Assembly (NCBI RefSeq): GCF_015223055.1
Contig: NZ_JADFBX010000011.1
Coordinates: 1 to 64,000, forward strand
Length of the DNA: 64,000 bases
From: Pedobacter sp. MC2016-24
GTDB lineage: Bacteria > Bacteroidota > Bacteroidia > Sphingobacteriales > Sphingobacteriaceae
Direction of reading: 5' to 3'
Positions 1 to 64,000 of the stretch are shown one piece after another; position 1 is the stretch's first letter, and the number at the start of each line of letters is the position of its first letter. Made by a program: the position numbers and the translations under genes. The notes under the pieces are model-generated. The model did no database searches and was not told the origin of the DNA. It was given only the letters and a program-made list of their open reading frames with translations.

Positions 1-31
1 GCCTGCAGATCAAAGAACTGCAGGCTTTTTT
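1..31 (+). terminator. Rho-independent terminator at the window edge
   Basis: An 8-bp perfect stem (GCCTGCAG / CTGCAGGC) with a 9-base loop is followed by six T on the plus strand. It most likely ends a plus-strand gene lying before the window. It may also act on the minus-strand tRNA transcript, but the bases that would show this are outside the window. Confidence 0.6.
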
Positions 32-38
32 AGCATTG

Positions 39-122
39 TGCCCGAAGAGAGACTCGAACTCTCAAGGATCTTACTCCAACGGCTTCTGAGACCGCAACGT
101 TTACCAATTTCGCCATCCGGGC
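39..122 (-). tRNA. tRNA-Leu (anticodon CAG)
   Basis: Read on the minus strand this folds as a class II tRNA of 84 nt. The 7-bp acceptor stem is GCCCGGA / TTCGGGC with one G-T pair. The anticodon loop CTCAGAA places CAG at positions 34-36, decoding CUG leucine codons. A long variable arm (GGA/TCC stem), expected for Leu, is followed by a T arm GAGAG-TTCGAGT-CTCTC. The discriminator base is A. The 3' CCA is not encoded (CAA follows), so it must be added by nucleotidyltransferase. Confidence 0.93.
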
Positions 123-159
123 ATTGACATTTATTTCAGAAGAAATCCTTATGTGGCCG

Positions 160-167
160 CAAATATA
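160..167 (-). promoter_or_regulatory. Promoter -7 box of the tRNA-Leu gene
   Basis: On the minus strand TATATTTG matches the Bacteroidota -7 consensus TAnnTTTG exactly and lies 37 bases upstream of the mature tRNA 5' end, which fits a short leader removed by RNase P. The -33 TTTG is not clearly present at the standard 19-base distance. Confidence 0.5.
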
Positions 168-213
168 GGATTATTTATTAAATCCCAATAATTAATTAAA
201 AGTTCTTTAACAC

Positions 214-780
214 CTAATGTCTGCCCTTTTGTTCATTGCCATCCCCACGCTGTGGTCTGCCATGATTTTCCACTTTCCCTTTTCCTTTATTGTCATTTCT
301 TACCGGGCGGCTTTGTTGTTGTCTGCTTGGCCTGTTTACTTCCCTCTGTGGTCCAGGCACATTCGGGCGGTTGCGTACCACATCGTATTTTTTGTCCCTA
401 CTATCCCTGATCGGAGATTGCCTGTTATAAGAAGTCCTGTAGCTTTTATATTTATTGTAATTGACAGTATGGTTTAAATAAGGCCGGTCTCCATTCATGA
501 CCACTTTATAGGTTCTGTACAAATCAACGTTACGATATTTTGCCGGCAGGGTGCTTCTTCTTACCCAGGCCCCGTTTGCCATGTATACATATTGGTTAGC
601 AGGTACATTATAATAGGCATCTATTTCTGGCAGATAGTAATAATCTACGTGATCATATCCGGTTGGTCCCCATAAAGGCTGTGAACCGATATTTACATTT
701 AAACTGATCTGGGCACTTGCGTGATTGATGCTGAACATTGAAGCTACTCCAAATAATACAGCGGTTAATATTTTTTTCAT
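214..780 (-). CDS. Small secreted basic protein of unknown function
   Basis: A 188-residue protein with a classical signal peptide (residues 1-23, ending ASA-Q), so it is probably periplasmic or at the cell surface. Residues 24-110 are rich in Tyr and Asn. From about residue 115 the protein becomes strongly basic and low-complexity, rich in Arg, Asn, Gln, Pro and Gly, as in proteins that bind polyanions. I recognise no catalytic motif. The first half resembles small hypothetical secreted proteins common in Sphingobacteriales, but I cannot name a family. The ATG at 780 is placed directly before the signal peptide. It stands alone, with the tRNA gene downstream on the same strand. The function is unknown. 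Confidence 0.75.
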   Translation of the reverse strand: MKKILTAVLFGVASMFSINHASAQISLNVNIGSQPLWGPTGYDHVDYYYLPEIDAYYNVPANQYVYMANGAWVRRSTLPAKYRNVDLYRTYKVVMNGDRPYLNHTVNYNKYKSYRTSYNRQSPIRDSRDKKYDVVRNRPNVPGPQREVNRPSRQQQSRPVRNDNKGKGKVENHGRPQRGDGNEQKGRH

Positions 781-837
781 GTGTGTGTGTTTATTTTATT
801 GTGCTAACTAAGCGCTTATCTGGCAAGTATAAGTCAA

Positions 838-1056
838 TTGAAATGCCAATATCTTGAATGCAAATGTGGAAACGAAATACAAGTCAACAGGATCGATGAG
901 CGGCACAAACACACCGACGAGGAGCTTTTGAAACCAGAAAAACAATGTCCCTTTTTTGAGAAAAATTTAAGAAATGCCAACAACCCTACTAAAAAAACAG
1001 GACATATTGAGCCTGATAAATGCAAAAAGCCCCTGTTTTTTTCAGAGGCTTTATAA
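838..1056 (+). CDS. Doubtful 72-residue Cys-rich protein
   Basis: A short reading frame beginning ATG-AAA-TGC with Cys at positions 3, 8, 10, 37 and 62; the C-x4-C-x-C start is reminiscent of a small zinc-binding module. Against it: no clear promoter or ribosome binding site, no recognised family, and the last 10 codons overlap a hairpin with a seven-T loop. The composition is plausible for coding (charged, few rare residues), so it is kept at low confidence. It could equally be noncoding DNA or a gene remnant. Confidence 0.22.
   Translation: MKCQYLECKCGNEIQVNRIDERHKHTDEELLKPEKQCPFFEKNLRNANNPTKKTGHIEPDKCKKPLFFSEAL
1026..1052. terminator. Imperfect hairpin, possible terminator
   Basis: AAAGCC-C-CTG pairs with CAG-A-GGCTTT around a seven-T loop, with one C/A mismatch. 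No long T run follows on the plus strand, so terminator activity is uncertain. Confidence 0.3.
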
Positions 1057-1225
1057 AATGATGTATGCTTTGCCTGCCCTACGCGGATCGCCCACTCACA
1101 GGACTTTTTTTCAAAATGAGGATTTTTCTATTGTTATAACAATTTACGCATTTCTTAGTTTGAACTAAAAAATAATTATAAACAATTCCACATTTTAAAA
1201 TTCAGGCTGCTATTGAACGCTTCCT

Positions 1226-2164
1226 CTACTTAATCAACAGCTGTTGAAAAGCTGTACTATCTCCATTAAAAGCATTAAAATCAACGACATGATTGATCCC
1301 AGAAATCCTGGCTTTATCAGAATGCTGCCAGAATGCCCAAACTGTGCTGTTACTAACCCGGAGTTTAGGCTGATGGTAGTGGGCAATCCATAACGGATAA
1401 TCATCAAAATGTCCCCTCATATAATCCTTATAAAAAGAGAGACCAGTATAAATGATCGGCTTAACCCCTGTTTTCTTTTCAATATGTTGAACAAAATCTT
1501 TCAGCTCTATCCGCATTTTAGCTGGAGAAACCCCATTCAGTTCCTCAATATCAACCACAGGCGGTAAATCACCGGCCTCAAATTTAACTGTTTGCAAAAA
1601 GAACTTCGCTTGCCAGGCGCCCGATTTCTGCGGCCTGAAAAAATGATAGGCACCACAAACAATACCAGCCTTAGGTGCCTCACGCCAATTGCGCTGAAAA
1701 TAAGGATCTACGTTAAACAGCCCCTCAGTTGCCTTAATGAAGGCAAAATGAACCTGTACATCATCTTCCTTCATCGCTTTAACCTTTGGCCAGTCTATTT
1801 TACCCTGATAATAAGATACATCAATGCCATGGATGTGATAATTCCTTGGAATGCGGATGTCAAAGCTATGGTAAGTGCGGTAGTTTGGATCTTTACCCAA
1901 ATCCCGCAGCCAGCTCCATGTTGAGGTAAACCCTTTTAAGATATACCCATAATAGAAAGGTGAAAGCAATACCAATACAACCGCAGCTATTAAAAACTTA
2001 AGCCCTATTGGCCAGGGCTTTTTCTTTACCTTTCTCTTTCTTGACACGATCTTTTTAGCTGGAACCTTTTTTTTAATTGGAAGACCGGAGGCATCCGATT
2101 CGTAGGTTTGTCGGAAAGTAGCAGGTTTTCTTATAGCAGGTGTTTTTCTAGGTGCTGGTGGCAT
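1226..2164 (-). CDS. Membrane-anchored GH25 lysozyme-like muramidase
   Basis: A 312-residue glycoside hydrolase family 25 protein, predicted to cleave the MurNAc-GlcNAc bond of peptidoglycan. Residues 1-50 form a basic cytoplasmic tail, residues 53-76 one transmembrane helix, and the rest the periplasmic catalytic barrel. Family motifs are visible: HGIDVSYYQG with the first catalytic Asp at 115, and the VDIEE strand at 203-208 carrying the Asp-x-Glu pair (D205, E207). The late segments YTGLSFY and WIAHYH are also typical. The N-terminal anchor in place of a cleavable signal suggests a role in wall turnover rather than secretion to kill others. It stands alone; the terminator at 2205-2278 separates it from the upstream peptidase gene, so it needs its own promoter. 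Confidence 0.9.
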   Translation of the reverse strand: MPPAPRKTPAIRKPATFRQTYESDASGLPIKKKVPAKKIVSRKRKVKKKPWPIGLKFLIAAVVLVLLSPFYYGYILKGFTSTWSWLRDLGKDPNYRTYHSFDIRIPRNYHIHGIDVSYYQGKIDWPKVKAMKEDDVQVHFAFIKATEGLFNVDPYFQRNWREAPKAGIVCGAYHFFRPQKSGAWQAKFFLQTVKFEAGDLPPVVDIEELNGVSPAKMRIELKDFVQHIEKKTGVKPIIYTGLSFYKDYMRGHFDDYPLWIAHYHQPKLRVSNSTVWAFWQHSDKARISGINHVVDFNAFNGDSTAFQQLLIK

Positions 2165-2204
2165 GATGTTACAAAAATACAGCTTTCAGGTAGGCATCCA
2201 AAAT

Positions 2205-2278
2205 AAAAACACCAATGTTCCCAATCTCCGCGGATTCAGAATTAGAATCCGAATGTGAGCAGGAACATCGGTGTTTTT
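2205..2278 (-). terminator. Compound terminator hairpin after the M20 peptidase gene
   Basis: Outer arms AAAAACACC-A-ATGTTCC (2205-2221) and GGAACAT-C-GGTGTTTTT (2262-2278) pair over 16 of 17 positions. A second nested hairpin, GGATTC / GAATCC, sits in the loop at 2232-2250. The minus strand ends in a T run, so it terminates the peptidase transcript. By symmetry it could work in both directions. Confidence 0.75.
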
Positions 2279-2304
2279 ATCAATTAAGTATATGAAAAAC
2301 CAGG

Positions 2305-3675
2305 CTATTTGCTCAATTCCGCAAAATACTTGTGAAACAAAGGTAAAGTCTCAATCCCCTTGTAATAGTTATAAATGTCATATTTCTCATTTGGCGAATG
2401 CAATGCATCACTGTCTAAACCAAAGCCGAATAACACAGATTTAATGCCCAGCGCACTTTCAAACAAAGCCACAATTGGAATACTGCCACCACCCCTTGTA
2501 GGAATTGGCTTTTTACCGAAAGAATCAACAATAGCTTGTTCAGCCGCACGATAAGCCACGCTATCCGTCGGTGTAACTACAGGTTCACCACCATGATGTG
2601 CAGTCACTTTAACTTTCACATCATCCGGCGCGATGCTTTCAAAGTGTTTGGCAAATATTGCTGAAATCTCTTCAGAAGTCTGATTTGGCACCAAACGCAT
2701 CGATATTTTAGCATTTGCTTTAGATGGCAATACGGTTTTTGCACCCTCGCCGATATAACCGCTCCAGATGCCGTTAACCTCTAATGTAGGTCTGGTTCCG
2801 GTGCGCTCCAATGTAGAATAACCTTTTTCCCCCCACTCAGCATTGATATCCAGGTCTGTTTTATAGTCATCCAGGTCAAAAGGCGCTGAATTTAAGGCTT
2901 TCTTTTCCTCATCAGTCAATTCGACTACTTTATCGTAAAATGCCGGAATGGTAATGTGGTTATTTTCATCATGTAAAGAAGCAATCATTTTACATAAAAT
3001 GGTTGCCGGATTGGCTACTGCACCGCCGTAAACTCCAGAATGCAAGTCTCTGTTTGGTCCAACCACTTCTACTTCCATATAGGCAAGTCCACGTAAACCT
3101 GTTTCGATAGAAGGGTTTTCCATGCTGATCATTGACGTATCAGAGATCAATACCACATCAGCTTTTAAGCGTTCTACATTTGCTTTTACAAAAGTACCCA
3201 GGTTTGCAGAACCGACTTCTTCTTCACCTTCGATCATGAACTTCACATTACAAGCCAAAGTATTGGTTTTCATCATCAGTTCAAATGCTTTAACATGCAT
3301 ATAAAACTGTCCTTTATCATCGCAGGCACCACGGGCATAAATCTTACCGTCACGTACTGTTGGTTCAAAAGGAGGAGTTTTCCACAGCTCAATCGGATCT
3401 GCAGGCTGCACATCATAATGCCCGTAAATTAAAACGGTAGGCAGTTGATCATCAATAATTTTTTCTCCATATACAATCGGATAACCGGCAGTCTGACAAA
3501 TCTCAACCTGATCAGCACCGGCATCCTTCAATTTCTGGGCTACATAATCAGCAGTTTTAAGCACATCATTTTTATACTGAGGATCAGCACTTACCGATGG
3601 GAAACGCAGCAATTCAAACAGCTCATCTAAAAAACGCTGCTTGTGTTCTTCTACATATTTTTTGATTTCTTCCAT
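2305..3675 (-). CDS. M20 family metallo-dipeptidase
   Basis: A 456-residue cytosolic dipeptidase of the M20 family, of the carnosinase/CPG2-like type, hydrolysing dipeptides with two zinc ions. Zinc-site motifs are intact: YGHYDVQP (H86, D88), ARGACDDKG (bridging D119) and EGEEEVGS (catalytic E151, metal-binding E152). The C-terminal GGGSIP and LHSPNEK segments match the usual glycine loop and last His ligand. Length is normal for the family. No signal peptide is present, so it acts in the cytoplasm on imported peptides. The gene is monocistronic: 209 bases separate it from the upstream gene and a strong hairpin follows it. The exact substrate cannot be read from the sequence. Confidence 0.92.
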   Translation of the reverse strand: MEEIKKYVEEHKQRFLDELFELLRFPSVSADPQYKNDVLKTADYVAQKLKDAGADQVEICQTAGYPIVYGEKIIDDQLPTVLIYGHYDVQPADPIELWKTPPFEPTVRDGKIYARGACDDKGQFYMHVKAFELMMKTNTLACNVKFMIEGEEEVGSANLGTFVKANVERLKADVVLISDTSMISMENPSIETGLRGLAYMEVEVVGPNRDLHSGVYGGAVANPATILCKMIASLHDENNHITIPAFYDKVVELTDEEKKALNSAPFDLDDYKTDLDINAEWGEKGYSTLERTGTRPTLEVNGIWSGYIGEGAKTVLPSKANAKISMRLVPNQTSEEISAIFAKHFESIAPDDVKVKVTAHHGGEPVVTPTDSVAYRAAEQAIVDSFGKKPIPTRGGGSIPIVALFESALGIKSVLFGFGLDSDALHSPNEKYDIYNYYKGIETLPLFHKYFAELSK

Positions 3676-3884
3676 GAAAAATTATTATTTACAAAATAAT
3701 TTAAGTTAGCTCAAAAGTGTTTTCAGTAATGTTACAGGTAAAAAGCCTCAATTGAACACATTAAAAGCCATTTCCTTATTGTACCCACTACAAAAACACC
3801 TTCATTTTAGTTCAGCAAAACTAATTAAAATATCCTAGTCGGCGGTAAATACAGTTTCAATCTTATTTACAACATTTTCAAGTA

Positions 3885-5366
3885 TTAATAACTCAACAAT
3901 TGCATCTGAGCATCAAGAGTAGTTCTAAAAATACGTTGTTTATCATAATAAGCCAGAATAAATGAGTCATTTAACCAGGTAACAGATTCTGTATTTACAT
4001 AAAATCCCCTTTTGATATCTTTATCGGCAACCTTGTTGGTAACCAGCATCTTTCCCGTTATAAAATCCATTTCAGCATATAACGAATAAACTGAGCTAAA
4101 GCCCCCTGATCTCAGGTTGGCAATCATTCTTAAGGTATTGTCTTTAAGAGCATAGGCTACCTTCGATCCTTCACCATCTAAACTCATGTAGGTCCGGGGA
4201 ATAAACTGGTGGTACAACTGTTTTACGTCCGAATCATAAACTTTCAGGAGTACTGAGCCGTCAAAAGTAACAGTTCCATATTTTGATGTCTGTAAAAAAC
4301 TAGGCCCTACGCCTACCAATAACTTACCGCCGTATTCTGCAATGTGCTTTACCCCTAAAAACTCTATTTTACTGAACTGTAAATCATCGAAAGTTTTATT
4401 GACAGGTACAAATGATTTTTGCAGTTCCTTAACATGTTTATTGTCAAAAACTTCCCTGGCCACTTTCGAAGTTCCGTCTTTAAAATCTATTCTAGCGGTA
4501 ATTAAAGTCGTTTCTTTCTCTGCATTTTCATAAACTACCGCTAAATAATTGATCAATGGATTAGATCCCGCGGTACTCAATATCGATGTGATCTTTCTAT
4601 TTTTCCTAATGTCCATTGGAATGCTTACAATCTTTAATGGATCTGCACTACTGGCGGTATAAGTTGCGGCGGAGATTTTACCTGCATTATTATCAACAGT
4701 AGCAATAAATAAGCTTCCATCTGCACCATTTGACATTGTCCACTGCTCTCCATCCGGCATTTGGGGACGAATAATCTCTCGCTGATTCAGGTTATCATCA
4801 TAATTAATAATGTTAAAGTCCTGCGTCTTCGGATAAGATTTATCCGATTGGTACAAGGCTAAAATTCCCGTTTTACGCTTCATCATCGTCAGACGTACGG
4901 ACATCCTAAAATAAGAACCATCCGTAGCAAAGAAAAAATCCGGTTCTTCAATATAGTCTTTATTTCCCTCGTAAATTACCTTTTCCGCCAATAACTTTCC
5001 GGTTTTCTCTTCCAAAAGATAGGCCTTGTAAGCGCCTCCAAACGTCTTGATGAAATTCTTATCGTTTGCGGCGACTATTAAAATGTTGTTTTTAAATTTC
5101 CCAATTGTGAGCGGATATCCACTAAGTGGAGTAAGCCATTTTTGAATTAGCTTGTGATCGATGTTTACAACAGCGAAATCGGTGTTCGGAACACCAACCA
5201 CCATAGCCATACTGTTATCCGATAGGTTGATTGTGTTTTTAAACTTGTTGTCATAAGCGGCCACTAAATTCCATTTAGGGTCTTTGATCATTCCGATCTG
5301 TGTTTGCCCAAAAGCCGTAGCAGAGGTAAAAAAAATGATGAGGAAGAGCGCTATTCTCATAGTCAT
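3885..5366 (-). CDS. Secreted protein of unknown function, probable beta-propeller
   Basis: The reading frame opens at 5402, but the first 12 residues are not signal-like. The Met at codon 13 (5366) or 15 (5360) directly precedes a hydrophobic signal peptide ending AFG-Q, so I place the start at 5366, giving about 493 residues. The mature protein is a series of alternating beta-strand-like blocks with recurring aromatic and Asp/Gly-rich turns, consistent with a propeller-like periplasmic or surface protein. No catalytic motif or lipobox is seen. It has no operon partner: the upstream neighbour is divergent and the downstream gene starts 209 bases away. The function is unknown. Confidence 0.75.
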   Translation of the reverse strand: MTMRIALFLIIFFTSATAFGQTQIGMIKDPKWNLVAAYDNKFKNTINLSDNSMAMVVGVPNTDFAVVNIDHKLIQKWLTPLSGYPLTIGKFKNNILIVAANDKNFIKTFGGAYKAYLLEEKTGKLLAEKVIYEGNKDYIEEPDFFFATDGSYFRMSVRLTMMKRKTGILALYQSDKSYPKTQDFNIINYDDNLNQREIIRPQMPDGEQWTMSNGADGSLFIATVDNNAGKISAATYTASSADPLKIVSIPMDIRKNRKITSILSTAGSNPLINYLAVVYENAEKETTLITARIDFKDGTSKVAREVFDNKHVKELQKSFVPVNKTFDDLQFSKIEFLGVKHIAEYGGKLLVGVGPSFLQTSKYGTVTFDGSVLLKVYDSDVKQLYHQFIPRTYMSLDGEGSKVAYALKDNTLRMIANLRSGGFSSVYSLYAEMDFITGKMLVTNKVADKDIKRGFYVNTESVTWLNDSFILAYYDKQRIFRTTLDAQMQLLSY

Positions 5367-5622
5367 ATACAATTGGTTATAGTTTAAAGCAATAATAAGC
5401 AAATTACATTAACTTAAAGTACAGAAATCCAATAAAATCCATTCAAATAATTGATTGCTGCAAGAAAATTTTCAGAACATTATTTTTTCATAAAAATGTT
5501 ACGCAATTCCAGATTAAATGCCACTGAATTCTTCCAATCACCGGAAATGTGTAACTTGCGGTCGCCGATTACCCATCTACTCAATGTGTGACTAGCATCA
5601 TTTTTTTTTAACACAGATCACC

Positions 5623-5630
5623 TATTTTTG
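5623..5630 (+). promoter_or_regulatory. -7 box upstream of the acyl-CoA dehydrogenase
   Basis: TATTTTTG matches TAnnTTTG. Transcription would start near 5637, which rules against the TTG at 5636 as start codon and supports the ATG at 5657. Confidence 0.5.
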
Positions 5631-5656
5631 CAAGATTGACAGGTAAAAGCATACAT

Positions 5657-7156
5657 ATGACCTCTAGTAACCCTAAATTCGCTGAATTCATCACCCACTT
5701 CGAACAAAATTTAAAACATCTTTTTCACGATCAATACAATATCGATCAGCTGAGTTTAGAAAGAGGCTTACCTCCTGAGCTTTTAAAATCGATTATGGAT
5801 ATGCATCCCCTTTCGGTTGCCATTCCAACAGCATATGGTGGTCGTGGCAGTATTGTTAAAGAGTGTTTAGCTGTTCTGGCGGCGGCTTCTTACGAATCGC
5901 TCCCTTTATCCCTAACTTTCGGAATCAACATCGCATTATTTTTAGAGCCGATTTCTAAATATGGCGAAGAATCTGCGAAAGCAGCAGTATTGAATGGCTT
6001 TCTGGAAAGAAGAAATATGGGCGGACTGATGATCACTGAGCCTGATTACGGCAGTGATGCATTGAACATGAAGACCAGCAATAAAGAAACTCCGGAAGGC
6101 TACCATCTTAAAGGTACAAAACACTGGCAGGGACTCACCGGCATGGCAGATTACTGGTTAATCGCTTCCAGAAAAGAGAATGAAAATGGCGAACTTGGCC
6201 GTGATATCGATTTCTTCCTTTCCGACAATACACAAACCGGACAACAGATTAAGGTAACTGAACTGTATGACAATCCGGGCTTATATATGATCCCTTATGG
6301 GTTGAACGAACTAGACATTACCGTTCCGAAAAGCCATAAACTGATACCGGAAAGTACGGGTATCAAAATGATGCTGGATATCCTGCACCGAAGCAGAATG
6401 CAGTTTCCAGGCATGGGCATGGGCTTTATTAAGCGCATGCTGGATGAAGCAATTGCGCATTGCAGCAACAGAACTGTAGGTACCTGTAAGCTCATTTCGA
6501 TAGACAACGTGCAATACCAGATCAGCAGAATGCAATCGGCTTATACCATCTGCTCTGCCATGTGCGCACACAGTAGTGACATTAGTGGTATTGACCACAA
6601 TCTGGCCATGGAAGGTTTAGAAGCCAATACCATGAAAGCGGTAGTTACAGACCTGATGCAGGAATGTGCACACCTGCTGGTGCAATTGTCAGGTGCAAAT
6701 GGCTACAGAACAAGCCATATCGGCGGACGCGGAATTATGGACAGCAGGCCATTTCAAATCTTTGAAGGCTCTAACGAAATGTTGTACGCCCAGATTGCCG
6801 AAATGGTTATCCGTTTAATGAAAAAACAAAAAGAAACAGACCTGTATGGTTTCCTTAAAGCATTTGGTGCAACAGCCATTCCTGTAGTTCAATTTAAAAC
6901 GGAACTGTCCTTTAGTCTGAATGCCAATCTGCCGCAAAGAAAGCTGGTTGATCTGGGTAAAATCATAGCCAGGATTGTTTGCGCGGGTTATGTGATCGGC
7001 CTGCAGCAAAAAGGATTCAGGTCTGACCTGGCAGAAAACAGCATCCTGACCATCAGACAGGAAGTTGCAGTACTGGTATCTAATTTACAATTTGAAAATT
7101 CAAACAGCGTGATCGACGATTATGCTGCAGGTAGTAACTGGTTCAGCTTTGCTTAA
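5657..7156 (+). CDS. Acyl-CoA dehydrogenase family flavoprotein
   Basis: About 499 residues from the ATG at 5657. The fold is that of acyl-CoA dehydrogenases, which oxidise acyl-CoA thioesters using FAD and an electron-transfer partner. Diagnostic segments are MITEPDYGSDALNM (the flavin-contact loop, usually TEPxAGSD), GTKHWQG (usually GxKxWIT), the R-rich helix near FPGMGMGFIKR, and FEGSNEMLYAQ near the C-terminus, where the family binds FAD and adenine. The catalytic Glu is in the expected EGSNE region but should be confirmed by alignment. It is followed after 5 bases by an unrelated secreted protein. It could serve fatty-acid or branched-chain degradation; the context does not decide. Confidence 0.87.
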   Translation: MTSSNPKFAEFITHFEQNLKHLFHDQYNIDQLSLERGLPPELLKSIMDMHPLSVAIPTAYGGRGSIVKECLAVLAAASYESLPLSLTFGINIALFLEPISKYGEESAKAAVLNGFLERRNMGGLMITEPDYGSDALNMKTSNKETPEGYHLKGTKHWQGLTGMADYWLIASRKENENGELGRDIDFFLSDNTQTGQQIKVTELYDNPGLYMIPYGLNELDITVPKSHKLIPESTGIKMMLDILHRSRMQFPGMGMGFIKRMLDEAIAHCSNRTVGTCKLISIDNVQYQISRMQSAYTICSAMCAHSSDISGIDHNLAMEGLEANTMKAVVTDLMQECAHLLVQLSGANGYRTSHIGGRGIMDSRPFQIFEGSNEMLYAQIAEMVIRLMKKQKETDLYGFLKAFGATAIPVVQFKTELSFSLNANLPQRKLVDLGKIIARIVCAGYVIGLQQKGFRSDLAENSILTIRQEVAVLVSNLQFENSNSVIDDYAAGSNWFSFA

Positions 7157-7161
7157 ACAAA

Positions 7162-7830
7162 ATGAAACTGAAAATATTACTGGCTTTGCTTTTTCCCCTT
7201 GCAGGTTATGCCCAGCCTTTCAAATTCAAATCTACAGGGACTGCTAAACCCATTGAACTTACACTGGCCTGGCACAATATGGGCAAAGGGGCCGGTGTAT
7301 TGTATAAAGGGAAAAGCGAATGGATTACTTTAAAAGTGAAATCTTTTGCGGTAGACTCTTCTGAACGTGGGAATGGTAGCCCGGATGAGGACACTTACAA
7401 GTGGCTAGAGGTTTACAAGGGTAAGATTACCGGTGAATACGGGGTAAAAGTGATGCTGAGGAATGTATATGAGATGTACTACCTCCGTTATAGTGACCAG
7501 AAAAAATTCAGTTTTGAGTATGTGGAAGAAAAAGGGCAGTATGACGGCAAGAATATTGCTTTATTACATGGTGTACAGTTTGACTACAATACATCATACA
7601 ATGACCTGTTGACAATTAAATACGGCAATGGCGAAAGCCAAAACATCCAGCTTCCTAAATTGACTAAAGAGGGCTCCAGATACTGCCTCATCAAGGATTA
7701 TAATGCGGATGGCCTGGACGATATTGGTTTTTCTTATCACATCTACAAACCTTCAAAAACTCCGGTCAACGTCTTCATATACGATCCTAAAACTAAAAAA
7801 TTCAATCAAAAGGCCAATACCACACGCTAA
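7162..7830 (+). CDS. Secreted protein with one FG-GAP-like calcium loop
   Basis: A 222-residue protein with a signal peptide (residues 1-18, LAGYA-Q). Near residue 190 the segment DYNADGLDDIGF is a calcium-binding loop of the FG-GAP/VCBS type, with Asp/Asn at alternating positions. The rest has the alternating pattern of a beta-rich periplasmic protein. It starts 5 bases after the acyl-CoA dehydrogenase stop, so the two are probably co-transcribed, though no functional link is evident. No enzyme motif is seen. It could be a small surface or periplasmic ligand-binding protein. Confidence 0.75.
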   Translation: MKLKILLALLFPLAGYAQPFKFKSTGTAKPIELTLAWHNMGKGAGVLYKGKSEWITLKVKSFAVDSSERGNGSPDEDTYKWLEVYKGKITGEYGVKVMLRNVYEMYYLRYSDQKKFSFEYVEEKGQYDGKNIALLHGVQFDYNTSYNDLLTIKYGNGESQNIQLPKLTKEGSRYCLIKDYNADGLDDIGFSYHIYKPSKTPVNVFIYDPKTKKFNQKANTTR

Positions 7831-7896
7831 ACGCTATTGAAGCATTCGCTTTAAACAGATTATGAATACCTTTAGCCTGAAAAGTACCAACAAGCT

Positions 7897-8412
7897 ATGC
7901 AGGAATTTACAAATGATCCGATTGACATCAATCTGCTTCCCCAATTCCAGGAGGTTCCATTAAATGGTTTAAGCCCGAAATACTGGAAAATCGTGGTCAT
8001 CAACATGGGCATATTCATTGCCGTTACAACGATCGGCATCATTTTTCTCCTGCTTTTTAATGCCGAAATCAAGAAATATACCGGCCTCATCATAGGCGCT
8101 TACCTGTTTTTGATGGTATTGATGTTCCTTCTTTACCGTGCGGATGTAAACCGCAGGGGCTTTGCAGTACGCGAAAAAGACATCATTTATCGTCACGGGC
8201 TGATTGCGATATCTACCACCATTATCCCTTTTTCAAGAATTCAGCACATCGCACTCGATGAGGGGCTATTTTCCAGAATGTATCAACTGGGTCAGCTTCG
8301 CATTTTTACAGCTGGTGGCAATTCGGGAAGCCTGCATATCCCTGGAATAGAGATTGAGGAGGCCAGGCAGATTAAAGAACTGCTGATGAGACAGATTAGC
8401 CTGCAAGATTGA
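7897..8412 (+). CDS. Bacterial PH-domain membrane protein, YdbS-like
   Basis: A 171-residue protein with two transmembrane helices (about residues 30-75) followed by one bacterial pleckstrin-homology domain (bPH2). The bPH2 signature IIYRHGLIAISTTIIPFSRIQHIALDE is spread over residues 96-125, followed by a QLGQLRIFTAG strand. It pairs with the next gene, which overlaps it by 4 bases (ATGA). The two together match the YdbS/YdbT arrangement found in many bacteria. The biochemical role is poorly known; in Bacillus the homologues affect resistance to antimicrobial agents. Here I infer only a membrane complex of the two proteins. Confidence 0.85.
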   Translation: MQEFTNDPIDINLLPQFQEVPLNGLSPKYWKIVVINMGIFIAVTTIGIIFLLLFNAEIKKYTGLIIGAYLFLMVLMFLLYRADVNRRGFAVREKDIIYRHGLIAISTTIIPFSRIQHIALDEGLFSRMYQLGQLRIFTAGGNSGSLHIPGIEIEEARQIKELLMRQISLQD

Positions 8413-9902
8413 TGGATCAGGATTTTTCTAAACCTCAAAAGCAATCGGCTACTGGCGTCATCATCATGTTCGCCAATAACCTGCAAAAGGTAATCAGGGC
8501 CGTTGCACTACCGCTGATCTTTATAGTCTTAAAGTCCAAAGGTAATTATGGCATTGAGCTCATCCTGGGCATATCGTTCCTGTTTCTGCTGTTGCTGGCT
8601 ATTTACGCCTGGTTTAGCTATCAGCAATTCAGCTTCTTCCTGGACGAAGACAAGCAGGAGTTTGTCATTAATGAAGGTATTTTCAATAAAAGTACGCTAA
8701 CCATTCAGCTCAATAAAATCCAGCAGGTTAATATTAACCAGTCCTTACTCCAGCAAATTATTGGCGTGTACAGCCTGGACATTGACACTGCAGGCTCAGA
8801 AAAAAAAGAGGCCAGCATTAAAGCGATTGACCATTTGACTGCCACGAGACTTAAACAGCGGCTTTTGAGCGAACGCGATCCCATTACAGCAACAGTGGCC
8901 GTGGCAACGCCAAAACCCATGCTAAAACTCAGCAATGCCACCTTGTTAAAAGTTGGCATCACTTCCAACTACGGAGCCAGTATCCTATTATTGATGGGTT
9001 TTATATTCGGACTGATTCAATTTTTCAAGGACTATACCGCGTTATTTGAAGTGGAGACCACGGAAATTTATGCGGAATTAAGCCAGGGTTTTGGATTCAT
9101 CTCGATCTGTTTCTTTATTGGATTTGCACTCATTGTGGTGCTTGGCACCAATATCATACGCACTTTTATCCGTTATTTCCAATTCCAGATCATCCGGCAA
9201 ACAGGGGCATTGGCCATCAGTTCCGGATTACTGACGCGCAAAAACACCCTGCTGACGCCAAAAAAAGTCCAGCTCAGTGCTTATAGCCAGAATTACTTTC
9301 AAAAAAAATTGGGTATACTGAATATTAAGGTCAAACAAGCAGCTTATGGCACTGCCGATGAGGAAGAAAGCAAAAAATCTCATATAGAGATACCTGGATG
9401 TAATGAACTGGAACGCCAGGACATTTTGAAAATGATTTATGACCAGATTCCCCAAAAAGGCAAAGCACTGATTCCCAATTATCGTTTCCTTTTTTTACAG
9501 ATCATGCTCAAAATAGTTGGCCCTTCGGTGCTATCTTGTTTTTTTGCATTTTCCGTTTATCAACCTTTACAGCCTTACCTCGCATTACTTATCCCCTATG
9601 CCATCCTGGTATTGATCTTGTTGTACTTTGAGTACAAACACCACCGTTTGTATGCAAGTCAGGGTTTTATCATTAAAAAAAGTGGCATCTGGGACATAAC
9701 CGAGGAAATTATTGAAATACATAAGATCCAGGCCATAACTTCAAAACAATATTTCTGGCATAAAAAGGCCGATGTTGGTCACCTGCTGCTCCATACCGCT
9801 GCCGGCGTCATCCACTTTAAATACGGCAATTACAGCCAGATCAATAACCTGGTTAATTATTGGCTCTATCAGTTAGAACGTACAAAAAAAGACTGGATTT
9901 AA
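8409..9902 (+). CDS. Bacterial PH-domain membrane protein, YdbT-like
   Basis: A 497-residue partner of the preceding gene, translationally coupled through an overlapping ATGA. It carries three bPH2 domains, each preceded by a pair of hydrophobic helices (near residues 20-60, 178-240 and 360-405). The repeated domain start is visible as FVINEGIFNKSTLTIQ, ISSGLLTRKNTLLTP and IIKKSGIWDITEEII, each followed by a helix with the Lys-x-Gln-x-x core (LNKIQQV, PKKVQLS, IHKIQAI). This three-domain layout is typical of YdbT. No enzymatic residues are expected. It is probably a membrane complex at the inner face. Confidence 0.85.
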   Translation: MMDQDFSKPQKQSATGVIIMFANNLQKVIRAVALPLIFIVLKSKGNYGIELILGISFLFLLLLAIYAWFSYQQFSFFLDEDKQEFVINEGIFNKSTLTIQLNKIQQVNINQSLLQQIIGVYSLDIDTAGSEKKEASIKAIDHLTATRLKQRLLSERDPITATVAVATPKPMLKLSNATLLKVGITSNYGASILLLMGFIFGLIQFFKDYTALFEVETTEIYAELSQGFGFISICFFIGFALIVVLGTNIIRTFIRYFQFQIIRQTGALAISSGLLTRKNTLLTPKKVQLSAYSQNYFQKKLGILNIKVKQAAYGTADEEESKKSHIEIPGCNELERQDILKMIYDQIPQKGKALIPNYRFLFLQIMLKIVGPSVLSCFFAFSVYQPLQPYLALLIPYAILVLILLYFEYKHHRLYASQGFIIKKSGIWDITEEIIEIHKIQAITSKQYFWHKKADVGHLLLHTAAGVIHFKYGNYSQINNLVNYWLYQLERTKKDWI

Positions 9903-9942
9903 GGAAGTTATTGGCTGTAGTTCAATCTGTCACAGATACCTT

Positions 9943-9973
9943 TTTGAAACAATTGGTAAAAGACGTAGATTTG
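9943..9973 (+). promoter_or_regulatory. Canonical Bacteroidota promoter of the UvrD-type helicase
   Basis: TTTG at 9943-9946, 19 bases, then TAGATTTG at 9966-9973: an exact match to TTTG-N19-TAnnTTTG. It lies about 70 bases before the helicase start codon. Confidence 0.75.
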
Positions 9974-9979
9974 TAATCT

Positions 9980-10000
9980 AAAAAGTAAAACTTACTTTTT
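9980..10000 (+). other. Perfect hairpin in the helicase leader
   Basis: AAAAAGTAA and TTACTTTTT form a 9-bp perfect stem with a 3-base loop, starting just after the predicted transcription start. It is too weak (two G-C pairs at most) and too early to be a normal terminator. It could protect the 5' end or bind a regulator. Confidence 0.45.
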
Positions 10001-10041
10001 AATTAGCATACATCATCTTAAACAGCAGACAGAAACGTATT

Positions 10042-12354
10042 TTGGATTATTTAGCAGGTTTAAACCCCCAACAACGCGCAGCAGTAGAAAACACACAAGG
10101 ACCGGCAATGATTGTTGCAGGTGCTGGCTCTGGAAAAACCAGGGTGATCACCTACAGGGTGGCACACCTGATTGAAAAAGGCGTGGACGCTTTTAACATC
10201 CTGGTGTTAACCTTTACCAATAAGGCCTCTAAAGACATGCGTGAGCGGATCTCAAAGGTAATTGGTTCAGAAGCTAAAAACATCTGGATGGGTACCTTTC
10301 ACTCTGTATTTGCCAAAATCCTGAGGGTGGAAGCCGAAAAGATTGGCTACCCTTCCAATTTCACGATTTACGATACCGATGATAGCAAAAGTCTGATCCG
10401 TGCCATTTTGCGCGAAATGCAGCTGGATGATAAACTATATAATGCCAATTTCGTTTACAACCGGATCTCATCGGCTAAAAACAACCTGGTTTCCTATACA
10501 GAATATATGGAAAACGCAGAAATCCAGGCCGAAGACATCAGCAATAAACGCCCTTTAATCGGCGTAATTTACGAGACGTATACCAAACGTTGTTTCAAGG
10601 CAGGCGCCATGGATTTTGATGATTTGCTGTTCAAAACCAATGTATTGCTAAAAACACATCCGGATGTATTGAATAAATACCAGCAAAAATTCAAATACCT
10701 GATGGTAGATGAGTACCAGGATACCAACTTTTCACAATATACCATTGTTAAAAAACTGGCTGCCGCTTATCAGAACATCTGCGTGGTGGGCGATGATGCA
10801 CAGAGTATTTATGCCTTCAGGGGTGCTAATATTCAGAATATCTTAAATTTTGAACGTGATTATCCGGATTTGAAAGTGTACAAACTGGAGCAAAACTACC
10901 GTTCAACACAGAATATTGTAGAGGTTGCCAACAGCATCATTGCCAACAACAAGAACCAGCTCGAGAAAAACGTTTTCTCTGACAATGAGGCGGGCGACAG
11001 GATCAAGGTACAGCGCGCTTTTACAGACAATGAAGAAGGTAAAATTGTTGCCGAAGCCATTGTGCAGGAAAGAAGTTCAAAAGGTTATACCTATCACGAC
11101 TTTGCCATTTTATACCGCACCAATGCTCAATCCAGGGCCATGGAGGAGGCCTTAAGAAAATTAAACATTCCATATAAAATATACGGCGGGCTTTCTTTCT
11201 ATCAACGCAAGGAGATCAAAGATTTAATCGCTTATTTCAGGTTAACCTTTAACCCGGCCGATGAAGAAGCCATCAAAAGGGTCATCAATTACCCTAAAAG
11301 AGGACTTGGAGATACGACTGTAGAAAAAATACTGGTTGCAGCCGATAAACACGATACCACCATGTGGCAGGTGATCTGTAATCCGCAACAATACATCGAA
11401 GGCCGCATTGCCAATCAATTGAACGACTTTGCCATGATGATCCAGAGTTTTGCTGCAGAAGCTAAGAAACTGGATGCTTATGAAACAGCACTTTATATTG
11501 CACAACATTCTGGTATATTAAAAGAGTTGCATTCGGACAATACTGAAGAAGGTCGCGGACGTCATGAAAATATCCAGGAATTGTTAAATGGTATCAAAGA
11601 ATTCGGTGAACGTGAAGACATTGAAGACCGGAGTCTGGCTGTATTTATGCAGGACATTGCTTTGTTAACCAATGATGATAAAAAGGACGATAAGAGCCTG
11701 GATACCGTGTCCCTGATGACCATACACTCTTCTAAAGGACTGGAATTCAAAAATGTATTTGTAGTCGGGCTGGAAGAAAACCTCTTCCCTTCACAAATGT
11801 CGTTAAATTCCAGAACCGATCTGGAGGAAGAACGAAGGCTATTTTATGTGGCAGTAACGCGTGCGGAAAAGAAACTTACCCTGACTTATGCCACTTCACG
11901 CTACAGATGGGGAACGTTGACCAATTGCGAGCCAAGTCGCTTTATCGACGAAATCAATGCCCGATACCTGGAAATTGAAGTGGTAAAACCGGCGAAAAGT
12001 AGCCTTGGCGAAGACAGCTTTAACGATGAAAGACGGAGTTGGACACAGCAGCGTGATTCGTTCAGTAAGCCAAAAATGTCGTCACCAAGCAGCTCCTCGA
12101 CGACAAGTTCCGCGCCACCACGACCAAAAACAACCTCCATGTTGCCGAAAGCACACGTTCCTACCCCGGGTTTCGCACCTGATCCGGCCAATGCATTTCA
12201 AAATGGCATGGATGTAGAGCACGAGAAGTTCGGCTTCGGTAAAATCATCAGTCTGGAAGGCACCTTACCAGACGTGAAAGCCACTGTGTTTTTTCAAGGC
12301 CTTGGAAATAAGCAATTGTTGTTAAAATTTGCTAAATTGCGAATTGTAAAATAA
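10042..12354 (+). CDS. uvrD: UvrD/PcrA/Rep-type SF1A DNA helicase
   Basis: A 770-residue ATP-dependent 3'-5' DNA helicase used in nucleotide-excision and mismatch repair and in clearing stalled replication. Visible motifs include the Q motif LNPQQRAAV, Walker A AGAGSGKT (26-33), Walker B DEYQDTN, GDDAQSIYAFRGA, the motif IV/V region (FYQRKEIKD, TIHSSKGLEF) and VAVTRAEKKL. The tail after residue 650 is a low-complexity Ser/Pro linker followed by a Tudor-like end (VEHEKFGFGKI) seen in PcrA-type enzymes. Translation starts at TTG (10042): the codons read straight into the conserved N-terminus and no suitable ATG precedes it. Whether it is UvrD or PcrA by lineage cannot be settled here. Confidence 0.93.
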   Translation: MDYLAGLNPQQRAAVENTQGPAMIVAGAGSGKTRVITYRVAHLIEKGVDAFNILVLTFTNKASKDMRERISKVIGSEAKNIWMGTFHSVFAKILRVEAEKIGYPSNFTIYDTDDSKSLIRAILREMQLDDKLYNANFVYNRISSAKNNLVSYTEYMENAEIQAEDISNKRPLIGVIYETYTKRCFKAGAMDFDDLLFKTNVLLKTHPDVLNKYQQKFKYLMVDEYQDTNFSQYTIVKKLAAAYQNICVVGDDAQSIYAFRGANIQNILNFERDYPDLKVYKLEQNYRSTQNIVEVANSIIANNKNQLEKNVFSDNEAGDRIKVQRAFTDNEEGKIVAEAIVQERSSKGYTYHDFAILYRTNAQSRAMEEALRKLNIPYKIYGGLSFYQRKEIKDLIAYFRLTFNPADEEAIKRVINYPKRGLGDTTVEKILVAADKHDTTMWQVICNPQQYIEGRIANQLNDFAMMIQSFAAEAKKLDAYETALYIAQHSGILKELHSDNTEEGRGRHENIQELLNGIKEFGEREDIEDRSLAVFMQDIALLTNDDKKDDKSLDTVSLMTIHSSKGLEFKNVFVVGLEENLFPSQMSLNSRTDLEEERRLFYVAVTRAEKKLTLTYATSRYRWGTLTNCEPSRFIDEINARYLEIEVVKPAKSSLGEDSFNDERRSWTQQRDSFSKPKMSSPSSSSTTSSAPPRPKTTSMLPKAHVPTPGFAPDPANAFQNGMDVEHEKFGFGKIISLEGTLPDVKATVFFQGLGNKQLLLKFAKLRIVK

Positions 12355-12490
12355 AATTTATATTTACACAATCTGGATCGGCTTGAAAACGTTAGGATTA
12401 GCCGTATATTTCTACTACAATAGACCACAGAAAGAAATAAGCCAGGCTTATAAACCCAGTCTGACATAAAAAAATAGAAAAATATTATAG

Positions 12491-13168
12491 ATGAGTTTCG
12501 AATATAATACCACAAGAAATGAGTTGATATTGGCCGAATATGGCCGTAATGTACAAAACATGGTGAAGTACATTATTGAACTTGAAGATCTTGAAGAACG
12601 CAATAAATACGCCCAGGCAGTAATTGATCTGATGGGCTTCTTAAACCCGCACCTGCGCGATGTAGCAGATTTCAAACATAAGCTTTGGGATCATTTACAC
12701 ATCATTTCGGGATACAAAATTGAAGTAGACAGCCCCTATCCAAAACCAACACCGGAAGCGGCGCTGGTAAAACCACAACACATTGGCTATCCGCAACAAA
12801 AAATAACCTATAAACATTACGGTAAAACAGTTGAAGTCATGATCGAACGTGCCAAAGCTGTAGAAGAGCCTGAGCGCAGAGCTGCAATGGTACAAGGTAT
12901 TGCCAACTTCATGAAAATGGCTTATGTAACCTGGAATAAAGACAGTGTAGCAGATGAAACCATTTTAAAGAACCTGCGTGAGCTATCCGGCGGTCAACTG
13001 GAACTGGATGAAAACGTAAACCTGGCAAAGGTTGAGTTTAAACCAGTAGCTGCAAGACCACAGAACAACAACAATAACCGCGGTCGCAATAACAACAATA
13101 AAGGCAGACAAAACAACAATAACAACAACCGTCCTGCCCGCAACAATAACGGTAAACCCAGACACTAG
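12491..13168 (+). CDS. DUF4290 domain protein with Asn/Arg-rich tail
   Basis: A 225-residue protein of the Bacteroidota-specific DUF4290 family. Residues 1-175 form a helical domain with the conserved start (YNTTRNELILAEYGRN) and a repeated helical half, seen in the paired segments IELEDLEERNKYAQAVI and RAKAVEEPERRAAMVQGI. Residues 188-225 are almost entirely Asn, Arg, Lys and Gly, an RGN-type disordered tail that commonly contacts RNA or anionic polymers. Its position immediately before murA is common in this group and suggests co-transcription (35-base gap). No experimentally known function; a role tied to cell-envelope synthesis is inference from context only. Confidence 0.85.
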   Translation: MSFEYNTTRNELILAEYGRNVQNMVKYIIELEDLEERNKYAQAVIDLMGFLNPHLRDVADFKHKLWDHLHIISGYKIEVDSPYPKPTPEAALVKPQHIGYPQQKITYKHYGKTVEVMIERAKAVEEPERRAAMVQGIANFMKMAYVTWNKDSVADETILKNLRELSGGQLELDENVNLAKVEFKPVAARPQNNNNNRGRNNNNKGRQNNNNNNRPARNNNGKPRH

Positions 13169-13203
13169 TTTTTCCATTATATATATTACAGCTTATTAAT
13201 AAC

Positions 13204-14529
13204 ATGAATGCATTTGAAATAATTGGTGGAAAAAAATTAAAGGGAGAAATTCAACCGCAGGGCGCAAAAAATGAAGCGCTGCAAATTATATCGGCCGTTT
13301 TGCTAACGGACCAAAAAGTGACCATTTCGAATATCCCGGACATCAAAGATGTGAATAAACTCATTGAGTTACTTGGAGATATGGGGGTTGCAATCGAGCG
13401 TCTTACGAAAGACACCTATACCTTTGAAGCAAAAAACATCAACCTGGATTTCTTTCAATCGGAAGTATTTAAGACTAAAGGCGGCGGACTAAGGGGATCA
13501 ATTATGATTGTCGGCCCGCTATTGGGACGCTTTGGTAAAGCCGCAATTCCTAAACCAGGTGGTGATAAAATTGGTCGCAGAAGGCTAGACACACATTTTA
13601 TAGGCTTTGAAAAACTGGGTGCTAAATTTGTGTACGACAGTAAAAAAGAGTTTTTCAACGTAGATGCTACCGATTTAAAAGGTGCCTATATCCTATTGGA
13701 TGAGGCTTCAGTTACCGGAACGGCAAATATTGTCATGGCAGCCGTATTGGCTAAAGGCGTGACAACCATTTACAACGCCGCTTGTGAACCCTATTTGCAG
13801 CAATTGTGTAAAATGCTGAACCGTATGGGCGCTAAAATATCAGGTGTCGGATCTAATTTACTGACCATTGAAGGTGTTGATCAATTGGGAGGAACAGATC
13901 ACAGAATGCTTCCAGACATGATCGAAATCGGTTCTTTTATCGGTCTTGCAGCCATGACTGAATCTGAAATCACCATCAAAAATGTGTGCTATTCGGAGCT
14001 TGGTGTAATTCCTGAAGTGTTCAAAAAACTGGGAATTAAATTTGAACTGAAAGGTGATGACATCTATATCCCATCACAAAAGCACTACGTCATTGAATCA
14101 TTTATAGACGGTTCGATGTTGACCATTGCAGATTCTCCATGGCCAGGCTTCACACCTGACTTACTGAGTATCGTATTGGTTGTCGCTACCCAGGCCAGAG
14201 GGAATGTATTGATCCATCAAAAAATGTTCGAAAGCCGCTTGTTCTTTGTCGACAAACTGATCGATATGGGTGCACAGATCATTCTTTGCGATCCACATAG
14301 AGCTTCTGTTAACGGAATAGACAAAAAATATAAATTAAGGGGAATCAGCATGACTTCACCTGATATCCGTGCCGGAGTTTCCTTGCTTATTGCAGCGTTA
14401 TCGGCGGAAGGAAAATCGACTATTTTCAATATTGAGCAAATTGAGCGTGGTTACCAGGACATTGATACCCGCTTGCGTGCTTTGGGCGCACAAATTAAGC
14501 GTGTTGAAGCCTCTGCCCCATCGCATTAA
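13204..14529 (+). CDS. murA: UDP-N-acetylglucosamine 1-carboxyvinyltransferase, Asp active-site form
   Basis: MurA transfers enolpyruvate from PEP to UDP-GlcNAc, the first committed step of peptidoglycan synthesis, in the cytoplasm. The 441 residues include the substrate-binding K22-N23 (GAKNEAL), the loop PGGDKIGRR, an Arg equivalent to R120, and WPGFTPD, whose Asp is the general base. The loop residue that is Cys115 in Escherichia coli is Asp here (D121). Asp variants, known from Mycobacterium and Chlamydia, are active but cannot be alkylated by fosfomycin, so this strain's enzyme should be naturally insensitive to that drug. The gene follows the DUF4290 gene and ends at a strong terminator. 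Confidence 0.96.
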   Translation: MNAFEIIGGKKLKGEIQPQGAKNEALQIISAVLLTDQKVTISNIPDIKDVNKLIELLGDMGVAIERLTKDTYTFEAKNINLDFFQSEVFKTKGGGLRGSIMIVGPLLGRFGKAAIPKPGGDKIGRRRLDTHFIGFEKLGAKFVYDSKKEFFNVDATDLKGAYILLDEASVTGTANIVMAAVLAKGVTTIYNAACEPYLQQLCKMLNRMGAKISGVGSNLLTIEGVDQLGGTDHRMLPDMIEIGSFIGLAAMTESEITIKNVCYSELGVIPEVFKKLGIKFELKGDDIYIPSQKHYVIESFIDGSMLTIADSPWPGFTPDLLSIVLVVATQARGNVLIHQKMFESRLFFVDKLIDMGAQIILCDPHRASVNGIDKKYKLRGISMTSPDIRAGVSLLIAALSAEGKSTIFNIEQIERGYQDIDTRLRALGAQIKRVEASAPSH

Positions 14530-14549
14530 AACATAAAAAAACATCACAG

Positions 14550-14576
14550 AAAAAGGCCCCAATCGGGGCCTTTTTT
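14550..14576 (+). terminator. Terminator after murA
   Basis: AAAAAGGCCCC, loop AATC, GGGGCCTTTTTT: a GC-rich stem flanked by A and T runs. It ends the DUF4290-murA transcript and, being symmetrical, also faces the convergent gene at 14620. Confidence 0.88.
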
Positions 14577-14619
14577 AATATAACAGGTATTGTCTCGGTG
14601 CAATTTATATCAGGAATGA

Positions 14620-15981
14620 CTATCCGGAAATGGCATTGATGATGTCGTACTGTGTGATAATTTCAATTTTACCCTGCTCGTCTTCAACCAGAACAGCACT
14701 ATTTTCTTTATTTATTAATGAAGAAATGCGGTCGATAGAAGTATTCATATCTACGAACGGGAAACCTGCCGACATGATTTGCTGTACTGGCGCTGATTTT
14801 AAAGATGGATTTTCCAATAAAGCTTTTAAAATATCACCTTCGGCTAATTTCCCAACCACCATACCCTGCTGGGTAACTGGAATCTGCGAAATGTTCAAGG
14901 TATTCATGTTGTTAATGGCTTCCAGAATTGTCTTCTCACAATCTATCGTCACAATCTCTGTACGCTCTTTTTTGTCCAGGATGCTTTTCGCGGTAAGCTT
15001 TTCATCTTTTAAAAAGCCACGTTCACGCAGCCAATCCTCATTGTACATTTTACCCATATATCGACTTCCATGATCGTGAAAAATCACCACCACTACGTCT
15101 TCGGGCTTCAGTTTATCTTTCAATTGCAATAGCCCTGCAATGGCAGAACCTGCTGAGTTACCTACGAAAATCCCTTCTTTGCGTGCAATATCACGGGTCA
15201 TCAGGGCTGCGTCTTTATCCGTTACTTTTTCAAAAAGATCAATCAGGTCAAAGTTTACATTTTTTGGTAAGAAATCCTCTCCGATTCCTTCTGTAATGTA
15301 AGGATAGATCTCGTTTTTATCCAGAATACCAGTTTCTTTATATTTTTTAAACACAGATCCGTAAGTATCAATTCCCCAGATTTTAATGTTTGGGTTTTGC
15401 TCTTTCAGGTATTTTCCAGTTCCCGAAATCGTACCTCCCGTACCTACACCAACCACAAGATGTGTGATTTTACCTTCAGTCTGTGCCCAGATCTCCGGTC
15501 CGGTCTGCTCATAATGTGCCTGAGAATTAGACAGGTTATCGTATTGATTGGGTTTCCAGGAGTTGGGAACCTCGCGTTCTAAACGGGAAGAAACGGAGTA
15601 ATAAGAACGTGGATCCTCCGGCTCAACGTTAGTCGGACACACGATCACCTCAGCGCCAAAAGCACGTAAAGCATCAACCTTCTCCTTAGATTGCTTATCG
15701 GTTGTAGTAAATATACATTTATAGCCTTTAATGATCGCTGCCATAGCCAGTCCCATCCCGGTATTACCTGATGTACCTTCAATGATTGTTCCACCCGGCT
15801 TCAACTTTCCACTTTTCTCAGCATCCTCAATCATTTTCACAGCCATCCTGTCCTTAATGGAATTACCAGGGTTTGTCGTTTCGATTTTAGCCAATACAGT
15901 AGCCGGAATTTCCTTTGTAATGTTGTTCAATTTCACCAGGGGTGTATTGCCAATCGTCTCTAAAATATTGTTGTACCACAT
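14620..15981 (-). CDS. Cystathionine beta-synthase-like PLP enzyme with CBS domain pair
   Basis: About 453 residues from the Met at 15981; the five codons before it are not conserved in the family. Residues 1-315 form a fold-type II PLP enzyme: the lysine binding PLP is K43 in NSIKDRMA, followed by the phosphate loop EGTSGNTGMGLA and a GTGGTISGTGK glycine loop. Residues 330-453 are two CBS motifs, which in this family bind adenosyl ligands and regulate activity. The reaction is condensation of homocysteine with serine to cystathionine, or O-acetylserine sulfhydrylation; the CBS tail favours the former. It stands alone between terminators, and a weak match to the repeated promoter element described at 29.1 and 30.7 kb lies upstream near 16075-16095. 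Confidence 0.9.
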   Translation of the reverse strand: MWYNNILETIGNTPLVKLNNITKEIPATVLAKIETTNPGNSIKDRMAVKMIEDAEKSGKLKPGGTIIEGTSGNTGMGLAMAAIIKGYKCIFTTTDKQSKEKVDALRAFGAEVIVCPTNVEPEDPRSYYSVSSRLEREVPNSWKPNQYDNLSNSQAHYEQTGPEIWAQTEGKITHLVVGVGTGGTISGTGKYLKEQNPNIKIWGIDTYGSVFKKYKETGILDKNEIYPYITEGIGEDFLPKNVNFDLIDLFEKVTDKDAALMTRDIARKEGIFVGNSAGSAIAGLLQLKDKLKPEDVVVVIFHDHGSRYMGKMYNEDWLRERGFLKDEKLTAKSILDKKERTEIVTIDCEKTILEAINNMNTLNISQIPVTQQGMVVGKLAEGDILKALLENPSLKSAPVQQIMSAGFPFVDMNTSIDRISSLINKENSAVLVEDEQGKIEIITQYDIINAISG

Positions 15982-16132
15982 GTTACAAAAATACAATTGA
16001 AGATTGGAATTTTACCTATAAATAAAAAATCACAATAAAATATCGAAAAATAAAATTAAATAGAATATTATTTTATTCTACTAATCCAATAGACTTACAA
16101 ACAATCAATAATAAGGGCAATTCAAAAATAAC

Positions 16133-17224
16133 TTAAATCAGCTGATATGTTTTTCCTGGTAAAGAAGTTAAAATTCCCCGCATTTCAAGATTTAATAAGT
16201 GCATGGTCAGTTTACTTTGTTGGATGCCCGATTGTATGGCGAGCTTATCAATTGCCATAGCTGAATCTTTCAGGATCTCTACAATCTTGCCTTCATCGGT
16301 TGACAAATTGACCGGCAACTGCAATTGCTGCAATTGCTGCCGGGGTTTAACCGGTTCCCAGCCCAACTGATAAACCAGATCCCGGGCATGATTGATCAAT
16401 CCGGCACGATTGGTTTTAATCAGGAAATTACAGCCCTGAGAACAAGCATCAGTCGTCCTTCCGGGAAAGGCATAAACATCCCGGTTATACGAATTGGCCA
16501 GTTCAGCAGTAATCAAAGCACCGCCTTTTTCTGTCGCCTCCACTACAATCGTCGCATCTGCAATGCCCGCAATGATGCGGTTTCGCTTTGGAAAGTTCTC
16601 TTTATCCGGTATGGTATTTAATGGAAATTCAGTCAGCAGACCACCATGAAGTACCATTTTATGAGCGACAGGTTGATGTACAGCCGGATAAATGCGGTCC
16701 AGTCCGTGCGCAAGTACACCTACTGTTGGAATTTGCTGCAACAAACTCTCTTTATGCGCAGCCACATCAATTCCATAAGCCAAACCACTTACAATCAATA
16801 CATCGTAAGCTGCGAGGTTTTCTGCCAGCTCTGCACAAAGCATCCGGCCATAGGCTGTAGCCTTCCTGCTGCCCACCACACTGATCACCCGGGGATGATT
16901 TAAATCCGCAGTACCTTTGTAATAGAGCAACACAGGAGCATCTGCACAATTTCTCAATCGGTATGGATAACTCGAATCGGTATAAAACAATACCTGAACC
17001 TGGTGCTTTTCTATAAAATGCAGCTGTTTTGCAGCCTGCACCAGAGCGTCGGTGTTTTTGATCTGGCCTGCAATAATGGGACCCACTCCCGGAATTTCCC
17101 GCAATTGTTTCAGATTCGCTTTAAAAACAGCTTCAGCACTTCCAAAATGTTCCAGCAAATGTCTGGCAGTAACATGACCAACACTACCAATAAATGTAAG
17201 TCCGATTTGATGTAATAAACTCAT
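16133..17224 (-). CDS. dprA: DNA-processing protein DprA
   Basis: DprA loads RecA onto incoming single-stranded DNA during natural transformation and is also found in strains not known to be competent. The 363 residues contain an N-terminal helix-hairpin-helix region (LREIPGVGPIIAGQI), the Rossmann-fold core with VVGSRKATAYGR, VSGLAYGIDVAAH and FPKRNRIIAGIAD, and a C-terminal winged-helix (DPRA/WH) domain from about residue 300. Length and motifs are complete. It lies alone; the region 15997-16132 upstream of the convergent-facing neighbours is AT-rich. Presence of dprA does not prove competence. Confidence 0.94.
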   Translation of the reverse strand: MSLLHQIGLTFIGSVGHVTARHLLEHFGSAEAVFKANLKQLREIPGVGPIIAGQIKNTDALVQAAKQLHFIEKHQVQVLFYTDSSYPYRLRNCADAPVLLYYKGTADLNHPRVISVVGSRKATAYGRMLCAELAENLAAYDVLIVSGLAYGIDVAAHKESLLQQIPTVGVLAHGLDRIYPAVHQPVAHKMVLHGGLLTEFPLNTIPDKENFPKRNRIIAGIADATIVVEATEKGGALITAELANSYNRDVYAFPGRTTDACSQGCNFLIKTNRAGLINHARDLVYQLGWEPVKPRQQLQQLQLPVNLSTDEGKIVEILKDSAMAIDKLAIQSGIQQSKLTMHLLNLEMRGILTSLPGKTYQLI

Positions 17225-17298
17225 AGGCTAAACTATAGAATAAATTCTCTTATAACCACAAAACATAATAACACACTGAATAACAACAAAATAAAAAC

Positions 17299-17337
17299 AA
17301 ACTACAAAAATAGTTTGCAAACTATAAAAATAGTAGT
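17299..17337 (+). promoter_or_regulatory. Twin BlaI-type operators before the regulator gene
   Basis: Two near-identical dyads: AAACTA-caaaaa-TAGTTT (17299-17316) and AAACTA-taaaaa-TAGTAG (17319-17336). Their centres are 20 bases apart, about two helical turns, so two repressor dimers would bind the same face. They lie 24 to 62 bases before the BlaI-family start codon. The ACTA...TAGT core fits the binding pattern of this family, and autoregulation is the natural reading. Confidence 0.75.
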
Positions 17338-17360
17338 AACTTTAAATAAGCAAGTTATTT

Positions 17361-17741
17361 ATGACAACAATCAGAGAACTCACCAAAGCAGAAGAACAGA
17401 TCATGTTGATCTTGTGGGAAATTAAAGAAGGTTTAGTCAAGGACGTACTGGATAAGATGTCCGCTCCAAAACCAGCCTACAATACGGTTTCTACGGTCAT
17501 CCGGGTATTGGAAGGCAAGGGCTTTATCGATCATAAAGCGATCGGAAATACGCACATCTATTTCCCCCTGATTACAGAATCGGAATACAGGAAGTTCGCT
17601 TTCGACAAAGTCATGAGCAATTACTTTGAAAACTCTTACCAGAGCCTGGTTTCTTTTCTGGTAAAAGAGAAAAACATGGATGTCAATGAGCTGGATGAAC
17701 TGATTCAACTCGCTGAACAACTCAAAAGCAAAAAACCATGA
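17361..17741 (+). CDS. BlaI/MecI/CopY family transcriptional repressor
   Basis: A 126-residue winged-helix repressor. Residues 6-75 hold the DNA-binding domain, with LTKAEEQIMLILW and the recognition helix region PAYNTVSTVIRVLEGKGFI, which is highly characteristic of the family. The C-terminal 45 residues form the dimerisation helices where the cognate M56 protease cleaves. The next gene, an M56 protease-sensor, overlaps by 4 bases (ATGA). Together with the double operator upstream they form a self-contained signalling unit. No beta-lactamase gene is nearby, so the regulated targets are elsewhere or are the pair itself. Confidence 0.92.
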   Translation: MTTIRELTKAEEQIMLILWEIKEGLVKDVLDKMSAPKPAYNTVSTVIRVLEGKGFIDHKAIGNTHIYFPLITESEYRKFAFDKVMSNYFENSYQSLVSFLVKEKNMDVNELDELIQLAEQLKSKKP

Positions 17742-19087
17742 ACTGGCTGTATGTATTGGAAGCAAATATCTATCTAAGCCTGTTCTACGCGCTTTACCGG
17801 ATATTCTTACATCAGGAGACATTTTACAGCTTGAACCGCTATTACCTGATCTGCAGCACGGTAATCGCCTTTGTTCTGCCACTGTGCCAGGTCAGCATAT
17901 TGGGGAATTTGAAGCGGATGCCGACTAACTTAGTCGCTGTGGACATGAAATCCGACCTGTTACCTATAACATCAGTCAGCAACCCGGATCTGCTTACTCA
18001 ACTGTTAAAATATGGGTACTTAAGCATCACGGCTACCTTGCTGCTTTCCTTACTTTTCAACCTATATAAATTAGCCAGGCTGTACTTCAGAGCACAAATA
18101 CAACGGAAAGGAAAGGTTATTTTTGCAAGTCTGGAGGGTCAATCTACCGCTTTTTCCTTCTTCAATTTACTTTTCATCCAGCCAAACATCGAAGAAAAAG
18201 CGACTATAATCAGGCATGAAATGGTTCATATCCGCCAAAAACACAGCTTTGACATACTATTTTTTGAAATAGTCAGGGCTTTAAACTGGATCAATCCCCT
18301 GAGCTGGATCTTGCTGAATGACATCAAACTCGTTCACGAGTACATCGCAGATCAAGCAACTTTAAATCCCGACTTACCCAGGCATGACTACGCCATGTTT
18401 CTGATAAACAATTCTTTTGGCCCCATCCAAAGCCAGCTTAGCAATCAAATTTTCAATCCACCCATCTTAAAAAAAAGAATCCAAATGTTAAACAAAGAAA
18501 AATCACCACAAAGGGCAAAACTCAGGTTATTACTTGCAGTGCCCCTTGTTACGGGTATGCTCTGTGTATCCAGCCTGGCTTTTACCAAAGATTATGCGGT
18601 AATCGACCTTTATCCTCAAAAAACGGCGACAATCAGACAGGAACCGGTTAAAAAGAACAATAGTAAAGGAACTGAGAAACCGGTGCGACTAGAATCAAAA
18701 AAAGAGTTTTACGTATTACAGGAATACGATCCAAAAACCGAAACCGTAAGCATCCTCGAAAAAAGATTACTGGTTATCAATGGAAAAATAGCCGAAAAAA
18801 CAAAGGTTACGATGATTGAAGACATGGATTACATCGATGAACTGAAAGGCCCTGCCGCAAAAGCAAAATATGGAGCTGCAGGGGCTAATGGTGCACTGGA
18901 GTTCCACGGAAAGCACATCAAAACCTATGCTGTACCACCGCCACCTGTAGCACCGCAAACGCCACCACCTCCTCCAAAATCACCTCCTGTCCCACCTGCT
19001 CCGCCTGTTCCTCCAGTAAAAACCGAAAAAGGTAAAGGATCAAGAACAAGCAAGACTATAGAAAAGCATGTATTAAAAGTCAATTAG
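17738..19087 (+). CDS. M56 (BlaR1-like) membrane metallopeptidase with TonB-plug-like tail
   Basis: A 449-residue polytopic protease-sensor. Hydrophobic helices lie near residues 8-25, 35-55, 93-112 and 262-283. The cytoplasmic zinc site is HEMVH (160-164) with the third ligand Glu at 201 in LVHEYIAD. BlaR1-type enzymes sense an outside ligand and cleave the partner repressor. The C-terminal periplasmic region here is not a penicillin-binding domain. Instead it holds a segment KYGAAGANGALEF (377-389), which resembles the conserved end of TonB-dependent receptor plug domains, and then a proline-rich tail of about 35 residues. That type of tail is known in Bacteroidota M56 proteins; its ligand is unknown. 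Confidence 0.88.
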   Translation: MNWLYVLEANIYLSLFYALYRIFLHQETFYSLNRYYLICSTVIAFVLPLCQVSILGNLKRMPTNLVAVDMKSDLLPITSVSNPDLLTQLLKYGYLSITATLLLSLLFNLYKLARLYFRAQIQRKGKVIFASLEGQSTAFSFFNLLFIQPNIEEKATIIRHEMVHIRQKHSFDILFFEIVRALNWINPLSWILLNDIKLVHEYIADQATLNPDLPRHDYAMFLINNSFGPIQSQLSNQIFNPPILKKRIQMLNKEKSPQRAKLRLLLAVPLVTGMLCVSSLAFTKDYAVIDLYPQKTATIRQEPVKKNNSKGTEKPVRLESKKEFYVLQEYDPKTETVSILEKRLLVINGKIAEKTKVTMIEDMDYIDELKGPAAKAKYGAAGANGALEFHGKHIKTYAVPPPPVAPQTPPPPPKSPPVPPAPPVPPVKTEKGKGSRTSKTIEKHVLKVN

Positions 19088-19094
19088 AAATTCC

Positions 19095-19727
19095 TTACTG
19101 AGGAATATAAACCACGTATTTAGTTTCAAAAAAGTCTTCTTTAAAGTAGGCTGAAAGCGGATATAGTTCCGCTTTTAGTCGTGATTCGGCCAGCTCCTCT
19201 TTTAAATCCCCGCCTTTCAAATATAAAATGCCATTCGGAATTGCATTTTTTGATTCTTTATTGAACTTACCTTTTACCCAGGGATAAAAGTCGATCAGAC
19301 GCGTAACTGCCCGGGAAACCACAAAATCATATTTATCGGTCACCTGCTCCGCTCTCAAATGGCTTGCTTTCACATTTTTTAGCCCCAAAGCAAGCGCAAC
19401 TTCTGTCACTACTTTAATCTTTTTACCAATAGAATCCACCAGGTGAAACTGTGTTTCCGGAAATAAAATGGCTAAAGGGATACCTGGAAAACCACCACCA
19501 GTCCCAACATCAAGCACCTTTTCAGCAGGCTTAAACGTGCAAAACTTGGCTATTCCTAAGGAATGTAAAATGTGGCGCTCATACAATTCTTCAATGTCTT
19601 TTCTCGAAATCACATTGATCTGCGCATTCCAAAAGCTGTATAAATCATACAACTGATCAAACTGGGCGATTTGCTTTTCTGTTAGATCCTTAAAATATTC
19701 CTGTATTAACGTTGATTTTATTTCCAC
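19095..19727 (-). CDS. rsmG: 16S rRNA (guanine-527 N7)-methyltransferase RsmG
   Basis: A 210-residue S-adenosylmethionine-dependent enzyme that methylates G527 of 16S rRNA. The motif I loop VLDVGTGGGFPGIPLA, the second motif FHLVDSIGKKIKV and the late VSRAVTRL segment are all typical. Length matches the family. Its start overlaps the stop region of the upstream glycosyltransferase by 10 bases, so the two are translated from one message. Loss of this enzyme gives low-level streptomycin resistance in other bacteria; here it looks intact. Confidence 0.95.
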   Translation of the reverse strand: MEIKSTLIQEYFKDLTEKQIAQFDQLYDLYSFWNAQINVISRKDIEELYERHILHSLGIAKFCTFKPAEKVLDVGTGGGFPGIPLAILFPETQFHLVDSIGKKIKVVTEVALALGLKNVKASHLRAEQVTDKYDFVVSRAVTRLIDFYPWVKGKFNKESKNAIPNGILYLKGGDLKEELAESRLKAELYPLSAYFKEDFFETKYVVYIPQ

Positions 19728-20839
19728 TGTACTTTTTTAACAAATATAGACAGAAAGCCATTAATCACCAGAAAAATGAACAATAGAATGTCCAATACCG
19801 GGAACCACCACCTTAAGTCTGCATAATTTAACCTTTTTAATAATTTAGGATACACAAAGCAGCGTATCAATATACTCAATCCCAATACACCTAAAGCGGG
19901 GTAAAGCGTTGCTTTAAAACAAAACAGCGCTGCCAACAATACATAGAACAGGAATTGAAATATCGCCTGAACGGACAGTACAAATCGATGTTTCGCTTTA
20001 TACAATTTACCGGCCCCAAAATGTCTCTTCTTTTGGCGCAAATAGCCTTTCAACGTTGTATTGGGTTCGCTCCAGACCTGTGTATCGGGGTGGATACAGA
20101 TCGCTGTATTGTGGCTGTTTGCGTGTGCATTGACAAACAAATCATCGTCTCCTGAAGGAATATGCATGTGCGCTGCAAAACCTTTATGCTTAAAAAACAA
20201 GGTTTTTTTATACGCCATATTTCTGCCAACTCCCATATAAGGATTCCCTTTCAACGCGAAAGAAAGATAATTCACCGCAGTAAAAAAGGTTTCAAAACGG
20301 ATCAAACTGTTCAGAATCCCTCTTCTTTTCAAATAGGGCGAATAGCCTAAAAGGATCTCTACATCCTGATCTTCAGGTTGTTGCATGCCAATCAACCAGT
20401 TTTTTGACGCTGGCAAACAATCTGCATCCGTAAATACCAGCCATTCATTAGCAGCGGCTTTAATTCCCATGGTTACCGCGAATTTCTTACCTGCAATAAA
20501 CTTACTGCCTTCACTAACGGTAACCACCTTAAGTCGCTTGTATTGCTTCGCAAATGTTTCCAGGAGTTGCGCGGTACCATCCCAGGAGCGGTCATCTACA
20601 ACAACCACCTCAAAATCAGGATAATCCTGTTCCAGCACAGCCGGAAGATAGGTCTTTAAATTCTCGAGTTCATTGCGGGCACAAAGCACTACGCTGAGCG
20701 GCTTATGGCCATTTCGGGGCAATTCTGCTATAGGAACCACAGCTAATTTCAGATGTACAAACAAGCTGAAATACAACTGAATCAAAAAACAAAAAACTAA
20801 TGCGCCGAGCAGGCTTATCTCTAAAAAGGTTAATTCCAC
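19718..20839 (-). CDS. Membrane-bound family 2 glycosyltransferase
   Basis: A 373-residue inverting glycosyltransferase of the GT2 family. An N-terminal transmembrane helix (residues 7-30) is followed by the GT-A domain: SVVLCARNE, VVVDDRSWDGT, and the metal-binding DxD motif in VFTDADCLP. The acceptor-side segment PSGDDDLFV and a Q-x-x-K/R-R-H region (RQKKRHFGAG) follow, then two or three C-terminal helices (290-315, 320-340, 350-370). This layout resembles enzymes that make extracellular polysaccharide or glycolipids. It shares a transcript with rsmG. Donor and acceptor sugars cannot be inferred. Confidence 0.87.
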   Translation of the reverse strand: MELTFLEISLLGALVFCFLIQLYFSLFVHLKLAVVPIAELPRNGHKPLSVVLCARNELENLKTYLPAVLEQDYPDFEVVVVDDRSWDGTAQLLETFAKQYKRLKVVTVSEGSKFIAGKKFAVTMGIKAAANEWLVFTDADCLPASKNWLIGMQQPEDQDVEILLGYSPYLKRRGILNSLIRFETFFTAVNYLSFALKGNPYMGVGRNMAYKKTLFFKHKGFAAHMHIPSGDDDLFVNAHANSHNTAICIHPDTQVWSEPNTTLKGYLRQKKRHFGAGKLYKAKHRFVLSVQAIFQFLFYVLLAALFCFKATLYPALGVLGLSILIRCFVYPKLLKRLNYADLRWWFPVLDILLFIFLVINGFLSIFVKKVQWK

Positions 20840-20935
20840 GATGTATTTTTGAAAAGGGTCAAATTTCTGATTTTTAATCTGTAATGTTCGTTTATGTTGA
20901 TAAAAAATTTAGCCCATTAATAGCCCGATTTTTGC

Positions 20936-20943
20936 TATTTTTG
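20936..20943 (+). promoter_or_regulatory. -7 box before tgt
   Basis: TATTTTTG matches TAnnTTTG and is 25 bases before the ATG at 20969. It supports that ATG rather than the TTG at 20954 as start. Confidence 0.55.
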
Positions 20944-20968
20944 CGCAGATTTTTTGAAGGGCAGATTT

Positions 20969-22099
20969 ATGAAGTTTAATTTAGAAGCAAGCGATATACA
21001 TTCCAAGGCAAGAGCCGGAACGATTACCACCGATCACGGTGACATCCAAACCCCGATTTTCATGCCTGTAGGTACCGCAGGAACGGTTAAAGCCGTTCAC
21101 CAGCGCGAACTGGAAAATGACATCAACGCTCAGATCATCTTGGGAAATACCTACCATTTATACCTCAGGCCAGGTCTCGACATCATCGAACCTGCCGGTG
21201 GCTTACATAAATTTATTGGCTGGGACCGCCCGATTTTAACAGATAGCGGTGGCTACCAGGTCTATTCTCTAAGTAAAGTGAGAAAAATAAAGGAGGAAGG
21301 TGTAACTTTTCGCTCACACATTGACGGCTCCAAACATTTATTTACACCGGAGTATGCCATGGATATTCAACGTACCATTGGTGCAGATATCATCATGGCC
21401 TTTGACGAATGTACACCATACCCCTGCGATTACCGGTATGCGGCCAATTCGATCAATATGACCCATCGCTGGTTAAAGCGTTGCTGCAATCGTTTTGATA
21501 CTACAGAACCAAAATATGGCTTCAATCAAACGCTTTTTCCAATTGTACAAGGCTCTGTATATAAAGACCTCAGGGTAAAATCTGCTGAATTTATCGCGTC
21601 CATGGATCGCGAAGGCAATGCAATCGGCGGTTTATCCGTAGGAGAACCTGCTGAAGAGATGTATGGAATGACCGAAGTGGTATGTAATGTACTACCTGTA
21701 GAAAAACCGCGTTATCTAATGGGCGTAGGCACACCGATCAATATCCTGGAAAACATTGCTTTAGGCGTTGACATGTTCGATTGCGTAATGCCTACCCGAA
21801 ATGCGAGAAATGGCATGCTTTTTACTAAAAACGGCATTATAAATATTGGCAATAAGAAATGGGCAAATGACTTTACACCAATTGAAGCGGACAGTGATCT
21901 GTATGCCGACAGGGTGTATACTAAAGCCTATTTGAGGCATCTGATGCACTCTAAAGAGATGCTGGGTGCGCAAATTGCAACTTTACACAACCTGCATTTT
22001 TACTTGTGGCTGGTTAAACAAGCCCGGGAAAAGATCATCAGCGGCGAATTTTACGCCTGGAAGAACAAAATGGTGACTATATTAGGTAATAAATTATAA
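20969..22099 (+). CDS. tgt: tRNA-guanine transglycosylase, zinc-site residues replaced
   Basis: Exchanges guanine 34 of certain tRNAs for preQ1 in queuosine synthesis. About 376 residues from the ATG at 20969. Core motifs are present: ILTDSGGYQVYS with the active-site Asp, SHIDGSKH, GGLSVGEP, and MPTRNARNG with the nucleophilic Asp just before it. In well-studied bacterial enzymes a Cys-x-Cys-x2-Cys...His zinc site lies in the C-terminal part. Here the corresponding stretch at about residues 306-317 reads EADSDLYADRVY, with no cysteine. The site is therefore lost, although the fold around it (YLRHLM...LGAQIATLHNLHFY) is kept. It leads an operon with an LptG-type permease, zero bases apart. 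Confidence 0.94.
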   Translation: MKFNLEASDIHSKARAGTITTDHGDIQTPIFMPVGTAGTVKAVHQRELENDINAQIILGNTYHLYLRPGLDIIEPAGGLHKFIGWDRPILTDSGGYQVYSLSKVRKIKEEGVTFRSHIDGSKHLFTPEYAMDIQRTIGADIIMAFDECTPYPCDYRYAANSINMTHRWLKRCCNRFDTTEPKYGFNQTLFPIVQGSVYKDLRVKSAEFIASMDREGNAIGGLSVGEPAEEMYGMTEVVCNVLPVEKPRYLMGVGTPINILENIALGVDMFDCVMPTRNARNGMLFTKNGIINIGNKKWANDFTPIEADSDLYADRVYTKAYLRHLMHSKEMLGAQIATLHNLHFYLWLVKQAREKIISGEFYAWKNKMVTILGNKL

Positions 22100-23203
22100 A
22101 TGAATATCATTAAAGGCAGGATCAAAATCATCGATTGGTACATCATCAGTAAATACCTGGGTACATTTATATATACCCTAACCTTATTTATTGTGATCAT
22201 CATTATTTTTGATCTTTCCGAGAAACTGGATGATTTCCTGGGTGCAAACCTAACCTTTTGGCAGGTCATCTCCTTATATTACGCAGGTTCGATTCCTTTC
22301 TATGTCAACATGCTCTCTCCCCTGATCAATTTTATTGCCGTGATTTTTTTTACGGCAAAGATGGCCGACCAGACCGAGATCGTACCTATTTTAAGTGGAG
22401 GAGTAAGCTTTAACCGCTTTCTTTTACCCTATTTCATCTCCGCTTTCATCATATTCGCGGCCAACCTGGCATCGAATCTCTACATATTACCCTATACCAA
22501 CCAGCTTAAAAACAGCTTTGAAAACAACTATGTAAAGAAAAATGACCCGTCCAGCAAGAGCAATATCCACATGAAGCTGGATGACCATACCTTTATTTAC
22601 ATGGATAACTTTGACAACAAGACCAAAACAGGCACCAGGTTCTCTCTGGATAATTTTAATGGCGATGAGCTGACTAAAAAGCTGGTGGCTGATGAGATCA
22701 AATGGGATTCCTTAAAGCGCTCCTGGACCTTAAGAAACTACTCTGTAAGGAATGTAAAAGGCCTCAAAGAAACCTTTATCAGCGGGGCTTCCTTAACCAA
22801 GGACACGGTATTGGATATGCGCCCGGATGATTTTTCAGCATATGACAACATCTTTGAAAACCTGAGTAACAAGGAACTTTCAGATAAAATTAAGAAGGAA
22901 AAAATAAGGGGCTCCGGTATCATGAATGACCTTTTATTTGAGCAATATAAACGTTATTTACACCCCCTGTCAGCCTTCGTTCTGACACTGATTGGTGTCG
23001 CATTATCCTCCAGAAAGGTTCGCGGAGGGGTCGGATTGCCTTTAGGGATCGGAATTCTATTAAGTTTTGGTTACATCGTTTTTAACCAGTTCGCTAAAAT
23101 GTTTTCGCTAAAAGGCGGCATGCCACCTTTACTCGCAGTACTTGCGCCGACCATATTCTTCGGCTTACTCGGACTTTACCTGCTTAGAAAAGCACCAAAA
23201 TAA
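22100..23203 (+). CDS. lptG: LptG/LptF-type lipopolysaccharide export permease
   Basis: A 367-residue member of the YjgP/YjgQ family, the inner-membrane subunits that extract lipopolysaccharide for the Lpt bridge. Three N-terminal helices (about 15-35, 55-85, 100-125), a periplasmic beta-jellyroll region (135-265) and three C-terminal helices (285-365) give the standard topology. The start of the first helix (DWYIISKYLGTF) and the loop GGVSFNRFLLP are typical. It begins at the base after the tgt stop. I cannot tell LptF from LptG with certainty; the single copy in this window suggests the partner lies elsewhere. Confidence 0.85.
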   Translation: MNIIKGRIKIIDWYIISKYLGTFIYTLTLFIVIIIIFDLSEKLDDFLGANLTFWQVISLYYAGSIPFYVNMLSPLINFIAVIFFTAKMADQTEIVPILSGGVSFNRFLLPYFISAFIIFAANLASNLYILPYTNQLKNSFENNYVKKNDPSSKSNIHMKLDDHTFIYMDNFDNKTKTGTRFSLDNFNGDELTKKLVADEIKWDSLKRSWTLRNYSVRNVKGLKETFISGASLTKDTVLDMRPDDFSAYDNIFENLSNKELSDKIKKEKIRGSGIMNDLLFEQYKRYLHPLSAFVLTLIGVALSSRKVRGGVGLPLGIGILLSFGYIVFNQFAKMFSLKGGMPPLLAVLAPTIFFGLLGLYLLRKAPK

Positions 23204-24094
23204 ATGAACCAACAACCTGCAAGCACCAATAAAAATCTACTGATCTTACACTTTACAGTATTTATTTGGGGCTTCACAGGCATCCTTGGCGCTGTCATAT
23301 CCGTTGATGCAGTTCAGTTGGTATGGTATCGCGTACTCATTGCATCCATCAGCCTTTTCATCTATTTCAAACTGAGCAAAAACAGCCTTAAAGTAAGCAG
23401 AAAGCAGTTTTTAGCCTTCTTTTTCACAGGAAGCATCGTGGCCTTACACTGGATCCTCTTCTTCCATGCCATTAAAGTCTCAACCGTCTCCGTAACCCTC
23501 GTTTGCCTCTCTTCTTTTACCCTTTTTACCGCCATAATAGAGCCTTTAATCAAAAGAAAACGCATAGAAATGGGTGATGTTATCGTTGGTTTAATCATCA
23601 TTTTCGGGATTTACCTCATCTTTAAATTCGAATCAAACTATACTTTAGGCATCATTTTAGGCCTCAGTGCAGCCCTTGCCTCGAGTCTTTTCGGCGCCAT
23701 AAATTCAATATTGGTACAAAAAACCAACCCAATAACCATTGGTTTTTATGAGATTTCAGGAGCCTTTTTCTGGATTACCCTGTACCGGATTTTCGATGGA
23801 ACACTGGCCACTGAGCGCTTCGATTTAAGCGCAACAGACTGGACTTACCTGCTCCTGCTCGGCACCATTTGCACGGCAGTAGCCTATGTTGCCGGCGTCT
23901 CTGTGATGCGTACTTTGTCCGCTTTCCGGGTAGCACTCGTCACCAATCTTGAACCGGTATACGGCATCTTTTTAGCCTTCATTTTCTTTGGTACGAAAGA
24001 GGCTATGTCGACCGGATTTTACCTGGGTGCAGTCATAATTCTTGGAACAGTCTTCCTCTATCCGGTGTACAAAAAGCACAAAAACAAGTCCTGA
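23204..24094 (+). CDS. EamA-family (drug/metabolite) transporter
   Basis: A 296-residue inner-membrane protein with ten predicted helices in two EamA repeats of five (about residues 10-140 and 150-290). The repeat signature is visible in FVFIWGFTGILG-like and GLSAALASSLFGA segments and the late NLEPVYGIFLAF, which matches the conserved end of the second repeat. Such proteins export amino acids or other small metabolites; the substrate is unknown. It starts at the base after the lptG stop, so tgt, lptG and this gene form a three-gene operon. Confidence 0.88.
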   Translation: MNQQPASTNKNLLILHFTVFIWGFTGILGAVISVDAVQLVWYRVLIASISLFIYFKLSKNSLKVSRKQFLAFFFTGSIVALHWILFFHAIKVSTVSVTLVCLSSFTLFTAIIEPLIKRKRIEMGDVIVGLIIIFGIYLIFKFESNYTLGIILGLSAALASSLFGAINSILVQKTNPITIGFYEISGAFFWITLYRIFDGTLATERFDLSATDWTYLLLLGTICTAVAYVAGVSVMRTLSAFRVALVTNLEPVYGIFLAFIFFGTKEAMSTGFYLGAVIILGTVFLYPVYKKHKNKS

Positions 24095-24505
24095 CCAATG
24101 CCTAAAAACAAGGGGTAGGGGATGGGGATCCAACTGTAAAACCAGCTCCAAAAATCACATCCCAAGGGCGAAAACCATGCCCTGAAATCCAGGTGAGTTC
24201 AACCTTAACTTCAACTACATCCCTACACTTTTCCAAAAAGCAAGGCCTAAATTTTATTTGAATTTGCGAAGCAAATAGTGTACCTTAATCGAGGATTAAG
24301 CCCTGCAAAACAGAATGGACACAGAAATGTAAAACCACAGCTAAAAACCAATAAATAAACCACAAAAAACACGAAACAAGCTTGTAAAAATAAAACATTA
24401 AAATACTGAAAATCAATCAAAAAAATCAGTCAATATCAAATAAAAGATTAAATAAAATCAAGTTAAAAAAATATGAAATACTAATTATTTTAGCAAACAT
24501 AAAAT
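24095..24505 (+). other. Intergenic stretch of about 410 bases
   Basis: No gene is seen. Near the start three G4 runs occur close together (24112-24127). A small perfect hairpin ATTTGC-GAA-GCAAAT is at 24262-24276. From about 24330 the sequence is strongly A-rich, with no exact -7 box; the nearest resemblance is TTATTTTAGC just before the next gene. No terminator hairpin follows the EamA gene. Confidence 0.6.
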
Positions 24506-27316
24506 ATGACGCAAAATAAAGAAATTAAAAAACTGATAATCAAATCTATAATAACAATAAGCTTAACCTTAACATCACATGGTAGTTTTGCACAGATATT
24601 CAATGCAGAACAAAACCCACTTAGTGTAAAATGGCGTCAGATAAGCGTGTCCGGATTCCGGTTGATTTACCCAACAGAACTTGAGCGTGAGGCACAGCGA
24701 ATGGCCAACACGGTAAGCCATATTTACCCACAGATCGGAAACAGTTTAGGGCGACAAAAAACGAGCATTCCAATCCTGCTCCAAAACCAGGGTGTGATCG
24801 CCAATGGCTTCGTCCAGCTCGGCCCGAAGAAGTCAGAATTTTACGCCACTCCCCCACAACAATTCGACAGCCAGGATTGGCTAAACAACCTCGCGGTTCA
24901 CGAGCTCCGGCACGTAGCCCAGTTCGACAAACTCAGTGCCGGGAGACTCTACCCTTTTCCGGAACAAGTCTACCTCGCCTGGTTTGGCGTAAGTATCCCA
25001 ACCTGGTTTTTTGAAGGTGATGCGGTGAGCACTGAAACCTCCCTGACCAAAGCCGGTCGCGGACGTCAGCCATCCTGGATCATGCCTTACCGGACCAGCC
25101 TGCTCGAAGGAAAAAAACTCAGCTATTCGAAAGCTTACTTCGGATCAGAAAAAGACATCACGCCGGGATACTACCAACTCGGCTACCTCATTGCTTCAAA
25201 CATCCGCCAACAGTACGGTAAAGAAATTTTTGACGAGGTGTTAACGGACATTCAAAAAAGACCCTTCCGCCTCTACCCTTTTTCCAACAGTTTAAAAAAG
25301 TTCACAGGCAAGGGAACACAGCAATGGTTCAAAGACACACAAGACTCGATCAAAAAAAGCTGGCTTGCCCAGGCTGCATCAAGCCCTTCCAAAACTTATA
25401 CCCCGATCAACAGCCCGGCAAAAATCAACACCAATTACTACTTTCCGGTAAAATTGGAGAACGGCAAAATATTAACTTTAAAGCAAAGTAAATCTGAGAC
25501 CGCACATTTCATCACCATTGATCAAAACGGCAAAGAATCCAACCTGCTTCACATCGCCTATCAGGAACAGCCATGGTTCAGCTATGCACATGGAAAAATC
25601 GTCTGGGACGAGGTAAGATATGACCCCAGATTTCGTCAGCGAAATTACAGTGTCATCTGCAGTTACGATTTAAAAACCGGCCACACGAGCAAACTGAGCG
25701 CGAAAAGCCGGATCTTCTCCCCTTCCCTATCGGCAGATGGAAAAAAGATTGTAGCCGTAAAAATCGGACTGGATAACCAAAGCAACCTCGTTGAACTGGA
25801 CGCTGAAAATGGGGCGATCCTACGCACTTTCTCCAACCCGGACAACCTGATCCTTCAAACGCCGTCATATGACGATACAGGGCTTCTAATTGCGTTTATC
25901 AGCGTCACTGAAAAAGGCAAAGCTTTGTGGACAATGGACCAAACAGGCAAAACCACCCAGCTGATCAGCGAATCTGCACAACAACTCAGCAGACCGGTAT
26001 TCATGAAGCAGCAGATCGCTTTTAACGCCCATTATAGCGGCATTGACAACATTTACAGCGTTGACATCCGGTCTAAAAAAATAAGCGCACTGAGCGCGTC
26101 TAAATACGGCGCCTTCAACGCGACCCCCAATGCAAACAAAGACAGCATTCTTTTCAACAATTTCGGAAGTACGGGCTATAACATCGCTGCAACCGCAATA
26201 CAAGCAGAACCACTGTCAGCTAATCACTTTGTGTATTTTGGTGCAGCAGCAGAAAAACAGGAAAACACAGGCAATGTATTTGAACACATCCCGGACACCG
26301 TGTACAGCTCCAAACCCTACCGGGCCTTCAGCAACCTGTTCAATTTCCACAGCATCACACCGACCATTACCGATGACAACCAGGGCGGCCTGCAACTCAG
26401 CTCAGACAACCTGCTCAACACCCTCAACGTTTTCGCTGCAGCAGATTACCACAGCGACCTGAGGCGTTTCGAATACAGTAGCGGCTTTACGCTGAAAAGT
26501 TTTTACCCGGTCTTTAGTGCGACCTACCGCAACCGGCCGCGAAGAACTTTCTACAGCTCGGGACAAACCATCCAACAAGGCGACTGGCGTGAGAACACGA
26601 TCAAAGTCCAGGCTGCAGTTCCCATCAACCTGAATGCACTCAACGACAACTTTGGCCTGTCCGGCCGGATTGCCACCAGCTACACCCAACGTTACATGCC
26701 TGAGAACCTGCCTAAAAATTTCATCAGCACCTTGAAATTCCCAATGGAATATGGCATTACCCTAAACCACAACGTGCGTCAGGCCGAACGTGACATCGCC
26801 CCGAGATGGGGACAAATCCTGAGACTAACCTACCTCAACCAGCCCTTCGATAAACAATTGGCCGGAGAACTGTTTGCCGCTGAAGCTTACCTGTATGTAC
26901 CAGGCCTCGCAAAAAACCACTCCTTCCTGATGAATTACAATTATCAAACCACCAGCGGCATCCGAAGATATGATCAGGAAATACCGACCGTTTACGGCTA
27001 CAACAACATTCCTGCCCGCAGCAAACTATCCAACACCCTCCTGCTCAACTACCGTTTCCCAATCGCCTTTCCTGATGCAGAGCTTGGTCCGCTGGCCTAT
27101 GTCAGAAATTTAAGGGGCGGAGTATTCTGCAATTATGAAAACATTGGTTCAGAAACAAACCTGGGCGAACCAAAAACCTATGGCTTTGAACTGCGCACCA
27201 GTCTCAATGCCCTCCGTTACCAGGCCTTTGTCGATTTAGGTACGAGATTTGTCTTTGTAAACAAAATATACCATCAAAACCCTATCTTAGAATTAATTTT
27301 AAACTATAGCTTCTAA
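24506..27316 (+). CDS. HExxH peptidase-like, TolB-propeller and outer-membrane barrel protein
   Basis: A 936-residue exported protein. The signal peptide ends near residue 29 (SFA-Q). Residues 40-290 resemble the peptidase MA type of gluzincin: HELRH at 132-136 gives two zinc ligands and the general base, and WFFEGDAVSTE offers the third ligand E170. Residues 300-570 form a TolB-like beta-propeller with repeated Asp-Gly/Asn-Gly turns (SLSADGKKI, DENGAILR-type). Residues from about 640 to the final aromatic SF end look like an outer-membrane beta-barrel (alternating strands, terminal Phe). I infer a surface-anchored protease or assembly factor. Natural fusion of all three parts is seen in Bacteroidota, but the role is unknown. 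Confidence 0.78.
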   Translation: MTQNKEIKKLIIKSIITISLTLTSHGSFAQIFNAEQNPLSVKWRQISVSGFRLIYPTELEREAQRMANTVSHIYPQIGNSLGRQKTSIPILLQNQGVIANGFVQLGPKKSEFYATPPQQFDSQDWLNNLAVHELRHVAQFDKLSAGRLYPFPEQVYLAWFGVSIPTWFFEGDAVSTETSLTKAGRGRQPSWIMPYRTSLLEGKKLSYSKAYFGSEKDITPGYYQLGYLIASNIRQQYGKEIFDEVLTDIQKRPFRLYPFSNSLKKFTGKGTQQWFKDTQDSIKKSWLAQAASSPSKTYTPINSPAKINTNYYFPVKLENGKILTLKQSKSETAHFITIDQNGKESNLLHIAYQEQPWFSYAHGKIVWDEVRYDPRFRQRNYSVICSYDLKTGHTSKLSAKSRIFSPSLSADGKKIVAVKIGLDNQSNLVELDAENGAILRTFSNPDNLILQTPSYDDTGLLIAFISVTEKGKALWTMDQTGKTTQLISESAQQLSRPVFMKQQIAFNAHYSGIDNIYSVDIRSKKISALSASKYGAFNATPNANKDSILFNNFGSTGYNIAATAIQAEPLSANHFVYFGAAAEKQENTGNVFEHIPDTVYSSKPYRAFSNLFNFHSITPTITDDNQGGLQLSSDNLLNTLNVFAAADYHSDLRRFEYSSGFTLKSFYPVFSATYRNRPRRTFYSSGQTIQQGDWRENTIKVQAAVPINLNALNDNFGLSGRIATSYTQRYMPENLPKNFISTLKFPMEYGITLNHNVRQAERDIAPRWGQILRLTYLNQPFDKQLAGELFAAEAYLYVPGLAKNHSFLMNYNYQTTSGIRRYDQEIPTVYGYNNIPARSKLSNTLLLNYRFPIAFPDAELGPLAYVRNLRGGVFCNYENIGSETNLGEPKTYGFELRTSLNALRYQAFVDLGTRFVFVNKIYHQNPILELILNYSF

Positions 27317-27321
27317 CTACC

Positions 27322-27603
27322 ATGCGTACTAAAACGGTCATCATCATCATTTTCACTGTCATCATCACCATTTTCCTAATGATCAATACCGATGCTGTTG
27401 AATTTAATTTCATCATTTTCAAAAAAGACGTTTCCAAACTTTTGGTGATTGGGGTGTGTACTTTTGTAGGCTTTATATTGGGATACATGACCGGCCGGCC
27501 AAAAACAACAATCAGTACTTACGACAGGGAGACCGACGACCGTGGCCCGGTAACCAGTAAAAGCACGCTGAGCGATGAAGACCGGGATTACATCAATCCT
27601 TAA
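27322..27603 (+). CDS. Small LapA-like two-helix membrane protein
   Basis: A 93-residue protein with two transmembrane helices (about residues 5-24 and 40-60) separated by the short loop FNFIIFKKDVSK, and a polar C-terminal tail. This is the layout of the LapA/DUF1049 family. It starts 5 bases after the large propeller-barrel gene and is probably co-transcribed. Its last 11 bases overlap the convergent permease gene. The function of the family is not established in this phylum. Confidence 0.75.
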   Translation: MRTKTVIIIIFTVIITIFLMINTDAVEFNFIIFKKDVSKLLVIGVCTFVGFILGYMTGRPKTTISTYDRETDDRGPVTSKSTLSDEDRDYINP

Positions 27604-29062
27604 CCGTTTGCCTGGCAAGTGCAAAATAATATATGGGTATGCCCAAAAGCACAATAAATAAGCCGCGGGCGGCAAATTGCGGCTTATACACAATCAACGA
27701 TACGCAAAAAACAGCTGCTACTAAAATGTAAATAACGGTGAGGTACGGATAACCAAAAGCTTTATAATCCCTTGGTAAATCAGGTTGCTTTTTCCTCAGA
27801 ATGAAAATACCGGCAACAGTGATGATGTAAAAAGCCATCACTACAAATGAAATATAATCAAACAGATCGCCGTACCTGCCACTGGTACAAAGTAAAATTG
27901 CAACCAGGCACTGAATCCACAAGCCGTTCTCCGGAACGGCATTTTTATTTAACCGCGCGATTTTCTTAAAAAACAAACCATCTTTAGCCATCGCATAAAA
28001 CACCCTTGCACCAGAAATAATTAATCCGTTATTACAGCCAAACGCCGAAAGCATAATCAAAAATGCTACAACCAGTGTTCCTGTATTTCCAAAAATCTTT
28101 AGGGCAGCTGCAATAGCCACCCGGTTTTCAGGCGCAAAGGCAATACTCCCCAGGTCCCCGGGCACTTTACCAATAGGCAACACAGCCAGGTACATCAGAT
28201 TACAAAGCACATACAGCACACTGACAATCAAAGTCCCTAAAAACAGGCTGAGCCCCACATTACGTTTTGGATTTTTCACCTCTCCTGCAATAAAAGTGAT
28301 ATTGTACCAGGCATCACTGGTCAAAATCGCACCCACCATCGCGGCAGCTACCGCACCAAAACTCGCCAGTCCGCGAACATGCTTCCACACCTTGACATGG
28401 CCCCCCTCGTCACCCGCACGTTCAGAATACCTCAGCAATTCAAAAGGATGCGACCAATTGTCGTCCCACACCTTTTGGTCAAACGCCAGTAAAAAGCCAA
28501 AAACAATCAAGCCCAATAAAGTAAGCAACTTGGTAACTGTAAAAAAGTTTTGAATGATCTTCCCCAGTTCAATACCTTTCGTATTGATATAGGTTAACAA
28601 GACAATACTGGAAATAGCCAATAACTTGGAAGCTGAAATTTGCAGTATTCCCAGATCAGCCAGGACATGATCTTCGCTAAACACAGGAAAAATAAAGGCT
28701 GCAAATTTGCTAAACGCGATCGCTACCGCAGCGATCATCCCGGTTTGAATCACACTAAAAAAACTCCAGCCATATAAAAAAGCAACCAGTGGATTATAAG
28801 CTTCCTTTAAATACACATACATGCCACCAGCCTTTGGATACAGCGCAGTCAGCTCTATGCAACTCAATGCGGCTGAAATGGTAATGAGCGCAGTCAATAC
28901 CCAGGCCGCAATGAGCCAACCCGCACTACCAACATCCTGTACCATCAAGGAGCCCACAATAAAAATACCAGAACCAACCATGCTGCCGGCAACAATCATT
29001 GTTGCATCAAACAAGCCCAGACTTGGCTTAAAACCTAATTTTGTTTCCTTTATCTCCATCAA
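27593..29062 (-). CDS. APC-family amino acid permease
   Basis: A 489-residue secondary transporter of the amino acid-polyamine-organocation superfamily with twelve predicted helices. The first helix holds the substrate-binding GSMVGSGIF glycine motif, typical of LAT/APA-type permeases. It begins with SLGLFDATMIVAG, and helix 3 and helix 8 regions are normal. It takes up amino acids or amines in symport or exchange. Its promoter (29099-29155) is a close copy of the one before the SusC gene at 30834, and an HxlR regulator is divergent from it, so it probably belongs to the same regulon as the SusC/SusD system. The substrate may thus be a product released by that system. Confidence 0.9.
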   Translation of the reverse strand: MMEIKETKLGFKPSLGLFDATMIVAGSMVGSGIFIVGSLMVQDVGSAGWLIAAWVLTALITISAALSCIELTALYPKAGGMYVYLKEAYNPLVAFLYGWSFFSVIQTGMIAAVAIAFSKFAAFIFPVFSEDHVLADLGILQISASKLLAISSIVLLTYINTKGIELGKIIQNFFTVTKLLTLLGLIVFGFLLAFDQKVWDDNWSHPFELLRYSERAGDEGGHVKVWKHVRGLASFGAVAAAMVGAILTSDAWYNITFIAGEVKNPKRNVGLSLFLGTLIVSVLYVLCNLMYLAVLPIGKVPGDLGSIAFAPENRVAIAAALKIFGNTGTLVVAFLIMLSAFGCNNGLIISGARVFYAMAKDGLFFKKIARLNKNAVPENGLWIQCLVAILLCTSGRYGDLFDYISFVVMAFYIITVAGIFILRKKQPDLPRDYKAFGYPYLTVIYILVAAVFCVSLIVYKPQFAARGLFIVLLGIPIYYFALARQTVKD

Positions 29063-29098
29063 TTAAAAGCTTCGAAAGCAACCATGATTGGTTGATAA

Positions 29099-29155
29099 AA
29101 TAAAAGTATACTAAATCAGTAGACTATTTAAATTATTCTACTTACCTTTAGGTAA
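29099..29155 (-). promoter_or_regulatory. Promoter cassette of the permease (inverted copy of the SusC promoter)
   Basis: Read on the minus strand it carries TTACCT-aa-AGGTAA (29142-29155), then TTTAAATAGTCTACTGATTTAGTA, and a -7-like TACTTTTA. It matches 51 of 57 bases with 30744-30800 on the opposite strand, and the distance to the start codon is almost the same (36 versus 33 bases). The dyad lies upstream of the -33 position, as expected for an activator site. Confidence 0.8.
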
Positions 29156-29206
29156 CCAAGACCTTACCGGTCAGCAACAAACCTAACGCTTATTCAACAC
29201 CACAAC

Positions 29207-29545
29207 ATGGACCAGCCTATAGAAATTAACCGAAACCTCTTACCATTACGAGATGCCATTGATGTGATCAGTGGAAAATGGAAATTACCGATCATTCTGA
29301 CACTTGTACAAAATGGGAAAAGATACAAGGACCTGAACAATACCATCACGGGCATTTCCTCTAAAGTGTTATCCAGGGAATTACAAAATCTGGAAGAAAA
29401 CTTTCTGATTGAAAAAAAGAATGTCAACTGCGGACATCAGATTGTGCAATATAGCCTAACGGATCACGGAAGAAGTCTGGTTCCCCTGATAGATGAGATT
29501 TTAAAATGGGGACAAAAGCATAGAAATGTGATCATCAGGAATTAA
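29207..29545 (+). CDS. HxlR-family transcriptional regulator
   Basis: A 112-residue winged-helix regulator. The characteristic segments are DAIDVISGKWKLPIILTL (helix 1 and 2), KRYKDLNNTITGISSKVLSRELQ (recognition helix region, here in two parts) and the wing GHQIVQYSLTDHGRSL. The family usually senses small electrophiles or metabolites. One Cys (in NVNCGHQ) is present. The gene is divergent from the permease and lies between the two copies of the inverted promoter cassette, whose dyad TTACCTnnAGGTAA is the natural candidate operator. Its 3' end overlaps the convergent oxidase gene by 11 bases. Confidence 0.9.
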   Translation: MDQPIEINRNLLPLRDAIDVISGKWKLPIILTLVQNGKRYKDLNNTITGISSKVLSRELQNLEENFLIEKKNVNCGHQIVQYSLTDHGRSLVPLIDEILKWGQKHRNVIIRN

Positions 29546-30668
29546 ACCTGTCCAGCCTGAAAGGTTGCAAATCAATATCCGGATCAACGCCACTTGCCAT
29601 TTGCGACAAAAGTTGCCCAACCATACTGGAAAACTTAAAACCATGTCCGGAACAAGGGCTCGCAACAATGATATTTTCATGAAAAGGATGCCGGTCAATG
29701 ATAAAGTGCTCATCAGGGGTATTCGTATACATACAAACCGAAGCCTGGGCATGGATGGCATCCAGATTAAAATAGTTGCGTACAATTTCCGCCAAAGCTT
29801 CAACTTCTGCCGGATCTACTTTACGGTTAAGCTGATCCGGATTACCTGTTGCTCCTTTTTTTGTGCTTGCAATTTTAATCCCATTGCCAAGATCAGGAAA
29901 ACCATAAAACATTTGCCCCGGTTTGTACTCCCAAATGTAAACAGGTAGCTTGTCAGGCAAAAAACGCAGGTCATCGGCCTTCGTGTTTTTAAACCAATGT
30001 ACCACCCTCCGCTCTACGGATAAAGGAAGCTTCAAGTCGGGCAACAATTCCGAAACCCATGCACCTGCACTTACAATAACCTGTCCGGCACCATACCTGC
30101 CCGTACTTGTCGTCACATCAACACCACTGCCATTTGCTTTTATAGACATCACCTGCTCATCAAAATGTAAAACAGCACCTGCCCTCGCTGCCAGATCTAA
30201 ATGTGTCCGAATGCAGGCTTCAGGTAAAAGCAATCCGGCCTCTTCCTCCAGTACGGCAACTGTATCTGCTGTTGGTTTCAGAGCGGGAAAAATCTGCCTG
30301 ATTTGCCCGCAGTCCAAATATTGGTGCTTCAGATTGTACTGCTCCGCACTATATAAAACACCCTGGATTACTGTACTCGCTGCATTTCCCAAGGTCAGAC
30401 TCTTACTTTTAACAAACAACTTTTCACCCGAAATCTGCTCAAGCTCCAACCAGGCACCCATTGCAGCCTGCACAAATGGGACATACATAGGCGATTCAAA
30501 ATAGGCCTGCCGGATGATGCGGCTTTCCCCATGCGAAGACCCAAACACATGTGGAGGCCTAAACCGGTCTATGCCCAGCACCCGTTTGTTTCCGCGGGCC
30601 AAATGATAAGCAGCAGCCGATCCTGCAGCGCCCAGGCCAATAATGATAACGTCAAAATTTGTGTCCAC
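29535..30668 (-). CDS. Sarcosine/N-methyltryptophan oxidase-like flavoenzyme
   Basis: A 377-residue FAD amine oxidase of the DAO superfamily, closest to monomeric sarcosine oxidase and N-methyltryptophan oxidase (SolA). The FAD-binding motif GLGAAGSAAA is at residues 11-20 and the GSSHGESRIIRQAYFE segment follows as in that group. Cys312 in CMYTNTPDEHF aligns with the Cys that binds FAD covalently, and SGHGFKFS is the conserved C-terminal loop. It oxidises secondary amino acids to an imine with hydrogen peroxide. No signal peptide. It lies between the regulator and the SusC gene; related flavoenzymes attack glycated amino acids, which would fit a locus with a deacetylase, but this is inference. 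Confidence 0.88.
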   Translation of the reverse strand: MDTNFDVIIIGLGAAGSAAAYHLARGNKRVLGIDRFRPPHVFGSSHGESRIIRQAYFESPMYVPFVQAAMGAWLELEQISGEKLFVKSKSLTLGNAASTVIQGVLYSAEQYNLKHQYLDCGQIRQIFPALKPTADTVAVLEEEAGLLLPEACIRTHLDLAARAGAVLHFDEQVMSIKANGSGVDVTTSTGRYGAGQVIVSAGAWVSELLPDLKLPLSVERRVVHWFKNTKADDLRFLPDKLPVYIWEYKPGQMFYGFPDLGNGIKIASTKKGATGNPDQLNRKVDPAEVEALAEIVRNYFNLDAIHAQASVCMYTNTPDEHFIIDRHPFHENIIVASPCSGHGFKFSSMVGQLLSQMASGVDPDIDLQPFRLDRFNS

Positions 30669-30743
30669 TTCCGCTCCTCAATGATTTATGCCCAATATAA
30701 GCAATCCAATTTCCCGAGCATACCAGAGGGTTTAAAATTTAGG

Positions 30744-30800
30744 TTACCTCGAGGTAAGTAAAAGGATTTAAATAGTCTACTAATTTAGTATACTTTTATT
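30744..30800 (+). promoter_or_regulatory. Promoter and operator cassette of the SusC gene
   Basis: A perfect 14-bp palindrome TTACCTCGAGGTAA (30744-30757) is followed by TTTAAATAGTCTACTAATTTAGTA, which includes the near-dyad TACTAATTTAGTA, and a -7-like TACTTTTA (30791-30798). The sequence is repeated inverted at 29099-29155 and partly at 40619-40647. No good -33 box is present, consistent with a need for an activator. Confidence 0.8.
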
Positions 30801-30833
30801 GCGGCTATTTTTTAACCTCAAAAACCACATCAT

Positions 30834-33800
30834 ATGTTTAAACCTTTACCATTAAACGGTATCCCGATCCTACTCGGACTTGTATTTACTACAGCCGGTT
30901 TCGCTTCTACCGGATATGCCTTCGCTCAGTCAGGCCCATACCTGGCAACCACAAGCCTGCAAACCCCGAATAAAGCAGCCATTAAAATTTCGGGTACAGT
31001 AACTGATCAGGAAACCCAGACAACCATTCCGGGCGTATCTGTCACCATCAAAGGACGCAATGCAGGCACCAGCACCAACGCCAAAGGAAACTACAGCTTA
31101 AGCGCCAATGAAAATGACATACTCGTATTCTCATTTGTGGGCTATGTGACCAGGGAAATCCCCGTAAGCGGCCCTGTCTTAAATGTGCAGCTTAAGCCAG
31201 ATGCTTCTGGTTTAAATGAAGTCCTGGTAGTTGGTTACGGTACCCAACAAAAAAGAAGCATTACCGGGGCGGTGGCATCATTAACCGCACGCAACATCAA
31301 AGACCTCTCCATAACCTCGTTTGAAAATGCCATAGTGGGTCAGATACCAGGCGTACAGGTACAGGAGCCAAGCGGCGAACCCGGGTCAGCCCCTACCATC
31401 CGCATCCGTGGGGTAGGTTCAATTTCTGCAGGAAACGAACCTTTGTATGTTGTAGATGGTTTCCCAATTTCTAAAAACGTTGAACCAGGGGTTCAGGGAG
31501 ATCCTGTAAGAAGAACTGTAGCCTTTCGTCCGCAACCGGCAAACCCTTTGGCAACCATCAGTCCGGGCGACATCGAATCTATAGAAGTATTGAAAGATGC
31601 AGCTGCCGCCGCCATTTATGGCTCCAGAGGCTCAAATGGAGTTGTGCTCATCACCACAAAAAGAGGCAGTAAAGACGGTAAACCGAACATCACAGTAGAC
31701 ACCTACACAGGCATTCAAAACCCTGCCCGCCGGGTAAAACTCATGAATTCGGCAGAATTAACTGCTTACCTAAAAGACGCCAGAAATAATGCATACCTGC
31801 AGGACGTTCCAGGTGCTCTCGCCTCAGATCCGAATTCCGTCCGTCTGACCAAAGTATCGGCCATCCCATCCTTACAGGCAGCAAACTATTTTATCCCGGA
31901 CGATTTTGTCAATCCTACCGGAACTGATACCGATTGGCAGGATGTCATATTTAAAACCGCAGCAGTACACAACACCACGGTCGCTGTATCCGGCGGTTCA
32001 GAGAAATTGGCTTACTACGTTTCTGGTAACTATTACGATCAAAATGGCATCATCGACCAAACCGGCTTTAAGCGATACAGCCTCAGGATCAACCTGGATG
32101 CCCAGCCCTTCAAGCGACTGAAAGTAGGCTTCAACGCAAATCCATCATTTACAGACCAGCAACGCGGATCTACAAGCGCGCCCTACTTTGCAGATCCTCC
32201 GGGAGCAGTGTACACCGCATTGGTAACCTCTCCTACGGTATCACCTTATCTGCCTGACGGCTCCATCAACCAATCCGACAACCAGAGTCATTTATTTACA
32301 GAAGACGGGCGCTCGGCAAATATGACAGCCTCCAGCAATCCACTGGCGGTCATCAATTACATTCACGACAACCTGAACCAATTCAGAACCACCTCCAGTG
32401 GATTTGCGGAATATGAAATTCTAAGCGGTCTTAAATACAAATTGTACGCCGGAGCAGACATCAATTCTTACAACAAAGATTATTACAGACAGAAAGCATT
32501 TATAGACAGGGATGCTACCGTTGGTGTTCCCTTTGGGCAATCCAATGCTTCTTTAGAAACAAACTGGCTGGTAGAGCATACGCTTTTCTATGAGAAAAAA
32601 CTGGGCGACCATGCTTTCTCTGCATTGGCAGGTTATACTGCACAAAAAGACAAAATCAGTCTGAACCAGGTACAGGCAGAGAATTACCCAGATGATCTTG
32701 TTCAAACCGTTAGTGGCGGACAAGTTACAGGCGGTACCTCTGCCAAAGAAGAATGGGCTTTAGTTTCCTACCTGGCCAGGGCAAATTATGCATTTAAAGA
32801 CCGTTACCTGTTCTCGGCGAGCGTACGTTCAGATAAAGCCTCACGCTTTGGTAAAGGAAACCGGACTGGGGTATTCCCCTCATTTTCTGCCGGATGGCGC
32901 ATCATTGACGAACCCTTTTTAAAAGACGTCTCCTTTCTTAGCGACCTTAAGCTCAGGGCCAGCTGGGGAAAGACCGGAAACTTTCTGATTCCAAACTATG
33001 CCTCCATTGGCCTCCTCAATCCAGCAAATTATGTATTCGGAAATGCCATTGCCAATGGTATAGCGCCTTCTACCCCAAGTAACAATGCACTTACCTGGGA
33101 AAAAAACACCCAGACCGACCTTGGCCTTGAACTGGGCTTTCTGAAAAACAGAATCTTTGCCACCGTCGATATTTATAAAAAAATAACCTCAGACCTGCTC
33201 TTAAATGTACAGGTCCCTGCCGGTGTTGGATTCGGAACTTTAAACCCACTTCAAAACATAGGTAAAGTAGAAAACAAGGGCATTGAGATCTCACTTTCCA
33301 CCCGCAACCTGGTGGGCAGCTTTACCTGGAATACAGATTTGAACTTTTCTGCCAATAAAAACAAAGTCTTAAAATTAGGCATCACCGGCGATCCTATTTT
33401 TGGTGCCAGCGCCAATGACACCAGGCACGTTACCCGGATTGGTGATGCCATAGGAAGCTATTATGGCTATGTGGTTGAGGGCATTTATCAATCGCAGGCC
33501 GAAATTGACAGTGCACCAAAAGATAAAATAGCAGTCAAAGCATCTCCAGGTGATTTCAGATTTAAAGATGTGAATGGCGATGGGGTGATCGATGCGAATG
33601 ACCGTACCGTAATCGGCAATTATCAGCCGGATTTCACTTATGGCATAACCAACCGGTTTGGATACAGGGGACTGGAACTCAGCTTCCTCATCCAGGGTGT
33701 ACAAGGTTCAGAAATTCTCAATTTAACCAGACGGCACCTGGCCAACGGAGAAGCCCTCACCAACTCTTATGCCTTTGAAAACGACAGGTGGATCTCGCCA

Positions 33801-34139
33801 AGTCAGCCGGGCAACGGTAAAATACCCCGTGCAGATAAACAGGGAACAGTACATAACAACAACAACAGACCATCTACCTTCCAGATCGAAGATGGCTCGT
33901 ACCTGCGCCTCAGAAATGTAACATTAGCCTACACATTTGCGGCCAATACCTTGGGTAAAAAATTCCCGGCATTGCGCGTTTATCTATCCGGAACCAATTT
34001 ACTGACCTTCACCAAATACGAGGGTTACAATCCGGAAGTAAACAACCAATCGACCAGCAACAACACCCCAGGAGAAGATTATGGAGCTTACCCGCTCATC
34101 AAAAACTACACCTTCGGTGTCAATCTTACTTTCAAATAA
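30834..34139 (+). CDS. SusC/RagA-type TonB-linked outer membrane transporter
   Basis: A 1101-residue TonB-dependent transporter that imports oligomeric or bulky ligands together with the SusD lipoprotein. The signal peptide is within residues 1-32 (AFA-Q). Residues 50-125 are a carboxypeptidase-regulatory-like domain (ISGTVTDQETQTTIPGVSV). The TonB box/linker LNEVLVVGYGTQ (about 133-144) and the plug (IRIRGVGSI, SAAAIYGSRGSNGVVLIT-like end) follow, then a 22-strand barrel finishing with an aromatic FNLTFK-type strand. There is no N-terminal STN domain, so it is not a FecR-type signalling receptor. It leads susC-susD-PIG-L. Confidence 0.95.
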   Translation: MFKPLPLNGIPILLGLVFTTAGFASTGYAFAQSGPYLATTSLQTPNKAAIKISGTVTDQETQTTIPGVSVTIKGRNAGTSTNAKGNYSLSANENDILVFSFVGYVTREIPVSGPVLNVQLKPDASGLNEVLVVGYGTQQKRSITGAVASLTARNIKDLSITSFENAIVGQIPGVQVQEPSGEPGSAPTIRIRGVGSISAGNEPLYVVDGFPISKNVEPGVQGDPVRRTVAFRPQPANPLATISPGDIESIEVLKDAAAAAIYGSRGSNGVVLITTKRGSKDGKPNITVDTYTGIQNPARRVKLMNSAELTAYLKDARNNAYLQDVPGALASDPNSVRLTKVSAIPSLQAANYFIPDDFVNPTGTDTDWQDVIFKTAAVHNTTVAVSGGSEKLAYYVSGNYYDQNGIIDQTGFKRYSLRINLDAQPFKRLKVGFNANPSFTDQQRGSTSAPYFADPPGAVYTALVTSPTVSPYLPDGSINQSDNQSHLFTEDGRSANMTASSNPLAVINYIHDNLNQFRTTSSGFAEYEILSGLKYKLYAGADINSYNKDYYRQKAFIDRDATVGVPFGQSNASLETNWLVEHTLFYEKKLGDHAFSALAGYTAQKDKISLNQVQAENYPDDLVQTVSGGQVTGGTSAKEEWALVSYLARANYAFKDRYLFSASVRSDKASRFGKGNRTGVFPSFSAGWRIIDEPFLKDVSFLSDLKLRASWGKTGNFLIPNYASIGLLNPANYVFGNAIANGIAPSTPSNNALTWEKNTQTDLGLELGFLKNRIFATVDIYKKITSDLLLNVQVPAGVGFGTLNPLQNIGKVENKGIEISLSTRNLVGSFTWNTDLNFSANKNKVLKLGITGDPIFGASANDTRHVTRIGDAIGSYYGYVVEGIYQSQAEIDSAPKDKIAVKASPGDFRFKDVNGDGVIDANDRTVIGNYQPDFTYGITNRFGYRGLELSFLIQGVQGSEILNLTRRHLANGEALTNSYAFENDRWISPSQPGNGKIPRADKQGTVHNNNNRPSTFQIEDGSYLRLRNVTLAYTFAANTLGKKFPALRVYLSGTNLLTFTKYEGYNPEVNNQSTSNNTPGEDYGAYPLIKNYTFGVNLTFK

Positions 34140-34157
34140 TATTATTCCATAGAAATA

Positions 34158-35537
34158 ATGAAGCTAAAAATTACCTATCTATTGTTGCTGTCCGGTGCTT
34201 TAAGCTCCTGCAGCGACCAGTTCACAGACCTGAGCCCATTGTCTCAGCGCAATGTGGATGTTTACTACAAAACCGAAGGAGATTTGATTACCGCAGTCAA
34301 TGCAACATATAAAGGCCTGCAACTCACAGGAACCTACAATCAGGGGTATTGGATTGCCAACGAATTGCGATCAGACAATACCGATGCCGGAAATGATATC
34401 GGCGGAGGTGTTGGCCCATTTTTAAACGCAATTGACAATTTCAATGAAGATGCAACAACCGAGGTCATCAGGGATGTTTACTTCGACAGCTATGTCGGCA
34501 TTGCCAGGGCAAACATTGTGCTCAGCAGAATTGAACCTGTACCCATCGCAGAAATCACCAAGAACCGGTTAAAAGGGGAAGCACTATTCTTACGGTCCTT
34601 ATTTTATTACAACCTTGCTGTTAACTTCGGAAAACTTCCCCTGGTATTGAAAGAAATATCCGTAGAGGAAGGTAAAAATTATTTACAGGTGCCCGCTTCA
34701 GAAGTCTACAAGCAATTGATTGCTGATTTGATACTTGCAGAGAATTACCTGCCTGTAAAATATACCGGACTGGATGTTGGCAGAGCGACCAAAGGTGCTG
34801 CCGCAACTTTGCTGGCCAAAATTTACCTGACTACCGGAGACAAGACCGCAGCCATCCCGGTATTGCGCAGAATCATCAATACCTATGGATATACCTTATT
34901 GACGGACTATTCCAAACTATGGGGCATCGCCAATAAAAACAATGCAGAATCCATATTTGAAGTGCAGTTTAAAGGCGGCAATTTTGGAACCGGAAACCTG
35001 TTTACCAATGCGTTCTCCCCCTTGCTTCGCCAAACTTCAGGCGGCTACAAAAACAGGCCTACCGCATCACTTGAAGCTGCATTTGAAACCAATGACAAAC
35101 GCATTGCCGCTTCTTTCAATCCAATTAACGGCCCTTTAAATCCAGCAAGATTCATCTTGAAATATGGTACAACCAATGCATTTACGGAATTTGATGCAGA
35201 CTATAATTTCCCTGTCTTCCGCTATTCAGATGTCTACCTGCTCCTTGCAGAAGCTTTGGGCGAAGGAACAGAGGCATATGGCCTGATTAATGAAGTCCGT
35301 TTAAAACATGGCGGACTTGGAAATATCAGCGCTGCCACACCCGGCACATTTGAAGATAAGTTATTGCATGAAAGACAGGTTGAATTTGCTTTTGAAAATC
35401 AGCGCTGGCCCGACCTGCTGAGGTTTGGTAAAGCCAGCGCCGTATTGCAGGCGCAGGGAAAGAAAGCCCGTCTGCTTTTCCTTATTCCACAAAGAGAGCT
35501 GGACATTAACAAACAGTTTACGCAAAATCCCCTATAA
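34158..35537 (+). CDS. SusD/RagB-type surface lipoprotein
   Basis: A 459-residue ligand-binding lid protein for the SusC transporter. Lipobox LSSC places the lipidated Cys at residue 17, and the conserved N-terminal FTDLSPLSQRN matches the family. The TPR-like segments (GIARANIVLSRIE, LKGEALFLRSLFYYNL) and the C-terminal LHERQVEFAFENQRWPDLLRFGK, here cited in parts, are diagnostic. The 18-base gap to SusC indicates a single transcript. Bound substrate cannot be inferred, but the adjacent PIG-L deacetylase and flavoenzyme point to an N-acetylated amino compound. Confidence 0.94.
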   Translation: MKLKITYLLLLSGALSSCSDQFTDLSPLSQRNVDVYYKTEGDLITAVNATYKGLQLTGTYNQGYWIANELRSDNTDAGNDIGGGVGPFLNAIDNFNEDATTEVIRDVYFDSYVGIARANIVLSRIEPVPIAEITKNRLKGEALFLRSLFYYNLAVNFGKLPLVLKEISVEEGKNYLQVPASEVYKQLIADLILAENYLPVKYTGLDVGRATKGAAATLLAKIYLTTGDKTAAIPVLRRIINTYGYTLLTDYSKLWGIANKNNAESIFEVQFKGGNFGTGNLFTNAFSPLLRQTSGGYKNRPTASLEAAFETNDKRIAASFNPINGPLNPARFILKYGTTNAFTEFDADYNFPVFRYSDVYLLLAEALGEGTEAYGLINEVRLKHGGLGNISAATPGTFEDKLLHERQVEFAFENQRWPDLLRFGKASAVLQAQGKKARLLFLIPQRELDINKQFTQNPL

Positions 35538-35548
35538 TATGCTTTCAG

Positions 35549-35584
35549 CAATCCGGGGATCGCCAACCGAAGTGACCCGGATTG
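35549..35584 (+). other. Intercistronic hairpin between SusD and the deacetylase
   Basis: A 9-bp perfect stem (CAATCCGGG / CCCGGATTG) with an 18-base loop, without a T run. It may stabilise the upstream susCD part of the message or lower expression of the downstream gene. Confidence 0.5.
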
Positions 35585-35612
35585 CCATTGATCACTTTAT
35601 TCATTCAATAAA

Positions 35613-38114
35613 ATGACAACACCAGAAAAAACCACAGCTACTTGCCTGAGCACAACAATTCTTTTGTGCTGCCTCAGTATATTCAGCCATGCGCAAACCA
35701 GTAACAACTGCACATCCGGAAAAATATTGCAAGGGTTAAAAAAGCTGAATGTGCTGTCATCCGTACTTTATATCGCTGCACATCCAGACGATGAGAACAA
35801 CACGCTTATTGCCTACCTGGCCAATGAAAAGCTGGCCAATGTGGGTTATCTGTCACTAACCCGAGGCGATGGCGGGCAAAATCTCATCGGTCCTGAAATA
35901 AGAGAAGAGCTGGGCATCCTGCGAACCCAGGAACTCCTGGCCGCACGCCGCGTAGATGGTGGCAATCAATATTTTGCCACGGCAAATGACTTTGGATTTT
36001 CAAAAAATCCAGAAGAAACATTCAGCATCTGGAACAAAGAAAAACTACTGGCAGACATGGTCTGGATGATCCGTAAAACGAGGCCCGACGTATTGATTAC
36101 GCGATATTCGCGCTTACCTGCCGATACACACGGACACCATACCGCATCGGCCATACTGGCTTATGAAGCATTTGATGCAGCAGCCGATCCGAAACGTTTT
36201 CCTGAACAGCTTAAATATGTAAGGCCCTGGCAGGCCACAAGACTGCTGTGGAACACAGGCCCCGGGTTCTACATACCCGGAGACACCACAGATAAAAAAA
36301 AGTTAATCCAGGTAAACGTTGGACAGTACAATGTGCTGCTTGGCAAATCTTACGGGGAAATTGCTGCCGAAAGCAGGAGTATGCATAAATGCCAGGGAAT
36401 GGGAATCAAGCCGCAAAGAGGCAATGAGCTGGAGCTGTTCAGGCAAGTAAAAGGAGTCGAATCCAGCTCCGGGATTTTTGAAGGCATTGACACCTCCTGG
36501 AACAGAATCCCAAAAACAGAAAAAATTGCACAGCTGATCACCAAAGCAATTGACACTTACAACCCGCAAAAACCTGCTCTCCTTATCCCGGACTTAATTG
36601 CTGCCTTATCTGAAATAGATAAATTACCCGATAGCTACTGGAAAGAAGTTAAAACAAATGCGATAAAAACCATCATTGCCGAACTGGCTGGTCTTGTGTT
36701 AGACGCAACCACCAACGAGGACAGTGTAACGCCAGGAAAAATGGCAAAAATAAAAATAGAAGTCATCAACAGATCTGATGCAGAAATCCGGTTAAAAAAC
36801 ATCTGGCTTCCCTATGCCGGCAAAGACACAGCATTGAACCTGGCGCTGAAAAACAACCTTCCCAACTACCTGAACTTCGAAACAACTTTAGATCCCGGCA
36901 CCCCCTATTCCCAACCCTATTGGCTAAAAGAAAAAGCCAGCCTGGGGCTTTTCCAGGTAAAAGATCAGCAAAACATCGGATTAGCGGAAAACAAGCCTGA
37001 AGTATCTGCCATCTTTAACCTCCTCATTGCTGGCTACCCGGTATCTTATACCATACCACTGAGCTATAAATACACAGACCCAAAAGCAGGCGAAGTTTAC
37101 CAGCCCCTGCAAATCACCCCGCCGGTTTTTGTGGCCCTCAGCAAAGACGTATACGTTTTCTCCGACAACGGCCCGCAAACAATTTACGTTAAGATCAAAT
37201 CGGGCACAGCTCATATTCAGGGAAAAGTTAAGCTCAACATCCCTGCACAATGGCACGTTGAGCCACAGGACCTGCCTTTTAACCTACAAAAAAAGGGCGA
37301 TGAACAACTGCTGGCTTTCACTTTATCACCACCGCCCGGCGCCGGACAGTTCACATTACAGGCAAGCGCATGCCTTGATGATGGAAAATCTTACCATAAT
37401 GAATTAAAAATCATCAGGTATCCACACGTTCCGGTACAAGCTTATTTTCCGGAAGCCATTGCCAAAGTGGTAAAAATAGCACTTAAAAAAACTGGCAATA
37501 AAATAGCTTATATTCCTGGAGCAGGCGACAGGGTACCCGAAAGCCTGCAACAGGCAGGTTATGAACTGACTTTGCTTAAAGACCAGGAGATCACTACAGC
37601 AAACCTGGCCAGGTACGATGCTGTGGTTATAGGCATCCGTGCATACAACGTGAATGAACGCCTCAATTTCCACAAAGACGAATTACTCAACTATGTTAAA
37701 AACGGAGGTAATTTAATCGTGCAATACAATACAGATTTCGACCTCCCCAATTATGATATTGGCCCTTATCCCTTTCATATTTCAGGCAAAAGAGTTACAG
37801 ATGAACACGCTCCGGTCACCCTGCTCAATAAAACCCATCCCTTACTCAACAGACCAAATCAAATTAGCCCGCAGGATTTTGAAGGCTGGGTTCAGGAACG
37901 CGGGGCTTATTTTGCCGATAACTGGGATCAAAGATATCAACCATTGGTATCATTTAACGATCCGGCAGAGCCTCCACTACATGGCGGCATATTGGTAGCC
38001 GACTATGGAAAAGGACATTACATTTATACTTCATTGGCCTGGTTCAGGCAACTCCCCGCAGGGGTACCAGGAGCTTACCGGCTATTCGCCAACCTGCTTG
38101 GCCTCGGTAAATAA
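35613..38114 (+). CDS. Secreted PIG-L (LmbE) family deacetylase with ThuA-like C-terminus
   Basis: An 833-residue exported protein; the signal peptide ends near residue 27 (SHA-Q). Residues 45-290 are the zinc-dependent PIG-L/MshB fold: AHPDDE (56-61) gives the first two metal ligands and the Asp base, and DTHGHHTAS (171-179) the third His. These enzymes remove N-acetyl groups from GlcNAc-containing molecules. A beta-sandwich region (350-600) follows. From about 620 a Rossmann-like domain resembling ThuA/GATase folds starts (DAVVIGIRAYN, KNGGNLIVQYN, YGKGHYIYTSLAW). It is the last gene of the SusC locus, before a terminator. Likely acts in the periplasm or at the surface before import. Confidence 0.88.
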   Translation: MTTPEKTTATCLSTTILLCCLSIFSHAQTSNNCTSGKILQGLKKLNVLSSVLYIAAHPDDENNTLIAYLANEKLANVGYLSLTRGDGGQNLIGPEIREELGILRTQELLAARRVDGGNQYFATANDFGFSKNPEETFSIWNKEKLLADMVWMIRKTRPDVLITRYSRLPADTHGHHTASAILAYEAFDAAADPKRFPEQLKYVRPWQATRLLWNTGPGFYIPGDTTDKKKLIQVNVGQYNVLLGKSYGEIAAESRSMHKCQGMGIKPQRGNELELFRQVKGVESSSGIFEGIDTSWNRIPKTEKIAQLITKAIDTYNPQKPALLIPDLIAALSEIDKLPDSYWKEVKTNAIKTIIAELAGLVLDATTNEDSVTPGKMAKIKIEVINRSDAEIRLKNIWLPYAGKDTALNLALKNNLPNYLNFETTLDPGTPYSQPYWLKEKASLGLFQVKDQQNIGLAENKPEVSAIFNLLIAGYPVSYTIPLSYKYTDPKAGEVYQPLQITPPVFVALSKDVYVFSDNGPQTIYVKIKSGTAHIQGKVKLNIPAQWHVEPQDLPFNLQKKGDEQLLAFTLSPPPGAGQFTLQASACLDDGKSYHNELKIIRYPHVPVQAYFPEAIAKVVKIALKKTGNKIAYIPGAGDRVPESLQQAGYELTLLKDQEITTANLARYDAVVIGIRAYNVNERLNFHKDELLNYVKNGGNLIVQYNTDFDLPNYDIGPYPFHISGKRVTDEHAPVTLLNKTHPLLNRPNQISPQDFEGWVQERGAYFADNWDQRYQPLVSFNDPAEPPLHGGILVADYGKGHYIYTSLAWFRQLPAGVPGAYRLFANLLGLGK

Positions 38115-38118
38115 CTAA

Positions 38119-38154
38119 AAAAGCGCCGTATCAACAAAATGACACGGCGCTTTT
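38119..38154 (+). terminator. Terminator after the PIG-L gene
   Basis: AAAAGCGCCGT (38119-38129) pairs with ACGGCGCTTTT (38144-38154), followed by more T. It closes the susC-susD-PIG-L transcript and faces the convergent sulfhydrylase gene. Confidence 0.85.
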
Positions 38155-38174
38155 CTTTATGCTGAAAGGATCAA

Positions 38175-39341
38175 TTAAGCCAGGGCCTGGGTGATGTCAG
38201 CAAGGATATCGTCGACATGTTCCAATCCGATGGACAAGCGAATTGTACCCTGCTCAATACCGACTTCCAAACGTTGTTCTTCGGTCAGCTTGGAATGTGT
38301 GCTCGTTGCAGGATGTGTGGCAATGGAACGGGTATCTCCCAGGTTCGCCGAAATGGAGAACATTTTCAACTTGTCCATAAACCGGCTTGCAGCTGCAACA
38401 CCACCTTCAATCACCAGGGTTACAATACCGCCACCCTGTTTCATTTGTTTTTTAGCAATCGCATACTGCGGATGAGAAGGCAAAAACGGATACATTACCT
38501 TTTTGATGCTGGAATGCCCTTCTAAAAACTCAGCTACTTTTAAAGCATTTTCACAATGCCTGTCCATGCGCACAGCCAGCGTCTCTAAACTCTTCGATAA
38601 CAACCAGGCATTGAAAGGTGACATTGCCGGTCCGCTATGACGGGCAAAGCCTTCAATCTCTAAAATTAAATTTTTAGAACCTAAAATTATCCCCCCAAGG
38701 GTCCTGCCCTGTCCGTCAATAAACTTGGTAGCCGAGTGAATGGAAATATCAGCGCCCAGTTTAATGGGTTGCTGCAGGTAAGGCGTTGCAAAGCAGTTAT
38801 CCACCACCAGCAGCTGGTTGTGTTTTTTGGAGAGATTAGCCAGCCACTCCAGGTCAATAATATCAATTCCCGGATTAGAAGGCGTTTCAACAAAAATCAT
38901 TTTAGTATTTGGCTGAATCGCCTGCTCCCACTGTTCCGGTTTATCCAGATCAGCATACGTATAGGTTACGCCCCATTTGGAGAAAACATTGCTTAGCAGC
39001 TGATGTGTAGAACCAAAAACCGAACGACTGGACACCACGTGATCTCCCGATTTCAAAAAAGCGGCAAACGTTGTAAATATGGCAGCCATTCCCGAAGCTG
39101 TTGCCCAGCCACTCTCCGCACCTTCCAGTACAGCCATTTTATCAATTAATTCTGTAGTATTCGGATTGGCATAACGGCTGTACACATTGCCTTCTTTTTC
39201 ATTGGCAAACAAAGCACGCATGTCCTCCGCGTCATCAAACTTATAACTTGAGGTTAAGTACAAAGGCACAGAATGCTCTTTAAATTGGGTTCTTTCGGCT
39301 TGTAAACGGATAGCCAGGGTTTCGAAATGGTCTTCTTGCAT
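38175..39341 (-). CDS. metZ: O-succinylhomoserine sulfhydrylase-type PLP enzyme
   Basis: A 388-residue Cys/Met-metabolism PLP enzyme. PLP binds K206 in HSATKFIDGQG; the aromatic YSRYANPN (54-61), the SGMAAI loop and VVDNCFATPYLQQP are typical of MetZ and cystathionine gamma-synthase-like members. The GQGR sequence after the Lys is a mark of sulfhydrylases of the MetZ group. The reaction would be O-succinylhomoserine plus sulfide to homocysteine. Downstream of an OsmC-family gene (5-base gap), in an apparent operon with ispE upstream. The exact acyl donor is not provable from sequence. Confidence 0.87.
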   Translation of the reverse strand: MQEDHFETLAIRLQAERTQFKEHSVPLYLTSSYKFDDAEDMRALFANEKEGNVYSRYANPNTTELIDKMAVLEGAESGWATASGMAAIFTTFAAFLKSGDHVVSSRSVFGSTHQLLSNVFSKWGVTYTYADLDKPEQWEQAIQPNTKMIFVETPSNPGIDIIDLEWLANLSKKHNQLLVVDNCFATPYLQQPIKLGADISIHSATKFIDGQGRTLGGIILGSKNLILEIEGFARHSGPAMSPFNAWLLSKSLETLAVRMDRHCENALKVAEFLEGHSSIKKVMYPFLPSHPQYAIAKKQMKQGGGIVTLVIEGGVAAASRFMDKLKMFSISANLGDTRSIATHPATSTHSKLTEEQRLEVGIEQGTIRLSIGLEHVDDILADITQALA

Positions 39342-39346
39342 TTTTA

Positions 39347-39763
39347 TTATTGATGAATGGTATAGGTATAGTTAAGGGTTGCCGAACGCTCCAGAATATT
39401 GGAAACAGAACAATATTTCTCGAAAGTCATGGCCAGGGCGCGTTCTACTTTTTGTACGCTTAAAGCACCGTACAAATCAAAATGTATATTGATTACATCA
39501 AATATTGGCGGCATTTCCTGGTCTTTACGTGTCGCTTTGATGCTGATTTTCACATCGTCAAGTGGTTCTTTTTGTTTGGTCAGCACATTGACCATATCAA
39601 TGCCACTGCAGCCACCAAGGCCAATCAGCAACATCTCCATAGGTCTGAACCCCTTACCTTCGCCACCTATTTCCGGTTTAGCATCCAGGTCTACAGTAAA
39701 GCCACCTGAGTTCTCTGCTTCAAAATTAAATTTCCCGCTTTTACGTACTAAATTAATCTCCAT
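39347..39763 (-). CDS. OsmC-family protein
   Basis: A 138-residue protein of the OsmC/Ohr fold. The GLGGCSGIDMVNVL segment carries the redox Cys of the family, and the second Cys (KYCSVSNILERSA) sits in the usual C-terminal helix. Such proteins reduce organic hydroperoxides with two cysteines, or have unassigned roles. The family is frequently placed next to methionine-synthesis genes in Bacteroidota; here it lies 5 bases before the metZ-type gene on the minus strand and 26 bases after ispE. Confidence 0.87.
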   Translation of the reverse strand: MEINLVRKSGKFNFEAENSGGFTVDLDAKPEIGGEGKGFRPMEMLLIGLGGCSGIDMVNVLTKQKEPLDDVKISIKATRKDQEMPPIFDVINIHFDLYGALSVQKVERALAMTFEKYCSVSNILERSATLNYTYTIHQ

Positions 39764-39789
39764 GATCAGTATCTATTGTGTTAAAGGAA

Positions 39790-40593
39790 TTAAACGTTGT
39801 AAAACACCTGATGGTCTTTTTCCAGGTCCGGCAAACTGACCTGCTGTTCAAAAATCGCAAAAACAGCAGAACCGCTACCGCTCATCGCGGCATATATTGC
39901 ACCTGCCTGGTAAAGCTTCATTTTGATTTGTTCAATCTGCGGATATTTAGAAAACACCGTTTTTTCAAAATCGTTCTTCAAATTCAATTCCCAGTCTTTC
40001 AATGGCAAATGTATTAAATCTTTTACCGATCTACTAGGAATTATAGGCTTTATTCCGGCATAAGCATCTGCTGTAGAAACGTGGATATCAGGTTTTACCA
40101 AAACCAGACAATAGGCTGACAGATCCAGTGAAATTTCCGAAAACTCATCGCCCTTACCAAATGCATAAACCGGTTTATTCTGAATAAAGAAAGCACAGTC
40201 GGCGCCAAGCTGCCGCGCATAATCCTCCATTCCGGCTACAGGGATTCCCAGTTTAAATTTATCGTTCAGCAACCTGATCAAAAAAGCGGCATCAGCAGAG
40301 CCGCCCCCCAGGCCCGCCCCGACCGGAATATTTTTCAACAGGGAAATCTGCTGTGCAGGAAGATCGAAATCTTTTTGAAGCAAATGATAAGCTTTCAGGC
40401 AAATGTTATCTTCCGGATTTCCGGGAACCGCAGTACCACCCACAACACAACTGGTCACTGCCGCATCTGTAAGCTCCAGCACATCGTACAATTTAACCGG
40501 ATAAAATACGGTTTCCAGATTGTGATAGCCGTCGGCCCTTTTTTCGGTAACATGTAAGCCAAGGTTAATCTTGGCATTGGCAAATGCAAGCAT
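39790..40593 (-). CDS. ispE: 4-diphosphocytidyl-2-C-methyl-D-erythritol kinase
   Basis: A 267-residue GHMP kinase of the non-mevalonate isoprenoid pathway; it phosphorylates CDP-methylerythritol at the 2-hydroxyl. The ATP-binding glycine loop PVGAGLGGGSADAAF is at about 90-104. The N-terminal AFANAKINLGLHV with its Lys/Asn, the substrate-side DxCFF segment (GADCAFFI), and the C-terminal MSGSGSAVFAIF glycine motif complete the family. It heads an apparent minus-strand operon ispE-osmC-metZ, and its promoter carries a partial copy of the cassette seen before SusC. Confidence 0.94.
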   Translation of the reverse strand: MLAFANAKINLGLHVTEKRADGYHNLETVFYPVKLYDVLELTDAAVTSCVVGGTAVPGNPEDNICLKAYHLLQKDFDLPAQQISLLKNIPVGAGLGGGSADAAFLIRLLNDKFKLGIPVAGMEDYARQLGADCAFFIQNKPVYAFGKGDEFSEISLDLSAYCLVLVKPDIHVSTADAYAGIKPIIPSRSVKDLIHLPLKDWELNLKNDFEKTVFSKYPQIEQIKMKLYQAGAIYAAMSGSGSAVFAIFEQQVSLPDLEKDHQVFYNV

Positions 40594-40618
40594 GTGTGCA
40601 GAGTTTATCGTTCTGCGG

Positions 40619-40647
40619 CAAACTTACTAAATCAGCAGACTATTTAA
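40619..40647 (-). promoter_or_regulatory. ispE promoter with a third copy of the shared element
   Basis: On the minus strand the element TTAAATAGTCTgCTGATTTAGTA, differing at one base from the permease copy, is followed directly by TAAGTTTG (40626-40619), an exact -7 box. The start codon is 25 bases downstream. The TTACCTnnAGGTAA dyad is absent here. The element overlaps the stop codon of the upstream PKD gene. Confidence 0.65.
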
Positions 40648-41719
40648 CAGCTACATCCCATACTTTTGTGCGTTTTGCCTTCCCATCAGGCCCGCTAACC
40701 CAAAGAGTCACCACATAATGATCGGGCAACTGGTAACTGTGAACCGGATGCTGTTCCTCAGAAGTTGTACCATCACCAAAATCCCATTTCCAGGAATTGA
40801 CCTTACCGGTAGATTCATCTTTAAAAGCCACCATACGGCGATCCATATCCAGGACCTTAAACGACCAGTTTGCTTCCAGCTGCTTTTTAAACTGCGGCTC
40901 CAAAGGCATCAGCCGAAAAGGCAGCAGATACGAAGCATTACCATACATGGTATGTTCTTTGGACAAATTCCAAAACCCCTTATGCGCCTTGGCGTTTACA
41001 TCATCGTAATCAATCACGGCCCAGCTCAGGCCAATATCCTTGCCTTCAGTTAGTAGAGATTCCGTAGAACAAGCAGGGCCCCTGGCACTCGCATAATCAA
41101 AAGGAGTGATCCAAAATTCCAGGGTGTATTTGCCCCCTTCTCCAGGTTTAAACTTATAATTTGAAGCCGAATTGGCATAAGGCAGATCTTTAAGCCAGGA
41201 TTGCGGCCCCCAGAGCATGGCCCAATCCTTGCCCTCGGCAGGTGTAAAAATGTGGTAATTCTGCGCGTGTACCCCATGAAAAGAAAAATAAGCCTCCATC
41301 AGGCTCAATTCTTTGTTGGGATGAAAACGATCAATAAATGGCCCGCCAGACCGGTCTCCATCTACCACCACTTCAAAAATATCGTTGTGCAAGTCGGGCA
41401 AAGAAAAATCCCAGTAATTGTCGTAGGCCTCGTACAAAAAGTAAAGCCGGTTCATGCCTTTCACCCAGCCCACTTTAACTTTAACATTCAGATTGGCAGG
41501 ATCAGCCACCGGATGTTTCTTACTGTCGTCCCACAACTGATCCATCCCTACAGTATAGCTATCCGGCACAATCTTCCAATCGTCAGTTTTCCCGTCAATG
41601 CCCGGAATCCGGTCTGCCGGAAATTGAAATACCTGGTAAGACCGCGTTTCCTGGGCAGCAACGCCAGCAGCAGTCAGCAAAAAAGAAAGCAGCAAACCAT
41701 TAAACAGACACCTCATCAC
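40640..41719 (-). CDS. Secreted CBM9-like and PKD-domain protein
   Basis: A 359-residue exported protein with a signal peptide (residues 1-22, AAGVAA-Q). Residues 25-250 resemble family 9 carbohydrate-binding modules (RIPGIDGKTDDWKI, FYLYEAYDNYWDF-type strands, YTLEFWITPFDYA). Residues 275-358 form a PKD domain with the diagnostic WDFGDGTTSEEQHPVHSY run, a beta-sandwich for protein or polysaccharide contact. No catalytic domain or T9SS-type C-terminus is seen. It probably binds a glycan at the surface or in the periplasm. No operon partner is evident. Confidence 0.8.
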   Translation of the reverse strand: MMRCLFNGLLLSFLLTAAGVAAQETRSYQVFQFPADRIPGIDGKTDDWKIVPDSYTVGMDQLWDDSKKHPVADPANLNVKVKVGWVKGMNRLYFLYEAYDNYWDFSLPDLHNDIFEVVVDGDRSGGPFIDRFHPNKELSLMEAYFSFHGVHAQNYHIFTPAEGKDWAMLWGPQSWLKDLPYANSASNYKFKPGEGGKYTLEFWITPFDYASARGPACSTESLLTEGKDIGLSWAVIDYDDVNAKAHKGFWNLSKEHTMYGNASYLLPFRLMPLEPQFKKQLEANWSFKVLDMDRRMVAFKDESTGKVNSWKWDFGDGTTSEEQHPVHSYQLPDHYVVTLWVSGPDGKAKRTKVWDVAVK

Positions 41720-41814
41720 ATTGTTTTTTTATGGGAAGCTAACATAAAATATCCTTTTATTTCCCGCAACCTGAACTGTCTGCCCGCTCTCCGGAAATCC
41801 GGCGATTTGTAAAA

Positions 41815-42137
41815 ATGCTGTTTACAAATAACAATTTTAATAGCCTGATGCAATTTATACACTACCTCGCAGATTTGCGGATGATTAAAAATTTATATCC
41901 AGATACAAAGGGAATAGGCGCGAGAGTTTCTTCATCAACCAGGTTGGTTACCTGGTACCGCTCAATTATGCCGAAGAAGGTGATTTTAGCTTTAAAGGAT
42001 ACACTTTTGAAATTGGAGGTAAAAATAAGACCAATAAACAAGTAAAGCACTTAGAAAAATCTTTTGTTGCAGCTGATGAAATAGAAATTGGTCATGCGCA
42101 CAAAATTCCATTGTGGTTGTTTGGATTTTTATATTAA
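41815..42137 (+). pseudogene. Remnant of an AAA ATPase with DUF4143 C-terminus
   Basis: Two frames carry parts of one protein. The frame of 41815 encodes FIHYLADLRMIKNLYPDTKGIG (given here as positions 41845-41910), which matches the helical middle of DUF4143. The next frame from about 41911 encodes RESFFINQ, then GYTFEIGGKNKTNKQVKHLE, AADEIEIGHAHK and the final IPLWLFGFLY with a stop at 42135-42137, the family's usual last residues. About 35 residues are missing at the junction, and the N-terminal AAA domain is gone altogether. The remnant is clear; how it arrived is not. Confidence 0.8.
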
Positions 42138-42155
42138 AAGTTGAACTGATGTGTT

Positions 42156-42163
42156 TACTTTTG
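42156..42163 (+). promoter_or_regulatory. -7 box before the lipoprotein gene
   Basis: TACTTTTG matches TAnnTTTG. Its position requires a start codon downstream of about 42175 and supports 42194/42197. Confidence 0.5.
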
Positions 42164-42193
42164 CAAAAAAAAACAAAACATACCCTAACCAAT

Positions 42194-42997
42194 ATGATGA
42201 AGCAATTATTGTATACCCTCGGTCTATCCGTACTTTTATTCAGTTGCCAGCAACAAGAAATTACTGCCACCTATACCCCAAGGGTATTAACAGCCAATGA
42301 AAAATTCAATGAATCCATTGAAGGCAAGGACAGCCTTTTTACGATCCTTTCAAAAAAAGACAAGAATACCAGCGAAGCCAAAGAAGCGTTTAACGTAAAA
42401 TTCAAAGACACGCTAGTAAAAATTCAAATCAATAAGGCCGATGCCAATTCAGCAGCTGATCAGTTTTCCTCTGCTCAATTTGTAAACACCCAGAGAACAG
42501 CAATCCTGGTCCAGCTGGCCGACAACTCAGGCTTGACAGCTCCAGCTTATTTAATTGCTTTAAAAAATGGCAAACTGGACGTGGTGAGTCTGTACAGACC
42601 ATCAAAAGGAAAAGAAGATACAAAATATACCACAGGCATCAACAAAATGGGCAGAACAGGTTACCTGGTGAACAATGATTTCTTCATCACCAATGTCAAC
42701 GCAAACGTTTACCTCATCAAAAGACAAAATCCTGAAGAAAGAATACAGGGCGAGTTTATCCTGAATTCACCGGATAAATCAACTTTAGTTTTCCTGACCC
42801 CATCATCTTTATACCAGGTAAATTATCCAAGTGATGAGGTTTCCGATGAAAAATTCTCCAAACCCGCACCTCAGTCAGACGCCGAAAGAAACAGTTGGAT
42901 TGCCAGCAACTTTCGATGGGCAAAGAATAAAAAAGGCATTAACTTTTTAAAATTCAGCGACAGCAACCGGATTGTCGACATTAAGGAATTTAAATAA
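42194..42997 (+). CDS. Lipoprotein of unknown function
   Basis: About 267 residues from the ATG at 42194 (ATG-ATG-AAG). A signal with the lipobox LLFSC places the lipidated Cys at residue 17. The longer frame back to 42113 overlaps the decayed gene and the promoter, so it is rejected. The mature part is acidic-to-neutral with regular beta-strand spacing. No recognised catalytic motif or partner domain. It stands alone between the pseudogene and a bidirectional terminator. The role is unknown. Confidence 0.75.
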   Translation: MMKQLLYTLGLSVLLFSCQQQEITATYTPRVLTANEKFNESIEGKDSLFTILSKKDKNTSEAKEAFNVKFKDTLVKIQINKADANSAADQFSSAQFVNTQRTAILVQLADNSGLTAPAYLIALKNGKLDVVSLYRPSKGKEDTKYTTGINKMGRTGYLVNNDFFITNVNANVYLIKRQNPEERIQGEFILNSPDKSTLVFLTPSSLYQVNYPSDEVSDEKFSKPAPQSDAERNSWIASNFRWAKNKKGINFLKFSDSNRIVDIKEFK

Positions 42998-43014
42998 ACC
43001 CGGTATAAAAACAT

Positions 43015-43052
43015 AAAAAAAAGGTCAGTGCAAATGCACTGACCTTTTTTTT
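43015..43052. terminator. Bidirectional terminator between lipoprotein and PorP/SprF-type genes
   Basis: Eight A, then GGTCAGTGCA, loop AA, TGCACTGACC and eight T: a perfect 18-bp inverted repeat between convergent genes. Confidence 0.92.
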
Positions 43053-43068
43053 ATGTCATGTTTCCAGT

Positions 43069-43977
43069 TTACTTACCGAAACCTACTCTTAAATTCAATT
43101 CAAAACTACCATTGGTATAGCTGCTCAAAGCGGAAGTCTGCGTGGTATAAGTTCCACTGATCAGGTACCTGCGCTTAAAATTCATACCCAAACCAAAAGT
43201 AGCATTCTCTGTACTGTGGTACATGGCCATAAGAAAAGCCTGCCTGTCGGCGATACTCACCTGCGCACCGGCATCCCAGATGTTATCAAAACCTTTCACC
43301 CCACGGTAAGTAACCTTAGGTTCTGCCTCAATCCCTTCAGCACCTTCAGAAATTCCGATCCGGTAACTAATCGCCGAATAAAATGTAGCCACGTCGGCCA
43401 GTTTGATCACATCTTTCTTCAATACGCTTTTAAGGTTCGGAATGGAAGCCTGTACACTCAAATGATCAGACGTATAAGCCACACCAAAATCACCATCCAG
43501 ATAGGTTTTGCGGTCATTGTACTGCCCCACCATCGGATCACTTGGATTACCGTAAATATCTGCATTCTCTAAGCGCTGACTCATAAAACCCAATGACACG
43601 CCAAAATGCAATTGCTGATTGCCACTGCTTAAAGGCAGGTGGTAAGCATAACTTCCCAGCACACGGGTCTGCCTTTGCAACCCCGCACTTTCATTATTCA
43701 CTGTTAAACCCAAACCAACCCGGCCAGTGCCATAATCAACCGTCAGGTTCTGGGTTAAAGGTGCTCCAGGTACATTGCTCCAGAGTTTGCGGTACGCGGC
43801 GTTTACCTTTAAACCCTGCATGGCTTTCGAATCTTCTTTAGCACCCGCAAAAGCCGGATTAATCAGGTATTGGTTGTTATAATATTGAGCCGACAACGGA
43901 TTAAGTTGTGCTTTCGCCGACATCCCCAATAAGGTCACACCAGCAATTAAGGCAAATATTTTATATGTAGTTTTCAT
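43069..43977 (-). CDS. PorP/SprF-family type IX secretion partner
   Basis: A 302-residue outer-membrane protein. The signal peptide ends near residue 23 (SAKA-Q), and the PorP/SprF mark LSAQYYNNQYLINPAFAGAK begins the mature protein. The rest alternates polar and aromatic residues as in a beta-barrel, ending with ELNLRVGFGK. In Bacteroidota these proteins sit directly after giant adhesins and help T9SS-dependent export of proteins with type B C-terminal domains. That is exactly its context here: it follows the adhesin gene by 77 bases on the same strand. Confidence 0.92.
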   Translation of the reverse strand: MKTTYKIFALIAGVTLLGMSAKAQLNPLSAQYYNNQYLINPAFAGAKEDSKAMQGLKVNAAYRKLWSNVPGAPLTQNLTVDYGTGRVGLGLTVNNESAGLQRQTRVLGSYAYHLPLSSGNQQLHFGVSLGFMSQRLENADIYGNPSDPMVGQYNDRKTYLDGDFGVAYTSDHLSVQASIPNLKSVLKKDVIKLADVATFYSAISYRIGISEGAEGIEAEPKVTYRGVKGFDNIWDAGAQVSIADRQAFLMAMYHSTENATFGLGMNFKRRYLISGTYTTQTSALSSYTNGSFELNLRVGFGK

Positions 43978-44005
43978 ATGTCTTTTATATGTTTCTATTT
44001 AGTTT

Positions 44006-44032
44006 GTCATCCTGAAATACATTCAGGATGAC
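44006..44032. repeat. Perfect 11-bp-stem hairpin between adhesin and PorP/SprF genes
   Basis: GTCATCCTGAA (44006-44016) pairs perfectly with TTCAGGATGAC (44022-44032) around a 5-base loop. No T run follows on either strand. Such TCATCCTGA palindromes resemble REP-like elements. Here it could partly end transcription after the adhesin so that less of the PorP/SprF message is made. Confidence 0.55.
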
Positions 44033-44054
44033 GATCGTATTATTTAACTACTTT

Positions 44055-47000
44055 TTAATTATCTCTAACTACAGTGATGAAACCTTTAAACACTTGTCTG
44101 CCTGTTCCAAAATCAATGATGTAATAATAAGTACCTTCTGACAATGCGGTACCGTTATATGTTCCATCCCAGCTATTGTCATAGCTTTTCTTAGCAAACA
44201 CCAAACGTCCGGCCTTGTCAAACACTTTCACTTCATTATTTGGATAGAAATCGATGTTGTCAATGATCCACTTGTCATTATAACCATCACCATTCGGGGT
44301 CAGGATATTGGTCGCTTTAATCTTGGCCAAATCATCCAGTACAGTAATGGTAAAGCTTTTCGTTTCGCTGCAACCACTCGCATTGGTACCTGTAACGGTA
44401 TAAGTAGTGGTTTGTCTTGGCCTAACCTGTAAGGTTGCAGCATTCACCGCACCAATTACGCTATTGTCTGTCGCCCATGCATAAGTAGCAGCACCGGTAG
44501 CGGTTAAGAACACCGTTTCACCTTTACTGATCTCTATGCCTTTATCACTGTTGATGCTCAATACAGGCAATGCATTCACCGTAATCACAAAAGTACGGCT
44601 GTAAGTATCTACACCGCCATTTGCTGTACCGCCATTGTCTTTAACCGTTACGGTAACTGTAGCAGTTCCTGCAGCACCGGTTTTGGCCTGATAAACCAGG
44701 GTTCCTGTTGCACCGGTACCCGATACTGTTAAACGGTCAAACAAGTTTGCATTGCTGCTGCTTACCGATAAAGTAGTCGTTTGCGAGGTCTCAGGACCAG
44801 CACTGATACCTGTCAGCGCCACGTTTTGATTGCTGCGGGTATAGCAAATGGTTTGATTGGCAATTGCCGCCAGTGTCGGAATCTCATTTACATCCGTCAG
44901 ATTGATGGTAATCACTTTATCCAGTGAGAATCCGTATTGTGTAGTGCTTCTCACGCGGATGCTATAGCTTGCTTTAGTTTCGTAATCTAAAACTGCAGCA
45001 GAATTAACAGCCGTTCCTGAAATCGCAAATGAAGCATTGTCAGTATCTCCCGTTCCGGCAACCAGGGTATAAGTAAAGGTTGCTGCAGGATCGTCAGAGG
45101 TGCTGCTCAATGTACCAGCGTTTGTTCCGATCGGGCTGTTTTCAAACAAAGTTACAGCCGCCAGGTTCACACTGGTTGGTGCTCCAGGTTTAATTTTCAG
45201 TATACCATCCACATAGCTGATGGTGTAATTTGCTGCCGCAGCTCCAGTCGCTTTAATCGGATAATCGCCAATCGGACTGCTTGTCAATGCGGTAGTTGTA
45301 ATGGTTGGTAATGTAGTTAATACAGCGGCACCTTCAGCATTCACAAATCCAGAATAGCTAACCGTTAATGCCGGGTTAACCGTACCTGCAAATTTCTCTT
45401 TGTTATCTGCGGTGATGACCAGCGCTTTTCTGTTTACAGTTAACACACTGTTGGTATAACTGATGACATAATTGCTAAGCCCGTTACCGGTCGCTGCCGA
45501 AACAACAATTGGATAAGTAGAGCCTGCAACTGTTGCAGTTGCCGCAGCACCTGTACTGGTTAGCGTAACGCCTGTAACGGTATTGCCATTGATCAGGCCT
45601 GTAGCTGTAAACTCAGTACCCGCAAAGACCACAGCATCACCATAAGTTTTGGTTCTTGCCGTAGCAGCAATGCTCAGGGCTTTTTGAGTCACGGTTAACA
45701 CACCATTTGGATTGCTGAGTGAATAGTTAGCCAGTTTACCATCAGGATCTGCAAGCGTAGCTACAATTGGATAAGTAGTTCCGGTAACTGCGGTTGCTAC
45801 TGCTCCTGTACTGTTACGGGTCAGCGTAATGTTGTCGCTGTTGACAATACCTGTGATGCTACCTGTAAAGTCGGCATTGGTCAGCACGTCACCATAAACT
45901 TTAGCGCGGTTGTTGTTGACAACAGCCAGGGCTTTAGGTGTTACAGTTAAAGCACCATTTACATAAGTAACAGCATAGTTGGCCAGACCAGTACCAGTAG
46001 CTGCTGATGGAACGATTGGATAAGTCGAACCTGCAACCGTAGCTGTTGCCGCAGCACCCGTACTGTTTAAAGTAACGCCGGTAACCGTATTGCCGTTGAT
46101 CAAACCGGTCGCTGTAAATTCAGTACCGGCAAAAGTCACTGCATCACCATAAGTTTTGGTTCTTGCAGCAGCAGTAACCGTCAGTGTTTTCTGAGTAACG
46201 GTCAAAACCCCATTTGGGTTACTTACCGTATAATTACCCAGTTTACCATCAGGATCGGCAAGCGTAGCTACAATCGGATACGTTGCACCCACAGCTGCAG
46301 TTGCCACAGCTCCTGTACTGTTACGGGTCAGGGTAATGTTATCACCATTTTGGATTCCTGTAATGCTTCCCGCGAAGTCAGCATTGGTCAATACGTCGCC
46401 ATAAACTTTCGAGCGGTCGGTATTCACTACAATCAGGGCTCTAGGCGTTACCGTTAAAGCGCCATTAACATAAGTAATGTTATAATTGTTCAAACCGGTA
46501 CCCGCAGCAGCCGAGGCTACGATCGGATAAGTTGAACCAGCAACTGTGGCTGTTGCCACAGCACCCGTACTCGTTAAGGTAACTCCGGTAATGGTATTGC
46601 CATTGATCAAACCGGTCGATGTAAATTCAGTACCTGCAAAAGTTACCCCATCGCCGTAAGTTTTGGTTCTGGCAGCAGCAGTAATGGTCAGTGTTTTCTG
46701 AGTCACGGTCAATACACCATTTGGATTGCTCAGCGTATAATTGCCCAGCTTACCATCAGGATCGGCAAGCGTAGCCACAATCGGGTAAGTAGAGCCTATA
46801 GCTGCAGTAGCTACCGCTCCTGTACTGTTACGGGTCAGGGTAATGTTGTCGCTGTTGACAATACCGGTGATGCTACCTGTAAAGTCGGTATTGGTCAGTA
46901 CATCGCCATAAACTTTGGAGCGGTTGTTATTCACCACAGCCAGTGCTTTAGGTGTTACGGTTAAAGCACCATCCACATAAGTAATGTTATAATTAGTCAA

Positions 47001-50000
47001 ACCAGTACCCGCAGCAGCCGAGGCCACGATCGGATAAGTTGAACCTGCAACTGTTGCTGTGGCAGCAGCACCTGTACTACTTAAAGTAACACCGGTAACC
47101 GTATTGCCATTAATTAAACCGGTCGCTGTAAATTCAGTACCGGCAAAAGTTACTGCATCACCATACGTTTTGGTTCTTGCAGCAGCGGTAATAGTCAATG
47201 TTTTCTGAGTTACGGTCAAAACCCCATTTGGGTTACTTACCGTATAATTACCCAGTTTACCATCAGGATCCGCAAGCGTAGCCACAATCGGATACGTTGC
47301 GCCTGCAACTGCAGTTGCTACCGCTCCTGTACTGTTACGGGTCAGGGTAATGTTATCACCATTTTGAGTTCCGGTGATGCTTCCTGCGAAGTCAGCATTG
47401 CTTAACACATCGCCATAAACTTTTGAGCGGTCGGTATTCACTACAACCAGGGCTCTAGGCGTTACCGTTAAAGCGCCATCGACATAAGTGATGGTGTAGT
47501 TGTTCAACCCAGTACCCGCAGCAGCCGAGGCTACAATTGGATAAGTTGAACCTGCAACCGTAGCTGTTGCCGCAGCACCTGTACTGCTTAAAGTAACACC
47601 AGTAACGGTATTGCCATTGATCAAACCGGTCGCTGTAAATTCAGTACCTGCAAAAGTTACGGCATCGCCATAAATTTTGGTTCTTGCAGCAGCGGTAATG
47701 GTCAGTGTTTTTTGAGTCACGGTCAATACCCCATCTGGGTTACTTACCGTATAATTACCCAGTTTACCATCAGGATCCACAAGCGTAGCCACAATCGGAT
47801 ACGGTGTGCCTGCAACTGCCGTTGCTGCTGCCCCTGTACTGTTACGGCTTAAGGTAATGTTGTCGCTATTTTGAATTCCGGTGATGCTACCTGTAAAGTC
47901 GGCATTGGTCAGTACATCGCCATAAGCTTTGGAACGGTTGTTATTCACCACAACCAGGGCTCTAGGCGTTACTGTTAAAGCACCATCAACATAAGTAATG
48001 TTATAATTGTTCAAACCAGTACCCGCAGCGGCCGAGGCCACAATCGGATAAGTTGAACCTGCAACTGTCGCTGTTGCAGCTGCACCTGTACTGCTTAAAG
48101 TTACTCCGGTAATGGTATTGCCATTGATCAAACCGGATGCTGTAAATTCAGTACCTGCAAAAGTTACGGCATCGCCATAAGTTTTGGTTCTGGCAGCAGC
48201 GGTAATGGTCAGTGTTTTCTGAGTAACGGTCAAAACTCCATTTGGGTTACTTACCGTATAGTTACCCAGTTTACCATCAGGATCCGCAAGCGTAGCCACA
48301 ATCGGGTAAGTTGAACCTATAGCAGCAGTAGCTACCGCTCCCGTACTGTTACGGGTCAGGGTAATGTTGTCGCTGTTGACAATACCGGTGATGCTGCCTG
48401 TAAAGTCGGTGTTGGTCAATACATCACCATAAACTTTGGAGCGGTCGGTATTGACCACAACCAGGGCTTTAGGCGTTACTGTTAAAGCACCATCAGCATA
48501 AGTAATCGCATAGTTTGTCAGACCAGTACCAACAGCCGCCGAAGCCACAATCGGATAAGTCGAACCGGCAACTGTAGCTGTTGCAGCTGCGCCTGTACTG
48601 CTTAAAGTAACACCAGTAACGGTATTGCCATTGATCAAGCCAGTCGCTGTAAATTCAGTACCGTCAAAAGTCACTGCATCGCCATAAGTTTTGGTTCTTG
48701 CAGCAGCCGTAATGGTCAGTGTTTTCTGAGTTACGGTCAACACCCCATTAGGGTTACTTACCGTATAATTACCCAGTTTACCATCAGGATCCGCAAGCGT
48801 AGCTACAATCGGATAAGTTGCGCCTGCAACTGCAGTAGCTACTGCGCCTGTACTGTTACGGCTCAATGTAATGTTATCACCATTTTGAATTCCGGTGATG
48901 CTTCCTGTAAAGTCAGTATTGGTCAGTACATCGCCATAAGCTTTAGAGCGGTCGGTATTCACTACAACCAGGGCTCTAGGTGTTACAGTTAACGCGCCAT
49001 CTGCATAAGTAATTGCGTAATTACTCAAACCAGTACCAACCGCTGCCGAGGCTACGATCGGATAAGTCGAACCGGCAACAGTAGCCGTTGCAGCTGCACC
49101 TGTACTGTTTAAAGTAACACCAGTAATGGTATTGCCATTGATTAAACCAGGAGCTGTAAATTCAGTACCTGCAAAAGTCACTGCGTCACCGTAAGTCTTG
49201 GTTCTGGCAGAAGCAGTAACCGTAATTGGTTTTGTCGCAATGGTTAAAACCTGCTGAACTTGTGGAGCAGCGTCATAATTGGCATTTCCAGCCTGGTTTG
49301 CAGAAATCGTAACTGTACCTTTTGCAACGATGTGTACTTTCCCGGAAACAATGGTTGCCACTAATGGATCGCTGCTGCTGTAAGTTACAGGTAATGTACT
49401 GCTACTTGTCGCCCCCGGATCAATATCTGCATCGCCATATACAGCCGGACTAAAAGCCGACAAGGTGATGGTCTGTGATGCTTTTGCAACTGTACCCAGG
49501 TAAGGTACATAGGTTATCGTATAATTATTTGCTAAAAATCCGTTTGCACCAACTGCCAATGAAGGTGTAACTACGTAGGCACTTCCTGCCGGTGTGCTTG
49601 CAGTCTGACCAGCAACATCAGGGGTTAAAGTTACGCTTGCGATCGTTTCTCCATTTTGCAATGTGCTTGTGCTAAAATTAGAGGTACTCGAACCCGCACT
49701 TAATGCTTCACCAAAATGTTTAACAGGCCCTGTCGCGGTTATTGTTAAAAGCGCTGGGCTCACGACAATGTTGCCAGCAGTATAAGTAATCGAATAGTTG
49801 GCCGCATTAAAAGTTCCCCCGGTTGCCGCACTGGCAGTTACCGATCCAACATAATTATCGGCACCAGCTGTTGCAGCAGCGCCTGCTCCATAGCTGATGG
49901 ACACACTTCCAATCGTTTCCGAATTTTGCAAACCGGTAGGACTAAATGTTGTAGCCCCTGTTACAGTGGTCAGACTTTGTCCGTAAGTTTTCGTAGCATT

Positions 50001-51782
50001 ATTAGCTGCTATCGTAAGCGTTGCCTGGTTTACCGTTAAATCGCCAGCCACATAGGTGATGGCATAATTACTGGCCAGAAATCCATTAGCTCCTGTCAAA
50101 GCTGAAGGAACGATTACTCCGGCATAAGTGTTTACAGCCGAAGTGGCTACAGCACCATTGGTATAAGCCAGTGTTACCGTATTTAATGTATTTCCATTTT
50201 TCAGACTTCCGCTGGAAAGCGTGAAAGCGGCTGAGCCGGCCGCGCCAGTCAATACCTGGCCATAAGTTTTGCTTGCAGCATTAGCTGTAATGGTTAATGG
50301 TGCAGGACTGATTACATTTGCGCCACTGGTAGTGGTTGATACGTTTACAGTTGCCGCTCCGGTACTGCTCAGCTGAACATTTCCAGGATAAGTACCTGCA
50401 GCAGCAGTGCTGCTTAACCGTACATACACAGGCGTTGAAGGTAAAGTACCTGCTGCACCTACCGTTACAGTTGGCGTAAAAGTGGTATTGTCGGTACTCA
50501 CCTCAAAACCAGTCGGCGGCGTAACCAATACACCTGCTGTTAAATTAGATCCGGAAACTGAAATTTGCTGAGATGAAGAACTCGTTCCAAAAGTAGTAGA
50601 CATCGTGCCCAGTGTTCCTGTGGCACTAATGGAAGAATTGCTAACCGTCAATGTCGCACTATTGGATGTCTTAGGCGGGGCACATGCCCCTGTTGCCACA
50701 ATGCGATAAAGATAACCGTTCATGCTCAGTACCGCATTGGTTATGGTTAATGTAGTTGTTGTAGCCCCGGAATAAGGAGCAGCATTTGCAACATTACTAA
50801 ACCCTGACCCCGTATTTACCTGCCATTGATAGCTTGTCGCATTAGCGGCCACGGCTGTTATGGTGGTATTATTTCCAGTTAAAACTGTTGTATTAGCGGG
50901 TTCAGTGGTAATGGTAGGTGTAGGATTGATCGTCAGCGTAGCTGCATTTGAAGTAGCCGCGGCAAATGCCGGAACTCCGGTAGCAAGACATCTATACTTA
51001 TAGTTATCCATACCTGTTGTCGCTCCCGTAATCAGTAAGGTAGCTGTTGTCGCATTACTATATACGCCTCCATTTGTAATATTGGTAAAACCACTTCCGG
51101 TATCGACCTGCCATTGATAGGTATAGGCATTGGTGGTCGTTATTGAAAAGCTGGTACTACCTGCCGGACAGATTGCGCTGTTCACAGGCTGTGCCGTAAT
51201 TGAAGGTGCAAGAGCACCCGACCATTTTAACGCGTCAAGTGCTAAATAATTAAAATTTCCTGTGGTAGAAATGGTGATGGCATCAACATTTTTCACTGAA
51301 TTATCTGCACCACCGAAAGTAGACAGATCGATCGATGTAAAACCGTTATTTGTTACTGCAGATGTATTGTTAAAACCAGCAGTTGAAGTCGCTGTAAATT
51401 GTGTAACACCATTGTAAGAACCTGTAACGGTCAGTACGCCGGTCACATTTACATCATTCACAATGTCTGACAGGTATATCCAAAAACTATTGACCCTAAA
51501 AGCAGTGGCACTGCTTATTTTGAAACTTGTGGGTAAAGTAGTGGCAGATCCATCATTATCGATGTATCGATCATCTGGTCCGGTTCCGTTCCAACCGGTC
51601 CCCGGATAGCTTCCGTCGACCTTAAAAACGCCACCAGTCACGCTGGTGATGGTAAAGGCCTGGCCATTACTGGTGAAAGTAGAGCTACCTGCTGTAGCAC
51701 TTTCAAATGCTTCTACAAACTGTGCATTGACCATGAAAGGCATGCAGAGGGTTAGAAACAATACGAGTAGTTTTATTTTCAT
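44055..51782 (-). CDS. Giant T9SS-exported adhesin with MBG repeats
   Basis: A 2575-residue surface protein. Order: signal peptide (1-21, VNA-Q); a beta-sandwich region (22-195); two Ig-like modules with [11 protein letters not shown] and [11 protein letters not shown] (about 200-380); a further beta domain with [16 protein letters not shown] (390-490); early MBG-type modules, each with a KTYGQ/KTYGD start; a 507-bp repeat array (roughly residues 850-2120); a cadherin-like module ending INLTDVNE (about 2180-2285); two more Ig-like parts; and a final gliding-motility-type C-terminal domain ([11 protein letters not shown]...WDGTYNG...FITVVRDN). That end is the type B T9SS sorting signal. It is read together with the PorP/SprF gene. 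The probable role is adhesion or surface structure. Confidence 0.93.
45420..49240 (-). repeat. 507-bp tandem repeat array inside the adhesin gene
   Basis: Seven alternations of an 84-residue module (VVVN[TN][DN]R[SA]K[VA]YGDVL...) and an 85-residue module (A[AS][12 protein letters not shown]...), with an eighth copy of the second at the N-terminal end. The unit is 169 residues or 507 bp; the motif cataagttttggttct recurs 507 bases apart at 45641 and 46148. Most changes between copies are at third codon positions, so recombination keeps the protein uniform while codons drift. Confidence 0.88.
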
Positions 51783-51850
51783 ATGCCGCTTATTTAGTAT
51801 TTTTTGATATCATTTATTCTATATATTGTGTTTCTTATATTCATGCTAAA

Positions 51851-52852
51851 ATGACTGTTTCAAAACTTAGTGCCATTGCCAACCTTATTCTTCAATCACA
51901 CACCGCAGATGAAGAGGCACATGCCGTCAAATTACTCTCAGATTTCTATTTAACTTTCCTGGCAAAGCGTACTCCCCATCCTTCTGATCAGATAGAGTTG
52001 CCACTCCAGGGCGGAATTGCGCTTTCATTTGATCACGCGGCCGATTGCCTTCAGGATCGCCTGAGGACTGCCCGTTTCATAAAGGGCGTATACCAGGCCA
52101 TCCAGGAATTGATGCTTCGCTTTCCTGATCAAAAAATAAATGTCCTGTACGCGGGTTGTGGCCCATTTGCCACCATCCTGCTCCCTGTTTTACCGCTGTT
52201 TAAGGCTGATCAATTACAGGTTACTTTAATTGACATTCATTTCGAATCCGTTAAATTCGTCAAAGAACTTTTTCTCACACTAAATCTTTCATCTTTTGCA
52301 GAAAGCATCGCTGTCCAGGATGCAATCTCTTATCGTCATTCATCTCCTGATCTTCATATGGTCATCACTGAGACCATGTTCCATGCGCTTCTTACCGAGC
52401 CTCAGGTCGCAATTACGACAAACCTGGCTCCTCAACTGGCAGAAGGCGGGATCTTCATCCCTGAAGAAGTGTCTGTTGAGGTGCAGCTCACTTCTTTTGC
52501 TCGGGAACCTTTTCTGACTACAGCTTCGGTTCCACTTGTTTCGGCAGATTATAAACGTTCAGCATTCGCGATGCTATTTTCTTTAAATAAAGACCTGGGT
52601 CAATCTTCATTTTTTATAAACCAGGCATTTCACAGTCCCTGGTTTAAAATCCCAGCCTTAAAAAAATCCGAACCCGACATCTGCATTTTTACCCGGGTCA
52701 AAATTTTCAAAACGCTGGAGTTGGGATTGGCAGAATCTCTCATTACCAATCCATATTGCCTGGTTTCCATGCTAAATTTACATCCGGGCGCTTTCATCAG
52801 GTTTATTTATAATTTCAGTGATATACCTTCCTGGTCCTATCAGTTGAAGTAA
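51851..52852 (+). CDS. SAM-dependent methyltransferase, class I
   Basis: A 333-residue protein with a Rossmann-type methyltransferase core. The motif I loop is LYAGCGPFA at 99-107 and the acidic residue ending strand 2 is D128 in VTLIDIH. A long helical N-terminus (1-95) precedes it, and the last 130 residues form a beta-rich part reminiscent of protein arginine methyltransferases, without a clear double-E loop; ITETMFHALLTEPQ is the best candidate. Its stop codon directly abuts the stop of the last collar gene on the other strand. I infer it modifies a product of the neighbouring cluster. The substrate is unknown. Confidence 0.7.
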   Translation: MTVSKLSAIANLILQSHTADEEAHAVKLLSDFYLTFLAKRTPHPSDQIELPLQGGIALSFDHAADCLQDRLRTARFIKGVYQAIQELMLRFPDQKINVLYAGCGPFATILLPVLPLFKADQLQVTLIDIHFESVKFVKELFLTLNLSSFAESIAVQDAISYRHSSPDLHMVITETMFHALLTEPQVAITTNLAPQLAEGGIFIPEEVSVEVQLTSFAREPFLTTASVPLVSADYKRSAFAMLFSLNKDLGQSSFFINQAFHSPWFKIPALKKSEPDICIFTRVKIFKTLELGLAESLITNPYCLVSMLNLHPGAFIRFIYNFSDIPSWSYQLK

Positions 52853-53446
52853 TTAATTCCTCGACGGAAAAATACCATACATACAAATGATGTGGTTCAA
52901 GGCAAGATATGGCTGCATGTTATTGTGCGCAGCATTCCCTCCCGCAGCAGCCAAAGTCAGCGGAGTAGGACTCACCTTAACCGAGTCCGAATGCAATGGG
53001 ACATTGGGTGTGGCATTATTGAAACCAAGTGTTTTTGCCAAACCGCCGGTAGCCGTATAGCCCGGACTGGAAATTACCGAACCTGCCGTAGCTACAGCTA
53101 AAGTGGAATCAGCGGAACTGACCATTAAACTCGCAGATCCGGATACCGTGCCAACATGGGTGTGTGCTGCCATTTCAGCTAAGCTTAGTGTATGCACCTC
53201 TGCTCCGGAAGCTTGCCCAAGCACAAAATCACTACCACCAGGCAATTGTCCTACACCCAAAGCTACCCGGCCTCTGAAATCGGGCAGCATAAAAGTAGTT
53301 GTACCATTTCCACCATATGTGGTGCCCAGAATTGAAAATAATGCGGTATTATTTCGGATTTGGATTATCTGACCCTGGCAAAAAGCCCAGTCTCTGGGTG
53401 CATAATTGGCAGCAAATATTCTTATTTCTCCTATAGTTCCTTCCAT
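52853..53446 (-). CDS. Phage-tail-collar domain protein, third copy
   Basis: A 197-residue protein of the tail collar/microcystin-dependent (MdpB-like) type. The N-terminal collar domain has GEIRIFAANYAPRDWAFCQG, then GTTYGGNG-TTFMLPDFRGRVALG (in parts), followed by the His-rich turn AAHTHVG. Residues 110-165 are variable and Ser/Ala-rich, and the end MQPYLALNHIICMYGIFPSRN is shared in parts by all three copies. It has no signal peptide. Two cysteines (in FCQGQ and IICMYG) are conserved in all copies. Last of five genes read together on the minus strand. Confidence 0.9.
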   Translation of the reverse strand: MEGTIGEIRIFAANYAPRDWAFCQGQIIQIRNNTALFSILGTTYGGNGTTTFMLPDFRGRVALGVGQLPGGSDFVLGQASGAEVHTLSLAEMAAHTHVGTVSGSASLMVSSADSTLAVATAGSVISSPGYTATGGLAKTLGFNNATPNVPLHSDSVKVSPTPLTLAAAGGNAAHNNMQPYLALNHIICMYGIFPSRN

Positions 53447-53462
53447 GTCGATGAGATTTTAA

Positions 53463-54065
53463 TTAATTTCTGGATGGAAAAATACCTTCCAGACAAATGA
53501 TAAAATTGACAGCCAGGTAGGGCTGCATGTTGTTGTGCGGGGCTGAACTACCTGCGACTGAATTGTTCACGGTAACTGAACTCAGATCAACCGTTCCCGG
53601 ATTTAATGCCACAGCCGGAGTCGAGGTATTAAACCCCAGATTCGGAACAAAAGAACCTGAAGCCATATAGCCTGCAGATGCAATTGATAAAGCATTAGCA
53701 GGGGTATGGGTAATGGCCTGCGCACTATTAACCGACACTGCAATTGCAGGATTTATTGGTGTGGTTGTATTCGCATGCGTGTGAGGAGGTAAATTTGACT
53801 GAGTCAGGCTTACATTTTCACTACCGGCGACAACACCCAATGCAACCGGCGATAGCCCCCCACCTTGTCCGGTGCCCACAGCAACCCGGCCACTAAAATT
53901 CGGCAGACCAAATGTGTTTACACCATCTCCGCCATAAGTGGTGCCCATAATGGCGTATACAGCTTCATAATTTGTGATAGGCATCAGCTGACCCTGGCAT
54001 AAGGCCCAGCCACGTGGTGCAAAATTACCAGCAAAATATCTGATTTCTCCTATAGTTCCCTCCAT
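53463..54065 (-). CDS. Phage-tail-collar domain protein, second copy
   Basis: A 200-residue paralogue of the genes on both sides. It has GEIRYFAGNFAPRGWALCQG, the GTTYGGDG loop, LPNFSGRVAVG and LPPHTHA, all typical of the collar domain. The central part (about 110-165) is the most divergent, rich in Ala, Asn and Pro. The end keeps MQPYLAVNFIICLEGIFPSRN in parts. No export signal is present. The gaps to its neighbours are 16 and 15 bases, so all three are translated from one message. Confidence 0.9.
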   Translation of the reverse strand: MEGTIGEIRYFAGNFAPRGWALCQGQLMPITNYEAVYAIMGTTYGGDGVNTFGLPNFSGRVAVGTGQGGGLSPVALGVVAGSENVSLTQSNLPPHTHANTTTPINPAIAVSVNSAQAITHTPANALSIASAGYMASGSFVPNLGFNTSTPAVALNPGTVDLSSVTVNNSVAGSSAPHNNMQPYLAVNFIICLEGIFPSRN

Positions 54066-54080
54066 ATTGATGAGTTTTAT

Positions 54081-54677
54081 TTAGTTTCTTGATGGATATA
54101 TTCCGTACAAACAGATGATAAAATGCATACCCACATAAGGCTGCATGTTACTATGTGCTGCATTTCCCCCGGTCGGATTGTTTGTCACAGTCAGTTGTCC
54201 GGTATTTAATGAGCTGCTTCCCAAAGCCACATTGGGCTGGGCATTGTTAAAGCCTAACAAGGGGGTAGATGACCTCCCCGTCGCTTTAACGGGACTTGCT
54301 ATTGTTGATCCGGCAACTGGAGCGGTTAAACTGGCCTCGGCAGAACTTACAGACAATTTGCCTGAGCCCGACAAATTACTGGTGTGCGTATGTAGTGGAA
54401 TTTCATTTATCCCAAGTGTCACCGTTTCTGATCCCCCGATTTCACCAAGAACCCGAGTGCTTACACCAGGACCACTAGCCCCCGCGCCTATAGCAACCCT
54501 GCTACTCAGGTTGGGCAGTGCAAAAGTTTGTATACCATTTCCTCCATAGGTCGTCCCCAAAAGGGAAAAAAGTGCCTGGTTTGTAGAGATCGCCAATATT
54601 TGCCCGCGGCAAAAGCTCCAGTTTTTTGGAGCAAAGTCCCCTGCAAACATGCGGATTTCCGATATAGTTCCTTCCAT
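54081..54677 (-). CDS. Phage-tail-collar domain protein, first copy
   Basis: A 198-residue paralogue, the first of the trio. N-terminal SEIRMFAGDFAPKNWSFCRG, loop GTTYGGNGIQTFALPNLSSRVAIG and turn IPLHTHTS (cited in parts) place it in the family. The end is MQPYVGMHFIICLYGIYPSRN in parts. It begins 11 bases after the formyltransferase stop. In phages the domain sits on the receptor-binding tip of tail fibres; outside phages its job is not known. Confidence 0.9.
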   Translation of the reverse strand: MEGTISEIRMFAGDFAPKNWSFCRGQILAISTNQALFSLLGTTYGGNGIQTFALPNLSSRVAIGAGASGPGVSTRVLGEIGGSETVTLGINEIPLHTHTSNLSGSGKLSVSSAEASLTAPVAGSTIASPVKATGRSSTPLLGFNNAQPNVALGSSSLNTGQLTVTNNPTGGNAAHSNMQPYVGMHFIICLYGIYPSRN

Positions 54678-54688
54678 AGTTCTTTATT

Positions 54689-55624
54689 TTAAATTAATTG
54701 TTCACCTATTCCAACACCCATACTAAAAAGCTTTGCACCAGACAAATAACCTTCCTGCATATGGACAACATTTATTTTTAAAAATTCCTGGTTCCTGCAT
54801 GCAATCACCAGTCCGTACAATGCATCAGCATGAACCACAGCACCAGGTAACTGTTCAGGGATGGGCGGCATGTCTACAGGACTCACCTCCAGTATTCTGA
54901 TTTCCCGCTTTCTCAAAGATGTGGATGCCCCACCATACTTTTGATTGCAGGCATTGACCAGGTATTCAATTTCACTGGCCGACTGTTTTTCCCAGTCTAT
55001 TTTAAAGTGCGTAGTATTGGGTTTCTGATAAAATAAACCCTCATGATCCTGCTGCGTACTTTCCCTAAGCTCGTCCCGATCCATCTGGTCCAGCAAAAGC
55101 TTAAGTTCTTCAACAGCCTCATTACCTATACGTCCAGCATGCATGGTGTAAGTTTCTCCCTGAAAAATCAGCATCTCTTTCTGCCAGACAATCGGTCCGG
55201 CATCAATTTCAGCAGTCATTTTATGAATAAACAAACCACCTTTATTTTCCCTGTTCCTGATTTGCCAGAAAATAGGATCTGCCCCCTTGTACTTTGGCAA
55301 TACCCCAAAATGAAAATTGAAAAAACCTTTTAGCGGGATGCTCAATATAGCCGCAGGTATTTTCCAGGGAAATGCAAAAACAAATACAGCATCTATGCGT
55401 CCGCCGTTCAGCTGATGCAACCAGTTTTCCATGCTTTCCTGCCAGGAACCAGCAGGAAAAAGTGCCACTTCATCAGGCATTACACCAATGATCTGCAGTG
55501 CATTCAGCATAACAGCCTTGCTTTTTTCAGGAATACCTATCCCCGCAAGGAGATTCCGCTCTTTCAGAAACTGAACAGAGGGCATAGCCAAAGTATCCGA
55601 ATTGCAAACCACTGCTATTTTCAT
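54689..55624 (-). CDS. Formyltransferase-family enzyme
   Basis: About 311 residues from the ATG at 55624 (a GTG two codons earlier is less likely). It has the N-formyltransferase fold: FAFPWKIP, NFHFGVLPKYKGADPIFW with the catalytic His/Asn region, and EIDAGPIVWQ with the active-site Asp. Full methionyl-tRNA formyltransferases have a longer second domain with tRNA contacts; the C-terminal third here is short but not absent. Members acting on sugar amines or amino acids use 10-formyltetrahydrofolate. In an operon with the AmiC-like protein (15 bases upstream) and the collar genes, it may modify the collar product or a small metabolite. Confidence 0.85.
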   Translation of the reverse strand: MKIAVVCNSDTLAMPSVQFLKERNLLAGIGIPEKSKAVMLNALQIIGVMPDEVALFPAGSWQESMENWLHQLNGGRIDAVFVFAFPWKIPAAILSIPLKGFFNFHFGVLPKYKGADPIFWQIRNRENKGGLFIHKMTAEIDAGPIVWQKEMLIFQGETYTMHAGRIGNEAVEELKLLLDQMDRDELRESTQQDHEGLFYQKPNTTHFKIDWEKQSASEIEYLVNACNQKYGGASTSLRKREIRILEVSPVDMPPIPEQLPGAVVHADALYGLVIACRNQEFLKINVVHMQEGYLSGAKLFSMGVGIGEQLI

Positions 55625-55639
55625 ATCCACTGTACCATA

Positions 55640-56758
55640 TTATATACCTAAATAAGGATTTTCCCAACCTGAAGAAAGCTCCTGGAGCGAATCGCTTAAA
55701 GCTTGATCGTCGATGGCCACAGTTTCCAGCCTGCGGATCACCGCTCTTCTCATGTGCTTTCTATTTCCGGTGTGGGTATTTTTCACCAGGTAAACCTGGT
55801 TGTCCTCGCCCGGTTTTTGTGAGTTGATGTGCAGAACGCCACGTTCAGAATCCACTTTCACCTGGTTCAGCGCCTCAACCCAATCTCCATCTTTTACTAT
55901 TTTTAAAGCATCGGCGAGTATCATTCCCGTCTCTTTACCCAATTGATAAAAAGTCTGATCCTGAAAAACCTCCCCGCTTTCTCCATTAGAAAGCAGCGCA
56001 GTACTGCTCAATGCCGTATAGATTTCCAGCTCATGATCCTTAGCATCAAAATTCTGAAGCAGAAAAGGCAAGGCCAGGAGCGGAATATTTTTAGCATCAG
56101 CATTTGTATAGGCTTCCTGGAAAGCCGTAGCTTCTTCTCCGCAAAACGCACTAAAAATAAAATCCGGCTGAAACAATTCAACATGCTCAAATACAGTTTT
56201 GGGATCAGCAGTTTTTGCGCCCGGTGTAATTTGTGCAATGGAAAAAGACAGGTTGCTTTCCGCACTCGCCGCCTGCATACCCAGCCTCAGCATATTGTTA
56301 AAGGAATACCCCGCGTCATATACACTGCCCACAAACATCCCTTTATTTCCAAATGTCTTAACCGCCCAGTAACCAAGCGACCAGATCTGCTGCCAGGTAT
56401 GGGTAGAATTGATAAAAATATAAGGGTTAAACCATTCCGGATTGGGTGTATGTTCCCCAATATTATTCATGATGAATGGCTTTTTATAGCGTTCAAATTT
56501 AGGTGCTACCGCCATGCCGGTCATATTCGAAACTATCCCCGTAACTACATCTGCATGGTAATAAGAAAAGAGCTTATCGATGGATTCTTCCACCCTCAAT
56601 CTGCTGCCCTGACCGATAAATTCTGGAATGAACTCCACTTCCCAGCAGTCCTGATCAACCTGGTCTTTTAATGCCTGCTTCAATCCCTGTTCAAAATCTC
56701 TGGACATCGGAACAATGGTAGATACAGGCAACAATAAACCGATGGTTAATTTATTCAT
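55640..56758 (-). CDS. Cytoplasmic AmiC-like (type I periplasmic-binding fold) protein
   Basis: About 372 residues from the Met at 56758; the 12 codons before it do not fit a signal. The first strand LTIGLLLPVSTI begins right at the N-terminus, as in cytosolic AmiC-type sensors, not in secreted binding proteins. Typical parts are VSNMTGMAVAPKFERYKKP, NNIGEHTPN and the hinge GSVYDAGYSFNNML (in parts), matching branched-chain amino-acid or amide-binding proteins. First gene of the collar operon. It probably senses a small ligand and controls something else; a transporter is not adjacent. Confidence 0.78.
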   Translation of the reverse strand: MNKLTIGLLLPVSTIVPMSRDFEQGLKQALKDQVDQDCWEVEFIPEFIGQGSRLRVEESIDKLFSYYHADVVTGIVSNMTGMAVAPKFERYKKPFIMNNIGEHTPNPEWFNPYIFINSTHTWQQIWSLGYWAVKTFGNKGMFVGSVYDAGYSFNNMLRLGMQAASAESNLSFSIAQITPGAKTADPKTVFEHVELFQPDFIFSAFCGEEATAFQEAYTNADAKNIPLLALPFLLQNFDAKDHELEIYTALSSTALLSNGESGEVFQDQTFYQLGKETGMILADALKIVKDGDWVEALNQVKVDSERGVLHINSQKPGEDNQVYLVKNTHTGNRKHMRRAVIRRLETVAIDDQALSDSLQELSSGWENPYLGI

Positions 56759-56984
56759 GATAAGCGCTATTTTACTCGTTAATTTTATCTTCATAAGAAC
56801 AGCAAATTACCAGATTGTAATTCGCCTCCCGATAAAGACATTGTAAATCACTTACGTAGTTTACAATACGATTATAAATGTAATGAAACATTATACCTAA
56901 TTCCAAATATTTTTTCATTAAAAACATATAAACCCTGTTTTTTTTTATTTTTTTTTCAATTAAAATATAATATTCATAAAATTT

Positions 56985-56998
56985 GTTCGTTAACGAAC
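56985..56998. promoter_or_regulatory. Perfect 14-bp palindrome GTTCGTTAACGAAC
   Basis: It lies in the 274-base divergent region between the AmiC-like gene and the metallophosphatase-like gene, 35 bases before the latter. The surrounding DNA is very AT-rich with long T runs. Symmetry and position suggest an operator for the divergent pair. Confidence 0.55.
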
Positions 56999-57032
56999 TT
57001 TTCTTTATTATTACTTCATTAAATTATTTTTT

Positions 57033-57986
57033 ATGACCCAGGCCAGACGATCTTTTCTAAGAAAATCAAGTATCCTAACCAGTGCAGCTTTGTTTAGCAG
57101 TCATTTGGACGCATTAGCTGGTATTACTAAAAAAATCAATACGCTCAACAGCGAGCGCATGACCATCTTTCATACCAACGATCTGAATGGTACGATTGAA
57201 AGCAATACCAATAGCTTAGGCGGAATTAAAAACATTGCTGAATTGATTAAAATGCAGCAGGTATCTGGTTTAACTGTAGATGCAGGGAATTTCCTGGCAC
57301 AGGATGGATCCCAGAACCTCCAGGAAAGGACCATATATTTAATGAATAAAATCGGCTATCACGCCGTAACACCAGGTGCAAATGAACTGGCGATGGGCCA
57401 GGAAGCTTTTGCGAAAATGGTTTCGCAAATGGATTTCCCCCTGGTTAATTGCAATTATACCTTCAGCCATACCGGATTATCTTCCAGCGTAAAACCTTAT
57501 ATCGTACTTAAAAATAAAAATTTAAAGATTGGCATAACCGGCGTGGGTCGTTCCTTAGCTATACCCGGTATTGACTTTGAAAATCCTTACCAGGCAGCCA
57601 ACCGCACCGCCAATCACCTTAAAAACAACCTGAACTGTGATTTTGTGATCTGTTTATCTCATTTGGGATTTGAAACAGATGGATATAGCAATAAAGGACT
57701 GGCAGAAGCATCTGAACAAATTGATTTTATCGCTGGCGGCCACAACAACAAAGTGTTGAGCGGGGCGATGATCTTAAGAAACAAAAACAAACATGATGTT
57801 GCGTTAAGTCAGACTGGTCAGCATGGCATGATTTTAGGCAAAACAACCTTTGGTTTTGATGCAGCTAACCGTAAAAATGATTTCCATCACAAATACCTTA
57901 TTCCAGGTTTAACCCATAGGGAGCAAGCTACAGATGCACATTTAGTACTCGGAAAATTAGCCGCAGCCCAAAAGCGCAACAGCTAA
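57033..57986 (+). CDS. Tat-exported 5'-nucleotidase-like protein, metal site degenerate
   Basis: A 317-residue protein with a twin-arginine signal (RRSFLRK, 5-11). The fold of calcineurin-like 5'-nucleotidases is recognisable in FHTNDLNG (47-53), TVDAGN (81-86), GANE (115-118), LSHLG (209-212) and GGHNNK (235-240). At several positions the usual metal ligands are changed: His52 of D-x-H is Asn, the Asp of the second motif is Asn86, and the Asn-His pair is Ala-Asn (116-117). The first Asp and two later His remain. It looks like a binding protein rather than a nucleotidase. It is divergent from the collar operon. Confidence 0.78.
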   Translation: MTQARRSFLRKSSILTSAALFSSHLDALAGITKKINTLNSERMTIFHTNDLNGTIESNTNSLGGIKNIAELIKMQQVSGLTVDAGNFLAQDGSQNLQERTIYLMNKIGYHAVTPGANELAMGQEAFAKMVSQMDFPLVNCNYTFSHTGLSSSVKPYIVLKNKNLKIGITGVGRSLAIPGIDFENPYQAANRTANHLKNNLNCDFVICLSHLGFETDGYSNKGLAEASEQIDFIAGGHNNKVLSGAMILRNKNKHDVALSQTGQHGMILGKTTFGFDAANRKNDFHHKYLIPGLTHREQATDAHLVLGKLAAAQKRNS

Positions 57987-58007
57987 GTAAAAACAGATAG
58001 CAGGTGT

Positions 58008-58955
58008 TTACAATTTTGAAAAGCTAAGGTATTGTACAAACCTTGGCAGTACAGAATGGTTTGCACTTGCCGCATGCGGAAGGGTATTGCGCCAGACAAT
58101 GATATCCCCCTTTTTTCCCGGAACAGGCACAGCTTTCATCTGATTTCGCATCGCATTGTGCGCCTCATCCAATGTGGAGTAAGGCCTGATCCATTTGTCA
58201 AATTCCAGATGCACACCCGGCACCAGCGTTAATGGCCCACGGTCTGCAGGAACATCATCCAGGTAAATCAAGCCTTGTATATAATAGCCCAGAGGCTTGC
58301 TGATGTCTATATCCCAATGAAGTGCTCCGCTGCTAAATTTCCAGTTTTCGGTAACCGGCGGATTAAAGCTAACCTTTTCGGTATTGGCAATGATATCCCG
58401 GCTGCCATAAAGCTCAGAAAATAACTGATAAACATGCGGATGTTTCCTGATGGCTTCCAGGCTCGCATCCTGATAAACCTGCAGCATCAGCCCATGCCAG
58501 TCCGCATGAGACCTGTACCAGGTATCCGGATCTGACAAACTAACGTCCATATGTTTACAGATCATCGCTTTCACATCCTCACAAAGTGACGGCTCAATGA
58601 GGCCACTGACCTTCAAGTATCCGTGTTCCTCCCAGAATTGCAATTGTTCCTGATGAAGCACCTTCTGCTCAGGCCTAATTTCCGGACGCTCCTCCCGGTT
58701 TAACCATTCCTTAAACTGATCTCCGGCTTGTGCTAAAAAATCAAGCCCCTTAAGCTCAGCCAGCCAGGTATTGAAATGCTCAAAATTTTCGCATTCCGCA
58801 TACAGGAAAAAATAGGTCTCGTACTTCCCCAACCCGTAAGTACATAGGAAAATATCCTCAAGCACATCAAAATTCGGATACCGGGGCGTAAGTTCCCGAC
58901 GTTTTTTAGCCTGATGGATCTCGTAAAAAACCTGTAGAAAAGCGTTTGATTTCAT
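58008..58955 (-). CDS. Phytanoyl-CoA dioxygenase-like 2-oxoglutarate oxygenase
   Basis: A 315-residue non-haem Fe(II)/2-oxoglutarate enzyme. The facial triad is visible as HWD (213-215) with H294 in TLPHAASAN; R305 after it would bind 2-oxoglutarate. Residues 1-95 are an additional helical N-terminus. FWEEHGYLKVSGLI opens the fold as in PhyH-type enzymes, which hydroxylate alkyl chains, amino acids or natural products. It is convergent with the metallophosphatase-like gene and divergent from the HExxH gene. Substrate unknown. Confidence 0.88.
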   Translation of the reverse strand: MKSNAFLQVFYEIHQAKKRRELTPRYPNFDVLEDIFLCTYGLGKYETYFFLYAECENFEHFNTWLAELKGLDFLAQAGDQFKEWLNREERPEIRPEQKVLHQEQLQFWEEHGYLKVSGLIEPSLCEDVKAMICKHMDVSLSDPDTWYRSHADWHGLMLQVYQDASLEAIRKHPHVYQLFSELYGSRDIIANTEKVSFNPPVTENWKFSSGALHWDIDISKPLGYYIQGLIYLDDVPADRGPLTLVPGVHLEFDKWIRPYSTLDEAHNAMRNQMKAVPVPGKKGDIIVWRNTLPHAASANHSVLPRFVQYLSFSKL

Positions 58956-59041
58956 TTGCGGGGGTAAATCTTTTTTAAAAACCGAATATTGATTTAAATC
59001 TAACTATATTTAGTTTATAAACCTTTACAATTAAATTTGAA

Positions 59042-59563
59042 TTGCAAGCTACATCAATCCCCAAAGAAAAGGAAAGGCTAATTGAGCTTTTGGTTAATTT
59101 TTTAGAAGAAATCGGATTAAGCATCACCTGTGCTACTGAAGAAGAGCCCGGATTTCTACCCGGGATACACATTAAAAATGGTGGATTGAGTATTGATCCT
59201 GAACAAGTATTGTATCCAGGTGACATTTTACATGAGGCCGGACACCTGGCCGCGGTCCCTCCTCAGATCAGAGCTGAGTTAAACGGCAAATTGCCGGATA
59301 TCGATATGCACCGTGGCGCGGAGTTGATGACCCTGGCCTGGAGTTATGCTGCAGCCCTGTATTTAAAAATCCCCCCGACTGTTGTTTTTCATGAACAGGG
59401 CTATAAAGGTGGCAGCCAAAATCTGATTGATAATTTTGAAAATGGCCGGGCTATCGGGCTGCCCATGTTGCAGTATTGTGAAATGGCCTATGACGAAAAA
59501 AACGCCCAACGTCTGGGTGTCCAGCCTTTTCCTCACATGGTAAACTGGCTTCGTTTAAAATAG
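59042..59563 (+). CDS. Small HExxH metallopeptidase-like protein
   Basis: A 173-residue protein, apparently starting at TTG (59042); no ATG precedes in frame after the stop at 59018-59020. The zinc motif HEAGH is at 64-68 in YPGDILHEAGHLA, and the helix AELMTLAWSYAAALYL (93 onward) could supply the third ligand E94. No signal peptide. It resembles small uncharacterised proteins with a lone gluzincin-like helix. It lies between two oxygenase genes of the cluster; peptidase activity is inference from the motif alone. Confidence 0.72.
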   Translation: MQATSIPKEKERLIELLVNFLEEIGLSITCATEEEPGFLPGIHIKNGGLSIDPEQVLYPGDILHEAGHLAAVPPQIRAELNGKLPDIDMHRGAELMTLAWSYAAALYLKIPPTVVFHEQGYKGGSQNLIDNFENGRAIGLPMLQYCEMAYDEKNAQRLGVQPFPHMVNWLRLK

Positions 59564-59585
59564 CTCTCGACTTAATATCAACGCT

Positions 59586-60278
59586 TTAAACCTGCCCGCT
59601 CTTCATTTTGGCAATCAGCGCCCTGGCCACATCATTGTCCATTCTTTCCAGTTCCTCAATAACCAGCTTCCGGGTTACTTCAGCCTGTGCTTTTTCGATC
59701 GGATCTGCCTCAAACTGATAACCATTCTGACCAAAAAAATCATCTGTCCATTCATTCCTGAGGCAGTCCATAATTAAATGCACCCTGTTGCAGTCCCCAT
59801 TATTTTCAATATGATGCGTCTTACCGAAATCCATATACCAGCAAGATCCTTCTTCCAGAAACAATTCTATGCCATCAACGGTAAATTTCACCGCTTTATT
59901 TGTCATGATCGGGATGTGAATCCTAAAGCTTCCATCCTGATAAGAACACCCCATGTCTTTATGCGGCTTGATGAAGCTACCCGGAGAAAGCGCCAGTAAA
60001 CGCACCGATTCTTTTTTACACTTCCAGGAATCGACAATCGATTTGATGTAATCCAGCTCAGCCATCAAAGGGGTATCCACATAAGTAATATCTCCGGAAT
60101 GCGCAAAAATATCCTCCGTGCGGCCACTTGCCGAGCGCAGGGAAATACTTCTCCAATCGCCCTCAAAGTCAAAATTATTAAAATGCAACGGCCATTTTTT
60201 ATTCAGGCTATGGTTCAGTTCCTGCTGAAGTTGCTGCACATCATAAGTCAGCGCAAATTTTAAATGTGATGAAGCCAT
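59586..60278 (-). CDS. Aspartyl/asparaginyl beta-hydroxylase-type oxygenase
   Basis: A 230-residue Fe(II)/2-oxoglutarate oxygenase of the AspH/LpxO type. H106 in FIKPHKDMG and H167 in NRVHLIMD are the iron-binding histidines of the usual H-x-(n)-H pair; the fold lacks a carboxylate ligand, as is usual in this family. The RIHIPI strand and the WYMDFGKTHHIENN run (in parts) are typical. Enzymes of the family hydroxylate Asp/Asn side chains or free peptides. It ends the sulfotransferase operon, one base after the APS-kinase-like gene. Confidence 0.88.
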   Translation of the reverse strand: MASSHLKFALTYDVQQLQQELNHSLNKKWPLHFNNFDFEGDWRSISLRSASGRTEDIFAHSGDITYVDTPLMAELDYIKSIVDSWKCKKESVRLLALSPGSFIKPHKDMGCSYQDGSFRIHIPIMTNKAVKFTVDGIELFLEEGSCWYMDFGKTHHIENNGDCNRVHLIMDCLRNEWTDDFFGQNGYQFEADPIEKAQAEVTRKLVIEELERMDNDVARALIAKMKSGQV

Positions 60279-60279
60279 A

Positions 60280-60816
60280 TTATAAATGTAACATTAATTC
60301 GCCAACCATAAAGTCAGCAGCAACACGCAAACCTTCTTCAGTACTCAACAAGTCGGTACAGACCACCAGATCTGCAGCAACAGGAGTTTCAAAAACATCG
60401 TTCAAGCCAGTAAGGTTATAAATTTTATCCGGATGACCATCCGGGAGCAATGCTTTTTGATAAAGCCCTTTGGTATCTCTGTTGATCAGCACGCCTATAT
60501 CACATTTTATCCAAACCAGCTTGGCATTACATGTCAACCTGAGCATTTCCCGCCCCTCCAGATAGGGATTGATCACTGCAATCAAGATAAAGTCAAACTC
60601 CTCACGCAGAGATATTGCATACCTACCCAATCTGCTTACATTTTCGATCCGGTCTGCCCTGCTAAAACCCAGGTCCTTACATAGCGTCTGCCTGTACACG
60701 TCTCCGTCAATAATTTTCACCCGATATCCTTTGCCCTGCAATTCATCAGACAAAGCATTGGCCAGCGTTGTTTTTCCTGCTCCCGAGAGGCCACAAAATT
60801 GAAAGATCAGTCCCAT
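60280..60816 (-). CDS. Adenylyl-sulfate (APS) kinase-like enzyme
   Basis: A 178-residue P-loop protein of the CysC type, which phosphorylates APS to PAPS. Walker A GLSGAGKTT is at 9-17; DGDVYRQTLCKDLGFS and the ARVNPYLEGRE-type later segment (here VINPYLEGRE) are diagnostic. No ATP sulfurylase lies alongside, so APS must come from elsewhere. It sits between the sulfotransferase (5 bases upstream) and the beta-hydroxylase (1 base downstream). It gives the adjacent sulfotransferase its donor. Some members act on other phosphate groups, so the assignment is by context and fold. Confidence 0.86.
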   Translation of the reverse strand: MGLIFQFCGLSGAGKTTLANALSDELQGKGYRVKIIDGDVYRQTLCKDLGFSRADRIENVSRLGRYAISLREEFDFILIAVINPYLEGREMLRLTCNAKLVWIKCDIGVLINRDTKGLYQKALLPDGHPDKIYNLTGLNDVFETPVAADLVVCTDLLSTEEGLRVAADFMVGELMLHL

Positions 60817-60821
60817 AAAAG

Positions 60822-61763
60822 TTAAAAAGCGTTAATGAATTGCTGATAAGCACCCTGGCAGGCTTTTGAAGAAAGATCTGGCAGCTCCGGCTCGGTTTCA
60901 AAATCAAGACCAACTGATTTGCTGTGAAATTTTAACCGTTCATACATTTTTTCTTCCAGTTCAATTCCTGTAAATTCAGCAAAAGATTCCAGCATTTCCC
61001 TGCCCCCTTTGCTGTAATCAAAAAAACGGTTAAATCTGCAATCGAGCGCTAAAATAACCTGTAATTCCTGGTAGTAATGTTTCAACACATCAGAGCCAAA
61101 AGAACTGAAGTCCCCTTTAAATTCAGGTAATTTACCCATTTTCAGCAGCAATGGATTCACCATACCAGGGATCATGTGAATACCCCTTATTTTTGCATGG
61201 GAAGCCAAAATTTCACCCGGTCGACGGGTTAAAAAGAAAAAAGGAACTTCGGGGAACCAGGCCCGAAGCACTGTATAAAAATGAATGTGCCAGCTGTCGA
61301 GCTTAACAATATAAGTCGACTCCCGTCCTGTCCGGATTTGTCCCATCCAACTTAGTGCAGCTTTAAACCAATCTTCACGCTGTGCATTGTCAATACTGGG
61401 ATCATGCTCCGTACATCTTAAAATTTCATCCAGCAAAGGTGCCTCCGCAATGCTGATACAGGATTCGGATTCCGCAAATGCCTGACTTAATAAAGTAGAC
61501 CCGCATCTTGAAACGTGAAAAACAAATGCACTGGGATGGAGCGCTGTGACGTGATCCGTCACAGCCTCCAGCAATGCCGGACCGCTGCAACTCTCAAATC
61601 TGGACACTCTTTTTTGTATCGACCTGCAATAGTTTATCGTATCGTCAAAAAAGGGCTCAGTGATTCTTTTTCCACCAAGGTGTAGCCATTTTAATAACCA
61701 GCCCTCCCGGTTCTTTTCTAAACGAAACGGAATCCAATTGGCTAAAGGGGATAATTTGTTCAT
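60822..61763 (-). CDS. PAPS-dependent sulfotransferase
   Basis: A 313-residue enzyme. The 5'-phosphosulfate-binding loop is HVSRCGSTLLSQ (83-94), the usual sulfotransferase-family form, and the 3'-phosphate-binding region is FFLTRRPGEILASH at about 177-190. Residues 115-120 (AEAP) fit the catalytic region. No signal peptide, so transfer occurs in the cytoplasm. It is the first gene of a three-gene operon with the APS-kinase-like and hydroxylase genes. Acceptor unknown; a hydroxyl made by one of the neighbouring oxygenases is a natural candidate. Confidence 0.88.
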   Translation of the reverse strand: MNKLSPLANWIPFRLEKNREGWLLKWLHLGGKRITEPFFDDTINYCRSIQKRVSRFESCSGPALLEAVTDHVTALHPSAFVFHVSRCGSTLLSQAFAESESCISIAEAPLLDEILRCTEHDPSIDNAQREDWFKAALSWMGQIRTGRESTYIVKLDSWHIHFYTVLRAWFPEVPFFFLTRRPGEILASHAKIRGIHMIPGMVNPLLLKMGKLPEFKGDFSSFGSDVLKHYYQELQVILALDCRFNRFFDYSKGGREMLESFAEFTGIELEEKMYERLKFHSKSVGLDFETEPELPDLSSKACQGAYQQFINAF

Positions 61764-62128
61764 AAGGCTATACCTGATACTTCTAAAGTAGTGATTTTAG
61801 TTAATTCTACACCATACCGCAGATCGTTCAAGCAAAAAAAACACTTAAAACACTAAAATTCAACACCATAAACTTTAAACTCAGCAGAAATTTTCGTAAC
61901 TTAATGATTCAGAATAAAACAATCAGAATCCTGATGTGCGCAGTGTAGTCATAGGGATCTGGTTCGGCCTGAGTCCACGGTGAGTCCACAGTGAGTCCAC
62001 GGTGAGTCCACGTTTTTTCAGGAAATACGTGGACTCACGCTGGATTAAGAATGCTCAGACGGTGTATTCATTCCGAACCATTCCCCTACTTTGACAAAAG
62101 CACATGGGTTTCTTAAAACTTAAAAAAA
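61764..62128. other. Intergenic stretch of 365 bases between divergent genes
   Basis: AT-rich from 61780 to 61920 with no exact -7 box, then a repeat cluster at 61970-62038. No gene is visible. Promoters for the sulfotransferase (minus) and for the next protein (plus) should both lie here. Confidence 0.55.
61970..62038 (+). repeat. Four 11-bp direct repeats plus one inverted copy
   Basis: TGAGTCCACGG, TGAGTCCACAG, TGAGTCCACGG and TGAGTCCACGT follow without a gap at 61970-62013. An inverted copy ACGTGGACTCAC lies at 62027-62038, so the last repeat and the inverted one form an 11-bp perfect stem with a 15-base loop. The 11-base period is close to one helical turn. It precedes the next gene by about 90 bases. 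Confidence 0.85.
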
Positions 62129-62935
62129 ATGGCAAAATTTGATGGAAAACATGTAAGGGGAGTTATCGGCAATTCAGTTGTCAAAACAGGGCCTAACGGC
62201 CAGATCATACAATCCAAACCGGAGAATGTCCGGCAAACTGTAAACACTAAAAAATCGGCCAGGTTATTTGGCCAGGCGAGTACGCTTTCCAAATACATAC
62301 GGACAAACCTTCGGCAAACTTATGATGAGAACGGCGACATGGGTATGATCAACCGGTTAACCACCTTAAACCGCGTACTGCTGGCACAATGCCTGCAAGC
62401 AGAAACACAAACATTCATTTTTACAGCCGATAGTTTCAGTAAACTGGCAGGTTTTGAATTCAATACCCGATCGCCACTGGCCAACAGTTTATGGGTGGAA
62501 CCAGAAATGAGCCTGCTCAACAACATGTTGCAGATCCGTTTACCGGCCATAGCAATCCCGCAGCAACTCAAATTCCCGGTAAATGCAAATCTATGCGACC
62601 TGGAACTGGAGGTGGCCATTTTTTCTTTACAGCCCTGCTACGGTAAAACGCCCTACCGGGCTACCATAGAAATTGCTAAAAATCAAACAGCTGTACCTGC
62701 ACAGTCCTGGGAACTGGAACTTCCTGAAGGTTGCCTTGCTGTTGCCGCCATAGGATTGAAATATTTCTCGCTATACAAGAACATCAAAAAGCCTTTAAAT
62801 TCGGAGAAGTTTCATCCTGCAGGAATTATTGATGCGATTTTCAAACCTGGACACTTCAACATACCACAACCAATAAAATCGGCCAACCGTGTCCAAGGTT
62901 CCGGATGGTCGGAGCTTGACAACCTTCAACTTTAA
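62129..62935 (+). CDS. Hypothetical protein, possibly DUF6266-like
   Basis: A 268-residue protein that starts MAKFDGKHVRGVIGNSVVK, similar in style to proteins of Pedobacter-type genomes annotated DUF6266 (a Gly-rich start and a Lys/Arg-rich next 40 residues). No signal peptide or catalytic motif is seen. Residues 115-195 have beta-strand character. The family tie is a low-confidence impression. It stands alone; the repeat cluster lies in its upstream region. Function unknown. Confidence 0.6.
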   Translation: MAKFDGKHVRGVIGNSVVKTGPNGQIIQSKPENVRQTVNTKKSARLFGQASTLSKYIRTNLRQTYDENGDMGMINRLTTLNRVLLAQCLQAETQTFIFTADSFSKLAGFEFNTRSPLANSLWVEPEMSLLNNMLQIRLPAIAIPQQLKFPVNANLCDLELEVAIFSLQPCYGKTPYRATIEIAKNQTAVPAQSWELELPEGCLAVAAIGLKYFSLYKNIKKPLNSEKFHPAGIIDAIFKPGHFNIPQPIKSANRVQGSGWSELDNLQL

Positions 62936-62954
62936 ATTTATGCTATTAAATATG

Positions 62955-62962
62955 TACTTTTG
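62955..62962 (+). promoter_or_regulatory. -7 box before thyA
   Basis: TACTTTTG matches TAnnTTTG, 59 bases before the thyA start codon. Confidence 0.5.
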
Positions 62963-63021
62963 TATGCAGTAAAACCGCTTAAAATATTCATCTTAACAGG
63001 TGACAAAAATTATATAGATCA

Positions 63022-63816
63022 ATGAAGCAATATTTAGACCTGATGCAGCATGTGCTGGATGAGGGGGCACAAAAGCATGACCGTACCGGTACCGGAACCA
63101 TCAGCGTTTTCGGTTACCAGATGCGTTTTAACCTGCAGGAAGGCTTTCCAATGGTGACCACCAAGAAGTTACACCTGAAATCGATCATCCATGAACTGAT
63201 CTGGTTTTTGAGTGGGGACACCAATATCAAATACCTGAAAGACAATGGCGTAAAAATATGGGACGAATGGGCAGATGCGGATGGCAACCTGGGTCCGGTT
63301 TACGGATCGCAATGGCGCTCCTGGCCAAAGCCTGATGGCGGGCACATCGACCAGATCAGCCAGATCATTGAAACCATCAAAAAGAATCCGGATTCACGAA
63401 GGATCATCGTCTCTGCATGGAATGTAGCTGAAATTGAAAATATGGCTTTACCGCCATGCCATGCCTTCTTCCAGTTTTATGTAGCTGACGGAAAACTGAG
63501 CTGCCAGCTGTACCAGCGCAGTGCCGATATCTTTTTAGGCGTACCCTTTAACATTGCTTCGTATGCCCTGCTGACCATGATGGTGGCCCAGGTTTGCGGA
63601 TTGCAATACGGCGATTTTATCCATACCCTTGGCGATGCCCATTTGTACAACAACCACATTGAACAGGCCAGGTTGCAATTGAGCAGGGATGCCAGGCCTT
63701 TACCGGTTATGGAAATCAACCCGGAGGTTAAAAACATCTTCGACTTCAAATTTGAAGATTTTACGTTGAAGAATTATGAACCGCATCCGCATATTAAAGG
63801 AGCTGTAGCTGTATGA
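63022..63816 (+). CDS. thyA: Thymidylate synthase
   Basis: A 264-residue ThyA, which makes dTMP from dUMP using methylenetetrahydrofolate. The catalytic Cys146 is in [14 protein letters not shown], and [25 protein letters not shown] and the C-terminal IKGAVAV end match the E. coli enzyme in length and order. It overlaps the next gene by 4 bases (ATGA), so the two are coupled; the second recycles the dihydrofolate this enzyme produces. Confidence 0.97.
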
Positions 63817-64000
63817 TCGTATCTGCCGTTGTCGCCATCGCAGAAAACTATGCGATCGGCAAAAACAATGAATTGCTCTGGTATTTACCAGCCGATTTGA
63901 AACATTTTAAAGCGGTGACTTCTGGCCATACGGTAATTATGGGTCGCAAGACCTATGAATCTATCGGTAAGCCACTCCCCAACCGACGTAATGTTGTCGT
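63813..64000 (+). CDS. folA: Dihydrofolate reductase, N-terminal part (runs off the window)
   Basis: The first 62 residues are present: [26 protein letters not shown] (cited in parts) contains the Met20-type loop and the Asp before the first helix, and [22 protein letters not shown] includes the NADPH-binding GRKT-S turn. It reduces dihydrofolate to tetrahydrofolate. ATG at 63813 overlaps the thyA stop. The 3' end is outside the window. Confidence 0.95.

Follow-up and report, generated by a model that had tools for sequence, protein, structure and literature searches.

Two copies of a 57-bp promoter cassette lie in inverted orientation around a gene for an HxlR-family regulator in the window, the whole 64,000-nucleotide stretch of Pedobacter sp. 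MC2016-24 DNA analysed here. This arrangement raises the question of what the duplication is for: whether the copies are duplicated promoters of one regulon, which the first-pass annotation regarded as the simplest reading, or the ends of a segment able to invert, which it gave as the alternative, and which regulators act on them. The answer that sequence comparisons make reasonably probable is a duplicated promoter with two controlling regulators, namely the local HxlR protein and a CymR/IscR-like sulfur regulator of the Rrf2 family; the two copies would drive the gene for an amino-acid permease and a SusCD operon, respectively. The identities proposed earlier for the permease, the SusC-like protein and the HxlR regulator were confirmed by Pfam, and the genes of the locus are the following:

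27593–29059, minus strand: APC-family amino-acid permease (PF13520; Pfam), proposed target of cassette copy A.
29207–29545, plus strand: HxlR-family regulator of 112 aa (PF01638; Pfam, 80 bits).
29535–30668, minus strand: FAD-dependent amine oxidase, exceeding the cut-off of NCBIfam NF008425 (N-methyl-L-tryptophan oxidase).
30834–34139, plus strand: SusC-like TonB-dependent transporter (Pfam), proposed target of cassette copy B.
34158–35537, plus strand: SusD-like protein (Pfam).
35613–38114, plus strand: PIG-L family deacetylase, whose top NCBIfam name, Mca (mycothiol conjugate amidase), scores far under its cut-off.
38175–39341, minus strand: O-succinylhomoserine sulfhydrylase (metZ), a convergent neighbour.

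The hxlR gene was placed correctly between the two copies by the first-pass annotation, but the segment additionally contains the amine oxidase gene. A search of 144 other genomes of the genus at E ≤ 1e-80 detected this oxidase in only 1, and its top match among the named genomes listed was 55%. The PIG-L deacetylase gene probably shares the susCD operon. Methionine-ABC-transporter-like genes were seen by eye downstream of two oxidase relatives (loci L016 and L019) and, together with metZ next door, give surroundings that fit a sulfur theme. Elsewhere in the window, the minus strand of 44055–51782 encodes a 2575-aa protein in which numerous similar repeats, each about 80 aa long, were recognized by eye.

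Alignment of the inverted copies bore out the claimed match of 51 out of 57 bases, and in a repeat search no inverted repeat of the region was longer than this pair (68 nt, 85%, 1566 nt between arms). Each copy consists, in order, of a 14-bp dyad (TTACCTnnAGGTAA), a 14-bp spacer, a 25-bp near-palindrome (ATAGTCTACTRATTTAGTATACTTT) and TATT, with the near-palindrome overlapping the -7-like box of the outward promoter. The TTTAAATAGTC block reported in the first-pass annotation is present, but that it is itself a near-palindrome had been missed. The elements of the cassette, and one weak candidate site near metZ, are positioned as follows:

29099–29155, minus strand: cassette copy A, pointing at the permease, its other side toward hxlR; 51/57 identical to copy B.
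29101–29108, minus strand: -7-like box TACTTTTA of copy A, matching TAnnTTTG at 7 of 8 positions and overlapping the end of the near-palindrome.
29103–29127, minus strand: 25-bp near-palindrome ATAGTCTACTGATTTAGTATACTTT of copy A, proposed Rrf2-type operator.
29142–29155, no strand: 14-bp dyad TTACCTTTAGGTAA, proposed HxlR operator, 51 nt upstream of the hxlR ATG.
30744–30800, plus strand: cassette copy B, pointing at susC, its other side toward the oxidase gene.
30744–30757, no strand: 14-bp dyad TTACCTCGAGGTAA, proposed HxlR operator, 75 nt upstream of the listed oxidase start.
30772–30796, plus strand: 25-bp near-palindrome ATAGTCTACTAATTTAGTATACTTT of copy B, proposed Rrf2-type operator.
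30791–30798, plus strand: -7-like box TACTTTTA of copy B, positioned as in copy A.
40619–40643, minus strand: weak candidate site with TAAGTTTG before ispE-osmC-metZ, 19/25 to the IscR type 1 consensus, which is chance level; not counted.

Identity falls to 12/60 and 11/40 bases in the flanks of the cassette, i.e. to chance level, indicating that a compact unit was copied. Its 33-base core, TTTAAATAGTCTACTRATTTAGTATACTTTTAT, occurs twice in the 64-kb window as against 0 times in 100 shuffles, and no further copy was found with up to 3 mismatches in the 6.79-Mb draft genome (63 contigs). The six mismatches between copies are distributed over the centre of the TTACCTnnAGGTAA dyad (two), the spacer (three) and the 25-bp near-palindrome (one), and the dyad half-sites are identical, a sparing that suggests that the cassette was duplicated in inverted orientation and that selection then acted on two binding sites. 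The copies occupy both divergent gaps of the locus, permease/hxlR and oxidase/susC, so that both kinds of site lie near all four transcription units. Their distances to the start codons, which had been given as equal, are only similar, with 39 nt to the permease ATG (29059) and 33 nt to the SusC ATG (30834); a TTG upstream of the permease ATG lies 36 nt from copy A.

Inverted repeats of 57–68 bp could also bound a 1.7-kb segment that inverts, as in phase variation, or that once did. Invertible promoters occur at SusC/D loci of Bacteroidetes, and the locus resembles these in carrying inverted repeats near a susC promoter; it differs from them in that here the promoters are the repeats themselves and point outward, and in that Pfam scans of 20 window proteins yielded no recombinase. 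Since the promoters lie inside the repeats and point outward, they would be the same after an inversion. The idea gains from two oxidase relatives (L009 and L011) in which permease and oxidase genes are adjacent and divergent, as an inverted segment would give, but loses from the fact that the copy differences spare the dyad half-sites and that the 25-bp palindrome is found as single copies at unrelated promoters. In a further relative (L019 and L118, which share one sequence across the 3000 bases compared) a SusC-like gene is divergent from the oxidase gene, as in the window, with a match of 35–36% that is weak either way. Because the oxidase relatives show both gene orders, an old rearrangement of the locus is possible. 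Nevertheless, little evidence favours the invertible segment put forward earlier, given the outward promoters that it would not affect, the missing recombinase in those 20 proteins and the single-copy palindromes elsewhere, and we regard a segment delimited for inversion, present or past, as very improbable.

The preferred reading of a duplicated promoter under dual control requires a regulator for each of the two palindromic elements. The 14-bp dyad has the form TTACC-TnnA-GGTAA, with a 5+4+5 geometry. A perfect 5+4+5 dyad was found within 160 bp before the gene in 20 of the 29 top-scoring hxlR relatives (38–51% identical, sampled from 301 with a match among 399 family genomes), compared with a shuffle mean of 7.6 and a maximum of 13; the shuffles in this test, as in the rrf2 motif and TAnnTTTG tests below, preserved base composition only, not dinucleotides. 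These 20 dyads, some of which come from near-identical loci, include eight of the form TTTCC-N4-GGAAA and five of the form TATAC-N4-GTATA. The same enrichment was obtained for 5+5 dyads with spacers of 6 and 8 (20/29 each), a result to be expected if longer palindromes are present. HxlR-type dyads in tandem, with a spacing of about 18 bp, were also noticed by eye before hxlR genes (L125, L126, L135, L136, L138, L140, L141 and others), and a strict test recovered this spacing in 3 of the 29 loci (mean of 0.2 and maximum of 2 in shuffles).

TTACCTNNAGGTAA itself was found upstream of none of the 29 related hxlR genes. The genome search for it that the first-pass annotation had proposed returned four places, two of them the cassette copies, against three for a reversed control, so that by itself the dyad is no rarity and stands at chance level in the genome. 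A genome-wide HxlR regulon marked by TTACCTNNAGGTAA was rejected, the other two sites lying inside long open frames (L003, within an RND-transporter-like frame, and L006). Since an HxlR-domain protein is encoded alongside and the dyad is of the class seen before related hxlR genes, this protein most likely uses the 14-bp dyad as its operator. The locus has in common with HxlR-family regulators (solved relatives include YdzF, HxlR and YodB) the HxlR domain and a dyad before its own gene, whereas its operator sequence is particular to this locus. The proposal of duplicated promoters of one regulon is supported, as the half-sites are spared and the dyad geometry is enriched, but HxlR accounts only for the 14-bp dyad.

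The 25-bp near-palindrome is also found at other loci of the family. Its 21-mer AGTNTACTAANTTAGTANACT occurs exactly in 5 of 399 family genomes and in none for the reversed control. When up to 2 mismatches were allowed, AAAGTNTACTAANTTAGTANACTTT was found in 73 of the 399 genomes, which represent 5 of 25 genera, and the reversed pattern in 3 genomes. This genome holds five near-palindrome sites with up to 3 mismatches, one of them doubtful. Target contexts were read in 30 loci from sites in the 73 genomes, plus a few extra, with Pfam run on representatives and grouping by tblastn; the sites (n = 39) form a few groups of orthologous targets, so the counts are not independent. A promoter-positioned palindrome precedes redoxin genes of a first group in L149–L151, L153, L155–L160 and L195 (the last in this genome) and of a second group in L176 and L178, a 1-Cys peroxiredoxin gene in L152, L161 and L162, and TonB receptor genes in L167, L168, L169 and L172. 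A YeiH-type putative sulfate exporter, whole or partial, adjoins the receptors in L167, L169 and L172 and is encoded by the next gene after the palindrome in L228, while farther downstream a sulfatase gene is found in L171 and a PIG-L gene in L154. In L115, L116, L175 and L229, tRNA-Cys lies 23–41 nt behind the 25-mer, each time directly with a TATATTTG box; it lies about 170 nt behind in L154 and past PhyH in L163. All tRNA genes in the scanned palindrome loci (7/7) are tRNA-Cys. Targets without an evident sulfur role comprise PhyH/SDR genes, which flank the palindrome in L163, L177, L194 (this genome) and L230, the side of a LacI gene, a fatty acid hydroxylase gene and an SSF symporter gene.

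A few individual sites deserve separate mention. One palindrome (L166/L113, about 1501–1640) is followed by TATCTTTG and a hairpin, seen by eye, between convergent LacI and MBL genes, and this hairpin is possibly a small RNA under the palindrome's regulator. Another site of this genome (L091), with 2 mismatches to the 21-mer, stands before an ECF-sigma-like gene and was left out of the counts, as was a weak palindrome-like site upstream of a CBS gene (16075).

The Bacteroidetes -7 box is TAnnTTTG. An exact TAnnTTTG was found within 45 nt of the palindrome at 32 of 39 sites, compared with a mean of 3.8 and a maximum of 11 for random positions, and a mean of 6.4 and a maximum of 12 for shuffled flanks (this set omits L113 and L114, which duplicate L166 and L167, as well as L091 and L196). 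At 31 of the 39 sites the box lies near one of three offsets, -21 (14 sites), +7 (4) or +16 (13), cases that are not independent since many of the sites are orthologous. The two window copies carry TACTTTTA at offset +7, where the four TonB-receptor sites (L167, L168, L169, L172) carry TACTTTTG; an exact TAnnTTTG is absent from both window copies, which match it at 7/8. These offsets place the palindrome over or beside the promoter, as suits a repressor. An intrinsic terminator, considered on account of L113 with its position between convergent genes, was rejected, the offsets from TAnnTTTG being kept at 31/39 sites.

The candidate for this repressor is an Rrf2 protein of 145 aa present in 319 of 341 family genomes and encoded in this one at C3:442694-443128, adjoining a SUMT/siroheme gene. 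In the best 30 of the 319 rrf2 neighbourhoods, own genome included, the motif was found directly downstream of rrf2 in 18 (shuffle p ≤ 0.025), and a significant motif was missing in 12; the 30 loci belong to close relatives, so these counts are not independent. The motif followed rrf2 in 14 of 15 loci with the SUMT (siroheme) gene next, and in four with a sulfite reductase gene next (L217, L218, L220, L225; NIR_SIR by Pfam), while in L222 and L226, also with sulfite reductase next, it misses p ≤ 0.025. The site beside rrf2 in this genome is weak, with 6 mismatches. Since the Rrf2 protein is present in 319/341 genomes but the palindrome (up to 2 mismatches) in 73/399, regulator and motif are not closely coupled at that stringency.

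An assignment of both cassette copies to HxlR alone, with the near-palindrome as a second HxlR operator, would draw on the position of hxlR between the copies, on the TACT-N5-AGTA of the near-palindrome, which we take to resemble HxlR-type half-sites, and on the TATAC-N4-GTATA dyads at 5/29 related hxlR genes. However, the palindrome stands at many promoters in other genomes, no hxlR relative was detected in 41 palindrome loci (tblastn E ≤ 1e-8, flanks mostly 1.5 kb), and the top-scoring hxlR relative among the 399 family genomes is just 48% identical. As the palindrome moreover adjoins rrf2-SUMT and rrf2-sulfite reductase genes, control of both elements by HxlR appears unlikely. The near-palindrome might also be the operator of a dimeric repressor other than Rrf2, for example of BlaI type, because promoter-covering palindromic operators fit several repressor families and a blaI gene lies about 0.2 kb from one site (L008/L109), but the association with Rrf2 is much stronger than that with BlaI, and such a repressor is in our judgement improbable. 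BlaI itself was rejected as the palindrome's regulator: the exact palindrome occurs in only 1 of 20 BlaI-type loci (three genomes), where a tRNA-Cys gene separates it from blaI.

An Rrf2 protein is thus the preferred regulator of the near-palindrome. Its top specific NCBIfam name is CymR, with 81.4 bits under the NF047409 cut-off of 195, so that it is filed as a CymR-like Rrf2 protein and not as CymR; the next name is IscR, whose equivalog TIGR02010 it matches with 63.6 bits, under the cut-off of 207.55. The nearest solved structures are Rrf2 proteins, CymR and IscR among them. The protein carries a C-x8-C-x2-C-x5-C segment, which Bacillus CymR is not known to have. CymR, an Rrf2-family member, governs the cysteine regulon of Bacillus and Staphylococcus (PMC2940859). 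The present system resembles that of CymR in an Rrf2 protein whose closest name is CymR, in sulfur-related targets and in repressor-like operator positions, but departs from it in the sub-cut-off score, in sites that also precede tRNA-Cys and redoxin genes, and in belonging to another phylum.

The type-1 site of E. coli IscR is given as the 25-bp ATASYYGACTRWWWYAGTCRRSTAT (PMC3899308). A scan of the 64-kb window with this consensus ranked the two palindromes first, with 21/25, the maximum in 20 Markov windows being 20; the 30 family sites L149–L178 reach 17–20 of 25, so the IscR consensus test alone would miss them. Compared with the type-1 operator of E. coli and P. aeruginosa (PMC3899308), the element is likewise a 25-bp near-palindrome in register, compatible at 21/25 positions, but reads TACT in place of the consensus GACT. 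Among the palindrome targets read, isc and suf genes were not noticed. Its promoter positions, its targets, its match to the IscR site and its adjacency to rrf2 suggest that the 25-bp near-palindrome is most likely the operator of an Rrf2 protein.

Under the proposed dual control, the inverted duplication would have given both divergent gaps an HxlR dyad and an Rrf2-type site. When sulfur (cysteine) or Fe-S is sufficient, Rrf2 bound to the 25-mer would block the permease and susCD-PIG-L promoters, and when sulfur is short it would leave the 25-mer and these promoters would open. HxlR bound to the outer dyads would control hxlR and the oxidase gene inward and may add a second signal, substrate or redox, to the outward promoters. 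Through the locus the cell would then import and degrade an amine or amino-acid compound, possibly one that contains sulfur, whenever sulfur runs short. More tentatively, with slightly less than even confidence, a family-wide sulfur regulon under an Rrf2 regulator coupled to siroheme or sulfite-reductase genes may include the transcription of tRNA-Cys, whereby the supply of cysteine-tRNA would follow sulfur status, and a locally duplicated HxlR and Rrf2 module may have recruited the oxidase/permease/SusCD locus into it as a two-signal gate.

The component parts are of known kinds. Neither their combination, nor tRNA-Cys under an Rrf2-type site, nor any account of such a regulon in this bacterial group turned up among the open-licence papers listed, which is weak evidence of absence. 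The 25-bp motif makes the regulon directly testable in culturable relatives. If the proposal is true, it would provide a sulfur-related hypothesis for the SusCD locus and tie the sulfur status of these bacteria to the transcription of tRNA-Cys, to thiol peroxidases and to outer-membrane uptake.
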